From Sphaerolaimus hirsutus (lineage: Eukaryota; Nematoda; Chromadorea; Monhysterida; Sphaerolaimidae), in contig OZ038454.1 in the NCBI GenBank assembly GCA_964036195.1, positions 23,732,315 through 23,796,314 on the forward strand: 64,000 nt of DNA, read 5' to 3'. The position numbers and the translations under genes are program-made. The notes under the pieces were generated by a model, which saw nothing but the letters and a program-made list of their open reading frames with translations, searched no databases and was not told the DNA's origin. Numbering within the stretch: the first letter of the stretch is position 1; each line of letters starts with the position of its first letter. Of this stretch, positions 1-64,000 are shown one piece after another.

Positions 1-100
1 TGGTGCCATTAGGGGGTGCCAAAGGGCGCCACACCATGCTGCCCTTTTCCTGTGGTGCAATAAGTGCCTGGCACCCCTTTTCCAGACCACAGTATAACAA
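1..100. repeat. Decayed GGCGCC-type array fragment
   Basis: Degenerate GGTGCC/GGCGCC/GGCACC motifs fill the first 100 bases and resemble the arms of the GGCGCC-array elements found elsewhere in the window. No terminal TAGTGATG end or target duplication is visible, so this is a truncated or strongly mutated relic that continues off the left edge. Confidence 0.5.
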
Positions 101-891
101 ATCAAGTGGGGGCCATAACTGGGTGGGACCGCAAAAACACCACAAAAAATTTTGACATATAGGGCAACCCACCCTGTAGTGAGTCGCCATGGCCCCTTCC
201 ATTCATGAATTGTAGAGGGGGCTTGCGCCTAATACCACCCATCTTTTAGCTTTCAACCCTGCCCACAGCTGGAGATAGGGCATCCAAAGTGAAGTCAAAA
301 ATAGGGGGCCGGACTTGGGTGGGAAGGTGTTTATTATCTTACTCGTATAGCTTATTGAGTTGTTTTTATAATTTTGTATTGTATTTGTATTTAGTTTATG
401 ACTTAAATGGTATGACAAATGATAAATGTTTAACCGGACCGAATAGGTAAATATGTGGACATACACATATTGAATTGCTAGTTTTATTCATTTTTGTTAT
501 ACAGCCTCCTGCTTACGACTCGTACAAACAGAAGAGATCATATTCTTACATATCCTTTACAATGAAATCTACCGTAAGATATAACACTGAAAAACTATTT
601 TTCCCATCACATCACCTGCTTGTTCACTGTGGTTGAAACTGGTGCACAATGTTCCACGTGACTTTATTCACCAAAATACGGTAGCAGTCTTTGTACTCAC
701 TCCGATCTGTACAGTACACACCCAACACACATAGGTATTCAAATATGATCTAAGCCGGCCGAGTTTTCTCCATAACTGAGTTCATTCGAGCCAGTGCAAA
801 GTCAGCTGTGAATCCCGTGAACATGAACGTAACTCGGTTGGAAAGCGACTGGGCCAGTATCTAAGCACATGCGAAAGAACTGGCTGGATGG
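101..891. other. Unassigned AT-rich stretch
   Basis: No spliced coding pattern, RNA gene or clear terminal repeat was recognised here. The short ORFs have no protein-like conservation that can be judged from the window. Confidence 0.4.
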
Positions 892-899
892 CTCTGCGG

Positions 900-1800
900 T
901 AGTGATGGAATGGCGCCATGGCGCTGGCGCCATTTGAGGGCGCCAAAGAGCGCCGCGCCATGGCGCCATTGGCGCTTGGCGCCCTTTTTCTGTGGCGCCC
1001 TTGGCGCCTGGCGCCCACATTCTGAAAGGCGCCATGGCGCCCTTGGCGCTTGGCGCCCTTTTTCCGTGGCGCCCTTGGTGCCTGGCGCCCTGGTTTAGAA
1101 GGGCGCCAAAAAGGCGCCAGCAGGGTTTCACGGTGAGTGCTGTGTAAACGGAAAAAAATGAAAAACGCATCTGTGGATGATCTGAATTCGCCAGAAAAAT
1201 GGACGGAGTGGTGTGAGTGGGTGGAAATCTTTCGTCCAACGGTTCATCAGATCTGTCTGACGGATCAGAAGACAAGAATGATGGATCGTTCACTTGCAAA
1301 ATCATAAATAAACGGATTTAAATCGTTGCGATTAGGAAACATTGTTTGGAAAGGTCTATTTGTAATGAATGGATTGTTGTCAAATGACAATTTCCATTGC
1401 GTTTGAATTCGTCATGTGGATTTTATTCAAAAAAAAATTGCTAGCCTTGTTTTTGTTCATTACATCCTGGAGAACGCGAATTAAGAAGTGAATTCGCGTA
1501 CAGTGGTGCTGTAGAAACATTTTTAGTACACGCATGGTGTTGTAGGCACTTTTTTATCCTGGCGCCCTTGGCGCCTGGCGCCCTATTTTCCAAATGGCGC
1601 CATGGCGCCCTTGGCGCTTGGCGCCCTCTTTCCGTGGCGCCCCTGGCGCCTGGCGCCCACTTTCTGAATGGCGCCATGGCGCCCTTGGCGCCTGGCGCCC
1701 TTTTTCTGTGGCGCCCTTGGCGCTTGGCGCCCACGTTCCGAATGGCGCCATGGCGCCCTTGGCGCCTGGCGCCATTTTTTCTGTCGCTTTTCCATCACTA
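900..1800. mobile_element. GGCGCC-array hAT-like MITE, copy 1
   Basis: The ends read TAGTGATGG... and ...CCATCACTA. An exact 8-bp duplication CTCTGCGG (892-899 and 1801-1808) flanks them, the hallmark of hAT-superfamily insertion. Both arms (about 905-1125 and 1554-1790) are packed with GGCGCC palindromes in inverted orientation around a unique centre (about 1126-1553). That centre is shared, in reverse, with the copy at 58226-60207. There is no transposase, so the element is non-autonomous. The long ORFs in the arms rich in Ala, Pro, Arg and Gly are artefacts of the array. Confidence 0.9.
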
Positions 1801-1812
1801 CTCTGCGGTACC

Positions 1813-2539
1813 TAGTGATGTGAAAGCGCCATGGCGCTGGCGCCTGGCGCTAGCGTTAAAGCAAAAAGCGCCGTGGCGCTTTTGGCGCTTGGCGTTAAAA
1901 TGCTCTGGCGCCATTGGCGCTTGGCGCCATGCTTCCGAAAGGCGCCATGGCGCTTTTGGCGCTTGGCGCTATTTTCCGGTGGCGCCATTGGCGCTTGGCG
2001 CTAGCACTTTAAAAAGCACCAAAAAAGCGCCGGAGAATGAAAAATTTACGCTGCGATAACTGAATGCGAATTGCGTAAGCTCGATGGCCAATTCATTTTA
2101 TGGCTACTTTTATTCTTATGAATGAAGTGTGCATCATACTACCGGTCTTAAAAGTCTTAAAAGTCATGTAAAATGCCCTGTAAAATGTGAAACATATTAA
2201 AACTTGACATTCTACGGGGTCTTTCAAATGACATTTTACAGAATATTTTACATGACATTTGACATTTTACAGGGTTTTTTTACAAAACTTTTGGAATTTT
2301 ACAGGTAATTTGACACCTAACAGAGTTTTACAAGGTCTGGAACTTTTGGCTTTCATTTGGCTATTATTACGTTCTGGGAGACGACAGAAGGTGATGAAAC
2401 TGATAGGTGAGCTGTGCCTGCGTCATAAAAGGAAAATATTTTGGCGCTGGCGCCATTGGCGCTTGGCGCCGTGGTCTGGAAAAGCGCCATGGCGCTTTTG
2501 GCGCTTGGCGCTAAAATCCTGGCGCTTTTTACATCACTA
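1813..2539. mobile_element. GGCGCC-array hAT-like MITE, copy 2
   Basis: TAGTGATGTGAAAGCGCC at the left and ...ACATCACTA at the right enclose two GGCGCC/GGCGCT arms (about 1828-2030 and 2440-2525). The centre contains TGTAAAATGTCA-type repeats. The flanks GCGGTACC and GTGGTACA match at 6 of 8 positions, suggesting an older insertion. Copy 1 sits directly beside it, having inserted into its left flank. Confidence 0.75.
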
Positions 2540-2740
2540 GTGGTACACATGCGCTCAATGGGTACGCAAGTCTCATGTGCAAATCAATTTGCATGCGCAA
2601 ATCAATTTGCATGTGCAAATGCAACATTTGGGAGGTGACCGGATGCCACAACATACACAATCAATTATTGGATAGTCAATGATTTTCTAAAGGTTACCTA
2701 ATTGGTTATGCTATAGGAAACTACTGTAGGTATTCAGGTA

Positions 2741-2969
2741 CAGGCAGTGCAGTCCCGCACCCTGTAATGTGTAAAGTCCAGTGTCATGTAAAGGGTAAAC
2801 TGAAGTGTTATGTAAAGTGTAAACTGAAGTGTCATGTAAAATGTCAATTAAAAAAAGATTTTATTACTGAGCTTTTGACACTAGCATGATAATTGACAAA
2901 TTCATATGAAATTTTACATGACATTTGACATTTTATTATACACTTTACCAGGTTCGAGACTGGCAGTCA
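2741..2969. mobile_element. Degenerate MITE of the CAGACCCTGTAAA family
   Basis: The left end resembles GGCAGTGCAGTCCCGCACCCTG and the right end is its approximate inverse (GGTTCGAGACTGGCAG). In between are direct and inverted runs of TGTAAA/TGTCATGTAAA. This is the family that forms an intron in receptor gene B, but this copy is mutated and lies outside any recognised gene. Confidence 0.5.
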
Positions 2970-4238
2970 GTTTACCTTATTACGATGCTCATGCGGGCAA
3001 TTGCCATGTTTTTAATTTGCACATGCAAATCGATCTACACAAGCACGATACATACCCACTTAACTAAAGTACCTAAATATGTATGGATGTACGGTCACTG
3101 TAAGCGCAGGTTTACATGCAATATGCATTATTCGTGCAAAATAATCACATAACAAGAACTGTTTTCAACTGCAGTGCAAAGTTACATTCCTCTGCATGCC
3201 ATTCTGTATGTTGGATAAAATGGAAACTTTGATGGTGCAAATGTGCCATTGTAAAAATATAGATTGGTAGTGGCATTTTGTGTTTCAGGCTTGCCTTGAA
3301 CTTACCTACATTCCCAGTGCAGTTGATTTTTTTTGTGGTATTTCTGTATTTATTCAGTATGAAAAAGGTACTTTGATATCATTACCACTAGAGCCATTTC
3401 AGTGATGCATTTCACCCCTGGCATTTCAATTTGTTTAAAACATGGTCTGAAAAGCAGGTTTTTGACATTATTTTGTGAAAACCTTGCATCAGACAGTAGC
3501 ACATACAAGCTGACGTGTCTAGATTCAGCTCAGTAACACAGCTACATATGTAGCTAGTTTTTATGAAATCCGCACATGTGTATGTAATATGTATGTATGT
3601 ATGTATGTACATATGTAAATAGGCACAAAACTTATGTATTTTTCTCTATGCATGCTGTTTGCCACCACTTTCGTTCTGATTGCAATCTACAATCCATGTA
3701 TAAATAAGACATTTGTAGGATGCTTCCAATAGTGTTGGAAAACGAGTTTTGTTAGAGTTTGATGGAACAACAACAATGTTCAAATGATATCTGTGTCACA
3801 TGACATATCAAATGTTGACTATTTTTGGTATCAAATACCATTGATCTGAAAGAAAGGTGTCAAGACACAGAAAGATAGCAAATAGGATATAAATAGCTAA
3901 AAATTGATGTGGAGTACATTCAAATGTTGAAGTTTCTCATCCAAATTTTGGTTCACTGGTTGCCCAGTGGTTCATAGACTTCTGGATTAAATGACCCACA
4001 CCATGTCATCTAAATATTCAAACTTCAAAAGAGAAATCATGCACAACAACTCAGGCAACTATTTTTATCACACTGCTACAAGAAAAATGTTTTTTCTTTA
4101 GGTCAATCTGAAAAAGTGTTTGAACCAAGCTGTGCAGATCAAGATATGGATTGAGGTAAACTCCAATTTTCCTTAAAACCTCCTGCAGTCTATTCATCCT
4201 GAGACTGAGAATAGAGGTGGCAATTTCAAAATTGTTGG
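2970..4238. other. Gene-poor AT-rich sequence
   Basis: The sequence is plain AT-rich DNA with a short TATG/TGTA microsatellite near 3585-3615. I see no exon with flanking splice sites and no terminal inverted repeats. Confidence 0.4.
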
Positions 4239-4246
4239 GTTTGGAT

Positions 4247-4624
4247 CATAGGCGGCGTAAGTGCTGGTACACTTGTGAATGTCACAAGCAGAATTTTTGG
4301 TGTCACAAGCGAAAATTTCACTGTCACATTGTGACATTCACAAGCGTGTACTGTACAAACAAGAATGAAATCCCAAAATTAGCTCAAAATCGCTAAGATT
4401 TGCTCCATTTTGCCAATTTTCACCTATATAATCATTATTTTCATCTACGGTATTTACATGGTTATATAACTATTTGAAGCCCATTTTAATTATATTTATG
4501 CGAATTTCATAATTTTTGGCCGGCTGCCAACTTCACACAATGGCTCCGATAAAAGGTGTCACAAGGTGAAATTTTGACTAATGTGAATGTCACAAGCGCA
4601 AATCGGGACCTTGCGCCGCCTATG
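4247..4624. mobile_element. hAT-like MITE, CATAGGCGGCG family
   Basis: Terminal inverted repeats CATAGGCGGCGTAAG and CTTGCGCCGCCTATG are flanked by an exact 8-bp duplication GTTTGGAT (4239-4246 and 4625-4632). Subterminal GTGAATGTCACAAG-type motifs recur in both arms. It is non-coding. Confidence 0.88.
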
Positions 4625-4632
4625 GTTTGGAT

Positions 4633-5721
4633 ATCAGTTGAAAAAAAATTGGGTTTAAACTCATGTTTGGATCCGTTATTTTAGTGGGTCTGGTTAATAT
4701 AAAAATTGGTAATTGAATTGCATCCAGCTTCCAGTTTTCATTTGTTTTTGTTTTAATCTAATCAATTTTACAACGGGGGGGGGGGGGGGGGGGGGTCAGC
4801 CAAATTGCGTCAGCACGATGTTTCTATTCATAAAACATGTGCTGTTAAATGTTGTGTACCCCTTGAAACTGGGGAAATTTATGCTTTGGGTACTTTTTTG
4901 CATATCAATCAAATTCATGTTCGGATTTGGGAATTGGGTGTCGGAGTCGGGTTTGGGTATCGGACTTCGGTCCTAAAATGCTACGGTATGTATCATGTTA
5001 GGGTCGGGTCGAGTCTAGTCCCAAACGTGACATAGTAAAGAGTGATATTTACAAAGCTTTTTGGGAATAGGTAATTCCTTCATACATAGAAATATGCATA
5101 GTGCTTTGTTCGTTGTATTTACGCGATTTCTTACCATTGTTCAGATAATTATTGGTTGCTGAGGTAGTGAGGCTAGTATTTATTTAGTGCAAATTGAAGT
5201 GTAGTATTTTACTTTGTAATCTCCACATATTCATTATTTCGAGTTATGTTCTTACATTATCTGTTGTCAGAGATCAACAAAAAGAAATTTTGTAGAGGCG
5301 ATATCACATCTTTCTGAAAGAAGAAATTTGAAAAATATCAAATCAAGAATTTCGAAAACTTTTTTCAAGTTTTTATTCACCGATCTTCATTTATTTAGAA
5401 AGTATTGTTGAAAGTGTGCGCTACAACAAATTGATCTTTACTGCCAAACTGTTTACTGAAAAAGAATTCGAAATGGGACAAATGTATTTCCATAGCTTTT
5501 TGTTACAAAAGTATCCAATATTTTTTATATGTGCAAGGCAAAATTAGTGGCAAAACACTCTCCATATTTACGTTACCAAGTTGAAAGCCAATGTTATTTA
5601 CCTACCTAGGTATTTACTTGACTGTCTTAGTGAGCGTCTGGGCTTGTGTGTCTGTAAGTAAAACTGACGTTTTTGTACACCGTACTTTACTTCAGCAGTT
5701 TTGCACTTACTCGGCGTCGGC
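4633..5721. other. Unassigned sequence with a poly-G tract
   Basis: A run of more than 20 guanines lies near 4775-4796. The rest is AT-rich without recognised genes. Such tracts recur through the window and may be assembly-sensitive. Confidence 0.4.
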
Positions 5722-5729
5722 GTATTTAC

Positions 5730-6225
5730 CACGGTTGTTCAAATGGACGTACATTTACTCGAAAAATACGCGTACGCGAGTACGCGGTCAATACATTTAC
5801 ATATACTTTTTCAAAAAGTAATGTACTTACTTTTACGCGTACATTTTAAAAGTACACGCGTACTGAGAAAATGTATTTTTTGTTGCTAAAATCACAATTT
5901 TCTGTTGCTAAAATAAGACAGTTTTGAAGAAATCATATAATTTTTCTAAAAAATACTTAATAATCACTAAAAACTGACATACATATATTGTGTATTTCCG
6001 TGTAAAACTCACTCTCACATGTAAAAATAAGTGTCAAAATACGTTTTCCAGGGGAAAAGTACTCACTTTTACATTTTCCTGGAAAAAAAAAGTATTTTAC
6101 TCACATTTACGCACGAGTACAAGTAAAAAAGTATTTTACATTTTCTATACTTTGTGGTGAGTAAAAATAAAATACTTACATTTACAAATACTTTTGAAAA
6201 AAGTTCAGTAATTCTCACAACTCTG
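5730..6225. mobile_element. hAT-like MITE with TTTACG/ACGTAC arrays, copy 1
   Basis: The ends are CACGGTTGT... and ...ACAACTCTG. The flanking octamers GTATTTAC and GTATTAAC differ at one position. The interior is dense in ACGCGTAC and TTTAC motifs arranged as inverted arms. It belongs with the copies at 44322-44825 and 57057-57542. Confidence 0.75.
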
Positions 6226-6545
6226 GTATTAACTAGTGAGCTTTTGCCGTGTCAAGCTACAGCTGCAGATGTATCTATGCATGCATCTTCGAAACATTTA
6301 TGGTAAATGCTTGTACTTAATCATGTATATACCGTATTCCCTAGAACTACCCCCCTCAAAATGACCACTATGAATTTATTAACCCCCCCCCCTCGAAATA
6401 CCCCCCCCCCAAAATTGACTGTACAGATAACATAAATGGCAAAAGCTACGATTCGTGATACGGGCAATGCAGAAAACACGTTAAAAACAATGACTGTATT
6501 GCGTCAGTACCTGTTTTATACCATCTACGTAAATATGTACTTATA

Positions 6546-6963
6546 AAGCCGGGATTACAGCTCAGCGGCGTTTGACGTGAATTGATGACGTAAAATTATG
6601 TCGTAAAATTTATTACATCAAAATAGACAAAGGTACATCGTTGAAATTTCAGAATTAGATAGTTTTAGTAATTGTGTGCTATCTCCAAAAAATTAAGAAA
6701 ATAATTATTATTTAATAAGTTATTAATTTTACATCAAAATTTACATATTTTACATCAACATTTTACATCAAACATTTTATGTCAACAGCAAAATTTTGAC
6801 TAAAAATTAAAAATTATTTGATTAAAACACAATTACTAGAACTATCATAATTCTGAAATTTCAACACTGTGCCTTTGTCTATTTTGATTTTTTAAATCAA
6901 TTTTAAGACATAATTTTATGTCATCATTTCATGTCAAACGTTGCTGAGTTGTAATCCCGGCTT
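6546..6963. mobile_element. Foldback MITE, AAGCCGGGATTACA termini
   Basis: AAGCCGGGATTACAGCTCAG at the left is mirrored by TTGTAATCCCGGCTT at the right, and the whole 0.42 kb can fold back on itself with arms rich in GACGTAAAATT-type motifs. It interrupts the surrounding TACCGTATT element. I cannot settle the target duplication. Confidence 0.7.
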
Positions 6964-7047
6964 AATAGTCTATAGACTTCTATACATAATGATAGTTGTT
7001 TCATTTTTTTACGTCTGCCTATGTTACAAACAACAAATTAGTCCTGG

Positions 7048-7493
7048 TGCCGGTTCCGCAAGTGTAAAAGTTACTAGTTAAAACATAAGAGTTGAGTAAA
7101 ATTACAAATGGCGAGTGAAGAATAAAGTTAAAGTTTAAGAGAAAAGTTGAAATTTAAGAGTTGAGTTAAATGACAAATGATTAGTTAAGAGATAAGGGTA
7201 AGGTTTAGAGTCAAGCAAGTGTATCCAAATATTATTTTTTCATATCCAGATCTTATGTTTTTGTATCCAAATCTTATTTTTGACATAAGATTTGGATACG
7301 AAAAAATAAGATTTGGATACACTTGCTTGACTTTTAACTTTACTCTTATCTCTTAACTAATCATTTGTCATTTAACTCAACTCTTAAATTTTAACTTTTC
7401 TCTTAAACTTTTACTTTACTCTTCACTCGCTATTTGTAATTTTACTCAACTCTTATGTTTTAACTAGTAACTTGTACACTTGCGGAACTGGCC
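7048..7493. mobile_element. Introner-type MITE (CCGGTTCCGCAAG family), extragenic copy
   Basis: The inverted ends TGCCGGTTCCGCAAGTG and CACTTGCGGAACTGGCC lie between exact CCTGG copies (7043-7047 and 7494-7498). Sister MITEs show the empty site as ACTGGGAGTTC. The arms are AGTTAAGAGTTGAG-type arrays and the core is a palindrome of TATCCAAATCTTATG motifs. The same termini form an intron in receptor gene A at 12343-13049. Confidence 0.85.
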
Positions 7494-8080
7494 CCTGGGA
7501 GTTCAAAAAAATTCTGGCGAACAACCGTTTTTCCTCGAAATACCCCTCCCCTCTCGAAATACTCCCCTCGTTTAACCCACTCAAAATTCTCACTCTGAAA
7601 CAATCACCCCCGGGGGGTATTTTGAGGAAATAGTATTTAGATAGAAAAAAGAGGCTGTGCAACTGTGTGTTTCATTTGTAAGTAATATTTATGTAAGCAT
7701 TTGTTTGCATATTCATGTTTTTCATATCCAGCTGGCAGTGCCCCCCTCCTGGAGCCTGTGCAAGGTACTCCAGGTGCATTTTCCAAGCGGTCAGAAAAAT
7801 GGTAAATGACAATAAAACTGATGACTGGTACAAACGGGTATTTAAATCCGTCAAGTGACAATAAAACTTATGTGACAAGCGAGACTGTGAATGAAAAAAT
7901 CTACTTGTTAATTAGAAGACTACTTATAAAACGTATCAAATTATCGCTGCATATCACTTTATAGCCACTTACCACTTTCTTATCACTTGACCACTTGTTG
8001 AATCGGGCCCAGCGGCCATTTTTCTATATACCCATCCCTCGCTCTCTTTGTACTCTGTGCGAATTGCGCCCGCTGTACGG

Positions 8081-8260
8081 TAGGGTTGGGAACCCGACCC
8101 GACCCGAACCGTCCCGAACCGGATACCCGCACGTTTCTTGGGACCGATACCCAATACCCAACCTGAAATGTTTTGGACCCGATACCCGATACCCAACCTG
8201 AAATGTTTTGGACCCGATACCCGATACCCGAACCCGAAAATCTGGAAATTCCCAACTCCA
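8081..8260. mobile_element. Short hAT-like MITE with GATACCC arrays
   Basis: TAGGGTTGGGAA and TTCCCAACTCCA ends lie between exact octamers CTGTACGG (8073-8080 and 8261-8268). The body is a tandem (GATACCC, AACCTGAAATG) array. The ORFs crossing it on both strands are artefacts of the repeat. Confidence 0.88.
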
Positions 8261-8434
8261 CTGTACGGTTCAGTAGCCTTTACTTTTTTCTCCAGTCTGC
8301 ATTCTATTTTTGCGCTGCGCGGCGATGCCAATGCAATGTAGTGCCGTGCGATGCATTTATTGAATTTTTGCTGACAGCCACATGCGCCCTCAATAAATCG
8401 TGCTTTTATTTGAAGAGTTTGGATTGGATGTGTG

Positions 8435-9691
8435 TAGTGATGGAAAAAGCGCCAGGCTTTTGGCGCCAAGCGCCAAAAGCGCCATGGCGCTTTTCAGATC
8501 CCGGCGCCAAGCGCCAATGGCGCCAGAGCAAAATGGCGCCAGGCGCCAAAAGCGCCATGGCGCTTTTCTGAACCTCAGCGCAAAGCGCCAATGGCGCCAG
8601 AGGGTAATGGCGCCAAGCGCCAATAGCGCCAGCGCCAAAAAATTTTTCTGCACTTTGACGGTAGAAACATGAGTGCATAACTGTGGGAGACGAACCAATG
8701 AAGTTGTAGTAGTTGCCAGTGCAAACAACCACTACAATGATTATAAATTGTTAAAATACACAGAGATATTTTTCAGTCAAACATCATGACTGGGGAGCTT
8801 TCAATGGGGAGTTCTTTGTTTCTCATCCAACTAAAGGGTGGAGTTATTCAAGGGACATATATAGCCATAAACAATTGAAAATGGTGATAATTCACATGAA
8901 CAATGATGATTTCGAAAATTGAAATATCATGACATTGATTTTGAAGTCTGAAAAATCACAGCAGTGATTTTCAAGGTGAAAAACTATTTTCAAAGTATGA
9001 AAATCAACAGTTCTTTTGTGAAAATATGGGCAAAATTTCTCAAAAATTGAGGGATAGTAGCCTAAAATTTTGCCTCAGGATAGATAGATAGCTGGAGCAT
9101 TTGGGGGTAACCCCCCCCCCTCACTCCCAACCCCCGCTTTACTAACCCCTGATTAACACTGCAAGAAATAATTGGAAGCAAAGCATAAAATGCCATTTTC
9201 ATAAAATCAACTTTTTGTAGTTATCAACGTTTATAAGTTCAAGCTTAAAATGAAAAAGGTGGGTACAACACAGTATGTTTTAGAGCGTATTTACAAAAAC
9301 ATTTGTTCCACGTTCAAACATGAGAACATTTTATAAGACATTTTATATCGAATAAACGCAGAGGCGTTAAAGTCTACCATAATATTAATCAATATTTATA
9401 CAGTTTTCAACAAAATTGATCAACTGGAGTGTAAATTTCACTGTATTATAAAAATTTTATATTATCATGGTTGGCGCTTTTTTGGCGCCATTTTTAATGC
9501 TGGCGCCAGGCGCCAATAGCGCCACCAGAAAATGGCGCCAAGCGCCAAAAGCGCCATGGCGCTTTCTCAGACATCAGCGCCAAGCGCCAATGGCGCCAGA
9601 GCGTTTTAGCGCCAAGCGCCAAAAGCGCCATGGCGCTTTTTGCTTTGGCGCTAGCGCCAGGCGCCAGCGCCATGGCGCTTTTCCATCACTA
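8435..9691. mobile_element. GGCGCC-array hAT-like MITE, copy 3
   Basis: TAGTGATGGAAAAAGCGCC at the left and GCGCTTTTCCATCACTA at the right, with an exact duplication GATGTGTG (8427-8434 and 9692-9699). The arms are about 8449-8640 and 9470-9685. The 0.8-kb centre (8641-9465) is AT-rich and non-coding. Confidence 0.9.
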
Positions 9692-9893
9692 GATGTGTGT
9701 ACCTAGATTTGATTATGATGGATTTTTTACGCTGCCCAAGGATGCTTTTTCGTGTGTTTTTTGTTGCTTTTTTCGCTTTTTAGTTAATTTTTGCAAAGGT
9801 GGGAAAATTTCTCAATTTCATATTCTTAATTTTTTTCTCGATTTGTATCTGGATTCCGGAGGTTACCGGAAACCGACAACAAACTGAAAAACA

Positions 9894-10324
9894 TACCGTA
9901 TTACCTCGAAATACCCCCAGGGGGTTTATTATTTCGCAAAATTTGAGGGGGGGATAATTCGAGGGGGGGGGTTTATTCGAGGGGGGGGGGTCTATTATTT
10001 CGCCAGAAATTTTCAGAAATTCCGCATACTCAGACGTAGAAAAATCAAGCGTTTACATAGACGTATATGTGTTTTTAGGCATTAATAACTGTATATACAC
10101 ATAAACCCTTCCCTAACGTCACTCAATCATCAGTCTTAACGTGTGTTCTGACTTTACACATCACAAACTGCGGTATTTGTCATGTACGTTCTCTTTACAC
10201 TCAATTTTAGGGGGGGTATTTGGAGGGGGGGGGGTTTATTATTTCCTCAGCCGAAATTTAGGGGGGGTATTTCGAGGGGGGGGGGGTTAATTCAAGGGGG
10301 GGGATAATTCGAGGTAATACGGTA
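9894..10324. mobile_element. TACCGTATTACCTCG MITE, complete copy
   Basis: The termini TACCGTATTACCTCG and CGAGGTAATACGGTA are exact inverted repeats. The interior carries G-rich arms (GGGGGTATTTCGAGGGG) and a centre including CAAGCGTTTACATAGACG. It is nearly identical to 47976-48402, indicating recent activity of this subfamily. Confidence 0.85.
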
Positions 10325-11139
10325 GTTGTTAAAACGTCTTTACCTTTACTCGAAAAATACGCATATTTACTGGGGTACCGGGTAAATACGTTCTCGTTTC
10401 CTTGACTTATACATTTCAATATTATCTGAGCACAGAAAACGTATTTCAGAAATAGCAATACGGAAAATAAAAAGTGACTACGTACACACACACACTGTGT
10501 TATGTATTTTAGGCATCTACATCTAAAAGTAAAAAAAACGATTTTGAGCAAATGCAAATATAAGGTTATTGATTTTTTTCTCCAATTCTCCGACAGTGAT
10601 GGATTCTTTATTTGATTACTCACTGAAAATTTTTAATTTCCAAATTTTGATTTTAAAGTGTCATTTTATGCCTCTACTCTCAACAAAAAAATGGGAGCAG
10701 TGGCTATACAAAAAGGAAGGGAATTTGAATTTAAACAAAAACTGTCCCAGGTAGAGGTCCAATAAACTGGTGACATATCGACTTATTGCCTAATTTGTTA
10801 AACACTGTCAAAATGTGACACTTGAAAAAGGGGCAATTTATGTAAAAAGAATTTACTGCAAAATGGTGAAAAATAGATGGGACCAATCCTACATATTTAT
10901 CATTTCTGGCCCACACTCAATTAGCATTTTGTCTATCACTTTTTGCCCTGAAATGTTGTAAACTCAAATGTTTTGTTTTACTATGTGAAGTGGACATTTT
11001 TGCTGCTTTTCAAATAGTTCGAGTTTTATCTTAGAAGGACCTCGCTGGGTAGTATTTTACTTATTTCCATAGTTTAGTTTGGTGAGCTTAAAACGTTTTT
11101 TTTTTGTTATTATGCCCAAAACGCAACCAGAACCAAGTG
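10325..11139. other. TTTACG hAT relic, then unassigned sequence
   Basis: The first about 200 bases (GTTGTTAAAACGTCTTTACC onward) resemble the left arm of the TTTACG hAT-like family but lack a recognisable right end. The remainder shows no gene or repeat I can name. Confidence 0.45.
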
Positions 11140-11410
11140 TATACTCGACGGACCGCAAAGTATGCGCCCAAAATCATTTATGTCTTGCTCGATAACGTGC
11201 GAGCCGGATACTTATGTATGCACTTTCACAAAAAGAAAAATATTTAAAAAAAGAAAAAGGCGGTGTCGCTTACAAACAAGGAATGTTTTTCCCATCATGT
11301 TGTTTTCGTTTTTGCTGGAATTATTTTCATTTATATTTTCATTTATATGATGACGTCATGATGGAGTGGTTCCTTCAGAAAAGTGCATAGCCTGCGGTCC
11401 GCCGAGTGTA
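11140..11410. mobile_element. TATACTCGGCGGAC MITE, copy 1
   Basis: TATACTCGACGGACCGCAAAG and GCGGTCCGCCGAGTGTA are inverted ends, apparently flanked by TA. The interior contains GATGACGTCATGATGGAG. This copy is uninterrupted and shows what the heavily invaded copy at 13454-15059 looked like before insertion. Confidence 0.75.
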
Positions 11411-11926
11411 CTTATGGGAATATGAACTTTATGCAGTTCAGGTAACAATAATGAAAAATTCAACATCCTTTTTTCAAATTGTACTTTATTTCACTTTAAA
11501 TATACCTCCATAATATGTACTATACTATATCATTTTAAAATGTGCCTGTACTCTGTAAGTGTACCTAATGAAAAAAATGAAAAAAATTGAGTATAAAGAA
11601 TAATTATTGGTATTTTATTTTATATATGGCTATGCTAGAAACGAGACCGCTGGTACTTGGGGGCTGTTTTCTGCACTGATTTTATCAAATGGTGTCTTTG
11701 CTACTTTGGCATTTGGCACCACTTTCCCTCATAAATATGTACTTGTCCATCACCTTTCCTGTCTACCGTTTTTTGAACAATCAATAATTTACATGGCAAT
11801 ACTTATTTTCCATTACAAGTTAACTGTGACTCTAGCCTACATACCCACATAGGTAAATACCACCTTAATTGGCATACTTAATACAATAGCAACAAAAACA
11901 ATTTTTTTGTAAGCAATCGACGGCAA
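11411..11926. other. Downstream flank of receptor gene A
   Basis: AT-rich sequence lying 3' of the stop codon of minus-strand gene A. It holds no other gene that I can support. Confidence 0.4.
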
Positions 11927-14900
11927 TTAAAACTTATACAACTCAAAGTATGTCTCCCGTGCGCCAATTCCTTTTGCACTATTCACTACACTTGGGGGCA
12001 CATGCTTCCTCATTGGCTGTATTTTGGCTCTGTTCCAAAATTTGCCATTGCACCCAACAACTAAATTGTACAAAGTTGCACGAAGCACAGTGTGGGTCCT
12101 GATTAAAACTGCCTGGGGCCAATTCCAAAAGTTGTCAATTTTTAAGAAAAGTGAGAAGTGATTGAGGGAAATTGTAAGTGGTAAAGCAAATGAAAAATAT
12201 ATTTTACCTTTCACTTTTTCACCCAGGTATAACTTTATCTTCACTATTACCTATAACTACCTATAACTCTTACCTATAACTTTTCTTATTACTTATCAGA
12301 TTTCTTATCACTTGACCAATTTTGGAATTAGCTGACACCTGGGGCCAGTTCCGCAAGTAGACAAGTTAAGAGTTAAAAGTTAAGAGTTGAGTTAAAGGTT
12401 AAAAGTTGAGTCAAAAGTTGAGTTAAAAGTTAAGAGTTGAGTTAAAGGTTAAAAGTTGAGTCAAAAGTTGAGTTAAAAGTTAAGAGTTGAGTTAAAGGTT
12501 AAAAGTTGAGTCAAAAGTTGAGTTAAATGTTAAGAGTTGAGTTAAAGGTTAAAAGATGAGTTAAAAGTTGATTTAAAAGACAAATGGGTCATTCGTTGCA
12601 GAAGCGCGATACGCTGATCTTCAATCATATTTTGTCCCTGCACGGCCATTTCGAAACAACGTTCGGCGATTTTTTCTTTTTTTTGTGATAATTTTTTTGG
12701 ATACGTTATTTTCAAATGACGTGCATACAACATTGGCACCATGCCAGCGAACAGCCGTATCGATACCAATTTCATATTTTTATTTTTTATATTGTTTTAC
12801 CTTCATTTTCCACTTGTCTCTTAACTCTTAACTCAACTCTTAACTCAACTTTTAACTCTTAACTCAACTTTTAACCTTTAACTCAACTCTTAACCTTTAA
12901 CTCAACTTTTAACTTTTCTCTTAAATTTTAACTTTTCTCTTAAACTTTAACTTTTCTCTTAAATTTTAACTTTACTCTTAACTCGCCATTTGTCTTTTTA
13001 CTCAACTCTTAACTTTTAACTCTTAACTTGTCCACTTGCGGAACCGGCACCTGGGCCACTATCATGTTACCAGTTGACAAAAAATTCCCAATGGTATATG
13101 CCACTCCTTTCATGAATTCATCTGTAATCTGCATGTACACTCCATAGGAAATTATACCAGCTACTGTTAGTATAGAATGTGATGCTATCAACATCAAAAG
13201 TGCCCTGGAAAGTTTTTTAGGATGAATAAGTGCTTACGCATGCTGATGCTATAAAATCATTCTTTCTGGAAACTGGAGACAGTAGAAAGTGTTTTTGAAT
13301 AAAATGACATCATTTCATACAATGCCAGCTTCCAGACTCAGTCAGTTTACAGTGTGATGCTACTACAGGCTCACATCACATGAATGTGTCTTTACCTTCA
13401 AAGATTTTCTTGTTGCAAATATGTGTATGTATTTAGAAGGTGAAAAACGGACATATACTCGGCGAACCGCAAAGTATGTAGGGTTCAAACGATATGACTT
13501 TTCGATATCGATATTCGATATTCGATATTTTTTCAAAATTTTCGATATCGATATTCGATATTTTTTTCTGAAACTCGATATTCGATATCGATACGATATG
13601 GAACCTCGATATCGATATTCGATATTCGATATTGAAAAATGGTCGATATTTGATATTTGATATTTCGATATTTTCGATATTCGATATTGCGATATGCTTT
13701 TGGTATAGCAAGGCATATTTCAAGTGGCATATTGTATTTTCATGTGGTTGCACACATGTTTAATCATCTCTTTACTGAAATGTGAATGGTACAAGTGATT
13801 TTAACAAGCTTTACATCACTCAATGGTAGAAAATAGAAGAAAAACATGATGAATCAAAGTGTATCAGACAAATAACAATTGGTAGATATTACAGTTCATC
13901 CTTATAACCTAATTGCTTAAGGGCATGTTGCAAAAAAAAGTATATCAGCGTTTTCTGGCTTTAAATTCAGCACTCCAACAACAATGACATTATAAATACT
14001 GTACTTTTACTCATCAAATACAATAATATAAGCACATCAGATCAACCATAAACATCTCAAAATGAAAAGTACGTTTGGGGACACAATACAGGTTCGATAT
14101 ATCGAAAAAATGGTCGATATTCGATATTTTTTCAAAATTTTTGATATCGATATTCGATTTTCGATATTTTTTCAAAATTTTCGATATCGATATTCGATAT
14201 TCGATATTAAAAAATGGTCGATATTCGATACGATATATCGTTTGAACCCTAAAAGTATGCACCCAAAGTTATTTATGTTTTGATCGATAACGCGCGAGCT
14301 GGATACTCATGTATGCACTTTCTCAAAAAGAAAAAATTTTTTTTTAAAGAAAGAGGCAGAGTCGCGGGCTATTTACACAGGTCCCGGCCGGACCCGGCAA
14401 AAAATAATTTTTTTCAAAAATGAATAATTGGCGTGTATGGGTTGTTTGCATGTTAATTAGGTGAATTATCACCAAATTAGCATGCACAAAATTTTTGCGA
14501 GACGGTGACATGCGCTGATGCAAATTTTTTTTGGGGGGTGTATAGTTTTTTTCGATCTGTCTGAATTTTGGCATGTGTGTACTCCTTCATTTACTGAGTA
14601 CACATGCCAAATTTCAGCTCAGCACCATTAACGTTTATCATTTTATTCACACTTTAATTTTTTTCGATCACTGTATTTTTGTATAGTGATCGAAATTCTG
14701 CTGGGGTCCAATCCCCGGCAACATTGAAAGTCAAACGTCCCAGGTGAGAAATTTTTTTTTTCAGTAAACAAAGAATTTTGGTCCCCGACTGTGCATGCTA
14801 ATTTGGTGATAATTCACCTAATTAACATGCAAACAACCCATACATGCCAATTATTCATTTTTGAAAAAAATTATTCTTTGCCGGGTCCAGGTCCCCGGCC

Positions 14901-17900
14901 AGGACCTGTGTAAATAGCCGGAGTCGCGTACAAACAGGGAATGTTTTTTCCCGTCATGTTTTTACTTTTTTGCTGGAATTACTGTTATTTTATTATTGAT
15001 GACGTCATGATGGAGTGTTTCCTTCAGAAAAATGCATAGCATGCGGTCCGCCGAGTATACCAAAAAATTTATATTCATCCTTTTTTAAGATGATAACTTT
15101 TGGAAATGGGTAAATAGTGAATTTCCACATTTTGGAGCATAAAAACATGTAACCTAGTCGTGCCCAAGCTCCTTTTCACAGCTATCCGGATGTGCAGCGG
15201 TTGTGGCTGTCTGCCAAAATCATCCCAAAATATGTGATTTGCCCTCTGCGTGTATAGGTAGCACAAGAGCGAGACCAGAAACGAAATTTAATTGGCCTGC
15301 TTTTTAGGCCAGCCAGATTCATTGTGATGAAATGTGCATTTCCAACATTGAAAAATAGCACTGTTAAGCTGATTAAGCTGTTAAGCACAGCTCTTTTTTC
15401 GTTATGCTGAAATTTGGACTTATGTCGCGGTTATTTGCTGTCCGGTTTAGTCTGTTTTGGCAGCCAGGGGCACTCCCAGATAGGGTTCAAAAGGGATCCC
15501 GATCCCGATCCCGGATCCCGTGAAATTCCGGGATTTAGCAGTCCCGATCCCGAAACCCCAATCCCGATCCCGATCCCAAAATCCCGAAATCCAAAAATAC
15601 CAATCCCGATCCCGATCCCGATCCCGAAAACTTTAAAATCCCGATCCCGATCCCGAGAATCTCCCAAGTCCGGGATCCCGATCCCGGAAAAAAATAGTGG
15701 AAATTATAAACAGTGAAAAAATGACATTTTTGCGTGCAAAAATGTGAACGCAAACCCCCAGCGTCCATTTTATGTCACTTTTCTGGCATCCAACAGTGTT
15801 TTGAGACCTTTATGAACAACTGTGAATGCCAGAACAGTGACGAAAATCTCTATCCCTAGACCCCAATCCCGATCCCGAAAAAATGCCAATCTCGATCCCG
15901 ATCCCGTGACTCCAATCCCGGCCAATCCCGATCCCGATCCCGAAATCTCAAAATACCAATCCCGATCCCGATCCCGAAACTCCAATCCCGATCCCGATCC
16001 CGATCCCAAAATCTCAAAAAGTGAATCCCGATCCCGATCCCGAAAAGTCAATCCCGTTTGAACCCTACTCCCAGACCCAGTAAAAGACCCTGTCAAGTGC
16101 AAAGTTTTTGTAAAGTGTGATATATCATGTAAAAGACCCTGTAAAATGTCATATGTCATGTAAAAGACCCTGTAAAATGTCATGTGTCAGGTAAAACACC
16201 CTGTAAAGTATCATATGTATCCAAATCTTATTGTATCATATCCAAATCTTACCTTTTTGTATACAAATATTATGTCTAAAAGAAAGATTTGGAGTCAAAA
16301 ACACAAGATTTGGATACACATGACACATTACAGGGTCTTTTACATGACATTTGACACTTTACAAGGTCTTTTACATGACACATGACATTTTACAGGGTCT
16401 TTTACACTTTACAGGGTCTTTTACAGGGTCTAGGAGTGGCACCAGCCACCAGGGCGCCACCGCTTCAAACATAATGTCAGAAAGAATACAACGAATCGCG
16501 CTGTCCAAAAAAACGCATCGAGCCAATTAAATTTCGCACCAGGGATACGAGCAGCACAAAACAAGTTGACGCCGCGTCAACTGCCGCGCTGCCAGTGATT
16601 TCATTATACACGCACAGCGGCATTAATTGATCAGCCTTTGACTTGTGCGGCTCAATGAAGCCATATGCTATGGGTTTGTGACTAACTGCCGCCCACCCCA
16701 GTATCCACGGTGTTGCTGAAATGGTGACATCATGTACCGTAAATGCTCTATTTTCTCAGCTCGCCAGACTAGGGATGGCTGGTATTTGTACGCGGCGGAC
16801 ATCACACTTAGTATGAAAACCTACCATAACCCACCTGAACAGAGAACCAAAAATTATAAAGTTTTTTCATCATAATATTTCGTTTTTTACTTTGAAATAA
16901 TTAATTACGAAATTAATCACAAGATTCTATTCATTAAATTATGGTAGGTTTTCATACTAGGTGTGCTGTCCGCCGAGTATACTTTTTCCTACTTTTTACA
17001 ATTTTTATTATTATTTCAAAATGCAAGCATCGAAACCATTTTTCGTACTTATGCGCTGTGTATTTTGCAATTTTGGCGCGCAAGTGGGCAATTTCCGTGC
17101 AAATTACTATTTGTGGTTGTTTACTTTGTTTTTATGTCATTTTCAATGTAAAAGGTTCCACACATTTACTTCCACAGTAATTAGGCCAATATATAGCCAA
17201 TGTGCTCCCACATTCTTCCACACAGTGTGAAACAGCATTCTCAATGTATTAGCCGTTTATCATAACTTTGGTTAAGCAGTATTCCTTCCTCAATTTAATT
17301 GCAATCACAAATTTCTTTTGTCATTCATATCTTCAACAGAAGGTGACATACATAATGAGTCAAGATAAAGATGGATTTTTGGGGGAGAAATCACCACTTA
17401 AATTGCTATCCTATGGCTCCACAGCTATTGTATGGCTATATGTGAATAATATCACAAAGTACTGCCACTTGTCTGATATACCTGTATATGTTAACCAATA
17501 ACCACCTAGAAGCTTCAAAAAAGTTTTTTAAAATGTTTTTAAAGGGCTCATTAAAAACGTTTTTTTTCATCCTCCCTCACACCTCTAGGTATTTGGAGGG
17601 GGGTATATTTAAATGGTGTGTTAACTGTAAACTACTCACCCACAGCTGCTACATTTACAAGAATATGATTTTGCAAAGAACCCTTCATGTGGTGCTTAAA
17701 AAAACTATTGTATCCTTGAAATTTGTGCAGTTTGCGTACTCGCCACATTTGTTCCATTGCCAAAGTTGCAACTATGAATATAGTCGTGTTGTATTGCGCT
17801 GGGGGTGTCTGAGTTGTCACTTATGTATCTGATCTATCTAAGACTACCTGACGGAAGGTGTCTCTTCCTAAAGTTTAGAAATAGTTATCTAATTTTTAGA

Positions 17901-19573
17901 AGTTTATATTGTTTCCAAAATTATTCCAAAATCCAAGTGAAAATTCTGAATGTGTGCTGTAAGTATACATTTTACCTGATCCATTAATTAAATAATCAAT
18001 TAAAGACTCAGAAATCATAAAAACGAACAGATTGGAAAAATTTTACACTTGAAAATGTAGGCATTTTTATACTAAAAAATGTAAAAAGAGAATATTCATC
18101 CATTTTTAAAACAACCCTATTGCTTCCTATAGAATGTCGCATGTAGCGATTTTTCAAAGTATACCTAATTCACCTATTACAATGATCAAAACAGATAAAA
18201 TTCACTGTTTGTTCCCTGGTATATTTATACCTATTTAGTCCTAATATTCGGTCATTATCTATTTCACAGATACATTTAGTGACAATTTATATACCATATA
18301 CAACCAGACGCAGGTCAAACGTGTCATCTGGAAAAAAATTACAGTTTGAAAATACACTTTGGTCATGATGAAGAAAACCAACTGAACGCAACTGAATGCA
18401 ACAAGCGCCAAAAGAATCGTGAATTTTCCCACGCGTTTCACACACTACAAGTGATGGCAGGTTGCCAGAAAAAGGGCGCCAGGTGCCAATGGCACTACCT
18501 GGGCCGTATCCAGGGGGGGGGGGGCTGCAGGGTTTTTCTTGTTCACAATGCTTCCATTATTCAATGCATCATGCAGATATTTTTGCTCCATTAGATTTCT
18601 TCTAGATAGCGATGTATAGAGTACCAAAGCTTTGGCGCCAAGCGCTAATGGCGCTACAGCAAAATGGCGCCAAGCGCCAAAACCACTATGGAGCCCTTAA
18701 CTTTATCGCTAGCGCCAGCCAGGTGCTTTTGTTCATGGCGCCACCGAAAACTAGCACCAAGCGCCAAAAGCGCCATGGCGCTTTTTGCTTTGGCGTAATC
18801 GCCGTGGCGCCACCGCCAGCACCTTTTACATCACTACTAGTATATCTATAAAGAAGAAAAAATACATACCGTATTTCCTCGAATTACCCCCCTCGAAATA
18901 CCCCCCCCCCCCTCGAAATACCCCCCTCAAAATGGGCACTATGAATTAATAAACCCCCCTCGAAATACCCCCCCCCCCCAAATTGAGTGTAAAATGACAA
19001 AAGGTACGTTTTGTGATCTGGCAATGCATAACACACGTTAAAAAGAATGACTGTGTTACGTTAGAACATGGTTTATACCATCTACATACTTATTTAAGTC
19101 TGTAGGCTCTTATACATGGTGGTTTTTGTCACATTTTTCTATCTCTGCGTACGTTATTAGTACTTGGAGTTCAAACGATTTCTGGCGGAATAATTAACCC
19201 CCCTCGAATTACCCCCCCCCCCCCCCAAAATGCTAACCCCAAAATCCGCTATGCCAAGGTTCCCCCTAAGGTTGTCATTTGTCAGTAATCTCACCACTAG
19301 TAAACAGGGGTCCTTGAGAACATATCTCTTGATGATGTCATCTAGAAGAAGAGTGAGATAACCCAATGCCCATACAATATTGGCCAGTGCCATGTTGGCA
19401 AATTGCCATCTTTCGAGATTATCCAGTAGATTTGTCCACATTGTTGTCAACAGAAGTGCAATGTTCACCAGAATGGCAATGGATGATAGAATTGCAGTGC
19501 CGAAAACTTGAATGTCGTGTGTGTCAAGACTTGTTAGATGTAGGGTGGTGTTGCACAAGTTTGAATAAGCCAT
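11927..19573 (-). CDS. Receptor gene A: divergent rhodopsin-like 7TM receptor, 7 exons
   Basis: My splice model has exons at 19295-19573, 18295-18327 (33-nt microexon), 17640-17808, 16540-16715, 15154-15275, 13051-13204 and 11927-12112, giving 372 aa with all phases compatible. Predicted helices lie near residues 20-46, 57-80, 99-125, 152-171, 206-229, 261-286 and 293-318. Cys99 at the start of helix 3 lies exactly 24 residues before Glu123-Gln124-Met125, which replaces the DRY motif. Cys195 in the second extracellular loop could pair with Cys99. A Pro-Trp pair marks helix 4, and the NPxxY motif is not recognisable. These traits fit a class A or chemoreceptor-like GPCR in the plasma membrane; the ligand is unknown. 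Most splice sites are GT-AG, but intron 4/5 looks non-canonical. Paralogue B (24753-34420) confirms every exon. Changes in exon 5 are almost all synonymous, which supports real coding. The family name is inference. Confidence 0.8.
12117..12337 (-). mobile_element. Introner-type MITE (CCAATTCCAAAAG family) in intron 6/7 of gene A
   Basis: GGCCAATTCCAAAAGTTGTC at the left is the inverse of the right end (TTTTGGAATTAGCTGACA). CCTGG copies bracket it at 12112-12116 and 12338-12342. In gene orientation its right-hand AG is the acceptor of exon 7. The same element is the entire exon 6/7 intron in paralogue B. Confidence 0.85.
12365..12560. repeat. Tandem array, about 50-bp unit
   Basis: Nearly four head-to-tail copies of a unit built from AGTTAAGAGTTGAGTTAAAG and AGTCAAAAGTTG. 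This is the left arm of the introner-type element, mirrored by a diverged inverted array at about 12815-13030. Confidence 0.8.
12542..12775 (-). other. Unique open frame in the core of an introner-type element
   Basis: A 77-codon minus-strand frame starts at a real ATG. Up to about codon 68 it reads through non-repetitive sequence (charged, helix-like, e.g. KKEKIAERCFEMAVQ) before entering the tandem arm. The sibling element at 7048-7493 lacks this core. It could be a captured host exon or the relic of a transposon protein. I do not recognise the family. Confidence 0.35.
13489..14251. mobile_element. hAT-like MITE with CGATATT arrays
   Basis: TAGGGTTCAAACGATAT and ATATCGTTTGAACCCTA ends are flanked by exact octamers AAAGTATG (13481-13488 and 14252-14259). 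Both arms are dense (TTCGATATCGATA)n arrays (about 13500-13690 and 14095-14240). The centre is AT-rich and non-coding. Confidence 0.9.
14367..14920. mobile_element. Foldback MITE, GGCTATTTACACAGG termini
   Basis: GGCTATTTACACAGGTCC and GGACCTGTGTAAATAGCC are long inverted arms. A 7-8-bp duplication (GAGTCGCG at 14359-14366 and 14921-14928) flanks it, with one base ambiguous. The arms also share GCATGTTAATTAGGTGAAT in inverted copies. It is non-coding. Confidence 0.82.
15464..16446. mobile_element. CAGACCCTGTAAA-family MITE split by a hAT-like element
   Basis: CCAGGGGCACTCCCAGACCC at the left and AGGAGTGGCACCAG at the right. The arms are TGTAAAATGTCATGTGTCA repeats. The core at about 16215-16315 is a palindrome of GTATCCAAATCTTA motifs. 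It has inserted in intron 4/5 of gene A, and paralogue B has a counterpart at the same place (25816-26563). Confidence 0.75.
15481..16067. mobile_element. hAT-like MITE with GATCCC arrays
   Basis: TAGGGTTCAAAAGGGATCCC and GGGATTGACTTTTCGG-type arms end in TTTGAACCCTA. Exact octamers CTCCCAGA flank it (15473-15480 and 16068-16075). The interior is (CCCGAT)n, so the ORFs rich in Asp-Pro or Gly-Ser-Arg are spurious. It is inserted within the CAGACCCTG element. Confidence 0.9.
16787..16982. mobile_element. TATACTCGGCGGAC MITE, short subfamily
   Basis: GCGGCGGACATCACACTTAG at the left is inverted as TAGGTGTGCTGTCCGCCGAG at the right, and the interior is nearly palindromic (TTATGGTAGGTTTTCATA). 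The same subfamily occurs at 19702-19913 and 35116-35309. It lies in intron 3/4 of gene A. Confidence 0.75.
18449..18838. mobile_element. Decayed GGCGCC-array element
   Basis: The right end ACATCACTA and scattered GGCGCC/AGCGCC motifs match the GGCGCC-array family, but the left end is poorly preserved and no 8-bp duplication is visible. A fragment of the GTATCCAGGGGGG family lies at about 18505-18540. It is located upstream of the 33-nt exon in intron 1/2 of gene A. Confidence 0.5.
18867..19230. mobile_element. TACCGTATTTCCTCG MITE, right end lost
   Basis: It begins TACCGTATTTCCTCGAATTA and continues with CCCCCCTCGAAATA arms, but the mirrored right terminus is missing. It sits in intron 1/2 of gene A, ending about 65 bases from the donor of exon 1. 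Confidence 0.65.
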
Positions 19574-19701
19574 GGTCCTAAAATGTGTATGCTGTGTAAA
19601 AAAACTTTGTCTTTAGTCATTTCTCGATTTTAATGCTTAAAGAGCTTGCACTAAGTTTGCTTCCTTGCTTATTGTGATTTCGTGGTGTGGCACCATGTTG
19701 C

Positions 19702-19913
19702 TATACTCGGCGGACATCACACTTAGTATGGAAACCTACCATAACCCATCTGAATAATAAACAAAAAATTATATTTACAGTTTTTCATCATAATATTTCG
19801 TCTTTACTAAAGAAAAATAAATTACCAAATTTATCACACAATTATTCACTAAATCATGGAGGGATTCTACCTACCCATAAAGCTATTATATACTTTCCCG
19901 TCCGCCGAGTATA
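19702..19913. mobile_element. TATACTCGGCGGAC MITE, short subfamily, 5' of gene A
   Basis: TATACTCGGCGGACATCACA and TCCGCCGAGTATA ends, with a compact AT-rich centre. It lies about 130 bases upstream of the gene A start codon and could carry promoter sequence, although nothing shows that it does. Confidence 0.75.
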
Positions 19914-20639
19914 GTTCCATTTTCTCTGGTGCTAATTATCTTTCACTTCACACAATCATCATTATGGAGAATTGAGGCAATCACGTTTATTTTCTATTTT
20001 TCACTAGTTTACAGTGAATTGTAACCACTGAGCATACAGATAAATACAACTGTCAACTGTTAGCCACATTTTTGTACCGTTGTGTGCTGGGAACTTGTTA
20101 ATTTTGTATTCACAGTCTAGACAGACGCTAACATTAGATTTTTATACCTAAGATTTCAAAATCTATTGTGTTCATCGCTTGAACCACTCAATTAATTAAC
20201 TCAAAGCAACATATTTTAAAATTTAGGAGGTCTAACAAGTAATGGCAACATTTTTTACCTGAGGCTGGCAATGTACTCTTTCAGAATCAGAATCACCAGG
20301 GTCATTTTCAATTCTCCTGACGGATTTGTAGGCAGTATATTGCACCTGATAAACTCCATTGTTCAGCCAGATCAACACATGTGCACTGAGAGGAAGGCCT
20401 TTCACAAAATATAAAAAAATTGTAAAATCTTTGTCATTACTGCAGTGGGACATTTAGTTTGCAGGCCCGGAATAATGATATGTTTTTGGCAGTGGGTCAA
20501 CTCTTATACTTGCTCTCAGTGCAACCTACATGAACAATGAAAATGTTTCGGGCATGGTGCACCAACATACAAATCTCCTTGGGAGAATTGAATCTGGCTC
20601 CAGAGCCTCACAATGATGTAGGCATGCTACTCATCTCAA
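19914..20639. other. Intergenic sequence, no gene recognised
   Basis: AT-rich intergenic DNA between receptor genes A and B. I see no convincing exon or terminal repeat. Confidence 0.35.
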
Positions 20640-20750
20640 CTCGCTTCAAATCTAAACCCGCTACTCATCAAAATCCACTACTCATCTAAACTCGCTACTC
20701 ATCTAAACCCGCTACTTATCTGAACCCGCTACTCATCTAAACCCGCGGTG
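20640..20750. repeat. Short tandem repeat, about 21-bp unit
   Basis: About five imperfect head-to-tail copies of CTACTCATCTAAACCCG(C). There are no spacers, so it is a minisatellite and not a CRISPR array. Confidence 0.8.
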
Positions 20751-20943
20751 CACCTGTGTGTTACAATAATGTAATAATACTGCTGGCAAGGGCATGTGCA
20801 GTCCATGCATTGTAAATACATAATTGTGTTATGATGTGCCATCCAGCCGCCATTGTCAAGAATCGTTTACATGTGTGCTCTGTGCACATTGCATGACTTC
20901 TGCAGCTACGGGGGGGTATAGATGAGTGACAGGTAGATCTTAA

Positions 20944-21106
20944 CTGGGGACACGCCAGGTCCGGCACCTAAAAGTTGAGTCGGTTCCGGAGCCTATAACT
21001 CCGGTTCTAGGGGGGTAAAAATTTGAAATTTTTACCCCCTCTAGAACCGGAGTTATAGGCTCCAGAACCGACTCAACTTTTGGGTGCCGGACCTGGCGTG
21101 TCCCCA
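20944..21106. mobile_element. 163-bp near-perfect foldback element
   Basis: CTGGGGACACGCCAGGTCCG and its inverse at the right are the ends of two arms of about 75 bases that match almost base for base, meeting in TAAAAATTTGAAATTTTTA. No flanking duplication is evident. Transcribed, it would form a very long RNA hairpin. Confidence 0.8.
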
Positions 21107-21900
21107 GTTTACATGAGTGCATTATGTACTGTGGAGTGTTCAGATAGAATCATGATCAATGTTATCTTTAACTAAGGATACTAATGGCTAGTTTTTCTAC
21201 TATTTCAAAGCTGACAGTGACAACTTGCTCTGTCAGAATCCACAGTCTCTCCTGTTCTAAAGATCCAGAACATGCTGTGAATAGTTACTCAAATAAAATG
21301 TATCACAATTGAGCCCACGACTCGTGTGATACAATGACTGTATATCCAATTTGTGGATGGACGCAATTGGAATTGGAAATGGGACGGCTTATTTTTTCCA
21401 TTTCATTTTGACTAAGATTCAATATGAATGAAGATGATTTGAAGTTATTTACAGTTTGACAAAAAAATGAACATGAAATGACAAATTCTGCCATGCATGA
21501 AATGCTAAATCTTCACGTAATATTACAACTTGAGAACTACATGAGCTTTTTTTGATACTTTTTGGACACAATATAGATATCGCATAGTACTTTTTTCATC
21601 ATGTCAATTTAGAGAAGTCATTATAGAAGAAGGATAAAAACTTAGAAAAGTAAATGCCTTTGTCAAGACAGTCTTTCCTACACTGAACCAGGACCTAAGG
21701 TATTGCACTTTTGGATAAATTTCCAATACCATCATGTGCCATTATTTAATTTCCTCTATTTGTTATTGATGTCATCATTATTATTATTATTATCTTTTAT
21801 GCTGCTGACCTACGTAAAATATTTATCATTTACTCGTACTTTTGATTACGGTATTTGAAATCTCCTGGGCAACCATTTTGAAACGGAAACTGTTCTGCTG
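21107..21900. other. Intergenic sequence, no gene recognised
   Basis: AT-rich DNA with an ATT trinucleotide run near 21778-21795. No exon or repeat boundary was resolved. Confidence 0.35.
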
Positions 21901-22115
21901 TATACTCGGATGACATTACACCGTACATTTTTCCGGATGAAACACTCCATCATGACGTCATCACTTTAGTCAATTCTGGCGTTTAGCTTTTAGTTAACCT
22001 AGTTTCTTTTCTTTTTCTTTTTGCGAAATGTTGATTCATAAGTTTTCAGTTGGCTGTCTGCCAGCCGAAGACATAAATCATATCTATTTGTAGAGTATCA
22101 TGTCTGCCGAGTATA
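21901..22115. mobile_element. TATACTCGG MITE, divergent copy
   Basis: TATACTCGGATGACATTACA at the left and TGTCTGCCGAGTATA at the right. The interior includes ATCATGACGTCATCA. It is an older copy of the TATACTCGGCGGAC family. Confidence 0.65.
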
Positions 22116-22260
22116 CTATATTTCCTCAAAATCCCACAGCGGTTAATTTTTTCCTCACTAAACGTTAGGGGGTAAATTCAAGCTTGGGCTTAGCCTTTAC
22201 ATACTCAATGGTTGAAATTAAATAAAATGAACATGAAATAAGGGGAATATGATAAATATA

Positions 22261-22693
22261 TACCGTATTTCCTCGAAATACCCCCTCACCTCGAAATACC
22301 CCCTCTCGAAATACCCCCCCTCAAAATGGCCACTATGGAATAATTACTCACCCCCTCGAAATACTCCCCTGGTTGTATGTAAAGAGGACATACATGACTA
22401 AAGCTGCGGTTTGTGATCCGGGAAATGCAGAATATACGTTAAAAACAATGACCGTGTTATTCACGTTAGAACAGGTGTTGTACCATCTACACACCATAAT
22501 ACATGGTGCTTATTGTTGCATTTTTTACTTTTGCGTACGTTGCAAGCAACACATTAGTACTGGGAGTTCAAAAAATTTCTGGCGAAATAATAAGCCCCCT
22601 CTCGAAATACCCCCCTCGTTAAACCCCCCCCCCCCCTCAAAATTCTCACTCTGAAACAGTCACCCCCGGGGGGTATTTCGAGGAAATACGGTA
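22261..22693. mobile_element. TACCGTATTTCCTCG MITE, complete copy
   Basis: TACCGTATTTCCTCGAAATA and TATTTCGAGGAAATACGGTA are perfect inverted ends. The centre includes TTAGTACTGGGAGTTC, which gives the empty-site sequence for the introner-type insertion at 7048-7493. Confidence 0.85.
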
Positions 22694-23761
22694 GGTAGAG
22701 AACCTGACAATAGAAATGAACTTTTCAGGGTGTTCTGATGAATCTACATAAGTGTCCATTGGTGAAAATCGGCAGGGAAATGGCGTTCAGTGTTTGGTGC
22801 CATTTTGCCATAACGCCATTGGCACACTAAGTAAGCATTCGAAAGTCCCCATGGTGTCTTTTCGTCTTTGATCGTGTCTATTGTTGTTATTGTTATTATT
22901 GTATTTCAACTTTGTTGCTTTTCACGTCATAATTTGTTTGTGAACATGTTATTTAGTGTTGAAAATCGCGTGCGATAAGAAACCGACCGTAATTTATTCG
23001 GCAGGTTTTTTTGTAAATACCTAGGTGTACTGACTGGACACAGGGTCACACACTGAAAGTAGCAAATAATAGCTTATTTCGATATTTAGAACCTGGGTAG
23101 TTTTGCCGCTTGAAGGTTTGCGTTTTTAAGTAGGATGCTTTGAGCTGTGTTTATTTACACAGTGTGTTTGGTTTTCTCATTTTTATACCTGAATATGAAA
23201 CGAGAACCAAGTGCACTTATGTACAGATGTATTTATTTATGGAGTTAGGTACCTAAGTTTGTGAAGAACATACTCCACTGACACACCACTATACAGTTGA
23301 ATCTATGATATCGCATCCAAATACACAAAAAAAATTCCCCATCACATTACGTTGTTTCTACTATGTAAAATACTTTATCACATTTATCGCGAAAAAGCCT
23401 TTGTAAAGCGTACTGTCTGATCAGCATTCATGTTACCTACAAGAGCAATACACACACTGGCTGCCCAGTTGACATCGGATGTCAACTGGGCAGACTGGTT
23501 TTCATTCAGATTTAAGTTGATGTACCACGGAACGACGTTCAAACGCACATACCAAATAGCAAGTTCAATCAACTTCAACAAATGTTAAATCTTATCCGAT
23601 ATAGCCAAATCCCGCGCGTGCACTTGCAGTTTGTCCTGCCACCAGTCAATTGAATTTTAATTAATATGGAAACCAGTTGACAATTGAGAATGTCTTCTCC
23701 ATTTTTGTTGCAATATCTTTGTATACATTATCACATGACTAATTAAAGTATTTAGTAAACA
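22694..23761. other. Intergenic sequence, no gene recognised
   Basis: AT-rich sequence. A short local palindrome, ACTGGCTGCCCAGTTGACAT with its inverse, lies near 23455-23495. No exon or transposon ends were resolved. Confidence 0.35.
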
Positions 23762-23769
23762 GTCAACAG

Positions 23770-24741
23770 CAGGGTTGGTTTTATAAAAATAATTTGTATA
23801 CAAATTGTATAAAAATTGTATAAAAATGTATTTTATTTTTATTTTATTCTTGTTTCATTTTATTTTATTTTATTTCAAAATGTTAATAAAATAATAAAAT
23901 GGAACCGTTTTACAAAAACTGTACAAAAATTTTACAGAAATTTTACAAAAAATCAAAATCTCGCATGCAAGGCCAGAAAAATGTTATAAATAATAAGGCA
24001 TACACATGAAAATTATGTGACAAATTTTTCAATTACTTTGGAAAAGTTGCATGCAGTAGGTGTTGTTAGCTAGTTGCAAGTAATAAGTTACAATTATTGA
24101 TAATGATGGTTTGCATTTTCAGTAGGACTACTGGAGTGTGCTGGGTGCATTTGTAAAATGTAAAGTAAAGAGTCAATTGACATCTCAAATGTCAAGCAAA
24201 GTGTCAATTGTCATGAAAAACTCATGCAAAGTGTATATTGTGTATCCGAATCTTATGTTTTGGTATCCAAATCTTGTGTTTTGGTATCCAAATCTTATGT
24301 TTTTGTATGCAAATGTTCACATAAGATTTGGATACAAAAAACAATATTTGGATACAAAACATAAGATTTATATACAATTTGCTTGACAGTTTCCACATTT
24401 TCATGACAATTGACACTTTACTTAGCATTTGTCATGACAATGGACACTTTGCATGGCATTTCATATGACATTTGACACTTCACAGGGCTTGGGACTGCCC
24501 CAGTTCTGCGAATAAACAGGTTGAACCCCAAGCAACAAGATCAAAATTTTACAAAAAATATGAATTTTTATACAATTTTTACAAAAATATGAATTTGTGT
24601 ACAATTTTACAAAAAATTTACAAAAATTCAAATTTTTATACAAATTTTTTTTTATTTTGAAATTCCCCATTTTATTTTATTTTATTTTATTCTTCAATTT
24701 TCCATTTTATTTTTATTTTTTCTGCAATTTTGCCAACCCTG
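23770..24741. mobile_element. hAT-like MITE, CAGGGTTGG family, copy 1
   Basis: CAGGGTTGG and CCAACCCTG ends lie between exact octamers GTCAACAG (23762-23769 and 24742-24749). The arms are TTTATTTTAT and TTTTTACAAAAAT arrays. The centre contains a TGTCAATTGTCATG and TATCCAAATCTTATG palindrome shared with the CAGACCCTG MITEs. It inserted immediately 3' of the gene B stop codon. Confidence 0.9.
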
Positions 24742-24942
24742 GTCAACAGCAATTAAAACTTATACAAATCAAAGTATATCTCCCGTGCGCCAATTCCTTT
24801 TGCACTATTCACCACGCTCGGAGCCACGTGCTTCTTGATCGGTTGTATTCTGGCTCCGTTCCAAAATTTGCAATTGCACCCGACAACTAAATTGTACAAA
24901 GTTGCGCGAAGCACAGTGTGGCTCCTGATTAAAACCGCCTGG

Positions 24943-25135
24943 GGCCAATTCCAAAAGTTGTCAATTTAGAAGAAAAGTGAGAAGTGACGAGGTAACTGTA
25001 AATAACTAGTCAATCAAGTGACGAGTAAAATTTGCGTAGCCGAAAATGCCTGTCAGTTTCATTACCACAACTTCCAACTTTTCCTATCGTTTATCACTTT
25101 TTTAATCAGTTGACAAATTGTGAAATTGGCCTGCA
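24943..25135 (-). mobile_element. Introner-type MITE forming intron 6/7 of gene B
   Basis: The intron is essentially one element. Its inverted ends (GGCCAATTCCAAAAGTTGTC and TTGTGAAATTGGCC) lie between exact CCTGG copies at 24938-24942 and 25136-25140. In gene orientation the spliced product restores TCC CAG GCG GTT, one uninterrupted CCAGG. The donor is CAG|GTGCAGG and the acceptor GGCCCCAG|G. Confidence 0.88.
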
Positions 25136-25390
25136 CCTGGGACACCATCATGTTGCTAGTTGACAATAAGTGCCCCATTGTGTATGCCACTCCCTTAATT
25201 AATTCGTCTGTAATCTGCATATACATTCCGTAGGAAATAATGCTAGCAATTGTTAGTATAGAGTGTGATGCGATCAGCATCAAAAGCGCCCTGTGGAAAA
25301 GTTTTTTTATGGTGATTAAGTGTCTGCGTAAGCTAACTCTTACAGAAAGTTTGGCACTATGTCTACTGTCCAAAGTTTTATTTCAGTACA

Positions 25391-25572
25391 TCTGGTTCTA
25401 CTCCCAGACCCTGTAGAAAGCCCTGTAAAATGCAAAATGTCATGTCATGCAAAGTGTCAAAAGTCATGGAACTCGGTTGCCATTTTTCAGGGCATTTTCC
25501 ATGACATTTGACACTTTGCATGACATTTGACACTTTACAGGGCTTTTTACAGGGTCTGGGACATTTGACCCT
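25391..25572. mobile_element. CAGACCCTGTAAA-family MITE in intron 5/6 of gene B
   Basis: CTCCCAGACCCTGTAGAAAG at the left and TTTTACAGGGTCTGGGAC at the right, with TGTCATG repeats in both arms. Gene A lacks it at this position. Confidence 0.7.
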
Positions 25573-25815
25573 GTTGGCTATAGCATTGAAAACGCCTTTT
25601 ACCTGGTGGTTTCCAAACTCCTTTTCACAGCTATCCGGATGTGCAGCGGCTGCGGCTGCCTGCCGAAGTCATCCCAAAATATGTGATTTGCCCTCTGTGT
25701 GTATAGGTAGCACAAGAGCGAAACCGGGAACGAAATTTAATTGGCCTGCTTTTTAGGCCAGCCAGATTCATTGTGATTATGTGAATCAGTTAATTTTTGG
25801 TGGGTATTTTTGGCT

Positions 25816-26563
25816 GCCTGGTGCCACACCCAGACCTTGTAGAAGACCCTGTAAAATGTCATGTGCCATGTAAAATGTCATGTGTCATGTAAAAGAGCCT
25901 GTCAACTGTATCCAAATCTGGTTTTGTCATATCCAAATGTTATGTTTTAGTATCAAATTATGTCAAAAACTAAGATTTGGACACAAAAAAACAAGATTTG
26001 GATACGTGAAAATAATATTTGGATACACATGACACTCTACAGGGTCTTTTCCATGACATTTTACAGGTTACATGGGGGCAGTCCCAAGCCCTGTAAAGTG
26101 TAATATAAAGTATCAAAGTTAAAGTCAAATGCAAAATCAAATGTCAAAAGTAAAGTAAAGTGTCAAATGTAAAGTCAAATGCAAAGTCAAATGTCAAATG
26201 TAAAGTAAAGTGTCAAGTGTGTATCCAAAAAAAATTTCATATCCAAATCTTATGTTTTTGTATCCAAATCTTATCTTTCGAAATTCGATTTGGATACAAA
26301 AACATAAGATTTGGATACGAAAAAGTAAGATTTGGATACATAATTGCCACTTTACTTTGCATTTGACTTTATATTTGACACTTCACTTTACATTTGACAT
26401 TTGACTTTGCATTTGACTTTCCATTTGACACTTAACTTTACACTTTACAGAGCTTGAGATTCCCACATGGTCTTTTACATGATACATGACATTTAACAGG
26501 GTCTTTTACATGACACATGACATTTAACAGGGTCTTTCATAGAGTCTGGGAGTGGCACCAGGG
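25816..26563. mobile_element. CAGACCCTGTAAA-family MITE containing a second copy of its own family
   Basis: CCTGGTGCCACACCCAGACC at the left and GGGAGTGGCACCAGG at the right. It carries TATCCAAATC palindromes and a later copy of the same family at 26076-26465. It occupies the same intron position as 15464-16446 in gene A. Confidence 0.78.
26076..26465. mobile_element. Nested GGGCAGTCCCAAGCC MITE
   Basis: GGGCAGTCCCAAGCCCTG and CAGAGCTTGAGATTCCCA are inverted ends, between exact CATGG copies (26071-26075 and 26466-26470). The arms repeat AATGTAAAGTCAAATGCA and the core is a TATCCAAATCTTATG palindrome. Confidence 0.82.
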
Positions 26564-26919
26564 CAGCCCCGCCCTGAACACAATGTCAGACAATTTTACA
26601 ACGAATCGGGCTGTCTAAAAAATGCATCGAGCCAATTAAATCTCGCACCAGGGATACGAGCAGCACAAAACAAGTTGACGCTGTGTCAACTGACGCGCTG
26701 CCAATCACTTCACCATACACGCACAGTGGGATCAAGTCATTAGCCCTGGACTTGTGCGGCTCACTGAAGTTATATGCTATGGGTCTGTGGCTAACTGCCA
26801 CCCACCCCAATATCCACGGGGCTGCTGAAATGGGGGAAAAATGGGAAATGGGGAATTTACATGGTTAGGAAATTAATGTTATTTAATCGTATGTTACTAC
26901 TTTTGGTGCTTTCCCATTC

Positions 26920-27346
26920 CAATGATGTATCCAGAATGGGGGGCTGCACCCCCCCCCCCCATCCCGGGGTGTGGCATGAAAAATCGTGGCATATTCAACT
27001 TTTGCTAAATTTTTCAGTGTGTGCAAAAATACCAGTGTGCACTCTATATGTTCAGCAGATTGGTCTCCGAAAACACAAATTCCTGAAAATAACCTCTATC
27101 GTGCGCGTGGCCCTGTATATGTAACGTTTTTCCTCGTAATACCCCATTTTGAGTAAACCCTTTCCCCTCGAAAAAACGCCAGTGCCAAGTTGCCAACGAA
27201 TCAACTTACGAATCGCCATGCCGCATGGCGCCATGCCGTCACTGTATAGGTAAACTTTTAGGGCGGGGGGCTGAGCCCCCCCCTCCCGTTTACCTGCCTC
27301 CGTAAACAAACAGCCCCCCCGCTCAAATATTCTGGATACGCCCCTG
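26920..27346. mobile_element. CAGGGACGTATCCAG hAT-like element, older copy
   Basis: The left end CAATGATGTATCCAG and the right end CTGGATACGCCCCTG are inverted. The G/C runs and the GTTTACGGAGG-type segment match the cleaner copy at 35310-35756. No duplication is preserved. It lies in intron 3/4 of gene B. Confidence 0.65.
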
Positions 27347-27696
27347 CTGTAGTCACCAGTTTTTCACAAGTCACAAGTAGGTAAAAAATTGCACTTACCA
27401 ACTGTTGCCAAATTTACAACACTGTGACTTTGCACCGATGACTCCCTCATGTGGTGCTTGAAAAAACTGTTGTATTTATCCTTGAAATTTGTGCAGTTTG
27501 TGTACATGCCACATTTGTTCCATTGCCAAAGTTGCAACTATGAATATAGTCGTGTTGTACTGGGCTGGCGTTGTCTGGGTTTGTCACTAATTGTATCTGC
27601 AGGAGTCTTGAGAGAAAGAAACTCTATTTTAAATATTTTTAATAAAGCCTTTTTTGCACATGACACCTCCCCCGGAATATAACATGTGGCACATGG

Positions 27697-27852
27697 TGCC
27701 AATCCCAGACCCAGTAAAAAGCCCTGTAAAATGTCAAATTTCATGCAAAGTGTTGAAAGTCATGGAAAATGCTATGCAAAATGGCAACCGAGTTTCCATT
27801 TTGCAGGGCATTTTCCAGGACTTTTGACATTTTACAGGGTCTGGGACTGCCT
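27697..27852. mobile_element. CAGACCCTG-family MITE in intron 2/3 of gene B
   Basis: TGCCAATCCCAGACCCAG and GGGTCTGGGACTGCCT ends between exact CATGG copies (27692-27696 and 27853-27857). At 156 bp it is one of the smallest copies. Confidence 0.8.
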
Positions 27853-28353
27853 CATGGTGCCATAATAGAAAAGCTCCCACTGGTACCCACAGTGTTTGGT
27901 GTTTTCTTTGAATCTGTCAGAAAAGCTTTCAGTGTACCATTGTATCGCAATAATCACATCTAATTATCAGTAACATAAGTATCAGCTATAGTCATTAAAG
28001 ATTATATTTTGACTTTGGGCATATGCACAAATACATTTAGTGACAAAATGTAGATACCGTATACAGCCAAGCACAGGTCAAACGTTTCATCTGAAATTTT
28101 GTTACACAATATTTTTTTCTGAAATTTTCAGACAATATCAAAATACATAAATAAATCTCAGATTGTTCTGTTGTCTCACCACAAGGCTACAGGGTTCTTT
28201 CAGGACATATCTCTTTAAAATATCATCAACAGGAATATAGCAATTGACTATTGCTGACACAATACTGGCCAGTGCCAGGTTGGCAAATTGCCATCTGTCA
28301 AGATTGTCCAGTAACTTTGCCCGCAATGTTGTCAACAGAAGTGAAGCATTCAC

Positions 28354-28575
28354 CTGGGGGCAGTCCAAAGCCGTGAAATGTGTAAAGTAAAGTGTCAAAT
28401 GTCATGAAAAATGTTAGCAAGTAAAACAAAAAAACATAGATTTTATTACTGAACTTTGCATGACAATTGACAAGACACCATACTTTACATTTTTCATGAC
28501 AATTGACACTTTGCATGACATTTTAAGTGACATTTGTCACTTTACTTTACACTTCACAGGGTCTGGGATTGGCAC
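28354..28575 (-). mobile_element. Introner: intron present in gene B but absent from gene A
   Basis: The 222-bp intron runs GTGCCAATCCCAGACCC... to ...GGACTGCCCCCAG in gene orientation. Its ends are the inverted termini of the CAGACCCTGTAAA MITE family and its arms are TGTAAAGTAAAGTG repeats. Gene A reads straight through the site (ATT CTG GTG AAC at the equivalent codons, near 19466-19471), while gene B reads ATT CTG | intron | GTG AAT. Removal is exact to the base. Confidence 0.9.
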
Positions 28576-28825
28576 CAGAATGGAAATGAAGTTTAGAATT
28601 GTAGTGCCGATAACTTGAATGTCGTGTGTGTCCAGATTGGTTAGGTGTATTGTGATTCAATTCAATTAGGTTTACTTGACTCAGACCTCAAAAGCCAAAT
28701 GCAAGTAAAATACACAATTCATACCCATCGAGTACTCCTATTTTGCGGTCCTAATAGGTGAGTTTGTGCGCTTTGTATACACAGAAGGTGTGGGAGAATA
28801 TAGAGAAAACACCTAGTCTACTTAC

Positions 28826-29486
28826 TAGGGTGTCAAAAAAAATTTTTTACGGAAAACGGAAACGGAAACGGAAAATTTTTTTCAGCGGCCGGAAAACGGA
28901 ACGGAAAACGGAAAAAAATTTGCACTTGGCGGAAAACGGAAACGGAAACGGAAAAAAAATTTCAGCGGCCGGAAAACGGAAAAAGAGGCCGGAAAAACGG
29001 AAACGGAAAAATCAAATTTGCACAGAAATGGAAAAACTTGCTGAAATTTTGCCGGAAAATGGATAAAATTTGCTGAAATTTTGCTGGTAGTGGAAAAAAT
29101 TTGCAGTAATTTTGCTGGAAACAGAAATTTTTTTACATCATTGATAATCTGCATGAATTTTTACCAGTTTGGCTGATCAGAAAACAGAAAGTTGAGCCAG
29201 AAAAAGGTAAAATGAGGCGGAAAAATGGAAAATTGAAGCGGAAAACGGAAAAAAGGCGGAAAAACTGGAAATTGAGGCGGAAAACGGAAAAAAGGCGGAA
29301 AAACTGAAAATTTAGCCGGAAAACGGAAACTGAGCCGGAAAAACGGAAACGGAAAAAAAAGTTGCCGGAAAACGGAACGGAAAACGGAAAAAAAATTTCA
29401 GCAGCCGGAAAACGGAACGGAAAACGGAAAAAATTTGCCTGCGGAAAACGGAAACGGAAAACGGAAAACGGAAATTTGACACCCTA
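28826..29486. mobile_element. hAT-like MITE packed with GGAAAACGG arrays
   Basis: TAGGGTGTCAAA and TTTGACACCCTA ends lie between exact octamers CTACTTAC (28818-28825 and 29487-29494). Both arms are dense in AAACGG and GGAAAACGGAAACGG. AAACGG is also the known subterminal binding motif of maize Ac transposase, a striking but possibly coincidental match. It is inserted in the LINE 3' region, so it is younger than the LINE. Confidence 0.9.
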
Positions 29487-29896
29487 CTACTTACTACCTT
29501 ACTAAAAAGTGGGCGGCAGACAACATTGCCAGGAACACCGAAAAACAAAACACTCTAGCACCCCACGACCCGGGTTTGTCCGCGTTTAAAAACAATTTGC
29601 AACATTTGAACAAAAACGTGCATAAAAGAGTAAAGTGAAAATCAACATTCTGATGTTAAGTGAAAATCATAATCAAAGTCGCCGTTAGAAAATCCCCTTT
29701 GTCAAAGAAAATCATGATCTTTCCGAAGCGTTTTCCGCTTGCTATTCCATGAGTTTTTCCAACTTTTTTCCAAGTTTTGACATTATTGAAAACAGGTTTG
29801 CTGTGTTTTTGGTTGTAAACCACTTTGCAAAATGATACAGTTTTGTACAGTGTAGGTATACATGGATCTTCTTTGCATCCAAGGTCAGCTTACTGC

Positions 29897-32800
29897 TTAA
29901 CCGGGGATCCCGCTCGCGAACGATGTACCGTCGCTGCGTTCCCCCCAGTTTTCCAGTACTCTGGCCAGATTACCCAGGTGTTGCGACGCATCAATACGCA
30001 TTTTATGACATACTGCGGCATCAAAGACTGTGCACGGAATCTGTCTCGCAATGCTATGGCTAATTTGTCGCGTCACTAATGCTGTCTCCGCCTCGGATGT
30101 GGCAATGTCTTTGCCGCACCGTCGGCTGCAACAGTCTTCACTAATCGACTTAGCCCACTCTGCGCGCCAGAGTGTCACCGTCGGATGTTGACACTGTCCC
30201 AGGTAATGAGACAATGTCATCCAAAATGACCACCCCAGCGATTCACATAACGGACAGTTTCTCCATTGTCTTATATTGTTTTGCCTAAACTCCCATCCGT
30301 AGTGTTTACAGGCCGTTAGAACTTTATCCTTCCCAAGTGTTTGCGTGTTTCCCAGGTTCATCTCAAATTTTGCCGTTTTTGCCCGCCCCTCCGGTGAGTT
30401 TTTTCGTGTTGCACCTGCTGATCCTTTTTGCTCCCCCCATATTTTCGCTGCTAATTTGGTCGTTTTTGAGGCTTTTTCAGATTTCAGGTAGTCATTGTAT
30501 CTAATTATGCTGTATTTATACCAGCATTCCATTGTCCTAATATTCCAGTCTATTCCCAACAGTTTGTTTGACATGTGTTTTCCTACATTCCCCACTTGTC
30601 GATAGAGTCCCATCTGTGACGACGTCATTTGTTTTAGCGTAGATTTTGAGAGTCCCGTTATCTCGACGCCATACATCACTGTGCTGGCCACATACGCCCC
30701 CCAGAGCATATTTAGCGCCCATATCTGTCTTCGGCTGTGTTTTGTGACTTCTTTTGCAAGGAATTTCCCTTTTGTTAGCTTATCCATATATCCGCTTTTC
30801 TGTTTTTGAAATGGATCACGACCACTGCACAGAATGATGCCCAGGTATTTGGTCTCGTCACATTCTCTTATGATTTGCTTATTTCCATCTGCCCCTATCC
30901 CCAGATACCACTCTCTGTTTGCATCCGCACTCCTTCTGAAATGTAGGATCATGCTTTTTTGTTCACTGATCCCGACCCCCCATTCGTGACTCCACTCTGT
31001 GAAAATGTCCATTATCTTCTGCAGATCCACGTCGTTATTTGCCATGAGAACCACGTCATCCACAAAGAACCCTGCTGGTATTCTCTCGTGTCCTAATTTG
31101 GCACCAAGTCCGCTTCTTTCCAGTTTTGTTCTTAGGTCGGCCATATACAGCACATATAGTGTTGGACTTAGGCAGCAGCCCTGCCGCACCCCTAGCGGGT
31201 AGTCAAGTTCATCCGTGCAAACTTCGTTGTATTGCAAATAGCATTTTTGATCCGTGTAGGTGCTTTCTATTGCCTTGCACAGATTTTTGCCATATCCGTA
31301 GTCTCTTAGCTTCACCCAGAGGCGCCCTCTGTCAACCCTGTCAAATGCTTTCACTGCATCCACAAAACATGCTGACAGTCGATTTGTTTCCGCCAGGCAT
31401 CCCTGTAGTATCACATGGTTGTCTGTTGTTCTCCTGTTTGCCCTGAATCCTGCTTGCATATCACCAAAGGCATTGTTGTATTCAAAACCGTCCATCAGTC
31501 GTTTGTTTATGATTGATCAGTACAGCTTTAGGATATTACATTGTATCCCAACTGTTCTGTAGTTATTCACGTCTGATTTTGAGCCCTTTTTATGTAGCAG
31601 GACCAGTTTGCACGTTTGCGCGCGGCTTGGTATTTTTTCCTGGCCACTAAACCACCGGTTCATTTGATTTTTCAGCGCTACAAGTAGGTTCGGTCCAGGC
31701 ATCCTCAGCATCTCGTGCGATATCCCTGTCGTGCCAGCCGATTTTCCCAGCTTTAGTCGCCTGCAAGCTTCTAGTGTTTCCGCTGTCAAAATTTCCGCGT
31801 CCAATTTGTCAGCCAGGGCCTTGTCGATAATTCCTATCATTCCACTGTCGGTTCTGAAATTCGCTTTTGCTGGATTCGGTGCTTGTATTCTCTTCCAAAA
31901 TTCGTTTAGAACTTGTTTCAGTTCCGTGTCATCTTTGCATGGTCTATTTCCGATTTTGAGCATTGGGTACTTTACATCAGCCTCTCTTAGTTTCTGGGCC
32001 ATCTTGTACAGATTAGTGTTCTCGATTCCGTACTGAAGCTCATTTTCCATTATTCGCTCTAGTTTGTCGTCATGTGCGGATATTTCTTGCTGTCTGATTT
32101 CTCCTAGTCCCCTTTTTCGGTATTCTCGGTATTCTATTATACCAAGTCTACCTTCATGCAAAGCTCGTCTTTTTTGCTTAAGCATTCTTTTGATCTCTCG
32201 TATCTTCTTGCCATACTTTGTTTCTTTCCCTTTCCGCTGTTTTCCCCCAAACCAGCACTTCGCCCATTGCTGTAAAAAGACAAGCAGGGCGTCATAACTG
32301 GATGGGGGACACGTCGGAGTGATGACGTTTTCGATCTCCTTCAAAAATTTTGTGGATTTCCCCTTTCCTCTAATTGACCACCCTCTAGAGGTTGGCACCG
32401 TCTTTTCCTCTGTTTCTCCCCCTGACTCCACAGAAATCTCCACTAAAAGTCCGCTGTGATCAGACATTATGGGGCTATTTCTGTGTCCTAGGTTTTTGAT
32501 CATTGCCGTAGCCATGTCCGCTTGATTGTCCATTAAACAGTGATCAATTCTCGTCTTTGTGTGTCCCGATTCGAAAGTCCACCACTGCCCTATTTTGTCG
32601 TCCAAGACTACCATGTCCATTGCAGAAATCCATCCTTTGAGAAGCCTCCCGTTACGGTTTGGTGTGACAGTACAACGACCCACCCCAAAATGCTCTTGTC
32701 CTAACGCCCCGTTGAAATCACCGATTACGATTGTATCCCTCCCAGAACTGCGGTTACATATAATCCTATTTCCTATTGTTTCCAAAATTTGCGAGTTGAC

Positions 32801-34391
32801 ATCCCTTAATTCTCTGTCTCTTTGTATCCGCCCTTGGTCCAGAAGGTAGACAGCAACAATGTCAAGTTTTCCTGCCAGAGTGGAAATTGTCATTGCCACC
32901 GTATTGCTCTCTGTATCCCCTGTTGTAATTGAACCTTGCATATATGCAGAAACTGATTTCTTTATATACACAAGAAAGCCACCGTTGTTGGATTGTGGCT
33001 TTCGTATCAAGGTTAGGTTGTAATCCGGTGACTCCACAGTGTCCAGGCGTGTTCTCACATTTGCTTCCCCTAGGATGGCCACATCGCAGCGTCCATCTGC
33101 TAACATGTCTGCAATTTGCTCGTGCTTTTTCCGTGCAGATCTCACATTTTGAAAGAATAGTGTCAGTTTGTTCCCCCATCTCACTCCCCGTTTCAGTTTA
33201 TCCCTATCGGTTCCTTTGGTTCCCCCTAATTTTGGTTCAGGTTTTTGTTTTTTCAGTATCCCAGTGATTCTACCAATTTCATGTTGTTTTCGCGTAACCC
33301 TTCTACCATCGTGATTTGCACCTCCATCTTGTGGATTTCTGGTGCTACCACTCTGGTCTGTTGCGATTGACATGTAATGCGTACGGCAGTGGTGTGTCTC
33401 GATGTTGCGCTTGTGTCGTTTACTTTTGTCCCGATTTTTACCCAAGCGTTTTTTGCGACATAGCCATCTACCCAGCAACCATAGCATTGTGAGACAGTTT
33501 CCTATTGCATGCAAAAATGTATCACAAAATCTAGAAATACGCCGCTTTACTGCAACTTCCCATTTTCTGCCTACTTCCCTCAGCCTCCCACGCACTCCAA
33601 ATCCGCATCTGCATAGGGATAGCGCGTTTGTATTACCGCGTACGAGATATCCTAGATTGAGCCTACTCACTTTTGCCTCTCGGTCATTTGTTTGTAAGCC
33701 TATCAATGTTGAGGACATCCATATACACGTACCAGTTCCGGCTAGAAGAGCTAGCGCCGAGATTCGTCGAAATGGCGGCCGCGCCCGCTGCCCAGGCCTC
33801 GATACCGCGCGAACTCTCCGCGACCGTAGCCACCTCGACCATGTGCCTGGCCGAAACCGCCGCGATTTTCTCCATAGCTGCGTTACGTGCATGAAATGGT
33901 TGAAGTAGTTGAGTGTTTGCAATTTCCCCAACCAGCCTACATCTCCCCTGATATAGCCCATAAGAAACCCGCCCTTTTGCCACCAAAGGGCAAGAGCAGG
34001 ATTCATCTGGGCCATATCAAGTGTAATATTTGGACATATTCGTTTAGACTTTGGTATCACACACCTAAAAACAGTCCATATGCATAGTAGACTTGCTAAA
34101 AGGGTTCCCCATCTGCCACCTCCAAATTGTGAACCGTTGCTCAATAGTGCATGAATTTGAGCTTTCAAGGTTACTATCCATCCATTGCCTGTGGTTCTAA
34201 GTCTTTTCGCTCGTTTTTCCCCTACTTCAACCGTACACCGCGGAAGTTTCCAAAGCGCTCGCTCACCCACCTTACTTTTCCTCGCGCTTCTGTCGCCGTT
34301 CGTTCCGTTCGCCAGATATCTCTTCCTCGCGTGCGCGTGCTTCCACCGTGAAACTTGCCCGGCGCTCGATTTTAAAATTTCGATTTTATTC
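29897..34391 (-). pseudogene. LINE copy 1 polyprotein, interrupted by one in-frame TGA
   Basis: An apurinic-type endonuclease (QNVRSARKK, GEANV, GDFNGALG, SDHSGL) is followed by reverse transcriptase (FRANRRTTDNH, VDAVKAFDRVDR, GVRQGCCLSP, FFVDDVVLMAN) and a C-terminal zinc knuckle (CPLCESLGWSFW...HYLGQC). The frame is open from 34391 down to 31520, stops at TGA 31517-31519 where copy 2 has a Cys codon, then stays open to 29897. It also lacks, in frame, about forty residues that copy 2 has between the RT and the knuckle. Because the upstream ATG of gene B is in frame, the first ten codons of the apparent ORF belong to the receptor and not to the LINE. Confidence 0.88.
33684..33986 (-). other. 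Conserved alternative-frame block in LINE copy 1
   Basis: In a frame different from the long ORF, this strand reads MVEVATVAESSRGIEAWAAG and then LGASSSSRNWYV. The matching block of copy 2 (39122-39319) reads VEVRTDAENFPNIEAWAAG and LGASSSSQQHWYV. Several codons differ only at silent positions (for example TCT TCT AGC against TCG TCG TCA), so this frame was probably translated, perhaps as the end of ORF1. Confidence 0.5.
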
Positions 34392-34552
34392 GTGATGTTG
34401 CACAATTTCGTGTCCATCATATTTATCTAGTTGTGTCCTGTTCCTTGAGTTGCTATTCACGTTCTTTGTGCACATGGATTTTCATGTGCATTAGAGATCT
34501 GGCAAATGACACGTATTGACCAATTAGCAAGCAAGAACTCATTTGATATTGT

Positions 34553-35067
34553 ATTTTATCAAATTACCACCCCCTTGAATTAAACCCCCTCGAAATACCC
34601 TCAGGCCTCAGGTCTTAGCGAGCTTGGGAAATAATACCCCCTCGAAATACCCCCACCCAAATTGACTATAAAGGCAATGTACATGACTAAACCGCAGTTG
34701 ATGATTCATGTGAACCAGAACGCATGTTAAAAACAATGAATTACCGTATTACGAAGGATCGTAGTAAATAGTAGGCATTTGCGTACCCAAAATAGGTAAT
34801 AAATGTGTCCAAACAGGATATATTTGGACATAAAAACGTAGATAGCTACACAAACTACTCTATGTGTAGCTGTAATGCAAATTAACAGTAATATACATCA
34901 TGTACATTGCGTACATGACGTATTTATTATGTACATGACTTAAATCATTCCGAAGGGGGGGGGGGTATTTCGAGGGGTTTTTTTTTATTTCCCCAGCCCC
35001 TTTTGAGGGGGGGGGGGTAATTCGAGAGGGGGTGAATTCAAGGGGGGATAATTCGAGGTATTACGGT
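34553..35067. mobile_element. TACCGTATT MITE, left end decayed
   Basis: Degenerate CCCCTTGAATTAAACCCCCT at the left and GATAATTCGAGGTATTACGG at the right. The centre shares GGACATAAAAACGTAGATAGC with the copy near 50555-50968. Confidence 0.6.
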
Positions 35068-35115
35068 AGTTGTATTAGGACGCATATTGCAGCATCTATA
35101 TAAATACCTAGCTAC

Positions 35116-35309
35116 TTATACATAGCGAACCGCAAAGTATGTGCAATATCCTACCATAATTAAATGAATAAAATCTTGTGATAAATTTCGTAATAATTTT
35201 TTTCGTAGTAAAACTAAATATTACGGTGTAAAAACCGTATAATTTTTGGTTCATTACTCAGATGGGTTATGGTAGGTTTCCATAATAAGTGTGATGTCCG
35301 ACGAGTATA
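35116..35309. mobile_element. TATACTCGGCGGAC MITE, short subfamily, copy 3
   Basis: AGCGAACCGCAAAGTATG at the left and GTGTGATGTCCGACGAGTATA at the right flank TTATGGTAGGTTTCCATA-type inverted sequence. The next element inserted into its right terminus. Confidence 0.7.
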
Positions 35310-35756
35310 CAGGGACGTATCCAGGATTTTTGAGCGGGGGGGGGGGGGCTGCTTGTTTACGGAGGCCGGCGAACGGGGGGGGGCTCAGCCCCCCCCCCCT
35401 AAAATTTTTCCCTAATAAGGACGGAAAGGCGTTTTGGCGCCATACAAAGGCGCCACGCCATGGCGTTATTGGCGTTGGCGCCAGCGACAGGAACCGCTTT
35501 TTTATGTATGTAAATATGCATACATATTCAGCGAAAGTCGCAAAAATATGCTCATTTCCGAGGATCTTGGTTTACAGGGACCGATCTGCTGAAAATACAA
35601 TGCATGGGGAGAACATTGCGCGCTTGCGCGCAAAATTTTTGAGAAGCATCGAAAAATATACATGAAAAGTTGAATTTTCCGGAACTTTTTAGGTCTCACC
35701 CCGGGAAGGGGGGGGGGCTGCAGCCCCCCCCGCCCCCCCCCCTGGATACGTCCTTG
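35310..35756. mobile_element. hAT-like MITE, CAGGGACGTATCC family
   Basis: CAGGGACGTATCCAGG and CCTGGATACGTCCTTG ends with exact octamers CGAGTATA (35302-35309 and 35757-35764). Long poly-G and poly-C arms face each other. A small GGCGCC cluster lies at about 35435-35485. Confidence 0.88.
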
Positions 35757-35764
35757 CGAGTATA

Positions 35765-36200
35765 CATAAAAATATCTATGGACGATGTCTATACATTTAT
35801 GTTATTATTGAATTTTGCTACTCATGAAATGTGGATTTTCAAAAAATTCCTGGCGAAATGATAAACCCCCCTTAAATAAGCCCCCCTCAAAATTTGCTGG
35901 CGAAATAATAAACCCTCAGGGGGTATTTCGAGGAAAAACAGTAGACTATTCATGGTTGTGATTGAATGACGTCAATTCAATAGAGATCGATTCCCACAGG
36001 CACCTTGCCTATCAGAGACATGATAAATATTTCTATAGATATTTAGGTACATCAGACACAATGTCTATAAATAAATGTCTTCTTTTTATTTTTGTAATCC
36101 AAACAGAACGACAGCACTGTCGAATATTAACCAAGCTATCCGAGTTTTCAACTTTGTTTAATTTCCGCAATCAAATATATTCAAGCCACTATATACTTTA
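35765..36200. other. TACCGTATT MITE fragment and unassigned sequence
   Basis: CCCCCTTAAATAAGCCCCCC to GGTATTTCGAGG (about 35860-35935) is a remnant of the TACCGTATT family. The rest is AT-rich with no gene recognised. Confidence 0.45.
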
Positions 36201-36947
36201 GGCCAAGGCCTTCATGGCATCTAAACCGCTTGGCATCTGGACCCGGATGGCATTAATTTCTCCCCGCTTGGCATCTGGACCCGGATGGCATTAATTTCTC
36301 CCCGCTTGGCATCTAGACCCGCATGGCATCTATCCAGTGCCAGATGTCAAGCAGATGGGGGCGTAGATGCCAAGCGGATGGGTAATGCCATTTGCCTGTT
36401 GTGAGGGGGGGTGGGTGGGGAAGGTTGTGAGCACTGTAGCCTCACGCAGCAAACACAAAGAGCAAAGAAGAAAGGGCCCTTTGTGCTTGGCTCATGAGCT
36501 CAATGTTTGATGCATAACCCCCCCCCCTCCCCACACATATCGCTGCACACGTGCATCACACATGTCAAACAAATAAATAGGTAAAATTGAAATCAGTTTC
36601 ACTCTGTGTGCACCATGTTCTGTCCGGACAACAATTCTGCAAATGTGTATTGACTATTTATAAATACAAAAAAAAACAATAGTAAGTCACATGTAAGTAG
36701 CATTAAATATGTATACAGTGGCTCTAAATCTATTGTCTTTGTGCCGCGTAGCGTCTAGCCGAAGGGGGGGGGGGGTGCGCATGTATTGGCATGTAGCCCA
36801 CTTGGCATCTGACACTGTGTAGTAGTTGAGTTCACTCAACTACTACAACTGGATAGATGCCGTGCGGGTCTAGAAGCCAAGCGGGGAGAAATTAATGCCA
36901 TCCTGGTCCAGATGCCAAGCGGTTTAGATGCCAAGAGGCACAGGCCC
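36201..36947. mobile_element. MITE with GGCATCTGGACC arms
   Basis: ATGGCATCTAAACCGCTTGG at the left is mirrored by CAAGCGGTTTAGATGCCAAG at the right. The left arm repeats GGCATCTGGACCCGGATGGC about two and a half times with GCATTAATTTCTCCCCGC between, and the right arm holds the inverse. I could not identify a duplication. Confidence 0.7.
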
Positions 36948-38213
36948 ATAATTTCCTGGTATTTTTCTACGTCTAACTATGCCTATGCCTAGTGCCTATG
37001 CCTAACTCTAGAAAATTTGTTTTCCAAAAAAAAATTCAGAAACATTTCTTCTTTTTTTTCGCGAAAGTGCATGCATAAGTATCCCGCTCGCGCGTTATCG
37101 ATCGAGACATACCTAAGTAATTTTTACGCCTACTTTGCTATCCGTCGAGTATATCAGTAAGACACTCCAGTTTAAAACATTTTAATCGTTGTTGCGGTAA
37201 TTGCAATCACCTGGGTAACCATTTTCAAACGGAAATTGTCTTGTTTGATTGCTTGTGATATTCTCATTCAAATATGAAAATAACATTTTTCACATTGCAA
37301 ATTTTTGAGAAAATGTGAGTTTTGGACATGAATGTTTAATAAAACGCGTGAAAACAAATTTTTTTGTTGATATCCTGTAAATCCACCTTACGACTCTCTT
37401 TGTGTATTAAACAAACATCCACAACGTACAAAATTCTGACCACCGTTTTTTTAAATGGATATGGAATTGAATGGAATGAAGTGCTTGAAGTGACACTGGA
37501 AATGAAGCGTTGGTTCCGTAACTCGATAAACGCCAAAGTGAAACAAATTGAGTTAAGTGCATATTTATCTGATATATATATATATATATATACATATACT
37601 TTTTTCTTCAAAATAAATAAAAAATTACGTAAATATCTCATACCGTTCCCGAGATACAGAGACACCGATTTTTGCAAAAAATGTAAATTTTCATCCGAAA
37701 CTCGAATGTCCGAAGCCACCGGCTTGCAAACTCTTTTTGAGGTACGAAGAGTGTCAATCGGTGTCCGCCGAGAAACATAAGAGAGACACAAAAAGGAAAA
37801 AGGAAAAAGGTGAGTTTCCCCCAAGGAGCGAAATTGTCGGATTGCGGTCGAATTAGGTCTCGCTTGCGGTCTGTGCACTTCCCCATTTTAGGGGCTGCAT
37901 AGAAGCAAGTGTTGAGGAGAAGGAAGGAAGGGCGGGAGCTGTCAAGCACTGCAAACAGGACGCTTTATTGTTCCTGGAAGAGTGCCAAAAAACAGCAGCG
38001 ACAAAGCACAGATTTGACCCAGGGGCCTGGGTCGAACGTCAGCGTTCGTAAGGTGTCTTTAAACTACCTGAACGAACTGCGGACGAGTGCTCAAAACGTA
38101 AGAGGAAGTCAAATCGGACAAAAAACAGCAGAACAAAAGCCTACATCTGCAAAGCTGGGAACCCTAGTCACGGAATTATCAAGTGCACAGGCGGTCGGTT
38201 ACAGCTATCACCT
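36948..38213. other. Upstream flank of LINE copy 2
   Basis: It contains a decayed TATACTCGG fragment (about 37070-37153), a TA microsatellite (37573-37592) and AT-rich sequence. The exact 5' end of LINE copy 2 is not resolved and may lie inside this stretch, after about 37900. Confidence 0.4.
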
Positions 38214-41200
38214 ATGGGGACAAACGTAACTATTTTGATAGTTACGTATGTAGGCGTGTACAATTTGTACACGCCTACATTCGCTGGCAACGGGCCAGTG
38301 ATTGGCAACGTTCCAAACGCTGTCGACGTGCCAAAATCAATAAAAATCTTCGCAGAGGCATTCGAGAGCGACGGAAATCGGCAAAACATCCGAAAACGCG
38401 CGATCGGCGAACGCGGCGGGGGAAAACGCGGCGGCGCATCAGAAAATGCGGTCAGTTATCGCGAAAGTTTGATGTTTCCGCAAATCCGGAGTAAAAATAT
38501 GACGGATGTGCAAAACGCAGGCAGTGAATGGACAGCAGTCTGGATAGCTATGATTTGGCGCGCGATCAAGCCCTACTGCTACCAAGTGCCTCGGGAGTGT
38601 GCAGCGGTCAACCGGGAGGGAAATCGCCGTCTGAAGGAGAAGAAGCGGCTCTTTTGGCAGAGAGCCAAAACGCGGAGACGCCGGCGGTCGCGAGCAGAAC
38701 CCGACGCCGATCGAAGGGTCAGGAGGTGCGGCGGGACCCGAAACAAAAGGGATGCACAGGGAACAAGTTGGATCAGGTCAAGGGGGGAGTTCGTTTTTTG
38801 GGGAGTTTTTTGGAGCGTGGAAAGGGTGTTCGGTGCGGGAAGCGAAAAGGGGGCGGAGTTAAGATGGTGGAGTGGGGCCGGAAACGAATGGGTAGCGGGA
38901 TGTGGAGCCATATTTGTAGGATTGTGCTTATTACTGCGGGGATTGAAAAATGGAGTATTGACTATAGATGCTACTCTTCGCCGATGGCTTCCCGCCCTTG
39001 CCCTTTCGTGGCAAAAGGGCAGGAGACCACTGGCGAATACTACATTAAGAGATATACTACGTAGGATTTCTGAGAACAATCACCATTCATCACAGTTACG
39101 GCGGCGGGAACCAGCAGGGAGGTGGTTGAGGTGCGTACCGACGCGGAGAATTTTCCCAATATCGAGGCGTGGGCGGCGGGCGCGGCCACCCATACGGCAA
39201 CTCTCGGCGCTAGCTCGTCGTCACAGCAACACTGGTATGTTGTTAGGACTGCTTGCGTTAGGGGGAATTTGGATATTTCAACAACACTTTGCAAAACCTC
39301 AAAAAACGCATGGATCTGAATGGGATTGGACAAAAATAGGATATCTGCTAAGGGGTAATTACTATGTAATTTCACTGTGCAGAGTGGCTATCGGGCGGAG
39401 TGCGGAAATGCGTGTGACATGGAGTAGGCGGTTGACAAAAGTGAGGCGGCAACTCTCATCTGGCGTTTGTGATACTATGGAATGGATAGGGGTATGTCTC
39501 TCAATATTATGGGTGATATGGAAAAGGGCACTTTACACACACTGCGGTAGGTCCCGGAAAAAACCATATTCTGAGACAAACAATGTCAACAATATTGACG
39601 AGTCACACCAACTAATAACACATAGCACAGACACGGTAGGGATACAATCAGGTGAGGACACCTCTGCTCGCGGTCCAAGAACTAAAAAACAAAAAACTAT
39701 ATGTAGGATAACGGGGATCCTAAGGAAGAAAAAACCGGAGGTGAAGATAGGTAACGACAACAAAGAACGGAAAAACAAAAAGGGGGTGACCTGGGGAAAT
39801 CAACTGAAACTGATCTACCAAAACGTGAGATCGGCGCGTAATAAACACGAACAAATTCAAGAATTGTTAAGGAGTGAACGCTATGATGTTGTCATTTTGG
39901 GAGAAGCTAATGTAAGAACACGACTTGAGACTACGGAGACGGCAGGGTATGATCTCACACTCATACCCAAACCGGAAAACAATAACGGGGGATTCCTTGT
40001 ATATATAAAGAGATCTATCTCGGCATACATGCAGGGATCAATCACGGAGGGGGGCTTAGAGAGTAATACAGTCTCAATGACAATTTCAACACTTGCAGGG
40101 AAAGTGGATATCGTAGGACTGTATTTACTAGATCAAGGAAGGCTGCAAAGAGACAAAGAGCAGAAGGAATCAAATGCAAAAATTCTGGAGGCACTATCAG
40201 AGCAAATAACAGGCAATCGAAGCTCGGGTAGAGATACCATTGTGATTGGTGATTTCAATGCGTCGCTAGGACCGGATCTACTAGGAAGAGGTAGGTGTAG
40301 TGAGACTGTTAACAGCACGGGGAGATTAGTAAAAGGATGGCTGGGTGCAACAGACATGTCGGTTTTGGATGATGCAAATGGACAATGGTGGACCTTTGAG
40401 TCAGGCAGGACGAAAACAAGGATCGACTACTGTATGATCGATAATCAGGCGACGACTGTGTATGCAAAGATGAAAAATCTTGGACATGGAGGAAGCCCCT
40501 TGACATCGGATCACAGTGCACTGGACATCAACATCATGATAGAATCGGGCGGAGGTGGATTAAGGGAGAATCAAAGGCAATCACCAAGGTGGTCGGTCAG
40601 AGGGAAAGACAAATCGACAAAATTCCTATCAGAAATCGAGAAAATCCTGGAACAAAAAACAGCTCCGGACAACTACTCTGCCCTGCTTGATTTTTTGCAG
40701 CAAGGGGCGGAGCAGTGGTTCGGAGTGAGGCAAGGGGACATGAAAGAGTCGAAGCACATCAAACAGATAAGAGAAACAAAGCGGATTCTGACCAGGAAAC
40801 GCAGAGCACTGCACGAGGGGAGAATAGGGTTGACGGAGTACAGAACTGCACGGAAAGCTGGACTGCAGAATATAAGGCAGATCGAACGATCTGCGAGAGA
40901 AGAAAAAAAGGACAGGGTATTAGAGAATGAGCTAAAATACGGAATTGAACACACAAATCTGTATAAGCTGGCAGCAAAGCTACGTGACTCGGACGTCAAA
41001 TATCCAATGCTCAAGAACGGGTCAAGAGTGTGCAAGGACGATGAGGAACTGAAACAAGTGCTTGTGGAATTCTGGCAACGAATACAGTCTCCAAACATAG
41101 AGAAATCCGACTTTGACACAGATCACGGGATGAAGGGTGTGATAGATAGAAATCTATCCGAACGAATGGACAGGGAAATATCACAGCAAGAGACATTGGA

Positions 41201-43241
41201 GGCGTGCAGAAAATTGAAGCTGGGGAAATCGGCAGGCACAACGGGGATATCTCATGAGATGATCAGAATGCCGGGAAGACATCTACTAGAAGCCCTAACA
41301 AACCAAATGAATCGGTGGTTCGACGGTCAGGAGGCTATTCCGGACAAAGCAAAAACATGCAAGCTCGTTTTGCTGCATAAAAAGGGATCCAAGTCAGATG
41401 TGAACAACTATCGGACGGTGGGAATCCAGTGCAATATACTCAAACTGTATTGCTCAATCTTGAATAAGCGGCTAATGAATGCATTCGAAGTAAGCAACGC
41501 TTTCGGAGATATGCAGGCCGGCTTTAGAGCGAACAGAAGAACAACCGACAACCACGTGATTCTACAGGGCTGCCTAGCAGATACAAACAAACTGTCAGCC
41601 TGCTTCGTGGATGCAGTCAAAGCCTTCGATAGAGTGAACAGGAATCGCCTGTGGGTCAAATTGCGAGACTATGGGTATGGCAAGAAACTGTGTACGGCAA
41701 TAAAAGGCACGTACACAGGTCAACAATGCTACTTACAATACAACGATGTTAGCACAGAAAACTTAGACTACCCTCTAGGGGTACGACAGGGTTGCTGCCT
41801 AAGCCCGACGCTATATGTCTTGTACATGGTGGACTTGCGGACCAAACTGGAACGACTAGGGATAGGAGCAAAACTAGGGGGTAGAAAAATACCGGCAGGT
41901 TTTTTTGTAGATGACGTCGTACTGATGGCAAACAATGATCACGATCTGCAGTGCGTAATGGACACGTTCACAGACTGGAGCTACGAGTGGGGAGTTGGGA
42001 TAAGCGAACAGAAAAGTATGGTAATGCATTTCAGAAGAAAGGCAGATCCAAACAGGAACTGGGAATTGGGGATTGGTCACGATGGGAAAAAACAAGTTAT
42101 CAAAGAATGTGATGAAACAAAATATCTGGGAATAAAGCTGAGTAGCGGACGAGACCCTTTTCAGGCGCAAAAAAACGGCTACATGGACAAGCTTACAAAA
42201 GGCAGATTCTTGGCTAGGGAAGTTGGAAGACACAGCAGACGGCAGATATGGGCGTTGAACATGCTCTGGGGGGCGTATGTGGCAAGTACAGTAATGTACG
42301 GCAGTGAAATAACCGGGATATCAAAAACAGCGCTGAAACAAATGACAGCCCTACAATTAGGGCTGTACCGACAGCTGGGCGGGGTGGGGAGAAACATTTC
42401 AAACAAGCTGTTAGGGATAGATTGGGACATTAGAACAATGGAGTGTTGGTATAAGTACAATGTGATCAGATACAACGACTATCTAGAATCTAACAAAGCC
42501 TCGGAAACAACCAAACTAGCAGCAAGAATATGGGGGGCACATAGTCAAAGGGGGAACGCGGGCACAATGAGGAAAAATTCACCACGGGGCCGGGCGACAG
42601 GAGCAAAGAAAGAGGTGGGCTTAGAAAACCTGCAAAACTGTTCCAAAAACGAGATACTAACCGCATGTAAACACTATGGCTGGGAAGTTGGCTTGAAATC
42701 TAGGACAACCGGACAACGAAGTGTGCAAAAAGAAAACCAAGTCTTAGACGAGATAACACCACTATTACCAGAAACGCTACAAACGAATGAACACGCATGG
42801 TTCGCGGGAAGACATGGGTGGCTACCAAAAATACAACAATTACGCTTTAGGCACAACAACACTAGGCAATGGATTAACTGTCCATTATGCGAAGCACTAG
42901 GGTGGTCATTTTGGATGACAATGTCCCATTACTTGGGACAGTGCCAACATCCTACGGTGACACTCTGGCGCAAAGCTTGGGTGAGGTCGCTCAGTGAAGA
43001 CTGCTGCAGCCGACGGTGTGGAGAGATACTCTCTACATCCGAGGCAGCGGCGGCTTTGAATTCACGACAAATTCCCCATAATATTGAGAGACAGATTCCT
43101 AGTAATGTGTTTGATGCCGCAGTGTGCCACAAAATGTGTATCCAAACATCGGAATATTTGGAGATACTGTCTGGTGTCCTCGCTGGGGAGGCAGAACGCT
43201 GTGACGGTTTATCGTTTGCGAGCGGGACGCCGCACCAGTGA
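38214..43241 (+). CDS. LINE copy 2 endonuclease/reverse transcriptase, uninterrupted 1675-codon ORF
   Basis: This protein would copy the element RNA into DNA at a nicked target. Seen in order: AP-endonuclease-like domain near residues 530-770 (QNVRSARNK, GEANV, GDFNASLG, SDHSAL), reverse transcriptase near 1045-1330 (FRANRRTTDNH, VDAVKAFDRVNR, GVRQGCCLSP, FFVDDVVLMAN) and a C2HC-type knuckle near 1552-1580. The catalytic box is FVDD instead of the usual YADD, and copy 1 has it too. Upstream of the endonuclease the frame holds hydrophobic stretches (about residues 227-245, 340-356 and 424-441). From GYLLRGN (about residue 380) on, differences from copy 1 are largely silent, so the frame is real there. 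Further upstream another frame is better conserved, so the true start is uncertain. An APE-type LINE is certain; I do not assign the clade. Confidence 0.85.
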   Translation: MGTNVTILIVTYVGVYNLYTPTFAGNGPVIGNVPNAVDVPKSIKIFAEAFESDGNRQNIRKRAIGERGGGKRGGASENAVSYRESLMFPQIRSKNMTDVQNAGSEWTAVWIAMIWRAIKPYCYQVPRECAAVNREGNRRLKEKKRLFWQRAKTRRRRRSRAEPDADRRVRRCGGTRNKRDAQGTSWIRSRGEFVFWGVFWSVERVFGAGSEKGAELRWWSGAGNEWVAGCGAIFVGLCLLLRGLKNGVLTIDATLRRWLPALALSWQKGRRPLANTTLRDILRRISENNHHSSQLRRREPAGRWLRCVPTRRIFPISRRGRRARPPIRQLSALARRHSNTGMLLGLLALGGIWIFQQHFAKPQKTHGSEWDWTKIGYLLRGNYYVISLCRVAIGRSAEMRVTWSRRLTKVRRQLSSGVCDTMEWIGVCLSILWVIWKRALYTHCGRSRKKPYSETNNVNNIDESHQLITHSTDTVGIQSGEDTSARGPRTKKQKTICRITGILRKKKPEVKIGNDNKERKNKKGVTWGNQLKLIYQNVRSARNKHEQIQELLRSERYDVVILGEANVRTRLETTETAGYDLTLIPKPENNNGGFLVYIKRSISAYMQGSITEGGLESNTVSMTISTLAGKVDIVGLYLLDQGRLQRDKEQKESNAKILEALSEQITGNRSSGRDTIVIGDFNASLGPDLLGRGRCSETVNSTGRLVKGWLGATDMSVLDDANGQWWTFESGRTKTRIDYCMIDNQATTVYAKMKNLGHGGSPLTSDHSALDINIMIESGGGGLRENQRQSPRWSVRGKDKSTKFLSEIEKILEQKTAPDNYSALLDFLQQGAEQWFGVRQGDMKESKHIKQIRETKRILTRKRRALHEGRIGLTEYRTARKAGLQNIRQIERSAREEKKDRVLENELKYGIEHTNLYKLAAKLRDSDVKYPMLKNGSRVCKDDEELKQVLVEFWQRIQSPNIEKSDFDTDHGMKGVIDRNLSERMDREISQQETLEACRKLKLGKSAGTTGISHEMIRMPGRHLLEALTNQMNRWFDGQEAIPDKAKTCKLVLLHKKGSKSDVNNYRTVGIQCNILKLYCSILNKRLMNAFEVSNAFGDMQAGFRANRRTTDNHVILQGCLADTNKLSACFVDAVKAFDRVNRNRLWVKLRDYGYGKKLCTAIKGTYTGQQCYLQYNDVSTENLDYPLGVRQGCCLSPTLYVLYMVDLRTKLERLGIGAKLGGRKIPAGFFVDDVVLMANNDHDLQCVMDTFTDWSYEWGVGISEQKSMVMHFRRKADPNRNWELGIGHDGKKQVIKECDETKYLGIKLSSGRDPFQAQKNGYMDKLTKGRFLAREVGRHSRRQIWALNMLWGAYVASTVMYGSEITGISKTALKQMTALQLGLYRQLGGVGRNISNKLLGIDWDIRTMECWYKYNVIRYNDYLESNKASETTKLAARIWGAHSQRGNAGTMRKNSPRGRATGAKKEVGLENLQNCSKNEILTACKHYGWEVGLKSRTTGQRSVQKENQVLDEITPLLPETLQTNEHAWFAGRHGWLPKIQQLRFRHNNTRQWINCPLCEALGWSFWMTMSHYLGQCQHPTVTLWRKAWVRSLSEDCCSRRCGEILSTSEAAAALNSRQIPHNIERQIPSNVFDAAVCHKMCIQTSEYLEILSGVLAGEAERCDGLSFASGTPHQ
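38528..39319 (+). other. Possible ORF1 remnant overlapping the LINE copy 2 long ORF
   Basis: A second frame is open at 38528-39064 and, after TAG and TGA codons near 39062-39070, again to 39319. The last part contains FPNIEAWAAGA and LGASSSSQQHWYV, matched in copy 1. Silent differences between copies favour this frame over the long ORF in the block 39122-39250. Confidence 0.4.
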
Positions 43242-44266
43242 GGATAAGCCAGCAGATCTCAGCCACCATGGAAATGTACAAAGATGTAGCAATAGTGTAG
43301 ATACATTCAAGTGGATACGAGTTTTGCGACACAATTTCTATGATTTGATCAATGATGTGACGGTGCGGTATGAAACAGACAATGACGGGTAAACTTAGGA
43401 GATCTCCTGTAGATGATGTTCAATGAGGACATATAAAGTTCTGCAAACCCGTGCAAATGAGACTTCTTTTGGCAAATATTTGGAATTTTTGGAAAAATAC
43501 AAAACTGGCAAGAGTACATACAAAAATCAAGGAATACAATCTTTCACAATATTTTGTGTGGACAGATAACGTTTCTCACTTTGTTTCACGGACAGCCCAA
43601 TTAATCAAATTTTTGGAAAAATAGAGAATCTATCGGAAACCGGAAAGAAATAAAGGTTAAGGATCTGCGGACAATGTGCACATCTTCTGTATGATTCATC
43701 TTTTGTGAATGTACCTCTTTATTCTACACTTTTTTGCGTTTTTTCTTTTTTTTAAACAGTTATGTTGCTCAACGCTTTTATGAGCAGTCCAAACCCGGGT
43801 CGTGGGGTTCTAGAGTGTTTATTTCGGTGTTATTGGCAATGTTGTCTGCCGCGTTCCTTTTCAGTACTTAGGACTTTTTAGACACTTGTAGTTTTCAATT
43901 CTCAAAACCACCATTCTCAAGTTCATATTAAGTCACTTAGATGCCGCCGGCTGTTGGTAAATATGTGCTTATACGTCGTTCAAAACTCACCTGTGTAAGG
44001 CCGCAATGTAGGAGTAATCGATGGATGTACAATGTGTTGTGTTATTTACTTGCATTAGACTCTTGAGGTCCGAGCCGAGTAAACTTTATTTGATTTGATT
44101 TGATTATTTGATAAGATTTCTAGATAAGTCAAGATTTCAAATGGGTTCCTGTATTTGGATAACATGTAATCTGAGCACCTTGATGATCAGGATAATTTAT
44201 TTTAGCAACTAGCTAATCTGAATTGGATACATGTCAAATCTACACGGATATTCACTCAAATAGGTA

Positions 44267-45352
44267 CCGTATTTCCTCGAAATACCCCCAGGGGGTTTAT
44301 TTTTTCAGAGTGAGCATTTTGCAGAGTTGGAAAAACGTATTTACGTTTACCCGAAATACCCGGTTATTTGGGTATTTATATTTACGTTTACGTTTACGTT
44401 TTCCAAAAATACCATTACGTTTTGTTACGTTTTCCTGGCACAATTACCCGGGTACCAGAGAAAACGTAAAAATTGTATGGAAAATGCACAAAAACAGTGC
44501 ATTTTTGAACTTTTTTCTGATACAATAAGTACAATTTATATTTTTGGCCAATTAGCTGCTTAATTGTTTGATAAATAACATAGGTGAGCAAAATTGTGAT
44601 CGTATTAGCAGAGGAATGCTTGAAATAGGAAAAACAAAAGTGTTTTTCAATGCATCTGATCACAGGTTGTGCACTTCAAAGAAATTTTTACGTTTACGTT
44701 TTTTTTACGTTTACCCATGTATTTTAAAAGTATTTTACGTTTTCAGTATTAATACTCACAATTTAGAAAAGGTATTTACGTTTACGTTTACGTTTTCCAA
44801 AAATGCCAGTATTTGTACAACTCTGGCATTTTGAGGGGGAGTTTAGCGAGGGGTGGGGTATTTCGAGGGGGGTTTATTATTTCGCTAGAATTTTTTTGAA
44901 ATCCCAGTACTAAAGTGTTGTTTGTGACGTGCACAGACATCGAAAAATGCAACAAAAACGGCCATCTATAAGACTTTATAGACTTATATAAGTAACCAGA
45001 CTGTATAAACGCTGTTCTAACATAACACAGTCATTGTTTTTAACGTGTATTCTGCGTTTCCCGGATCAAACCGTAGCTTTTGTCATTTACATCCTCTATA
45101 CACTATATTTGGGGGGGGGGGGTATTTCGAGAGGGGTTTATAAGTTCATAGTGTCCAGTTTGGGGGAGGGGTATTTCGTAGGGGGGGATATTTCGAGCGG
45201 GGGTTTATAAGTTCATAGTGTCCAGTTTGAGGGGGGGGGGTATTTCGTAGGGGTGGGGGTATTTCGAGAGGGGGTTTATAAGTTCATAGTTTCCAGTTTG
45301 AGGGGGGGGGGGTATTTCGTAGGGGTGGGGGTATTTCGAGGAAATACGGTAT
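44267..45352. mobile_element. TACCGTATTTCCTCG MITE, long copy with nested hAT-like element
   Basis: TACCGTATTTCCTCGAAATA at the left and GAGGAAATACGGTA at the right. The right arm repeats a unit containing GTTTATAAGTTCATAGTGTC about three times. A TTTACG hAT-like element occupies 44322-44825. Confidence 0.8.
44322..44825. mobile_element. hAT-like MITE with TTTACG arrays, copy 2
   Basis: CAGAGTTGG and TACAACTCTG ends lie between exact octamers GCATTTTG (44314-44321 and 44826-44833). The interior is rich in TTTACGTTTACGTTT motifs. Confidence 0.88.
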
Positions 45353-46810
45353 ATGTGGTACACCCATAAACAGCTGTTTTCACCGCAGCGTGTGCAGATG
45401 GCTCAGCCACTCCCCCGGGATTTTGATGTGCTGATGAATTTTTCCCTGCCGCTGTTCTGAAATCATCACATTTGTATAATTTTCAGCTTGTGTTTTGCCT
45501 TTCCCAGTTTACCTTGACATGATGTTGTTGTTTTGCGGTGAAATGGAATATGCGCACAGATGTTCGATGTTTTCTAAAAATATGAGACGTGGGATTTATT
45601 GCTCGCGCAGTTCTCTCTGCAAACGGATGTTTATGGAAACTGAAAATTTGGGAATTTGGTGTTGAATGAAATGATGCCTTGCAATAATATTCGCAGGAAT
45701 TTTTGCTTGTCAAAGTGATTGCATCCGGACTAGAAATCCTGAAAATGTAAAACATCACATCGTTCTTTCGAAACTATATTTACAGATTTCCAGTTTCCAG
45801 AAAAATAATGTTTTCTTTTTTTGGTAATTTTTTGTCTAACATATGGTCTGACTTTTTTTTAAATATTGTTGGTTTTTTTTCTCATTTATGTCTGGCTCAA
45901 ACTGGAACCAGACAAAGATATGCATTGCAGATTAGTATTTTATCGCAATGCCCAATTTTATTTCTAGTCAATTTTTCTCTGTATGACCCATTTTAAACAC
46001 TACACAAAAATTCAATTCCAAATACGTGTTCTTTATAACTAACAATGGTAAAAAGTTTGCATTTTTTATATATTTTATTTGTTTTTTGCCGGTTTCCTAA
46101 ATGAATTTCAGACATCACTTTCAAATTCCCAAATTAAAAAATATATTCAAATGTGCAAATTTTTACACTTGATCCAAATTTTTTAGTCTTTTTATCGGTT
46201 TTGAAAATTTCTATTTTCTTATGTCATCTTCACTCCTTTTTATGTATTTATTTTCCCCACTGAAACTCCATCACATTGTTTTGCTTTTTGCGTGTACGTA
46301 CTTTGTGACGCAAAGGTTTAAACATTATTTTCGATTTTTTTAAAAAAGAAAATCGGTAAGTTTCGGTAAGTAGTTTGACTTTTTGTGGTTTTACGAGAAA
46401 AAACTGCAAGAAAATCGAAAGTTCGATAATTTTTCCAAATTTTTACTATCGTTACTGGTATATACCTGGTAGTGTACTGGGGTTGGGTCTGTGTAAACAA
46501 TTCTTATACATTTCACAACAATTGGAATAAATAGTACAGAAGTACTGCGTACTTGAGTGTTCTACCACTCGACTCTACTGACTAGGTATTTTATCTGTGT
46601 ATTTACCTTATGTACATTTATATGACTGAACGCTAAACAAAGTGTGCTACCGCATTTTGTTGAATGAAAACGTTTTAAAATTACTCTTAAGTACGCTGTA
46701 TTTCTTCTAATATAAAATTTTCCTCGTTTTTATTTGTTTTGCGTACCATTCTATTAGAATGTCTCCTTCTTTTTCCAGTTTTCACGCATTTCCAATAAAG
46801 GTGCAAAGTA
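45353..46810. other. Gene-poor sequence
   Basis: AT-rich sequence without recognised genes. No terminal repeats were resolved. Confidence 0.35.
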
Positions 46811-46818
46811 TTCCTGAC

Positions 46819-47705
46819 TAGTGATGGAAAAGCGCCATGGCGCTGGCGCCTGGCGCTAGCGCCAAAGCAAAAAGCGCCATGGCGCTTTTGGCGCTTGGCG
46901 CTAAAACGCTCTGGCGCCATTGGCGCTTGGCGCTTGGATCTGAGAAAGCGCCATGGCGCTTTTGGCGCTTGGCGCCATTTTCTGGTGGCGCTATTGGCGC
47001 CTGGCGCCAGCATTTTACATAGCGCCAAAAAAGCGCCAACCATGATTATAAAATTCTTATGATTCAGTGAAAATGGACAAGCCAGTTGATAAATTTTGAG
47101 ATTAACTGAATAAATATTGTTAAATATAAGGGTGCATTAGGTAATATTTGGGGCAAATGAATATACTGTATTTCCTCGATATACTACCAGGGGGTTTATT
47201 TTTCCGAGTGCAAATTTTGATGGGGGTATTTCGAGCGAGGGGTTTATTATTTCGCGAGGAATTTTCGTAAAGTATCATGTAAAGAATAAGTATTTACATA
47301 CCCATAACTGGTGATAAACATGACTAAATGGGATATAATATTTAGGACCTATCATCGTATGGCTGTTTGGCTGAAAAGTAGGTGTATCCCTTGGGATTTT
47401 AATGATGTAGTGGTTGATTGAACTTAAATGGCAAAAGTTTAATCGACTACTGCGACATCAGCGGTATGTCACAATTACGAATTGATTTTTCTACAAACAA
47501 ATTGCAGAAGAAGTTTTTTGGCGCTGGCGCTATTGGCGCTTGGCGCCATCACTCTCTGGCGCCATTGGCGCTTGGCGCTGAGGTTCAGAAAAGCGCCACG
47601 GCGCTTTTGGCGCTTGGCGCTATTTTGCTCTGGCGCCATTGGCGCTTGGCGCTGGTGGTCGGTAAAGCGCCATGGCGCTTTTGGCGCTTGGCTTTTCCAT
47701 CACTA
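46819..47705. mobile_element. GGCGCC-array hAT-like MITE, copy 4
   Basis: TAGTGATGGAAAAGCGCC and CTTTTCCATCACTA ends between exact octamers TTCCTGAC (46811-46818 and 47706-47713). The arms are 46830-47040 and 47516-47698. The centre carries a partial TACTGTATTTCCTCG MITE (about 47163-47300). The left arm plus its neighbouring ACCATGATTATAAAATT is related to the right half of copy 3. Confidence 0.9.
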
Positions 47706-47861
47706 TTCCTGACTTTTACTTAGTAGCAATTACCTGACTTTTTTATCTTTTCAAAAGTATTTATAAATTCGGTGTTTTTAGAGTCCTAATCATTATTCTG
47801 AGCATTTTGTCCAAAAACATAACTTTCCGCATTTATCGAAAATACCACTTCAAGTCTAATA

Positions 47862-48537
47862 TACCGTATTTCCTCGAATTACCCCCCGGGGGGTTTATTT
47901 TTTCAGAGTGAAAAACGTGAAAAATGCAACAATAACCACCATTTATAAGTTTTTACAGCCTTATATAAGGATGTACCGTATTACCTCGAAATACCCCAGG
48001 GGGTTTATTATTTCGCCAGCAAAATTTGAGGGGAGATAATTCGAGGGGGGGGGGTTTATTCGAGGGGGGGTCTATTATTTCGCCAGAAATTTTCAGAAAT
48101 TCCGCATACTCAGACGTAGAAAAATCAAGCGTTTACATAGACGTATATGTGTTTTTAGGCATTAATAACTGTATATACACATAAACCCTTCCCTAACGTC
48201 ACTCAATCATCAGTCTCAACGTGTGTTCTGACTTTACAGATCACAAACTGCGGTATTTATCATGTACGTTCTCTTTACACTCAAGTTTAGGGGGGGTATT
48301 TCGAGGGGGGGTTTATTATTTCCTCAGCCGAAATTTAGGGGGGGTATTTCGAGGGGGGGTTAATTCAAGGGGGGGGGGGGATAATTCGAGGTAATACGGT
48401 AGATGGTATAAACGATGTTCTAACGTAACACAGTAAGTGTTTTTGAACGTCTGTTATGCATTTCCCGGACCACAAATTCACAGTGCCCATTTTGAGGGGG
48501 GTATTTCGAGGGGGGGGTATTTCGAGGAAATACGGTA
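47862..48537. mobile_element. TACCGTATTTCCTCG MITE containing a TACCGTATTACC copy
   Basis: The outer ends TACCGTATTTCCTCGAATTA and TCGAGGAAATACGGTA frame an inner element (47976-48402). This is one subfamily inserted inside another. Confidence 0.78.
47976..48402. mobile_element. TACCGTATTACCTCG MITE, nested near-identical copy
   Basis: The inner ends TACCGTATTACCTCG and CGAGGTAATACGGTA. The centre (AATTCCGCATACTCAGACGT and following) matches 9894-10324 with only scattered differences, apart from G-run lengths. Confidence 0.82.
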
Positions 48538-49286
48538 TGCATGCACTAATAACTGTAAAAAAGTGGAAAGCCGCCCTTCTATTGGTGGTGCAAGCCATTC
48601 TGTTAGCTCAAGTACGGTAAGAAATCCATATAAGTAAATATTTTCAATTTCTCATACGCATACATACACAGATGTTTATAAGTGTGTATCGTAATGTACA
48701 TTGTATGTACTGCAATACATTTTTACATTAGAATGTGTATTTGTTGTATTTATAGCGGTTGCAGTCGAATATAGAGGTGTGCGTCGAATAAATTTATGTT
48801 CCTACCGAACAGAAGCGATGTGGGTTTTTGTGTGAATGTGGTCTGCTGTCTGCGGCATTTTTAGACATTTGTATTTATAACCAAATACATTTTACAGTTG
48901 AATCTACTATTTATGTACCATCTGACCTAAAAATCAAGATTATTAATTTTTGTCATTGAATACGCTGCACTTTGAATGACCGAATTTGGTGCATATTTTT
49001 CACGTGTCATTATTCATCAAGATACGGTAACTCTGTTTGAATAGCGTTCCTGTTCGGTATTTGAATACTAGACAATCTTTGAAAGTACTCGTTTGTGTGC
49101 AGATTTGCACATGTTTGCACCGATCTCAGTTTGTTTTAATGTGTCATGTCAATAAAGGGAAAATTTTCGTGTGAAATTTGAGTTTTCTTTTGAGTTTGAA
49201 TTTGAAATTTTTCTGGATGTTTCAGAGTTTGTATAAAACGTACAAATGGAAAAAATACCTGAGGCCATCATCTACACAAAGTATAT
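48538..49286. other. Unassigned sequence
   Basis: No exon or transposon boundary is recognised. Confidence 0.35.
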
Positions 49287-49697
49287 ACCGTATTTCCTCG
49301 AATTAACCCCGGGGGGTTTATTTTTCAGAGTGGAAATTTTGAGGTGGGGCCGGGTTAAACGACGGGGGGTATTTCGAGGGCGGGGTTATTATTTCGCCAG
49401 AAATTTGTCGAAATCCCAGTACTAAATTGTTGTTTGAAACGTAAACAAACGTCGAAAAATGCAACAAAAACCGCCATTTATAACACTCAATGGACTTAGG
49501 TATATATTTACGCAGACAGTATATAACCGGTCCTAACATAAATAACACAGACATTGTTTTTAACATGTGTTCTGCGTTTCCCGGATCACAAACCGCATTA
49601 CGTTCCCTATACAGTAAATTGGGGGGGGGGTATTCCGAGGGGGGGTTTATAAGTTCATAGTGCCCATTTTGAGGGGGGTATTTCGAGGAAATACGGT
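49287..49697. mobile_element. TACCGTATTTCCTCG MITE upstream of the HSP gene
   Basis: TACCGTATTTCCTCGAATTA and TCGAGGAAATACGGTA ends. The centre contains CATTGTTTTTAACATGTGTT and CCCAGTACTAAATTGTTGT, typical of this family. Confidence 0.82.
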
Positions 49698-49925
49698 AGG
49701 TAAATATTTACATATACCTAGTTATTTTTGTCTTCCGTTTGCATATGTAGAATTGAAACCACATTGAAATCTAATCTCCTCACAATAATGAACCGAACGT
49801 TTCTCTATGTTGTTCATGTACAGAATTGTTATATTTATGTTATCTCAAAATGTTTGTCATTTTATTTTATCCCACATTATTTTCCATCAAAATTTGGTAA
49901 CATTCCTACAAACCAAATAATCATG

Positions 49926-49933
49926 TTCCAGAA
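49926..49933 (+). promoter_or_regulatory. Candidate heat-shock element, two pentamers
   Basis: TTCCAGAA fits two inverted nTTCn/nGAAn units and lies about 80 bases before the HSP start codon. Heat-shock factor usually needs three units and this short match could be chance. Confidence 0.3.
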
Positions 49934-50013
49934 CTCCGAAGGCACCCCAAAGGCACCCCAATTCTATCAAATCAATTCCACCTAAACCACATTCAAATCC
50001 GTCTATCAACACG

Positions 50014-52990
50014 ATGTCCACCTCTGGGGGGCCGTCGCAGCGGAACAGACAGATTGCAGTCGCCCGCGGCACCGACTCAGTGCTCGAAAATGAATTTGAT
50101 AGCATGCGTGATAGATTTGAGAGGGAAATGAAGAGAGTGGAAGGTGAAATGGAACGGTTGAGGTCGGAGTTTGATGGTCAGTTTTTGGTTGTTTTTTCGT
50201 GAAGGGTTTTTTGGGAGAATTATGTACTTTTGTGGATATATAAATATACAAAATTTATACATATATTATGTACTGGTGATCATATGCTTTAGACAAAGGG
50301 TTTCTTTACTTGGATTGATTTTGTTCTAAATAAACAGATAAATATATCGTATTTCCATGAAATACACCCTGGGGCTTTATTATTTCGCCACCAAATTTTG
50401 ACGGGGGGGGTAATTTGAGGGGGGCTTATTCAAGGGTTTTTTCGGCAGAAATTTCCGGGAAGTATCATAGTAAAGGCTGTGACATACACAAAAATTGAAA
50501 TAAATGTTATACAACAGGATACAAATATTTGGACGCATATCCATATACGTATGTACCGTATTACCTCGAAATACCCCCATGGGGGTTTATTATTTCACAA
50601 GCAAAATTGGCTGTTGTTCATTCGAGGGGGAGGGGGGGTTATTACGAGGGGGGTTTTTTTCGTCAGAAATTTTCGTAAGGATCATAGTAAATAGTAGGCA
50701 TTTGCGTACCCAAAACAGGTAATAAATGTGTCCAAACAGGATATATTTGGACATAAAAATGTAGATAGCTACACAAACTAGTCTAGGTATGTGTAGCTGC
50801 AATGGAAATTGGCAGCAATAATTAATCATGTACATTGCACACATGACGTACATTATTCCTGACAGAGGTATTTCAGGGGGGTATTTCTTCCTTGGTTCGC
50901 TCAGACCTGGAGGTACTTCATGGGGGGGTGTCAATGCAAGGGGGGACTTCTATTAGAAGAAATATGGTATTGCAGTGCAGTGACTGATTCAACTGTTGGG
51001 GATTTATTCCAGGGTTGTGTGGATCTCACACACAAACATCCAATTACAATATACAACACAGTACCCCCAAAAATCCACCTACCCCCACAACACAGGTCAA
51101 AACCAACCGCACCTCCAACAGGACCAAACGCAACAGCGCCAATCACACCATCATTCATCGAGTTATCACACAAATACAACCACTGGGGGCACCCACAATA
51201 CTGGGGGAGGTTTGTATCAGAGCACTGGAGCTGATTCAAATGTACCTTATACTACTTATTCTGGTGGGTTTGACAATTGAAAGGGTTGGGCTGTGAGAAA
51301 TCAATAAGTGCTGTTTTGGTGAAAGTTTTGTGGGTTTTTGTTGTCTTTTGTGGCATTCAGCTGAGGTGCCATTGGCTTTTGGGACTTGACAAGCTTGAAA
51401 ATTGCTTTGCACCGGTTGTGTTTTTGTGCTGAATTCATCATTATTTGCATAGCACTTATTTATTGTTTTGATGATCACATAATTTACCTACATAGTAATT
51501 GACTCAGGCCTCTTTCTTCTAAAGTTATGGTGGTTGGGGCACCAGACTTTTTGTTGCAGCACCAAGTACTGCAGAATGTGCAATGCTATTATTGGGATTT
51601 ACCAATTTGTGATGTGTAGTGCTATAGTGCTTTAAGACTTGAAGTGTTTTACAAAAGTCATTAGCAGAAGAAAAACACATGACAATAAAACATGCTCAAT
51701 GTACTTGAAATTTATGTTCACTTGTTTTGTAAATATGCTGACACAAATTTAGAAGAAATTTCTATATTTGCAGATGGTGGCCGGTCCCAAGTGGGAGCAG
51801 AGAGCAAACCAGTTGTGCAGCCATATTGGCAGAACCCACAGAGCCCCCTTATCAAAAATGACTCGGATGGACGTATGCTCAGATTGAGGTAAAAAATTTA
51901 AATATATTTAAATTAAAAGAGTGCAAATGATAACCTTCTGGAAAAAGTGTTTGAATTTGAATGATTTTTCAAATTTTTCCCAAAAACAGTTTTCAAATTT
52001 GAAAATAGTCTATGGAATTTTTGAATTTCACTAGATGTTGCATGTTTAGATTTTTTGATAAATTTTACCAGTCAATACATCATGCAGTGTCACAAAAATG
52101 TATGTAAAATTGTAAAATGTAAAATTTCAATGCAAAATCAATCACATAAGTATATGATGATCCAGACCTCTAATTTGTCAGGGATTAACTGTCATGGACT
52201 AAAATTAAATTAGCAGCACACTTGTCAATTATTTATCTGGGGCCATTCACACGCTGTGGAAAACGAAATGATAGAAATTGTGAAATGTTAGCCAAGAATT
52301 TGTCCAAGGTCATGTCAGATACTCAGATGCACAACATAACTTCATTTTACCAGACATTTTACACTTGTCATGACATTTAATTAATTGTGTTTTACATTTT
52401 ACATGGCACTAAAAGGGCCAGAGGCATTCAATTCACACAATCAAACATTTGCATTGTAAACATTTGCAGATTCAATGTGAAAGACTACCAGCCAGAAGAG
52501 GTGGCAGTGAAGACAATTGATAACAGACTCCTTGTGCATGCCAAACATGAGGAGCGTTCATCCAACCGCACTGTGTTTAGAGAGTACAACCAGGTGAGTT
52601 CGCTGAATGTATTTATTTATGTTTGTATACTCTGGTGAATTGATGCCATGCATGTGCAGTTTACATTGGCAGCCATGCATAGCTCATGCATGCAAATTCA
52701 TCGATGATTTATCATTTGAACAACAGTGAATGTTTTTATAATTCTACAAGGGTCACATGTGTGAGTTACTACAGGCACACTGGCAACATGTATTTATACA
52801 AAATTCACAACCCAACAGACCACACCCAAGATCTGAGACTGCTCAAAATACACCCACACCCACACAGGAATTTCTCCTGCCCATTGGCACTGATGTGGAA
52901 CTGATCACTAGCACCCTGAGCACGGATGGGGTGCTCACAGTGGAGGCACCCCTGCCTCCAAATGCTAATGTTGATGCTATCACTTATTGA
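50014..52990 (+). CDS. Small heat-shock protein (Hsp20/alpha-crystallin family), 5 exons
   Basis: An ATP-independent chaperone that holds unfolding proteins. The model has exons 50014-50176, 51096-51263, 51774-51888, 52470-52593 and 52868-52990, with GT-AG sites and compatible phases, giving 230 aa. Residues 1-54 hold an acidic/basic helix (DRFEREMKRVEGEMERL). Exon 2 encodes a Gln/His/Ser/Thr/Gly-rich linker. Exons 3-5 encode the alpha-crystallin domain: DGRMLRLRFNVKDYQPEEV, VKTIDNRLLVHAKHEE, VFREYNQ|EFLLPIGTDV and TSTLSTDGVLTVEAPLP. The PEE, DNRLLVHAKHE and DGVLTVEAP signatures match metazoan members. The acceptor of exon 2 was chosen because its phase fits both neighbours; one at 51012 would enter another frame. 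A possible polyadenylation signal is AATAAA at 53904. Intron 1 carries TACCGTATT MITEs. Confidence 0.88.
50348..50968. mobile_element. Nested TACCGTATT-family MITEs in intron 1 of the HSP gene
   Basis: The outer element begins near 50348 (TATCGTATTTCCATGAAATA). A second copy begins at 50554 (TACCGTATTACCTCG). The right ends are decayed (GAAGAAATATGGTA at about 50955-50968). Confidence 0.6.
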
Positions 52991-55824
52991 TGCTCTGAAT
53001 AGGGTTCAAATGGGACTGGGTTTTTGGGAGCACTGGGATTCTATTTGTGGCTTTAATGGGTAGGATGTTATTATGAAATTTCAAAACAGACCATGATTAT
53101 TATTTTAAAAATTCAATATTCAAAATGATATCTCACTTTTAGTGATGCTTAAGGTGGTTAGAGAACACAACCGACTAGACTGAATGCGGCCAGTATTTTT
53201 TGACCACCAGTATTTTTTGGGTAACAGTATGAGAAAGCTCTCAACATTATTGTGGGTCTGGAAAAGAAACCACTGACAAATTTGAACCCTTATTCTTATG
53301 CAAAAATGTGATGCTCTATCACTGTATGCTACACAGATTACATGCTTTGCACAGAATGTTACCAGTATGCCAGGTGAAAGTAAGGTAGCAATATCTGTGC
53401 TAAAGTAGTCCCAGAGTAATGTAATTTTGTGGTACAAAAATGTACAAAAGTGTATTGTTCAGATGGGATGTGGTAACTTTCAGTGCAAAGTGTACACTCA
53501 GAAAACTATGTATATTTGTTGGTGAAGGTATTTTATGTTGAAATTTGGATGGTTTGTGAGTGTGAATTTCATTATTTTTTTGCACCTGGTTCCTGTTTTC
53601 ACCTGCATAAGCTGAATGATTAGAATTTGATGTGTATCTTTTTATTTTGCATTCTACATTTGCATGTTGGATTCTGCAGTTTCACATGTGTTTCCACAAC
53701 CAGCTTAAAATGTCATAAGATCTAAATTTTGATGAAAATAAGGGATATTTTTGAAGTCACAAACAGACATTTTACAACACAATGTGTATAACACGTGTAA
53801 ATATAACCCTGGGGACTTAAAATATGGTACACATGTTGCGAATGCTAGCCACTGTAATTATGAACAATATTGGCTCAATTCTACAAGTGGAATTTGGACA
53901 GACAATAAAGATGAGAAGTGTTGAAGTCATAAGTGGCCAAACAAGTAACATGTAAATTTTAACATTAGTTAGCTAGTTTTTCCATAGACAACATGACACA
54001 GCTCATTACTTGACTTGCCACTTATTTACCACTTCTCTACTTGTGGTGTTGGTACCATTGCAATGGTCAGGTTTGTTAGGTGTTCATAGAAACAATTAAT
54101 CTTTCAGCCATAAAAATAGTTAACACTGTCTGACTCGCAGTATTTTTTATTCACAGCTTTATTTTTATGGTGCATTTATTTTCTTCTTTCAGATTCTTGT
54201 GTCCTTGATTCATGTCCTTAAGTTGTCCCTTCAGCTTGTGGCAAACCTAGGCATGTTACAATTTTTTTAGGTAACTGCAATTAGTGTATACACTCCATAG
54301 ATTGTACACTTTGCTTAGTACTCTACCATAAACTATCTGAATAATGAACTATAAATTATTTATTTAATTTTGTCAAAGTATATATATTACTTTCAAAACT
54401 CAAAAAATTAGCACAGCATTTATAACAAGATATATTTCATCAGGATATAACAAATATACCAATGAAATCTGTGCAAAGCAGGTAGTCCTGGTCAGATGCT
54501 AGAAATTGCTTCAATTATTATCTTCTTGTGAACTTCTCCTTTCCTTACTTCCTTATGTTTCCTATCTGCATTTGGTATCAATATATAGTATCAATGTATC
54601 TGTAAATACATGTGTATTTGCATAAGATTATCAAGTGAAATGTTATTGGTTCTTTCCAATCACATTTTACATTACTGTCCAGAAGGATATATCATTAGGG
54701 TGCATATCGCTTTATTCAGATGTTGTTATTTTAAATTTAAAAATTTTCATAACTTTGCATTGGCGACAGGAAATTCTGCACTTTGTCAAGTGAATGTAAT
54801 ATTTTTCCTTTATCTAAGTTCATTGTTTTCAAAACGTTTTTGGTCACTTCAAACTTTTTTCTCACATCACTTGACAAGATAGTTTTTGATAAATAACATG
54901 TTACTATTCTTTTGGTTTACAAGTGTGTTGATTTACATTTTTCACATAAAGGCTTTGTATTTTATTTAAATAAGCAAATGATTTGACACTGTTAACAATG
55001 ATTTTTATTTCAATAGTTTCTTCATATTTTTGTACATTATGATTTTTATAGAGATACGGATACTTATTACATAGATTCTTCTATATTTTCATACAGTTGC
55101 CTTGGTTGTTCTGAGAAACACGGTCTATGATTTCAACGAACTTAAATTTGTTGTATTTGTATACATTTCGTTTGGTCAAATAGTGTGCCAGGAATTGTAT
55201 GATACAACCCAATCTAAATACATTAAATTGTTTATTGTGACTGCTATAAAAATTTAACATAAAAAATAACTCAGATACTGTTGTTGAAATCATGATGAAA
55301 ATGAGTTGATTTAGCTACAGTTATATTTATTTATATAAATTATGTAATTACTTAACATGTTGTGAAATAACAGTAATTCCAAGTTTTTTTCAACTGAATG
55401 ATATACGAATATGAACACAAATGATAAACTCAGAAAGTGCATATGCTGCCTCTGCAAACAAATTTACATGGCGAAGCATCTACCTATTTTTGTACATTCA
55501 AGTTTGAACATTGCAGTCATTCAAGCAATCAGGAAAGAGATTGTGTGACACTCATTTTATCACACTTTCAGACAAAGTTTGGATGTATTCTGAGTATAAA
55601 TACCATTGGAAGATCCTTGTGTGATTTTTGATAATTGTAAAATTACGATTTTGTATTTGTTTATTATTTTGCAGAGGCAGTTTCCACAATATACAACATG
55701 CACATGAAAATTAACATTAGGCCAGCTCACTAGTGGGTACTCAATGTCATATCCGAGCCATCTTATCCCCTATTTACACATGCAAAACATATTGTGCAAA
55801 TCCACATGCACAGGCAGCTTACAC
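52991..55824. other. AT-rich sequence downstream of the HSP gene
   Basis: The first kilobase probably includes the 3' untranslated region. The rest is AT-rich without recognised exons or transposon ends. Confidence 0.35.
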
Positions 55825-55832
55825 ATAAAAAC

Positions 55833-56218
55833 GGGGCAGGCCTGATACGCACACGTGCCCGATACGCACATATGCCCGTTTTTTCACTTGACATATTTTC
55901 AAGTGATTTTCAGATATGAGTAAAGTGAAAAAAAGTTGCGCAATGACATTAGTGAACTTTTTTCACTTCACTCATCTGAAAATCGCTTGAAAATGTGTCA
56001 AGTGAAAAAAAAACTTTGAAAAATAGCCATTTTTCACTGTTTTTCACTTGACACATTTTCAGGTGATTTTCAGATATGAGTGAAGTGAAAAAGTTTACTA
56101 ATGTCATTGCGCAACTTTTTTCCACTTTACTCATATCTGAAAATCACTTGAAAAAGTGTCAAACGAAAAAAACGGGCATATGTGCGTATCCGGCACGTGT
56201 GCGTATCAGTGCACGCCC
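55833..56218. mobile_element. hAT-like foldback MITE, GGGGCAGGCCTGATACG family
   Basis: GGGGCAGGCCTGATACGCAC and GTGCGTATCAGTGCACGCCC ends lie between exact octamers ATAAAAAC (55825-55832 and 56219-56226). Four inverted blocks of TTTTCACTTGACA / CAGATATGAGTGAAGTGAAA make the whole 386 bp self-complementary. Confidence 0.87.
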
Positions 56219-56226
56219 ATAAAAAC

Positions 56227-57048
56227 CACTTCCCAACAGCAAGACCACTCAATCTTACAGCCATAGCACACTTCAGCAGTTCACATGCCTCACTGAGGGG
56301 TAGCCCAAGGCGCACTGGCCAACCAAATCTGCCACGTGCACCAGGGCGTTGATCCACGCGAATACCTGAAGGGGGTGGGGGGGTTGAGTTGGTTTTGGGG
56401 GTTTTATTAGTGTAGAGTGATTTGAGAGATGGTAACATGGACAGTAACGCACACGCAGTGTATGAAAATGTGCTGTGAAGTGTAAAATTGAAGGCATTTT
56501 CGCCAAATTTGAAATTTCATGTCAGATCATCAGATCTACCTGGTGCTCGGTGAAATGTCTTCATTTACCACTTTTACAATAAACAATTTATCTGTTATTA
56601 AAAAAAATTTGTCTGGCATTTCACACTTTTAAATCAAAATTTACAAGCTGCGGGATTGTTTGCCTTTGTTTTTCTGCTTTACATGACACACAGAACAAAT
56701 TGAACGTGTCCTCTTAAATAAGTTGTGTTAGACCGCCCCACCAACCCCCCAAAAATAATAAATAAACCCAAACCTCAAATGAATTTCAATTTTAAAAAAC
56801 ATAAGGCTCAAAACGCATGTCGTAGGCGTTACATTCAAAGTAAACTGGACGGACATCACACTGAATCATCACTATGAATGCTACCATATTTTGATGAATA
56901 AAGTCACGTTGTGATGCAATTTAGGTAACCAAACATGGGAGCAATGCGGTGTGAGTAAAAGACTTTCCTGTCTGTGTCTGTTCCTTTTTCAGATGGAATA
57001 TGGTAGATTTCGTTGTAAGGTGTGTCGTCAGTAGACTATCAACGCCAG
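56227..57048. other. Unassigned sequence
   Basis: No exon with matching splice phases was found. A decayed TATACTCGG-type fragment (GGACGGACATCACACTGAAT) may lie near 56850. Confidence 0.35.
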
Positions 57049-57056
57049 TAGTAAAC

Positions 57057-57542
57057 CATACTTGTTAAAACGTATTTACGTTTACTCGATAGATACGTAT
57101 ACTCGGGTACTGCGTAAATACGTTTACGCTTCCTCCCAAAAAAATACCAGTAGTCACATACTCGCGTTCTTTTTGAAAGTACGTGAGTACAGAAAACGTA
57201 TTTTAAAGGGACAGAAAATGTCATTTTACCCGATAGAAACTGACAAACATAGGACATTTTCCTATGAAATACTTATCAGGGGAGAAAAACACACATCTTT
57301 GGTGTATTTCAGAGTAAAAATTGAAGAAAAAAACGCCTATTTTGTGAGAAAAATACCCGCTTTTACGTTTTCCCTGGAAAAATACTCATTTTAACGTTTT
57401 CTCTGGAAAAAAGTATTTTGCTCACCTTTTACGCAGCGTAAAAAAAATACTTTACGTTTTCTGTACTCATGTGTGAGTAAAATAAAAATACTTTACGTTT
57501 ACGTTTACTTTAAAAGAAAGTTCAGTACTTTTAACAACACTG
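57057..57542. mobile_element. hAT-like MITE with TTTACG arrays, copy 3
   Basis: CATACTTGTTAAAACG and TTTTAACAACACTG ends between exact octamers TAGTAAAC (57049-57056 and 57543-57550). It has the same interior motif as the copies at 5730 and 44322. It lies in the intron just after exon 57575-57727 of the MARVEL-like gene. Confidence 0.88.
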
Positions 57543-57574
57543 TAGTAAACGCCACCCCCATCCCCAAAACCCAC

Positions 57575-60500
57575 CGCGGCCGCAATCCAATTTGGCTGTA
57601 TGCCCCCCAGTAGGGCGCGGGACAGGTCGTGTAGAGTGCCGTCGTCGTTGGCCGCGCCCGCGTAGTAGCTCACCGTGATAGCCAAAGACACTTGAAGTAG
57701 GACGCATACTAGGGTTAGGGCGCGCTCCTGCGAATGGGTAGGGTTTGTAGGGTAGGGTTCCTTATGTAGGGTGCTGGGTTGCTTGTGCAAGCCTGTGACA
57801 CTGTGACAGACCCTGTAAAATGTAAAATTCCTTGTAAAATTGCATGTGTCATGTAAAAGTCCCTATAAAGTGCCAAATGTCATGTAAAACACCCTGTAAA
57901 ATGTCTAATATCATGTAAAACCCATGTAAAGTATCGAAATATTTTTCTACGTAAACATAAGATTTGGATAAAAAAGATAATATTAGCGTAGGGTAGAATA
58001 AGATTTGGATACTTTACACTGTTTTGCAGGACAATTGACACTTTACAGGGTCTTTTACATTTCACATAGTCTTTTACAGGGTCTGGGACTGCCCCCAGAT
58101 GTGGGACGGTGGAGTGGAAGTGATTTTAAAGCGACTCCACCGGAATCCCCAACCTCAACATTTTCAAACTAAAAAGTCCTTGACCCCAGTTCTGCAATTG
58201 TCTTTGCTAAGCGACGAAACCATTGTAGTGATGGAAAAGCGCCAGAAAAAATGGCGCCAGGCGCCAAGGGCGCCATGGCGCCATTCGGAAAGTGGGCGCC
58301 AAGCGCCAGGGGCGCCACAGAAAAAGGGCGCCAGGCGCCAAGGGCGCCATGGCGCCATTGAGAAAGTGGGCGCCAGGCGCCAGGGGCGCCACGGAAAGAG
58401 GGCGCCAAGCGCCAAGGGCGCCATGGCGCCATTTGGAAAATAGGGCGCCAGGCGCCAAGGGCGCCAAAATAAAAAAGTGCCTACAACACCATGCGTGTGC
58501 TAAAAATGTTTCTGCAGCACCATTGTACGCGCATTCAGATCTTAATGCGCGTTCTCCAGGATGTAATGACCAAAAACAAGGCTAGGAACAAAAATTTTTT
58601 GAATAAAATATACATGACGAATTCAAACGTAATGGAAATTGTCATTTGACAACAATCCATTCATTACAAATAGACCTTTCCAAACAATGTTTCCTAATTG
58701 CAACGATTTAAATCCATTAATTTATGATTTTGCAAGTTAGACGGTCCATCATTCTTGTCTTCTGATCCGTCAGACAGATCTGATGAACCGTTGGACGAAA
58801 GATTTCCACCCACTCACACCACTCCGTCCATTTTTCTGGCGAATTTAGATCATCCACGGATGCGGCTTTCATTTTTTTCCGTTTACACAGCACCAGGGTT
58901 GGCAAAATCTCAGAAAAAAATAAAAATAAAATAAAAATAAAATGGAATATTCAAGAATAAAATAAAATAAAATAAAATGGAAAATTTAAGAATAAAAACA
59001 AAAATTGTATAAAAATTCGAATTTTTGTAAAATTTTTGTAAAATTGTATAAAAATTCGTATTTTTGTAAAATTGTATAAAAATTAATATTTTTTGTAAAA
59101 TTTTGTCTCATTGCTTGAGTCTCTACCTGTTTTTTCATGGATCTGGGGGCAGTCCCAAGCATAGTAAAGTGTCAAATCTCATGTAAAATGTCATGCAAAG
59201 TGTCAATTGTCATGACAAATGTAAAGTAAAGTGTAAATTGTCATGACATGCAAAAATTAAAGTATCAATTTTCAAGCAAATTGTGTTCAAATCTCATGTT
59301 TTATTTCAAAATCTTATGTTTTGTATCCAAATTATGTTGTTGTTGACTCCAAATCTTACGTGAACATTTGGATACAAAAACATAAGATTTGGATATAAAA
59401 CATACTATGGATACAAAAACACAAGATTTCGATACACAATTTACACTTTGCATGACATTTGTCATGACAATTGCCACTGTGCTTGAAATTTTACATGACA
59501 CTTGACATTTTGCATGACAATTGATACTTTACTTTACATTTGTCATGACAATTGACACTTTGCATGACATTTTACAAATGTGCCAAGCACACTCCAGTAG
59601 TCCTTCTACTGAAAATGCAAACCATTCTTATCAATAATTGTAACTTTACACTTGCAGCTAGCTAACAATACATAATGCATGCAACTTTTGAAAAGAAAGG
59701 GAAAAATTTGTCACAGGTTTTTCATGTATAGGTCTAATTATAACATTTTTCTGGCCTTGCATGCATGTTTCTGATTTTTTGTAAAATTTTTGTACAATTT
59801 TTGTAAAATTTTTGTAAAATGTGTCATTTTATTTTATTAATGACTTTTGGGAATAAAATAAAATAAAATAAAATGAAACAAGAATAAAATAAAAATAAAA
59901 TAAAATTTTTATACAATTTTTATACAATTTTACTAAAATGAATTTTTATAAAACCAACCCTGCACAGCACTCACCGTGAAACCTTGCTGGCGCCTTTTTG
60001 GCGCCCTTCTAAAGCAGGGCGCCAGGCGCCAAGGGCGCCACGGAAAAAGGGCGCCAAGCGCCAAGGGCGCCATGGCGCTTTTCAGAATGTGGGCGCCAGG
60101 CGCCAAGGGCGCCACAGAAAAAGGGCGCCAAGCGCCAATGGCGCCATGGCGCGGCGCCCTTTGGCGCCCTCAAATGGCGCCAGCGCCATGGCGCCATTCC
60201 ATCACTAAACCATTGCCTTCACATACATAAAAAAAATAGGATAAACATTCCAACATCCCACCCAAAGCTCACTATAGCCGTGGCGGCGCCTTCCATGGCC
60301 CTGTGCAAATTGAGCGCGTAAATGACTATAAGCACGATGGTGACCATCATGCTGACGTAGCCGGCGAACACGGCGTAGCCCATGCCGTGGGCCACCCTGC
60401 CGAACTCGTTGATGTACACCGTGCACGCGGGCCAGTTCATGCCTGCGGGGGGGTAATATGGTTGGTTACAAGGGGTGCTTGAATAAGTCTCCCTTGACCC

Positions 60501-61043
60501 AAGGGTGATTTTGAGGGGGGGTTTGTTGGGGGGGGGTCGATGGAGAGTTTTCCAGGGGGCAGGGGGCAGTCCCTGACTCTGTAAAATGACAAATGTCAAC
60601 CTAAAAGATTTTATGACTGAACTTTGTATGGCAATCGATACTTTACATGACATTTGTCATGACAATTGATACTTGGCATGACACCTTACATAATATTTGA
60701 CACTTTACTTTAGACTTTACAGGGTCTCTGGGATTTGCACCAGGAATATATCCGGCTGTTACCGAACAGAATCTTACCGGACTATCATTCCATATCATTG
60801 TAGACAGTTTTATACTTCCTGCAAAATACGTTGCAACTGCCACACCCTTTTCTACACCCCCAAATTACCCCCCCCCCCCCGGGACTAACCATTCGAGTTG
60901 CAAGTGACAGTGCACAAGCCCATGACCAGTAGCCCTATAGCCAGCTGTGCCCAGCGGAGCAGGCACCAGGGGGAGTACAGGTACTGCGGCTTGCAGTCGA
61001 CGCGCGTGTCGGGCATGTAACGGGTCTCGCGCGGCGCGTAGGG
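57575..61043 (-). CDS. MARVEL-like multi-pass membrane protein, three internal exons (partial)
   Basis: Exons 60890-61043, 60273-60442 and 57575-57727 join in frame with phases 1 and 0. They encode about 159 residues with three hydrophobic helices: WCLLRWAQLAIGLLVMGLC, then GYAVFAGYVSMMVTIVLIV, then LTLVCVLLQVSLAITVSYY. The loop between helices 1 and 2 has two cysteines (CNSN and NWPACTV). This order and spacing resemble MARVEL-domain or tetraspan vesicle proteins, but the fourth helix and both ends were not located, so the family is inference. The third exon is followed by a GTGGGT donor, so the gene continues downstream. The intron between 60442 and 60890 has G-rich ends that are inverted copies of each other. 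The exons are much more GC-rich than their surroundings. Confidence 0.68.
57791..58098. mobile_element. CAGACCCTGTAAA-family MITE in a MARVEL-like intron
   Basis: GACAGACCCTGTAAAATG at the left and CAGGGTCTGGGACTGCCCCC at the right. The core is an imperfect palindrome of AAGATTTGGATA. Relative to the minus-strand gene it lies in the opposite orientation to the spliceable one. Confidence 0.75.
58226..60207. mobile_element. GGCGCC-array hAT-like MITE, copy 5, with nested hAT-like element
   Basis: TAGTGATGGAAAAGCGCC and GGCGCCATTCCATCACTA ends between exact octamers AACCATTG (58218-58225 and 60208-60215). The centre is the reverse of copy 1 at 900-1800, including GAATTCGCCAGAAAAATGG. A 1.07-kb hAT-like element splits it at 58894-59962. 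Confidence 0.9.
58894..59962. mobile_element. hAT-like MITE, CAGGGTTGG family, copy 2
   Basis: CAGGGTTGGCAAAATC and ACCAACCCTG ends with exact octamers CACAGCAC (58886-58893 and 59963-59970). Copy 1 of the GGCGCC element shows the empty site. Arms of TAAAATAAAA and TTTTTGTAAAATT repeats surround a TGTCAATTGTCATG / TATCCAAATC core like that of 23770-24741. Confidence 0.92.
60557..60739. mobile_element. GGGCAGTCCCTGAC MITE in a MARVEL-like intron
   Basis: GGGCAGTCCCTGACTCTG and GGTCTCTGGGATTTGCA ends between exact CCAGG copies (60552-60556 and 60740-60744). The TSD length matches that of the introner-type elements. Confidence 0.78.
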
Positions 61044-61757
61044 CTGGGTGGGGGTCGGGTGCGGGAATTTTTTTTTGTTTTTCTCCTTTTTTTCCAATGG
61101 TTGTGAGAGCAACATTTTTTGAGCAAATGAACATATTTATTAAAGCCCCTTTCACACGATTTTTGTGACGTCACCGACAACACTTAAAAAGTTGAATAAG
61201 TCGAGTAAAAGTTCCATATTCATGACAAAGTGGTCAAAGTGGTCAAAGGTGGCGACAACGGCAAAATGTTCCTCGAGCGACAAAAGCACGATTCATCTGC
61301 TTTATTTTTGTCGTCACAGAAAAGCGTGTGAACACTGCTTAAGCGGCGTTTACACTGCAAAATGTGCCGACAAATCAAAAAGTGAAAAAGTTCCATAAAT
61401 CCAGAATAAAGTTCCATATCTGCGAGAAAAAACAGGTCAGTATACTCATTAGTTAGGTGCACTCACATGCCAAATTTCAGATAAATCCGCCTTTTTGTTC
61501 CAGAGTTATAAGCATTTTAAAAATTTCACGTTGTCGGTTCGCTTTTTTTGATCGAAAAAATGTTGTTGTCGGCACAAGCTTTTGATTGGCGACAATGCGG
61601 CAATGAGCGCTTGTCGTCACAAGAAAAAAAGTGTTGTCATGTGAGCCTGATTTTTGTTGTCGATTGTCGCCACGAGCTGCGAACGTGTTTTTTTCATTTT
61701 TTTGTGACGACAATGAGTAAATTTTACAACAGGTGCTGAAGTTTACCACAGTTGCTT
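61044..61757. other. Sequence rich in TTGTCG/GTCACAAG motifs
   Basis: It starts with intron sequence of the MARVEL-like gene. From about 61143 (CCCCTTTCACACGATTTTTG) it carries repeated TTGTCGTCAC and GACGACAA motifs in both orientations, suggesting a further MITE whose ends I cannot place. Confidence 0.4.
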
Positions 61758-62205
61758 ACCGTATTTCCTTGAAATACCCCCCCCCCTTGAAATACCCCCC
61801 CCCCTCTGGGGACCACTATGAAACAATCACCCCCCCCCTCGAAATACCCCCCCCCAAATTGAGTGTAAAGGGAACGTACATGACAATAACTGTAGTTTGT
61901 GTTCTGTGTACTGCAGAACACACGTTAAAACAATGTCGGTGTCACGTTAGAACAGTGTACATACCATCTACATTCTAATATTAGTCTGCAGAACCTTATA
62001 AATGGCGGTTTTTGTTGCTTTTTTCGACGTCTGCGTACGTTTCAGACGACAATTTCGTACTTGGTTTTCAAAAATTTTCTTGTGAAATAATAACCCCCCC
62101 CCCCCTCGAAATACCCACCCCCCCCCTCGTTTAACCCCCCCCCCCCTCTCTCGGGACCACTATGAAACAATCACCCCCCGGTGGGTATTTCGAGGAAATA
62201 CGGTA
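61758..62205. mobile_element. TACCGTATTTCCTTG MITE, complete copy
   Basis: TACCGTATTTCCTTGAAATA and TATTTCGAGGAAATACGGTA ends with C-rich arms. The centre has GAACGTACATGAC and CACGTTAAAACAATG. Confidence 0.82.
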
Positions 62206-62529
62206 TATAAGTGTGTGAGCAAGTAGTATATAGTGAGTGATAGGGGGAATGCATATTCATTATGGCTGGTTGTCGAGGGAGGACATAATTGTCTCACTCA
62301 CCCATAGCATGGTCAGACACACCAAACTGCGGGAATCACAAAATCGTACGATAAAAAAATTTGGAACACGTAAACACCTTCCCGGTCAAGTAAGCCACCC
62401 ATTTTTTTATTTCACTTCGAAAGCTATATCTTGGGCTATGGTGGGGCTATAGAGCTGAAACTTTGTGAATATATAGTTGTAACATCCCTCTACTCTGCAT
62501 CAATGGGGGGAGGCATGGCGACTCACTAC
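62206..62529. other. Unassigned sequence
   Basis: A 71-codon open frame (62237-62452) begins with an ATG, but nothing supports it as a gene: no splice context and no recognised domain. Confidence 0.3.
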
Positions 62530-62650
62530 TAGTGATGTTAAAGGCACCGGAAAAAATAGCACCGCACCACACCGGCACCTTTGCCAACGCATGAAAAGGG
62601 CACCTGGCACCCTGGGGCACCGGCCAGAAAATGGCACCGCACCTAGCATT
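62530..62650. repeat. GGCACC-array relative of the GGCGCC elements, one end
   Basis: TAGTGATGTTAAAGGCACCGG begins like the GGCGCC-array elements, but the array unit is GGCACC. A right end was not found within the window. Confidence 0.55.
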
Positions 62651-63484
62651 GAAAAAAATGACCGATTTTGAGAAAATATAATTAAATATTATCTCAGAAA
62701 ATCTCTCAAGAAAAAAATATAATTAAATCTCACGGGTGATTTTTGAAAATATAATTAAATCTCTGAGAAAATCTCTTTCAGTTCAAAAAAATCTCAGAAA
62801 ATCTCTCAACTTAAATCAAGTTTTAATCATATTTCAAGGTGCTTGATCCATTAAGAGTAGATATTAAGCAACATGTGTTGTTGAAGCTTTTCATTCACAT
62901 TTTCAAATGCTAACAACTTCTACTGACATGACAGCACACTTTTTACTATTGGTCTGATGCATAAGTTTTTGCCGTTTCAGGATCATCTTGCATTGGATTG
63001 GAGCATCCTGGACAATCAATGGGGTTTCAGCCAGGAAACCTATACAAAGTAGAATTCATTCAATCATAAAATTTTACTGTGAAATTGATTATGTGAAAGT
63101 AGATCCAGTACTAATATTTATCTCAATAATGTCCAAAACTCAACATGCACCATCCACCGTTTTCTGGTGTTTCGATTTTTCAATGAAATTTCAATGGAAC
63201 ATTAGTTGGAAACCTAGGTAGAGTTGGAAACCAGCTTATATACCTGGACTGAATCCTAACAATCCTGGGTGATCCAATAGAAGACAATGCTGAAGATGAT
63301 GTTGCAACGCAAAAACTTTTGCAACAAGCTAGTACCATTTACTTTCTAAATAATCAACAAAAATATGATTTGGGTACATTTTTTCTCATTATAGAATACA
63401 CCATGTTCACGTGCCCCACAGAATTTATCAGATGACTTTTGTCACCAAATTTTGGTAACTTTATTTGCAAAGCATGCAGTACTA
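62651..63484. other. Unassigned sequence with AAAATCTCTC repeats
   Basis: A short repetitive block of GAAAATATAATTAAATCTC and AAAATCTCTC at 62660-62815 is followed by AT-rich DNA. No gene recognised. Confidence 0.35.
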
Positions 63485-64000
63485 CATAGTGGTTAAAAAC
63501 TTTTACTTTTACTCCAAAAATATGTATACTCGAGTTCTGACTAAATATGTATATGTTTGCTCTGAAAAAGTACCAGTACTGCATGTGTGTAGTTTTTGCA
63601 CCATGAGATGTCAACATAAACCTCTAATGTCCAATTTATGCTTCTTTTCTGGTAATCTCATCCTGTTTGAACCCTACCAGTACTCATGTTTACATACACG
63701 TTTTCAAAGTACTTGAGTACAGAAAATGTGTTTCAAATAGAACCTGATATTGTTTTTTTTTAAGCCATAGAAGGGAAAAAGGGGATAGAAACGTGTTAAA
63801 ATAGCCTAAGGGAAATAGCCAAAATGGGCATAAAGGTACATAATAGTTAAAAATAGCTGATAATAGGCAAAAAGTACATGAAGTAGTGTATTTGAAGGTG
63901 AAAATGTGCTTAAGTTAGGAAATTGGTGATTTTGAGAAAAATTGTGGCAAAAGTTCTCAAAAATACTCACTTTTTAGAGAGATTTTCTCGGGAGATTTTC
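63485..64000. mobile_element. TTTACG-family hAT-like relic at the window edge
   Basis: CATAGTGGTTAAAAACTTTT and ATACTCGAGTTCTGACTAAAT resemble the left arm of the TTTACG family. The copy is degenerate and its right end was not identified before the window stops. Confidence 0.45.

Follow-up and report, generated by a model that had tools for sequence, protein, structure and literature searches.

A 222-bp segment with GT and AG at its ends lies inside exon 1 of gene B, one of two duplicated genes in the 64,000-nucleotide stretch of DNA analyzed here (the window, on contig C6 of a 348 Mb invertebrate genome in 762 contigs). Its presence raises the question of whether a transposon has become an intron at this site and, if so, whether gene B gained it or its relative, gene A, lost it. 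The insert belongs to a very abundant family of non-autonomous DNA transposons (MITEs), and we consider it probable that it acts as an introner, with predicted splicing. The MITE inserts at CWG and duplicates those 3 bases. According to the introner model, its left terminus, GTGCC, would supply the 5′ splice site; a target duplicate that reads CAG would supply the 3′ splice site directly after the CCCC end of the element; and splicing would take out the element together with one duplicate, so that the original coding sequence is restored. In gene B, the element entered ATT CTG/GTG after the duplication that produced A and B, and a T-to-A change in the 3′ copy, which was presumably selected, would have turned CTG into CAG and thereby made the acceptor canonical.

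The gene B insert and its empty counterparts

Reading both genes on the minus strand confirmed the filled and empty sites described by the sequence-only reading. From 28575 down to 28354, the insert of gene B runs from GTGCCAATCCCAGACCC ... to ... GGACTGCCCCCAG, preceded by TTC ATT TCC ATT CTG and followed by GTG AAT GCT, whereas gene A, ~9 kb from gene B, reads ATT CTG GTG AAC unbroken. The two genes are colinear duplicates, with 55 of 86 residues identical around the insert (gene A 19522-19265) and three matching pairs of later exons beyond exon 1 (Table 1). The insert consists of a 219-bp element plus a 3-bp target-site duplication and, despite a length that is a multiple of 3, contains three in-frame stops. 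Its acceptor-side CAG differs by one base from the CTG of the left flank, and given this mismatch one base has probably changed in the target-site copies of gene B. The description of both intron ends as inverted MITE termini held for the 5′ end, where the left terminus carries the GT, and had to be amended for the 3′ end, where the CAG sits in the position of the target-site duplication. Folded from the native sequence alone, the RNA of the insert plus 15 bases on either side was predicted to form a single long hairpin (-77.5 kcal/mol) in which the two ends come together.

Table 1. Positions in the window of the gene B insert, a second complete MITE copy, and the compared parts of genes A and B.
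Feature	Position	Strand	Remarks
MITE insertion with GT...AG ends, inside gene B exon 1	28354..28575	-	element 28357-28575 plus 3-bp 3′ duplication 28354-28356
GT, candidate 5′ splice site	28574..28575	-	on left terminus GTGCCAATCCCAGACCC
CAG, candidate 3′ splice site	28354..28356	-	at position of CWG target-site duplication
CTG, left target-site copy	28576..28578	-	last codon ahead of junction
Further complete MITE copy, between gene B exons	27696..27856	+	ATG/ATG flanks
Gene B exon 1, upstream part	28576..28629	-	ATG missing; stop in frame farther upstream
Gene B exon 1, downstream part	28180..28353	-	end set at GTGAGA donor by reading
Gene B region around exon 2	27393..27599	-	4-bp insertion near 27479, frame shifted vs gene A
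Gene B exon	26679..26831	-	open, homologous to paralogues; pairs with gene A 16570-16722
Gene B exon	25602..25724	-	39/40 compared residues same as gene A; dN/dS ~0.03; pairs with gene A 15153-15278
Gene B last exon	24756..24935	-	open; pairs with gene A 11930-12109
Gene A exon 1	19295..19573	-	ATG present; end set at GTGAGA donor by reading; holds empty site
Gene A region around exon 2	17634..17831	-	
Gene A exon	16570..16722	-	
Gene A exon	15153..15278	-	
Gene A last exon	11930..12109	-	

A protein search of the genome returned 17 places for the A/B exon. All 16 places besides gene B (gene A included, and L015 in its upstream piece) are uninterrupted at the codon of the insert, a count to be read with the fact that some of the 17 places form near-identical pairs, one on a small and one on a large contig, so that independent genes are fewer. 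Because these 16 places are unbroken at that codon, we read the site in gene B as derived and the insert as a gain that followed the A/B duplication, in agreement with the original proposal. An ancestral intron that was cleanly lost from gene A is extremely improbable: 15 further paralogue places join gene A in being uninterrupted at the insert codon, the intron itself belongs to a mobile family of high copy number, and we found no point that supports such a history. Exact loss from gene A was rejected on the strength of the paralogues.

Six insertions of the same MITE family were verified in the A/B paralogues (B, L015, L007, L009, L010, and L011). The insertion in L015 is independent and lies at another codon than that of gene B. 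L007 is filled at DHQ/EVAG and L009 at REL/VTMC, each being continuous at the site of the other, and L006 is also continuous at the site of L007; L010 is filled at TL/VSIAIEKL, where L012 is empty, and L011 and L012 are filled at EKL/VCTYY, where L010 is empty. Presence of the element is thus derived at sites that are empty in relatives in the A/B, L007/L009, and L010/L012 pairs. Given these independent insertions, a chance GT...AG insert in gene B is unlikely.

Three further paralogues of gene A (L013, L016, and L017) have the exon broken ~200 bases in by other inserts with GGGTGTCC... and ...GGACACC at their borders; these inserts look like a second, unrelated inverted-repeat element in a coding exon. 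Separately, a 116 kb contig (G000:C508) matches a chromosome region, G000:C14 near 19.69 Mb, at about 95-99% in the compared stretches and is probably the other haplotype of that region. The COX1 gene of this genome, on a contig of 14.75 kb, follows the invertebrate mitochondrial code (AGA for Ser, ATA for Met, TGA for Trp), and its matches were headed by seven unnamed sequences at 66-89%, with named insects next at about 65-67%. For a fragment of BCKDHA, the top hit by E-value was to a nematode (53%), followed by a springtail (65% over 71% of the query).

Gene B itself is probably a pseudogene now, because exon 1 has lost its start codon (its reading frame contains no ATG and, at the place just upstream where gene A has its ATG, meets a stop) and exon 2 carries a frameshift; splicing in gene B may therefore matter no longer. 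The other compared exons of gene B are open, and the view of it as a working gene on those grounds was dropped in light of these two lesions. Between A and B, dN/dS is 0.40 overall (226 codons) and 0.03 in one exon (40 codons), and the differences in one A/B exon number 0, 1, and 10 by codon position, i.e., nearly all fall at third positions. Because the ratio is 0.40 overall but 0.03 in one exon, gene B probably died recently; it probably worked for some time after the duplication and may have been alive when the insert was gained.

Among the peptides tried, the membrane-protein-like A/B family gave no Pfam match above cut-off, and the term receptor-like for it reflects only an impression. 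Adjoining gene B exon 1 is a low-complexity tract of CGGAAAACGGAAAC-type repeats (window 28830-29490), and a similar tract seems to be present in L110. Long ORFs at window 29897-34426 (-) and 38052-43241 (+) give the impression of two copies of one endonuclease/reverse-transcriptase retroelement, with the minus-strand copy split across two ORFs.

Copy number, termini, and target sites of the MITE family

Eleven TIR-like ends were found in the window at ≤2 substitutions from CAGTCCCAGACCCTG, where ~0.1 would be expected by chance (by arithmetic). The statement that the family occurs at least nine times in the window is accurate for ends; complete copies correspond to some pairs of ends, e.g., 27696-27856. 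Nested or tandem copies around palindromic GTATCCAAATCTTATG-type sequence were also seen at window 25815-26560, between gene B exons. In the whole genome, the 23-base left end had 13,394 matches (6720 + 6674) at ≤2 mismatches and the reversed control had 0. The sequence-only reading of the insert as a transposon copy with intron-like ends is supported. An apparent same-strand run among the left-end matches listed was set aside, the strands being mixed among the matches listed for the exact-end counts described below.

We examined target sites and termini in a non-random sample of 107 loci, chosen by exact left-end match on contig C1 (51), by likeness to the gene B element (39), or by paralogy (17). 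The 150 distinct element calls comprised 82 left-right (81 without one nested copy), 48 right-left, 7 left-left, and 13 unclear calls; the 48 right-left calls were mostly the same copies seen on the other strand, and all calls but the 81 were dropped before the counts. Flanking 3-mers were identical on the left and right in 40 of the 81 canonical copies, whereas 2000 shuffles averaged 22.6 and never exceeded 33; of these 40 copies, 39 had CAG or CTG. By target class, the 81 copies were CAG-CAG (21), CTG-CTG (18), CTG-CAG (11), CAG-CTG (1), and other (30). Because the flanking 3-mers are identical beyond shuffled expectation and are mostly CAG or CTG, we conclude that the MITE duplicates a CWG target.

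The first base of the left end is G in 98% and the second base T in 100% of the 81 aligned copies, frequencies that are partly built in because many copies were chosen by left-end match. The left end, GTGCCA(A/G)TCCCAGACCCTGTAAA, and the right end, read inward as GGGGCAGTCCCAGACCCTGTAAA, mismatch at the second and fourth bases, and it is the mismatch at the second base that makes the GT. Comparison with NuwaI, of the PIF/Harbinger-related PHIS superfamily, is instructive here: in the passages of its description drawn on for this comparison (PMC4482050), NuwaI has 5′-CWG-3′ target-site duplications and animal hosts, and its TIRs usually start with GGG. The right end of our MITE, GGGGCAGTCCC, is alike; the left end, GTGCCAGTCCC, starts with GTG rather than GGG, unlike NuwaI, and thereby creates the GT. 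Because CWG duplications and GGG ends mark NuwaI transposons, we take GGGG to be the ancestral state of the terminus, and NuwaI-like (PIF/Harbinger-related) MITEs are the likely parent group. In those same passages, NuwaI elements are nowhere presented as introns.

DDE_Tnp_4 (PF13359), a PIF/Harbinger-type transposase domain, had at least 163 matches in the genome (150 of 306 candidates scored), many of them near-identical (e.g., L110-L112). Most of the matches listed contain a ~190-base interruption with four TGA, which is probably an intron. In the comparison with NuwaI, no transposase copy with the TIR of the family came to light among three loci examined, the MITE TIR being absent within ~1.5 kb of these three DDE_Tnp_4 copies.

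Insertions in coding exons elsewhere

The MITE family has made the same kind of insertion in many other genes, including ones that look functional. We verified 18 insertions in coding exons, 17 sense and 1 antisense (binomial p 0.00014), with the near-identical pairs L007/L008 and L011/L012 counted once each; the sense insertions lie in coding exons that are conserved or paralogous, at 17 positions distributed over 14 genes. Several coding-looking copies were left out of the verified set (L008, which is TAG-CAG, L032, L033, L043, and L082), as were the antisense ORFs of L057 and L074, whose Pfam support is partial or weak. The strand bias would weaken if either of these two codes across its junction; the GDT1 match of L057 lies wholly downstream, starting 26 residues past the junction with none across it, and the Pfam matches of L074 were all below cut-off.

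With the element cut away at its ends, an open coding sequence runs across the junction in 17/17 sense insertions, and each of these copies, if kept, would truncate or shift the protein through in-frame stops or a frame shift. Pfam was run on 60 out of the 168 junction ORFs and on 2 extra peptides (62 in all). Domains crossed the junction in 11 cases, of which 10 are sense and 1 is antisense: Na/K-ATPase (two), COPA/B, OSCP1 (two), DUF229, CHGN (two), a permease, and BCKDHA (two). Regions with such insertions include C1:9553100-9555100 (Na/K-ATPase), C1:3591760-3594782 (OSCP1), C1:5419581-5422603 (CHGN), and C1:8336650-8338150 (BCKDHA). The first 30 junction ORFs had been picked by eye, and the second 30, from both strands, gave nothing. 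In an LRR protein, the 26-residue repeat period continues through the junction (by reading), and its Pfam stretches do not span the junction. The profile matches at the second OSCP1 and first BCKDHA junctions are of equal length (39 to 39 and 81 to 81), and an eight-sequence BCKDHA alignment is gapless at both junctions, with a one-residue insertion a few residues before the second. The sense copy in BCKDHA has one C missing ahead of its CTG. The antisense copy (L088 289-483) begins, in gene sense, with GGGACAG and ends with GGCACCAG, so that no GT stands at the exon border; its exact removal would still restore the BCKDHA protein, and it is possible that it represents a dead or polymorphic allele.

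The 17 sense copies fall into the target classes CAG-CAG (6), CTG-CAG (4), and CTG-CTG (7), with GT-AG ends in 10/17 and GT-TG ends in 7/17. GT-AG ends are usual, though not universal, in the coding copies of introners. By the usual consensus GTGCCA is a weak donor, which counts against the introner model, as do the seven TG-ending copies, the antisense L088 copy with no GT at its border, and the apparent death of gene B, which has lost its start and is frameshifted. The last three points would fit ordinary MITE insertions, some in exons by chance, with fortuitous GT/AG ends and with host genes that are pseudogenes or insertions that are young, unspliced, and harmful. We regard this explanation as unlikely; the 17:1 strand bias in coding sequence, the conserved domains that flank both sides in Na/K-ATPase, COPA/B, OSCP1, CHGN, and BCKDHA, and the 11-to-1 excess of CTG-CAG over CAG-CTG copies all argue against it.

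The element could also be an intron with a different 5′ border. An internal donor, CCT/GTAAAA, lies 18 bases inside each terminus, where its use would keep the frame and add six codons per insertion; because of this second donor, the exact 5′ splice site is a candidate. None of the three frames meets a stop in the first 18 bases, and 18 is divisible by 3 (by reading); the donor is present in both orientations and would also cover the antisense BCKDHA copy, and added codons are on record for Aureococcus introners in the corresponding part of the introner survey (PMC9860276). Set against this, six extra residues would land in conserved motifs, such as MTNYGEEG of BCKDHA, and the internal donor is of no help for the CTG-CTG copies, in which use of the acceptor upstream, TTTACAG, would put the sequence out of frame (by count). 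We give splicing from the internal donor a low probability. The transposon-as-intron reading is right in kind, and gene B lends it less support than the other family members do. What we observed is the gene B insertion with its derived status and, for the family, the terminal sequences, the duplication of CWG, the way copies fit into other genes, and their bias in strand; the splicing of copies is predicted from these sequence features.

Acceptor ends and relation to known introners

A faithfully copied CTG target should leave CTG at the right end as well. Mutation alone should affect the two target copies symmetrically, yet CTG-CAG copies exceed CAG-CTG copies (11 vs 1, p 0.006), and for this reason AG at the 3′ border appears to be under selection. 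Exact counts over the whole genome pointed the same way, with CAG at 883 of 1493 right ends (CTG 610) and at 744 of 1390 left ends (CTG 646; p 0.003), the left-end counts being those of the GTGCCAG variant only. An end-specific transposition mechanism is a possible source of the CAG/CTG asymmetry.

Introners are the closest known kind for this family. In the portions of the survey by Gozashti et al. (2022; PMC9860276) considered here, introners are the best current explanation of bursts of intron gain, and a search of 835 genomes from animals and land plants found them in just two groups, both of them animal, with copepods named; few animal groups have thus been reported. The introners described there are, as our family would be, repeated elements whose insertion into exons gives rise to introns, with TSDs and TIRs, in which the element carries the 5′ splice site and the 3′ site is co-opted from the duplicated target (Fig. 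2C legend of that survey). Here, too, many similar copies lie at differing exon positions, and their similarity extends up to both predicted splice borders (81 copies aligned). The present case differs in its host, an invertebrate, and in its CWG target duplication, and the words Harbinger and PIF are absent from the main text of the survey. A limited literature search for a link between introners and Harbinger elements yielded a single listing, a fungal intron survey.

Several systems bear on the non-canonical ends. The Micromonas introners IE-B and IE-D, as presented in the relevant passages of PMC3879977, have GT...TG ends, as do the CTG-CTG copies here; they differ in belonging to a green alga, in having 25 and 6 members, and in a spread that was read there as likely reverse splicing. 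Amoebophrya introners, in the sections of PMC7789003 that describe their borders, share 3-5 nt direct repeats at exon borders, inverted repeats capable of forming hairpins, and non-canonical ends; they differ in their dinoflagellate host, in very variable splice dinucleotides, in having no family-specific inverted repeat, and in being supported by RNA-seq, where our case is built from sequence. TG as an alternative 3′ splice site of human U2 introns (PMC2374985, in the part used here) is an animal precedent for TG acceptors; the human TG is an alternative site, whereas the CTG-CTG copies here are without AG at that border. Because GT-TG introners in Micromonas and TG acceptors in human genes are on record, GT-TG splicing of the CTG-ending copies is possible.

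These observations can be joined in a scenario that we offer tentatively and hold to be well short of probable. A change of one terminus only, from GGGG to GTGC, would have made a NuwaI-like MITE an introner; since CWG sites read either CAG or CTG, about half of its new introns would begin as GT-TG and be spliced as such by the host, and a T-to-A change in the duplication would convert them to GT-AG, the gene B copy being a matured one. If this is true, the genome would preserve frozen stages in the maturation of the 3′ splice site, CTG-CTG and then CTG-CAG, alongside CAG-CAG. A family with thousands of copies, empty paralogue sites, and ends of both the AG and the TG type within a single genome would make the steps from transposon to working intron, including acquisition of the 3′ splice site, directly traceable.
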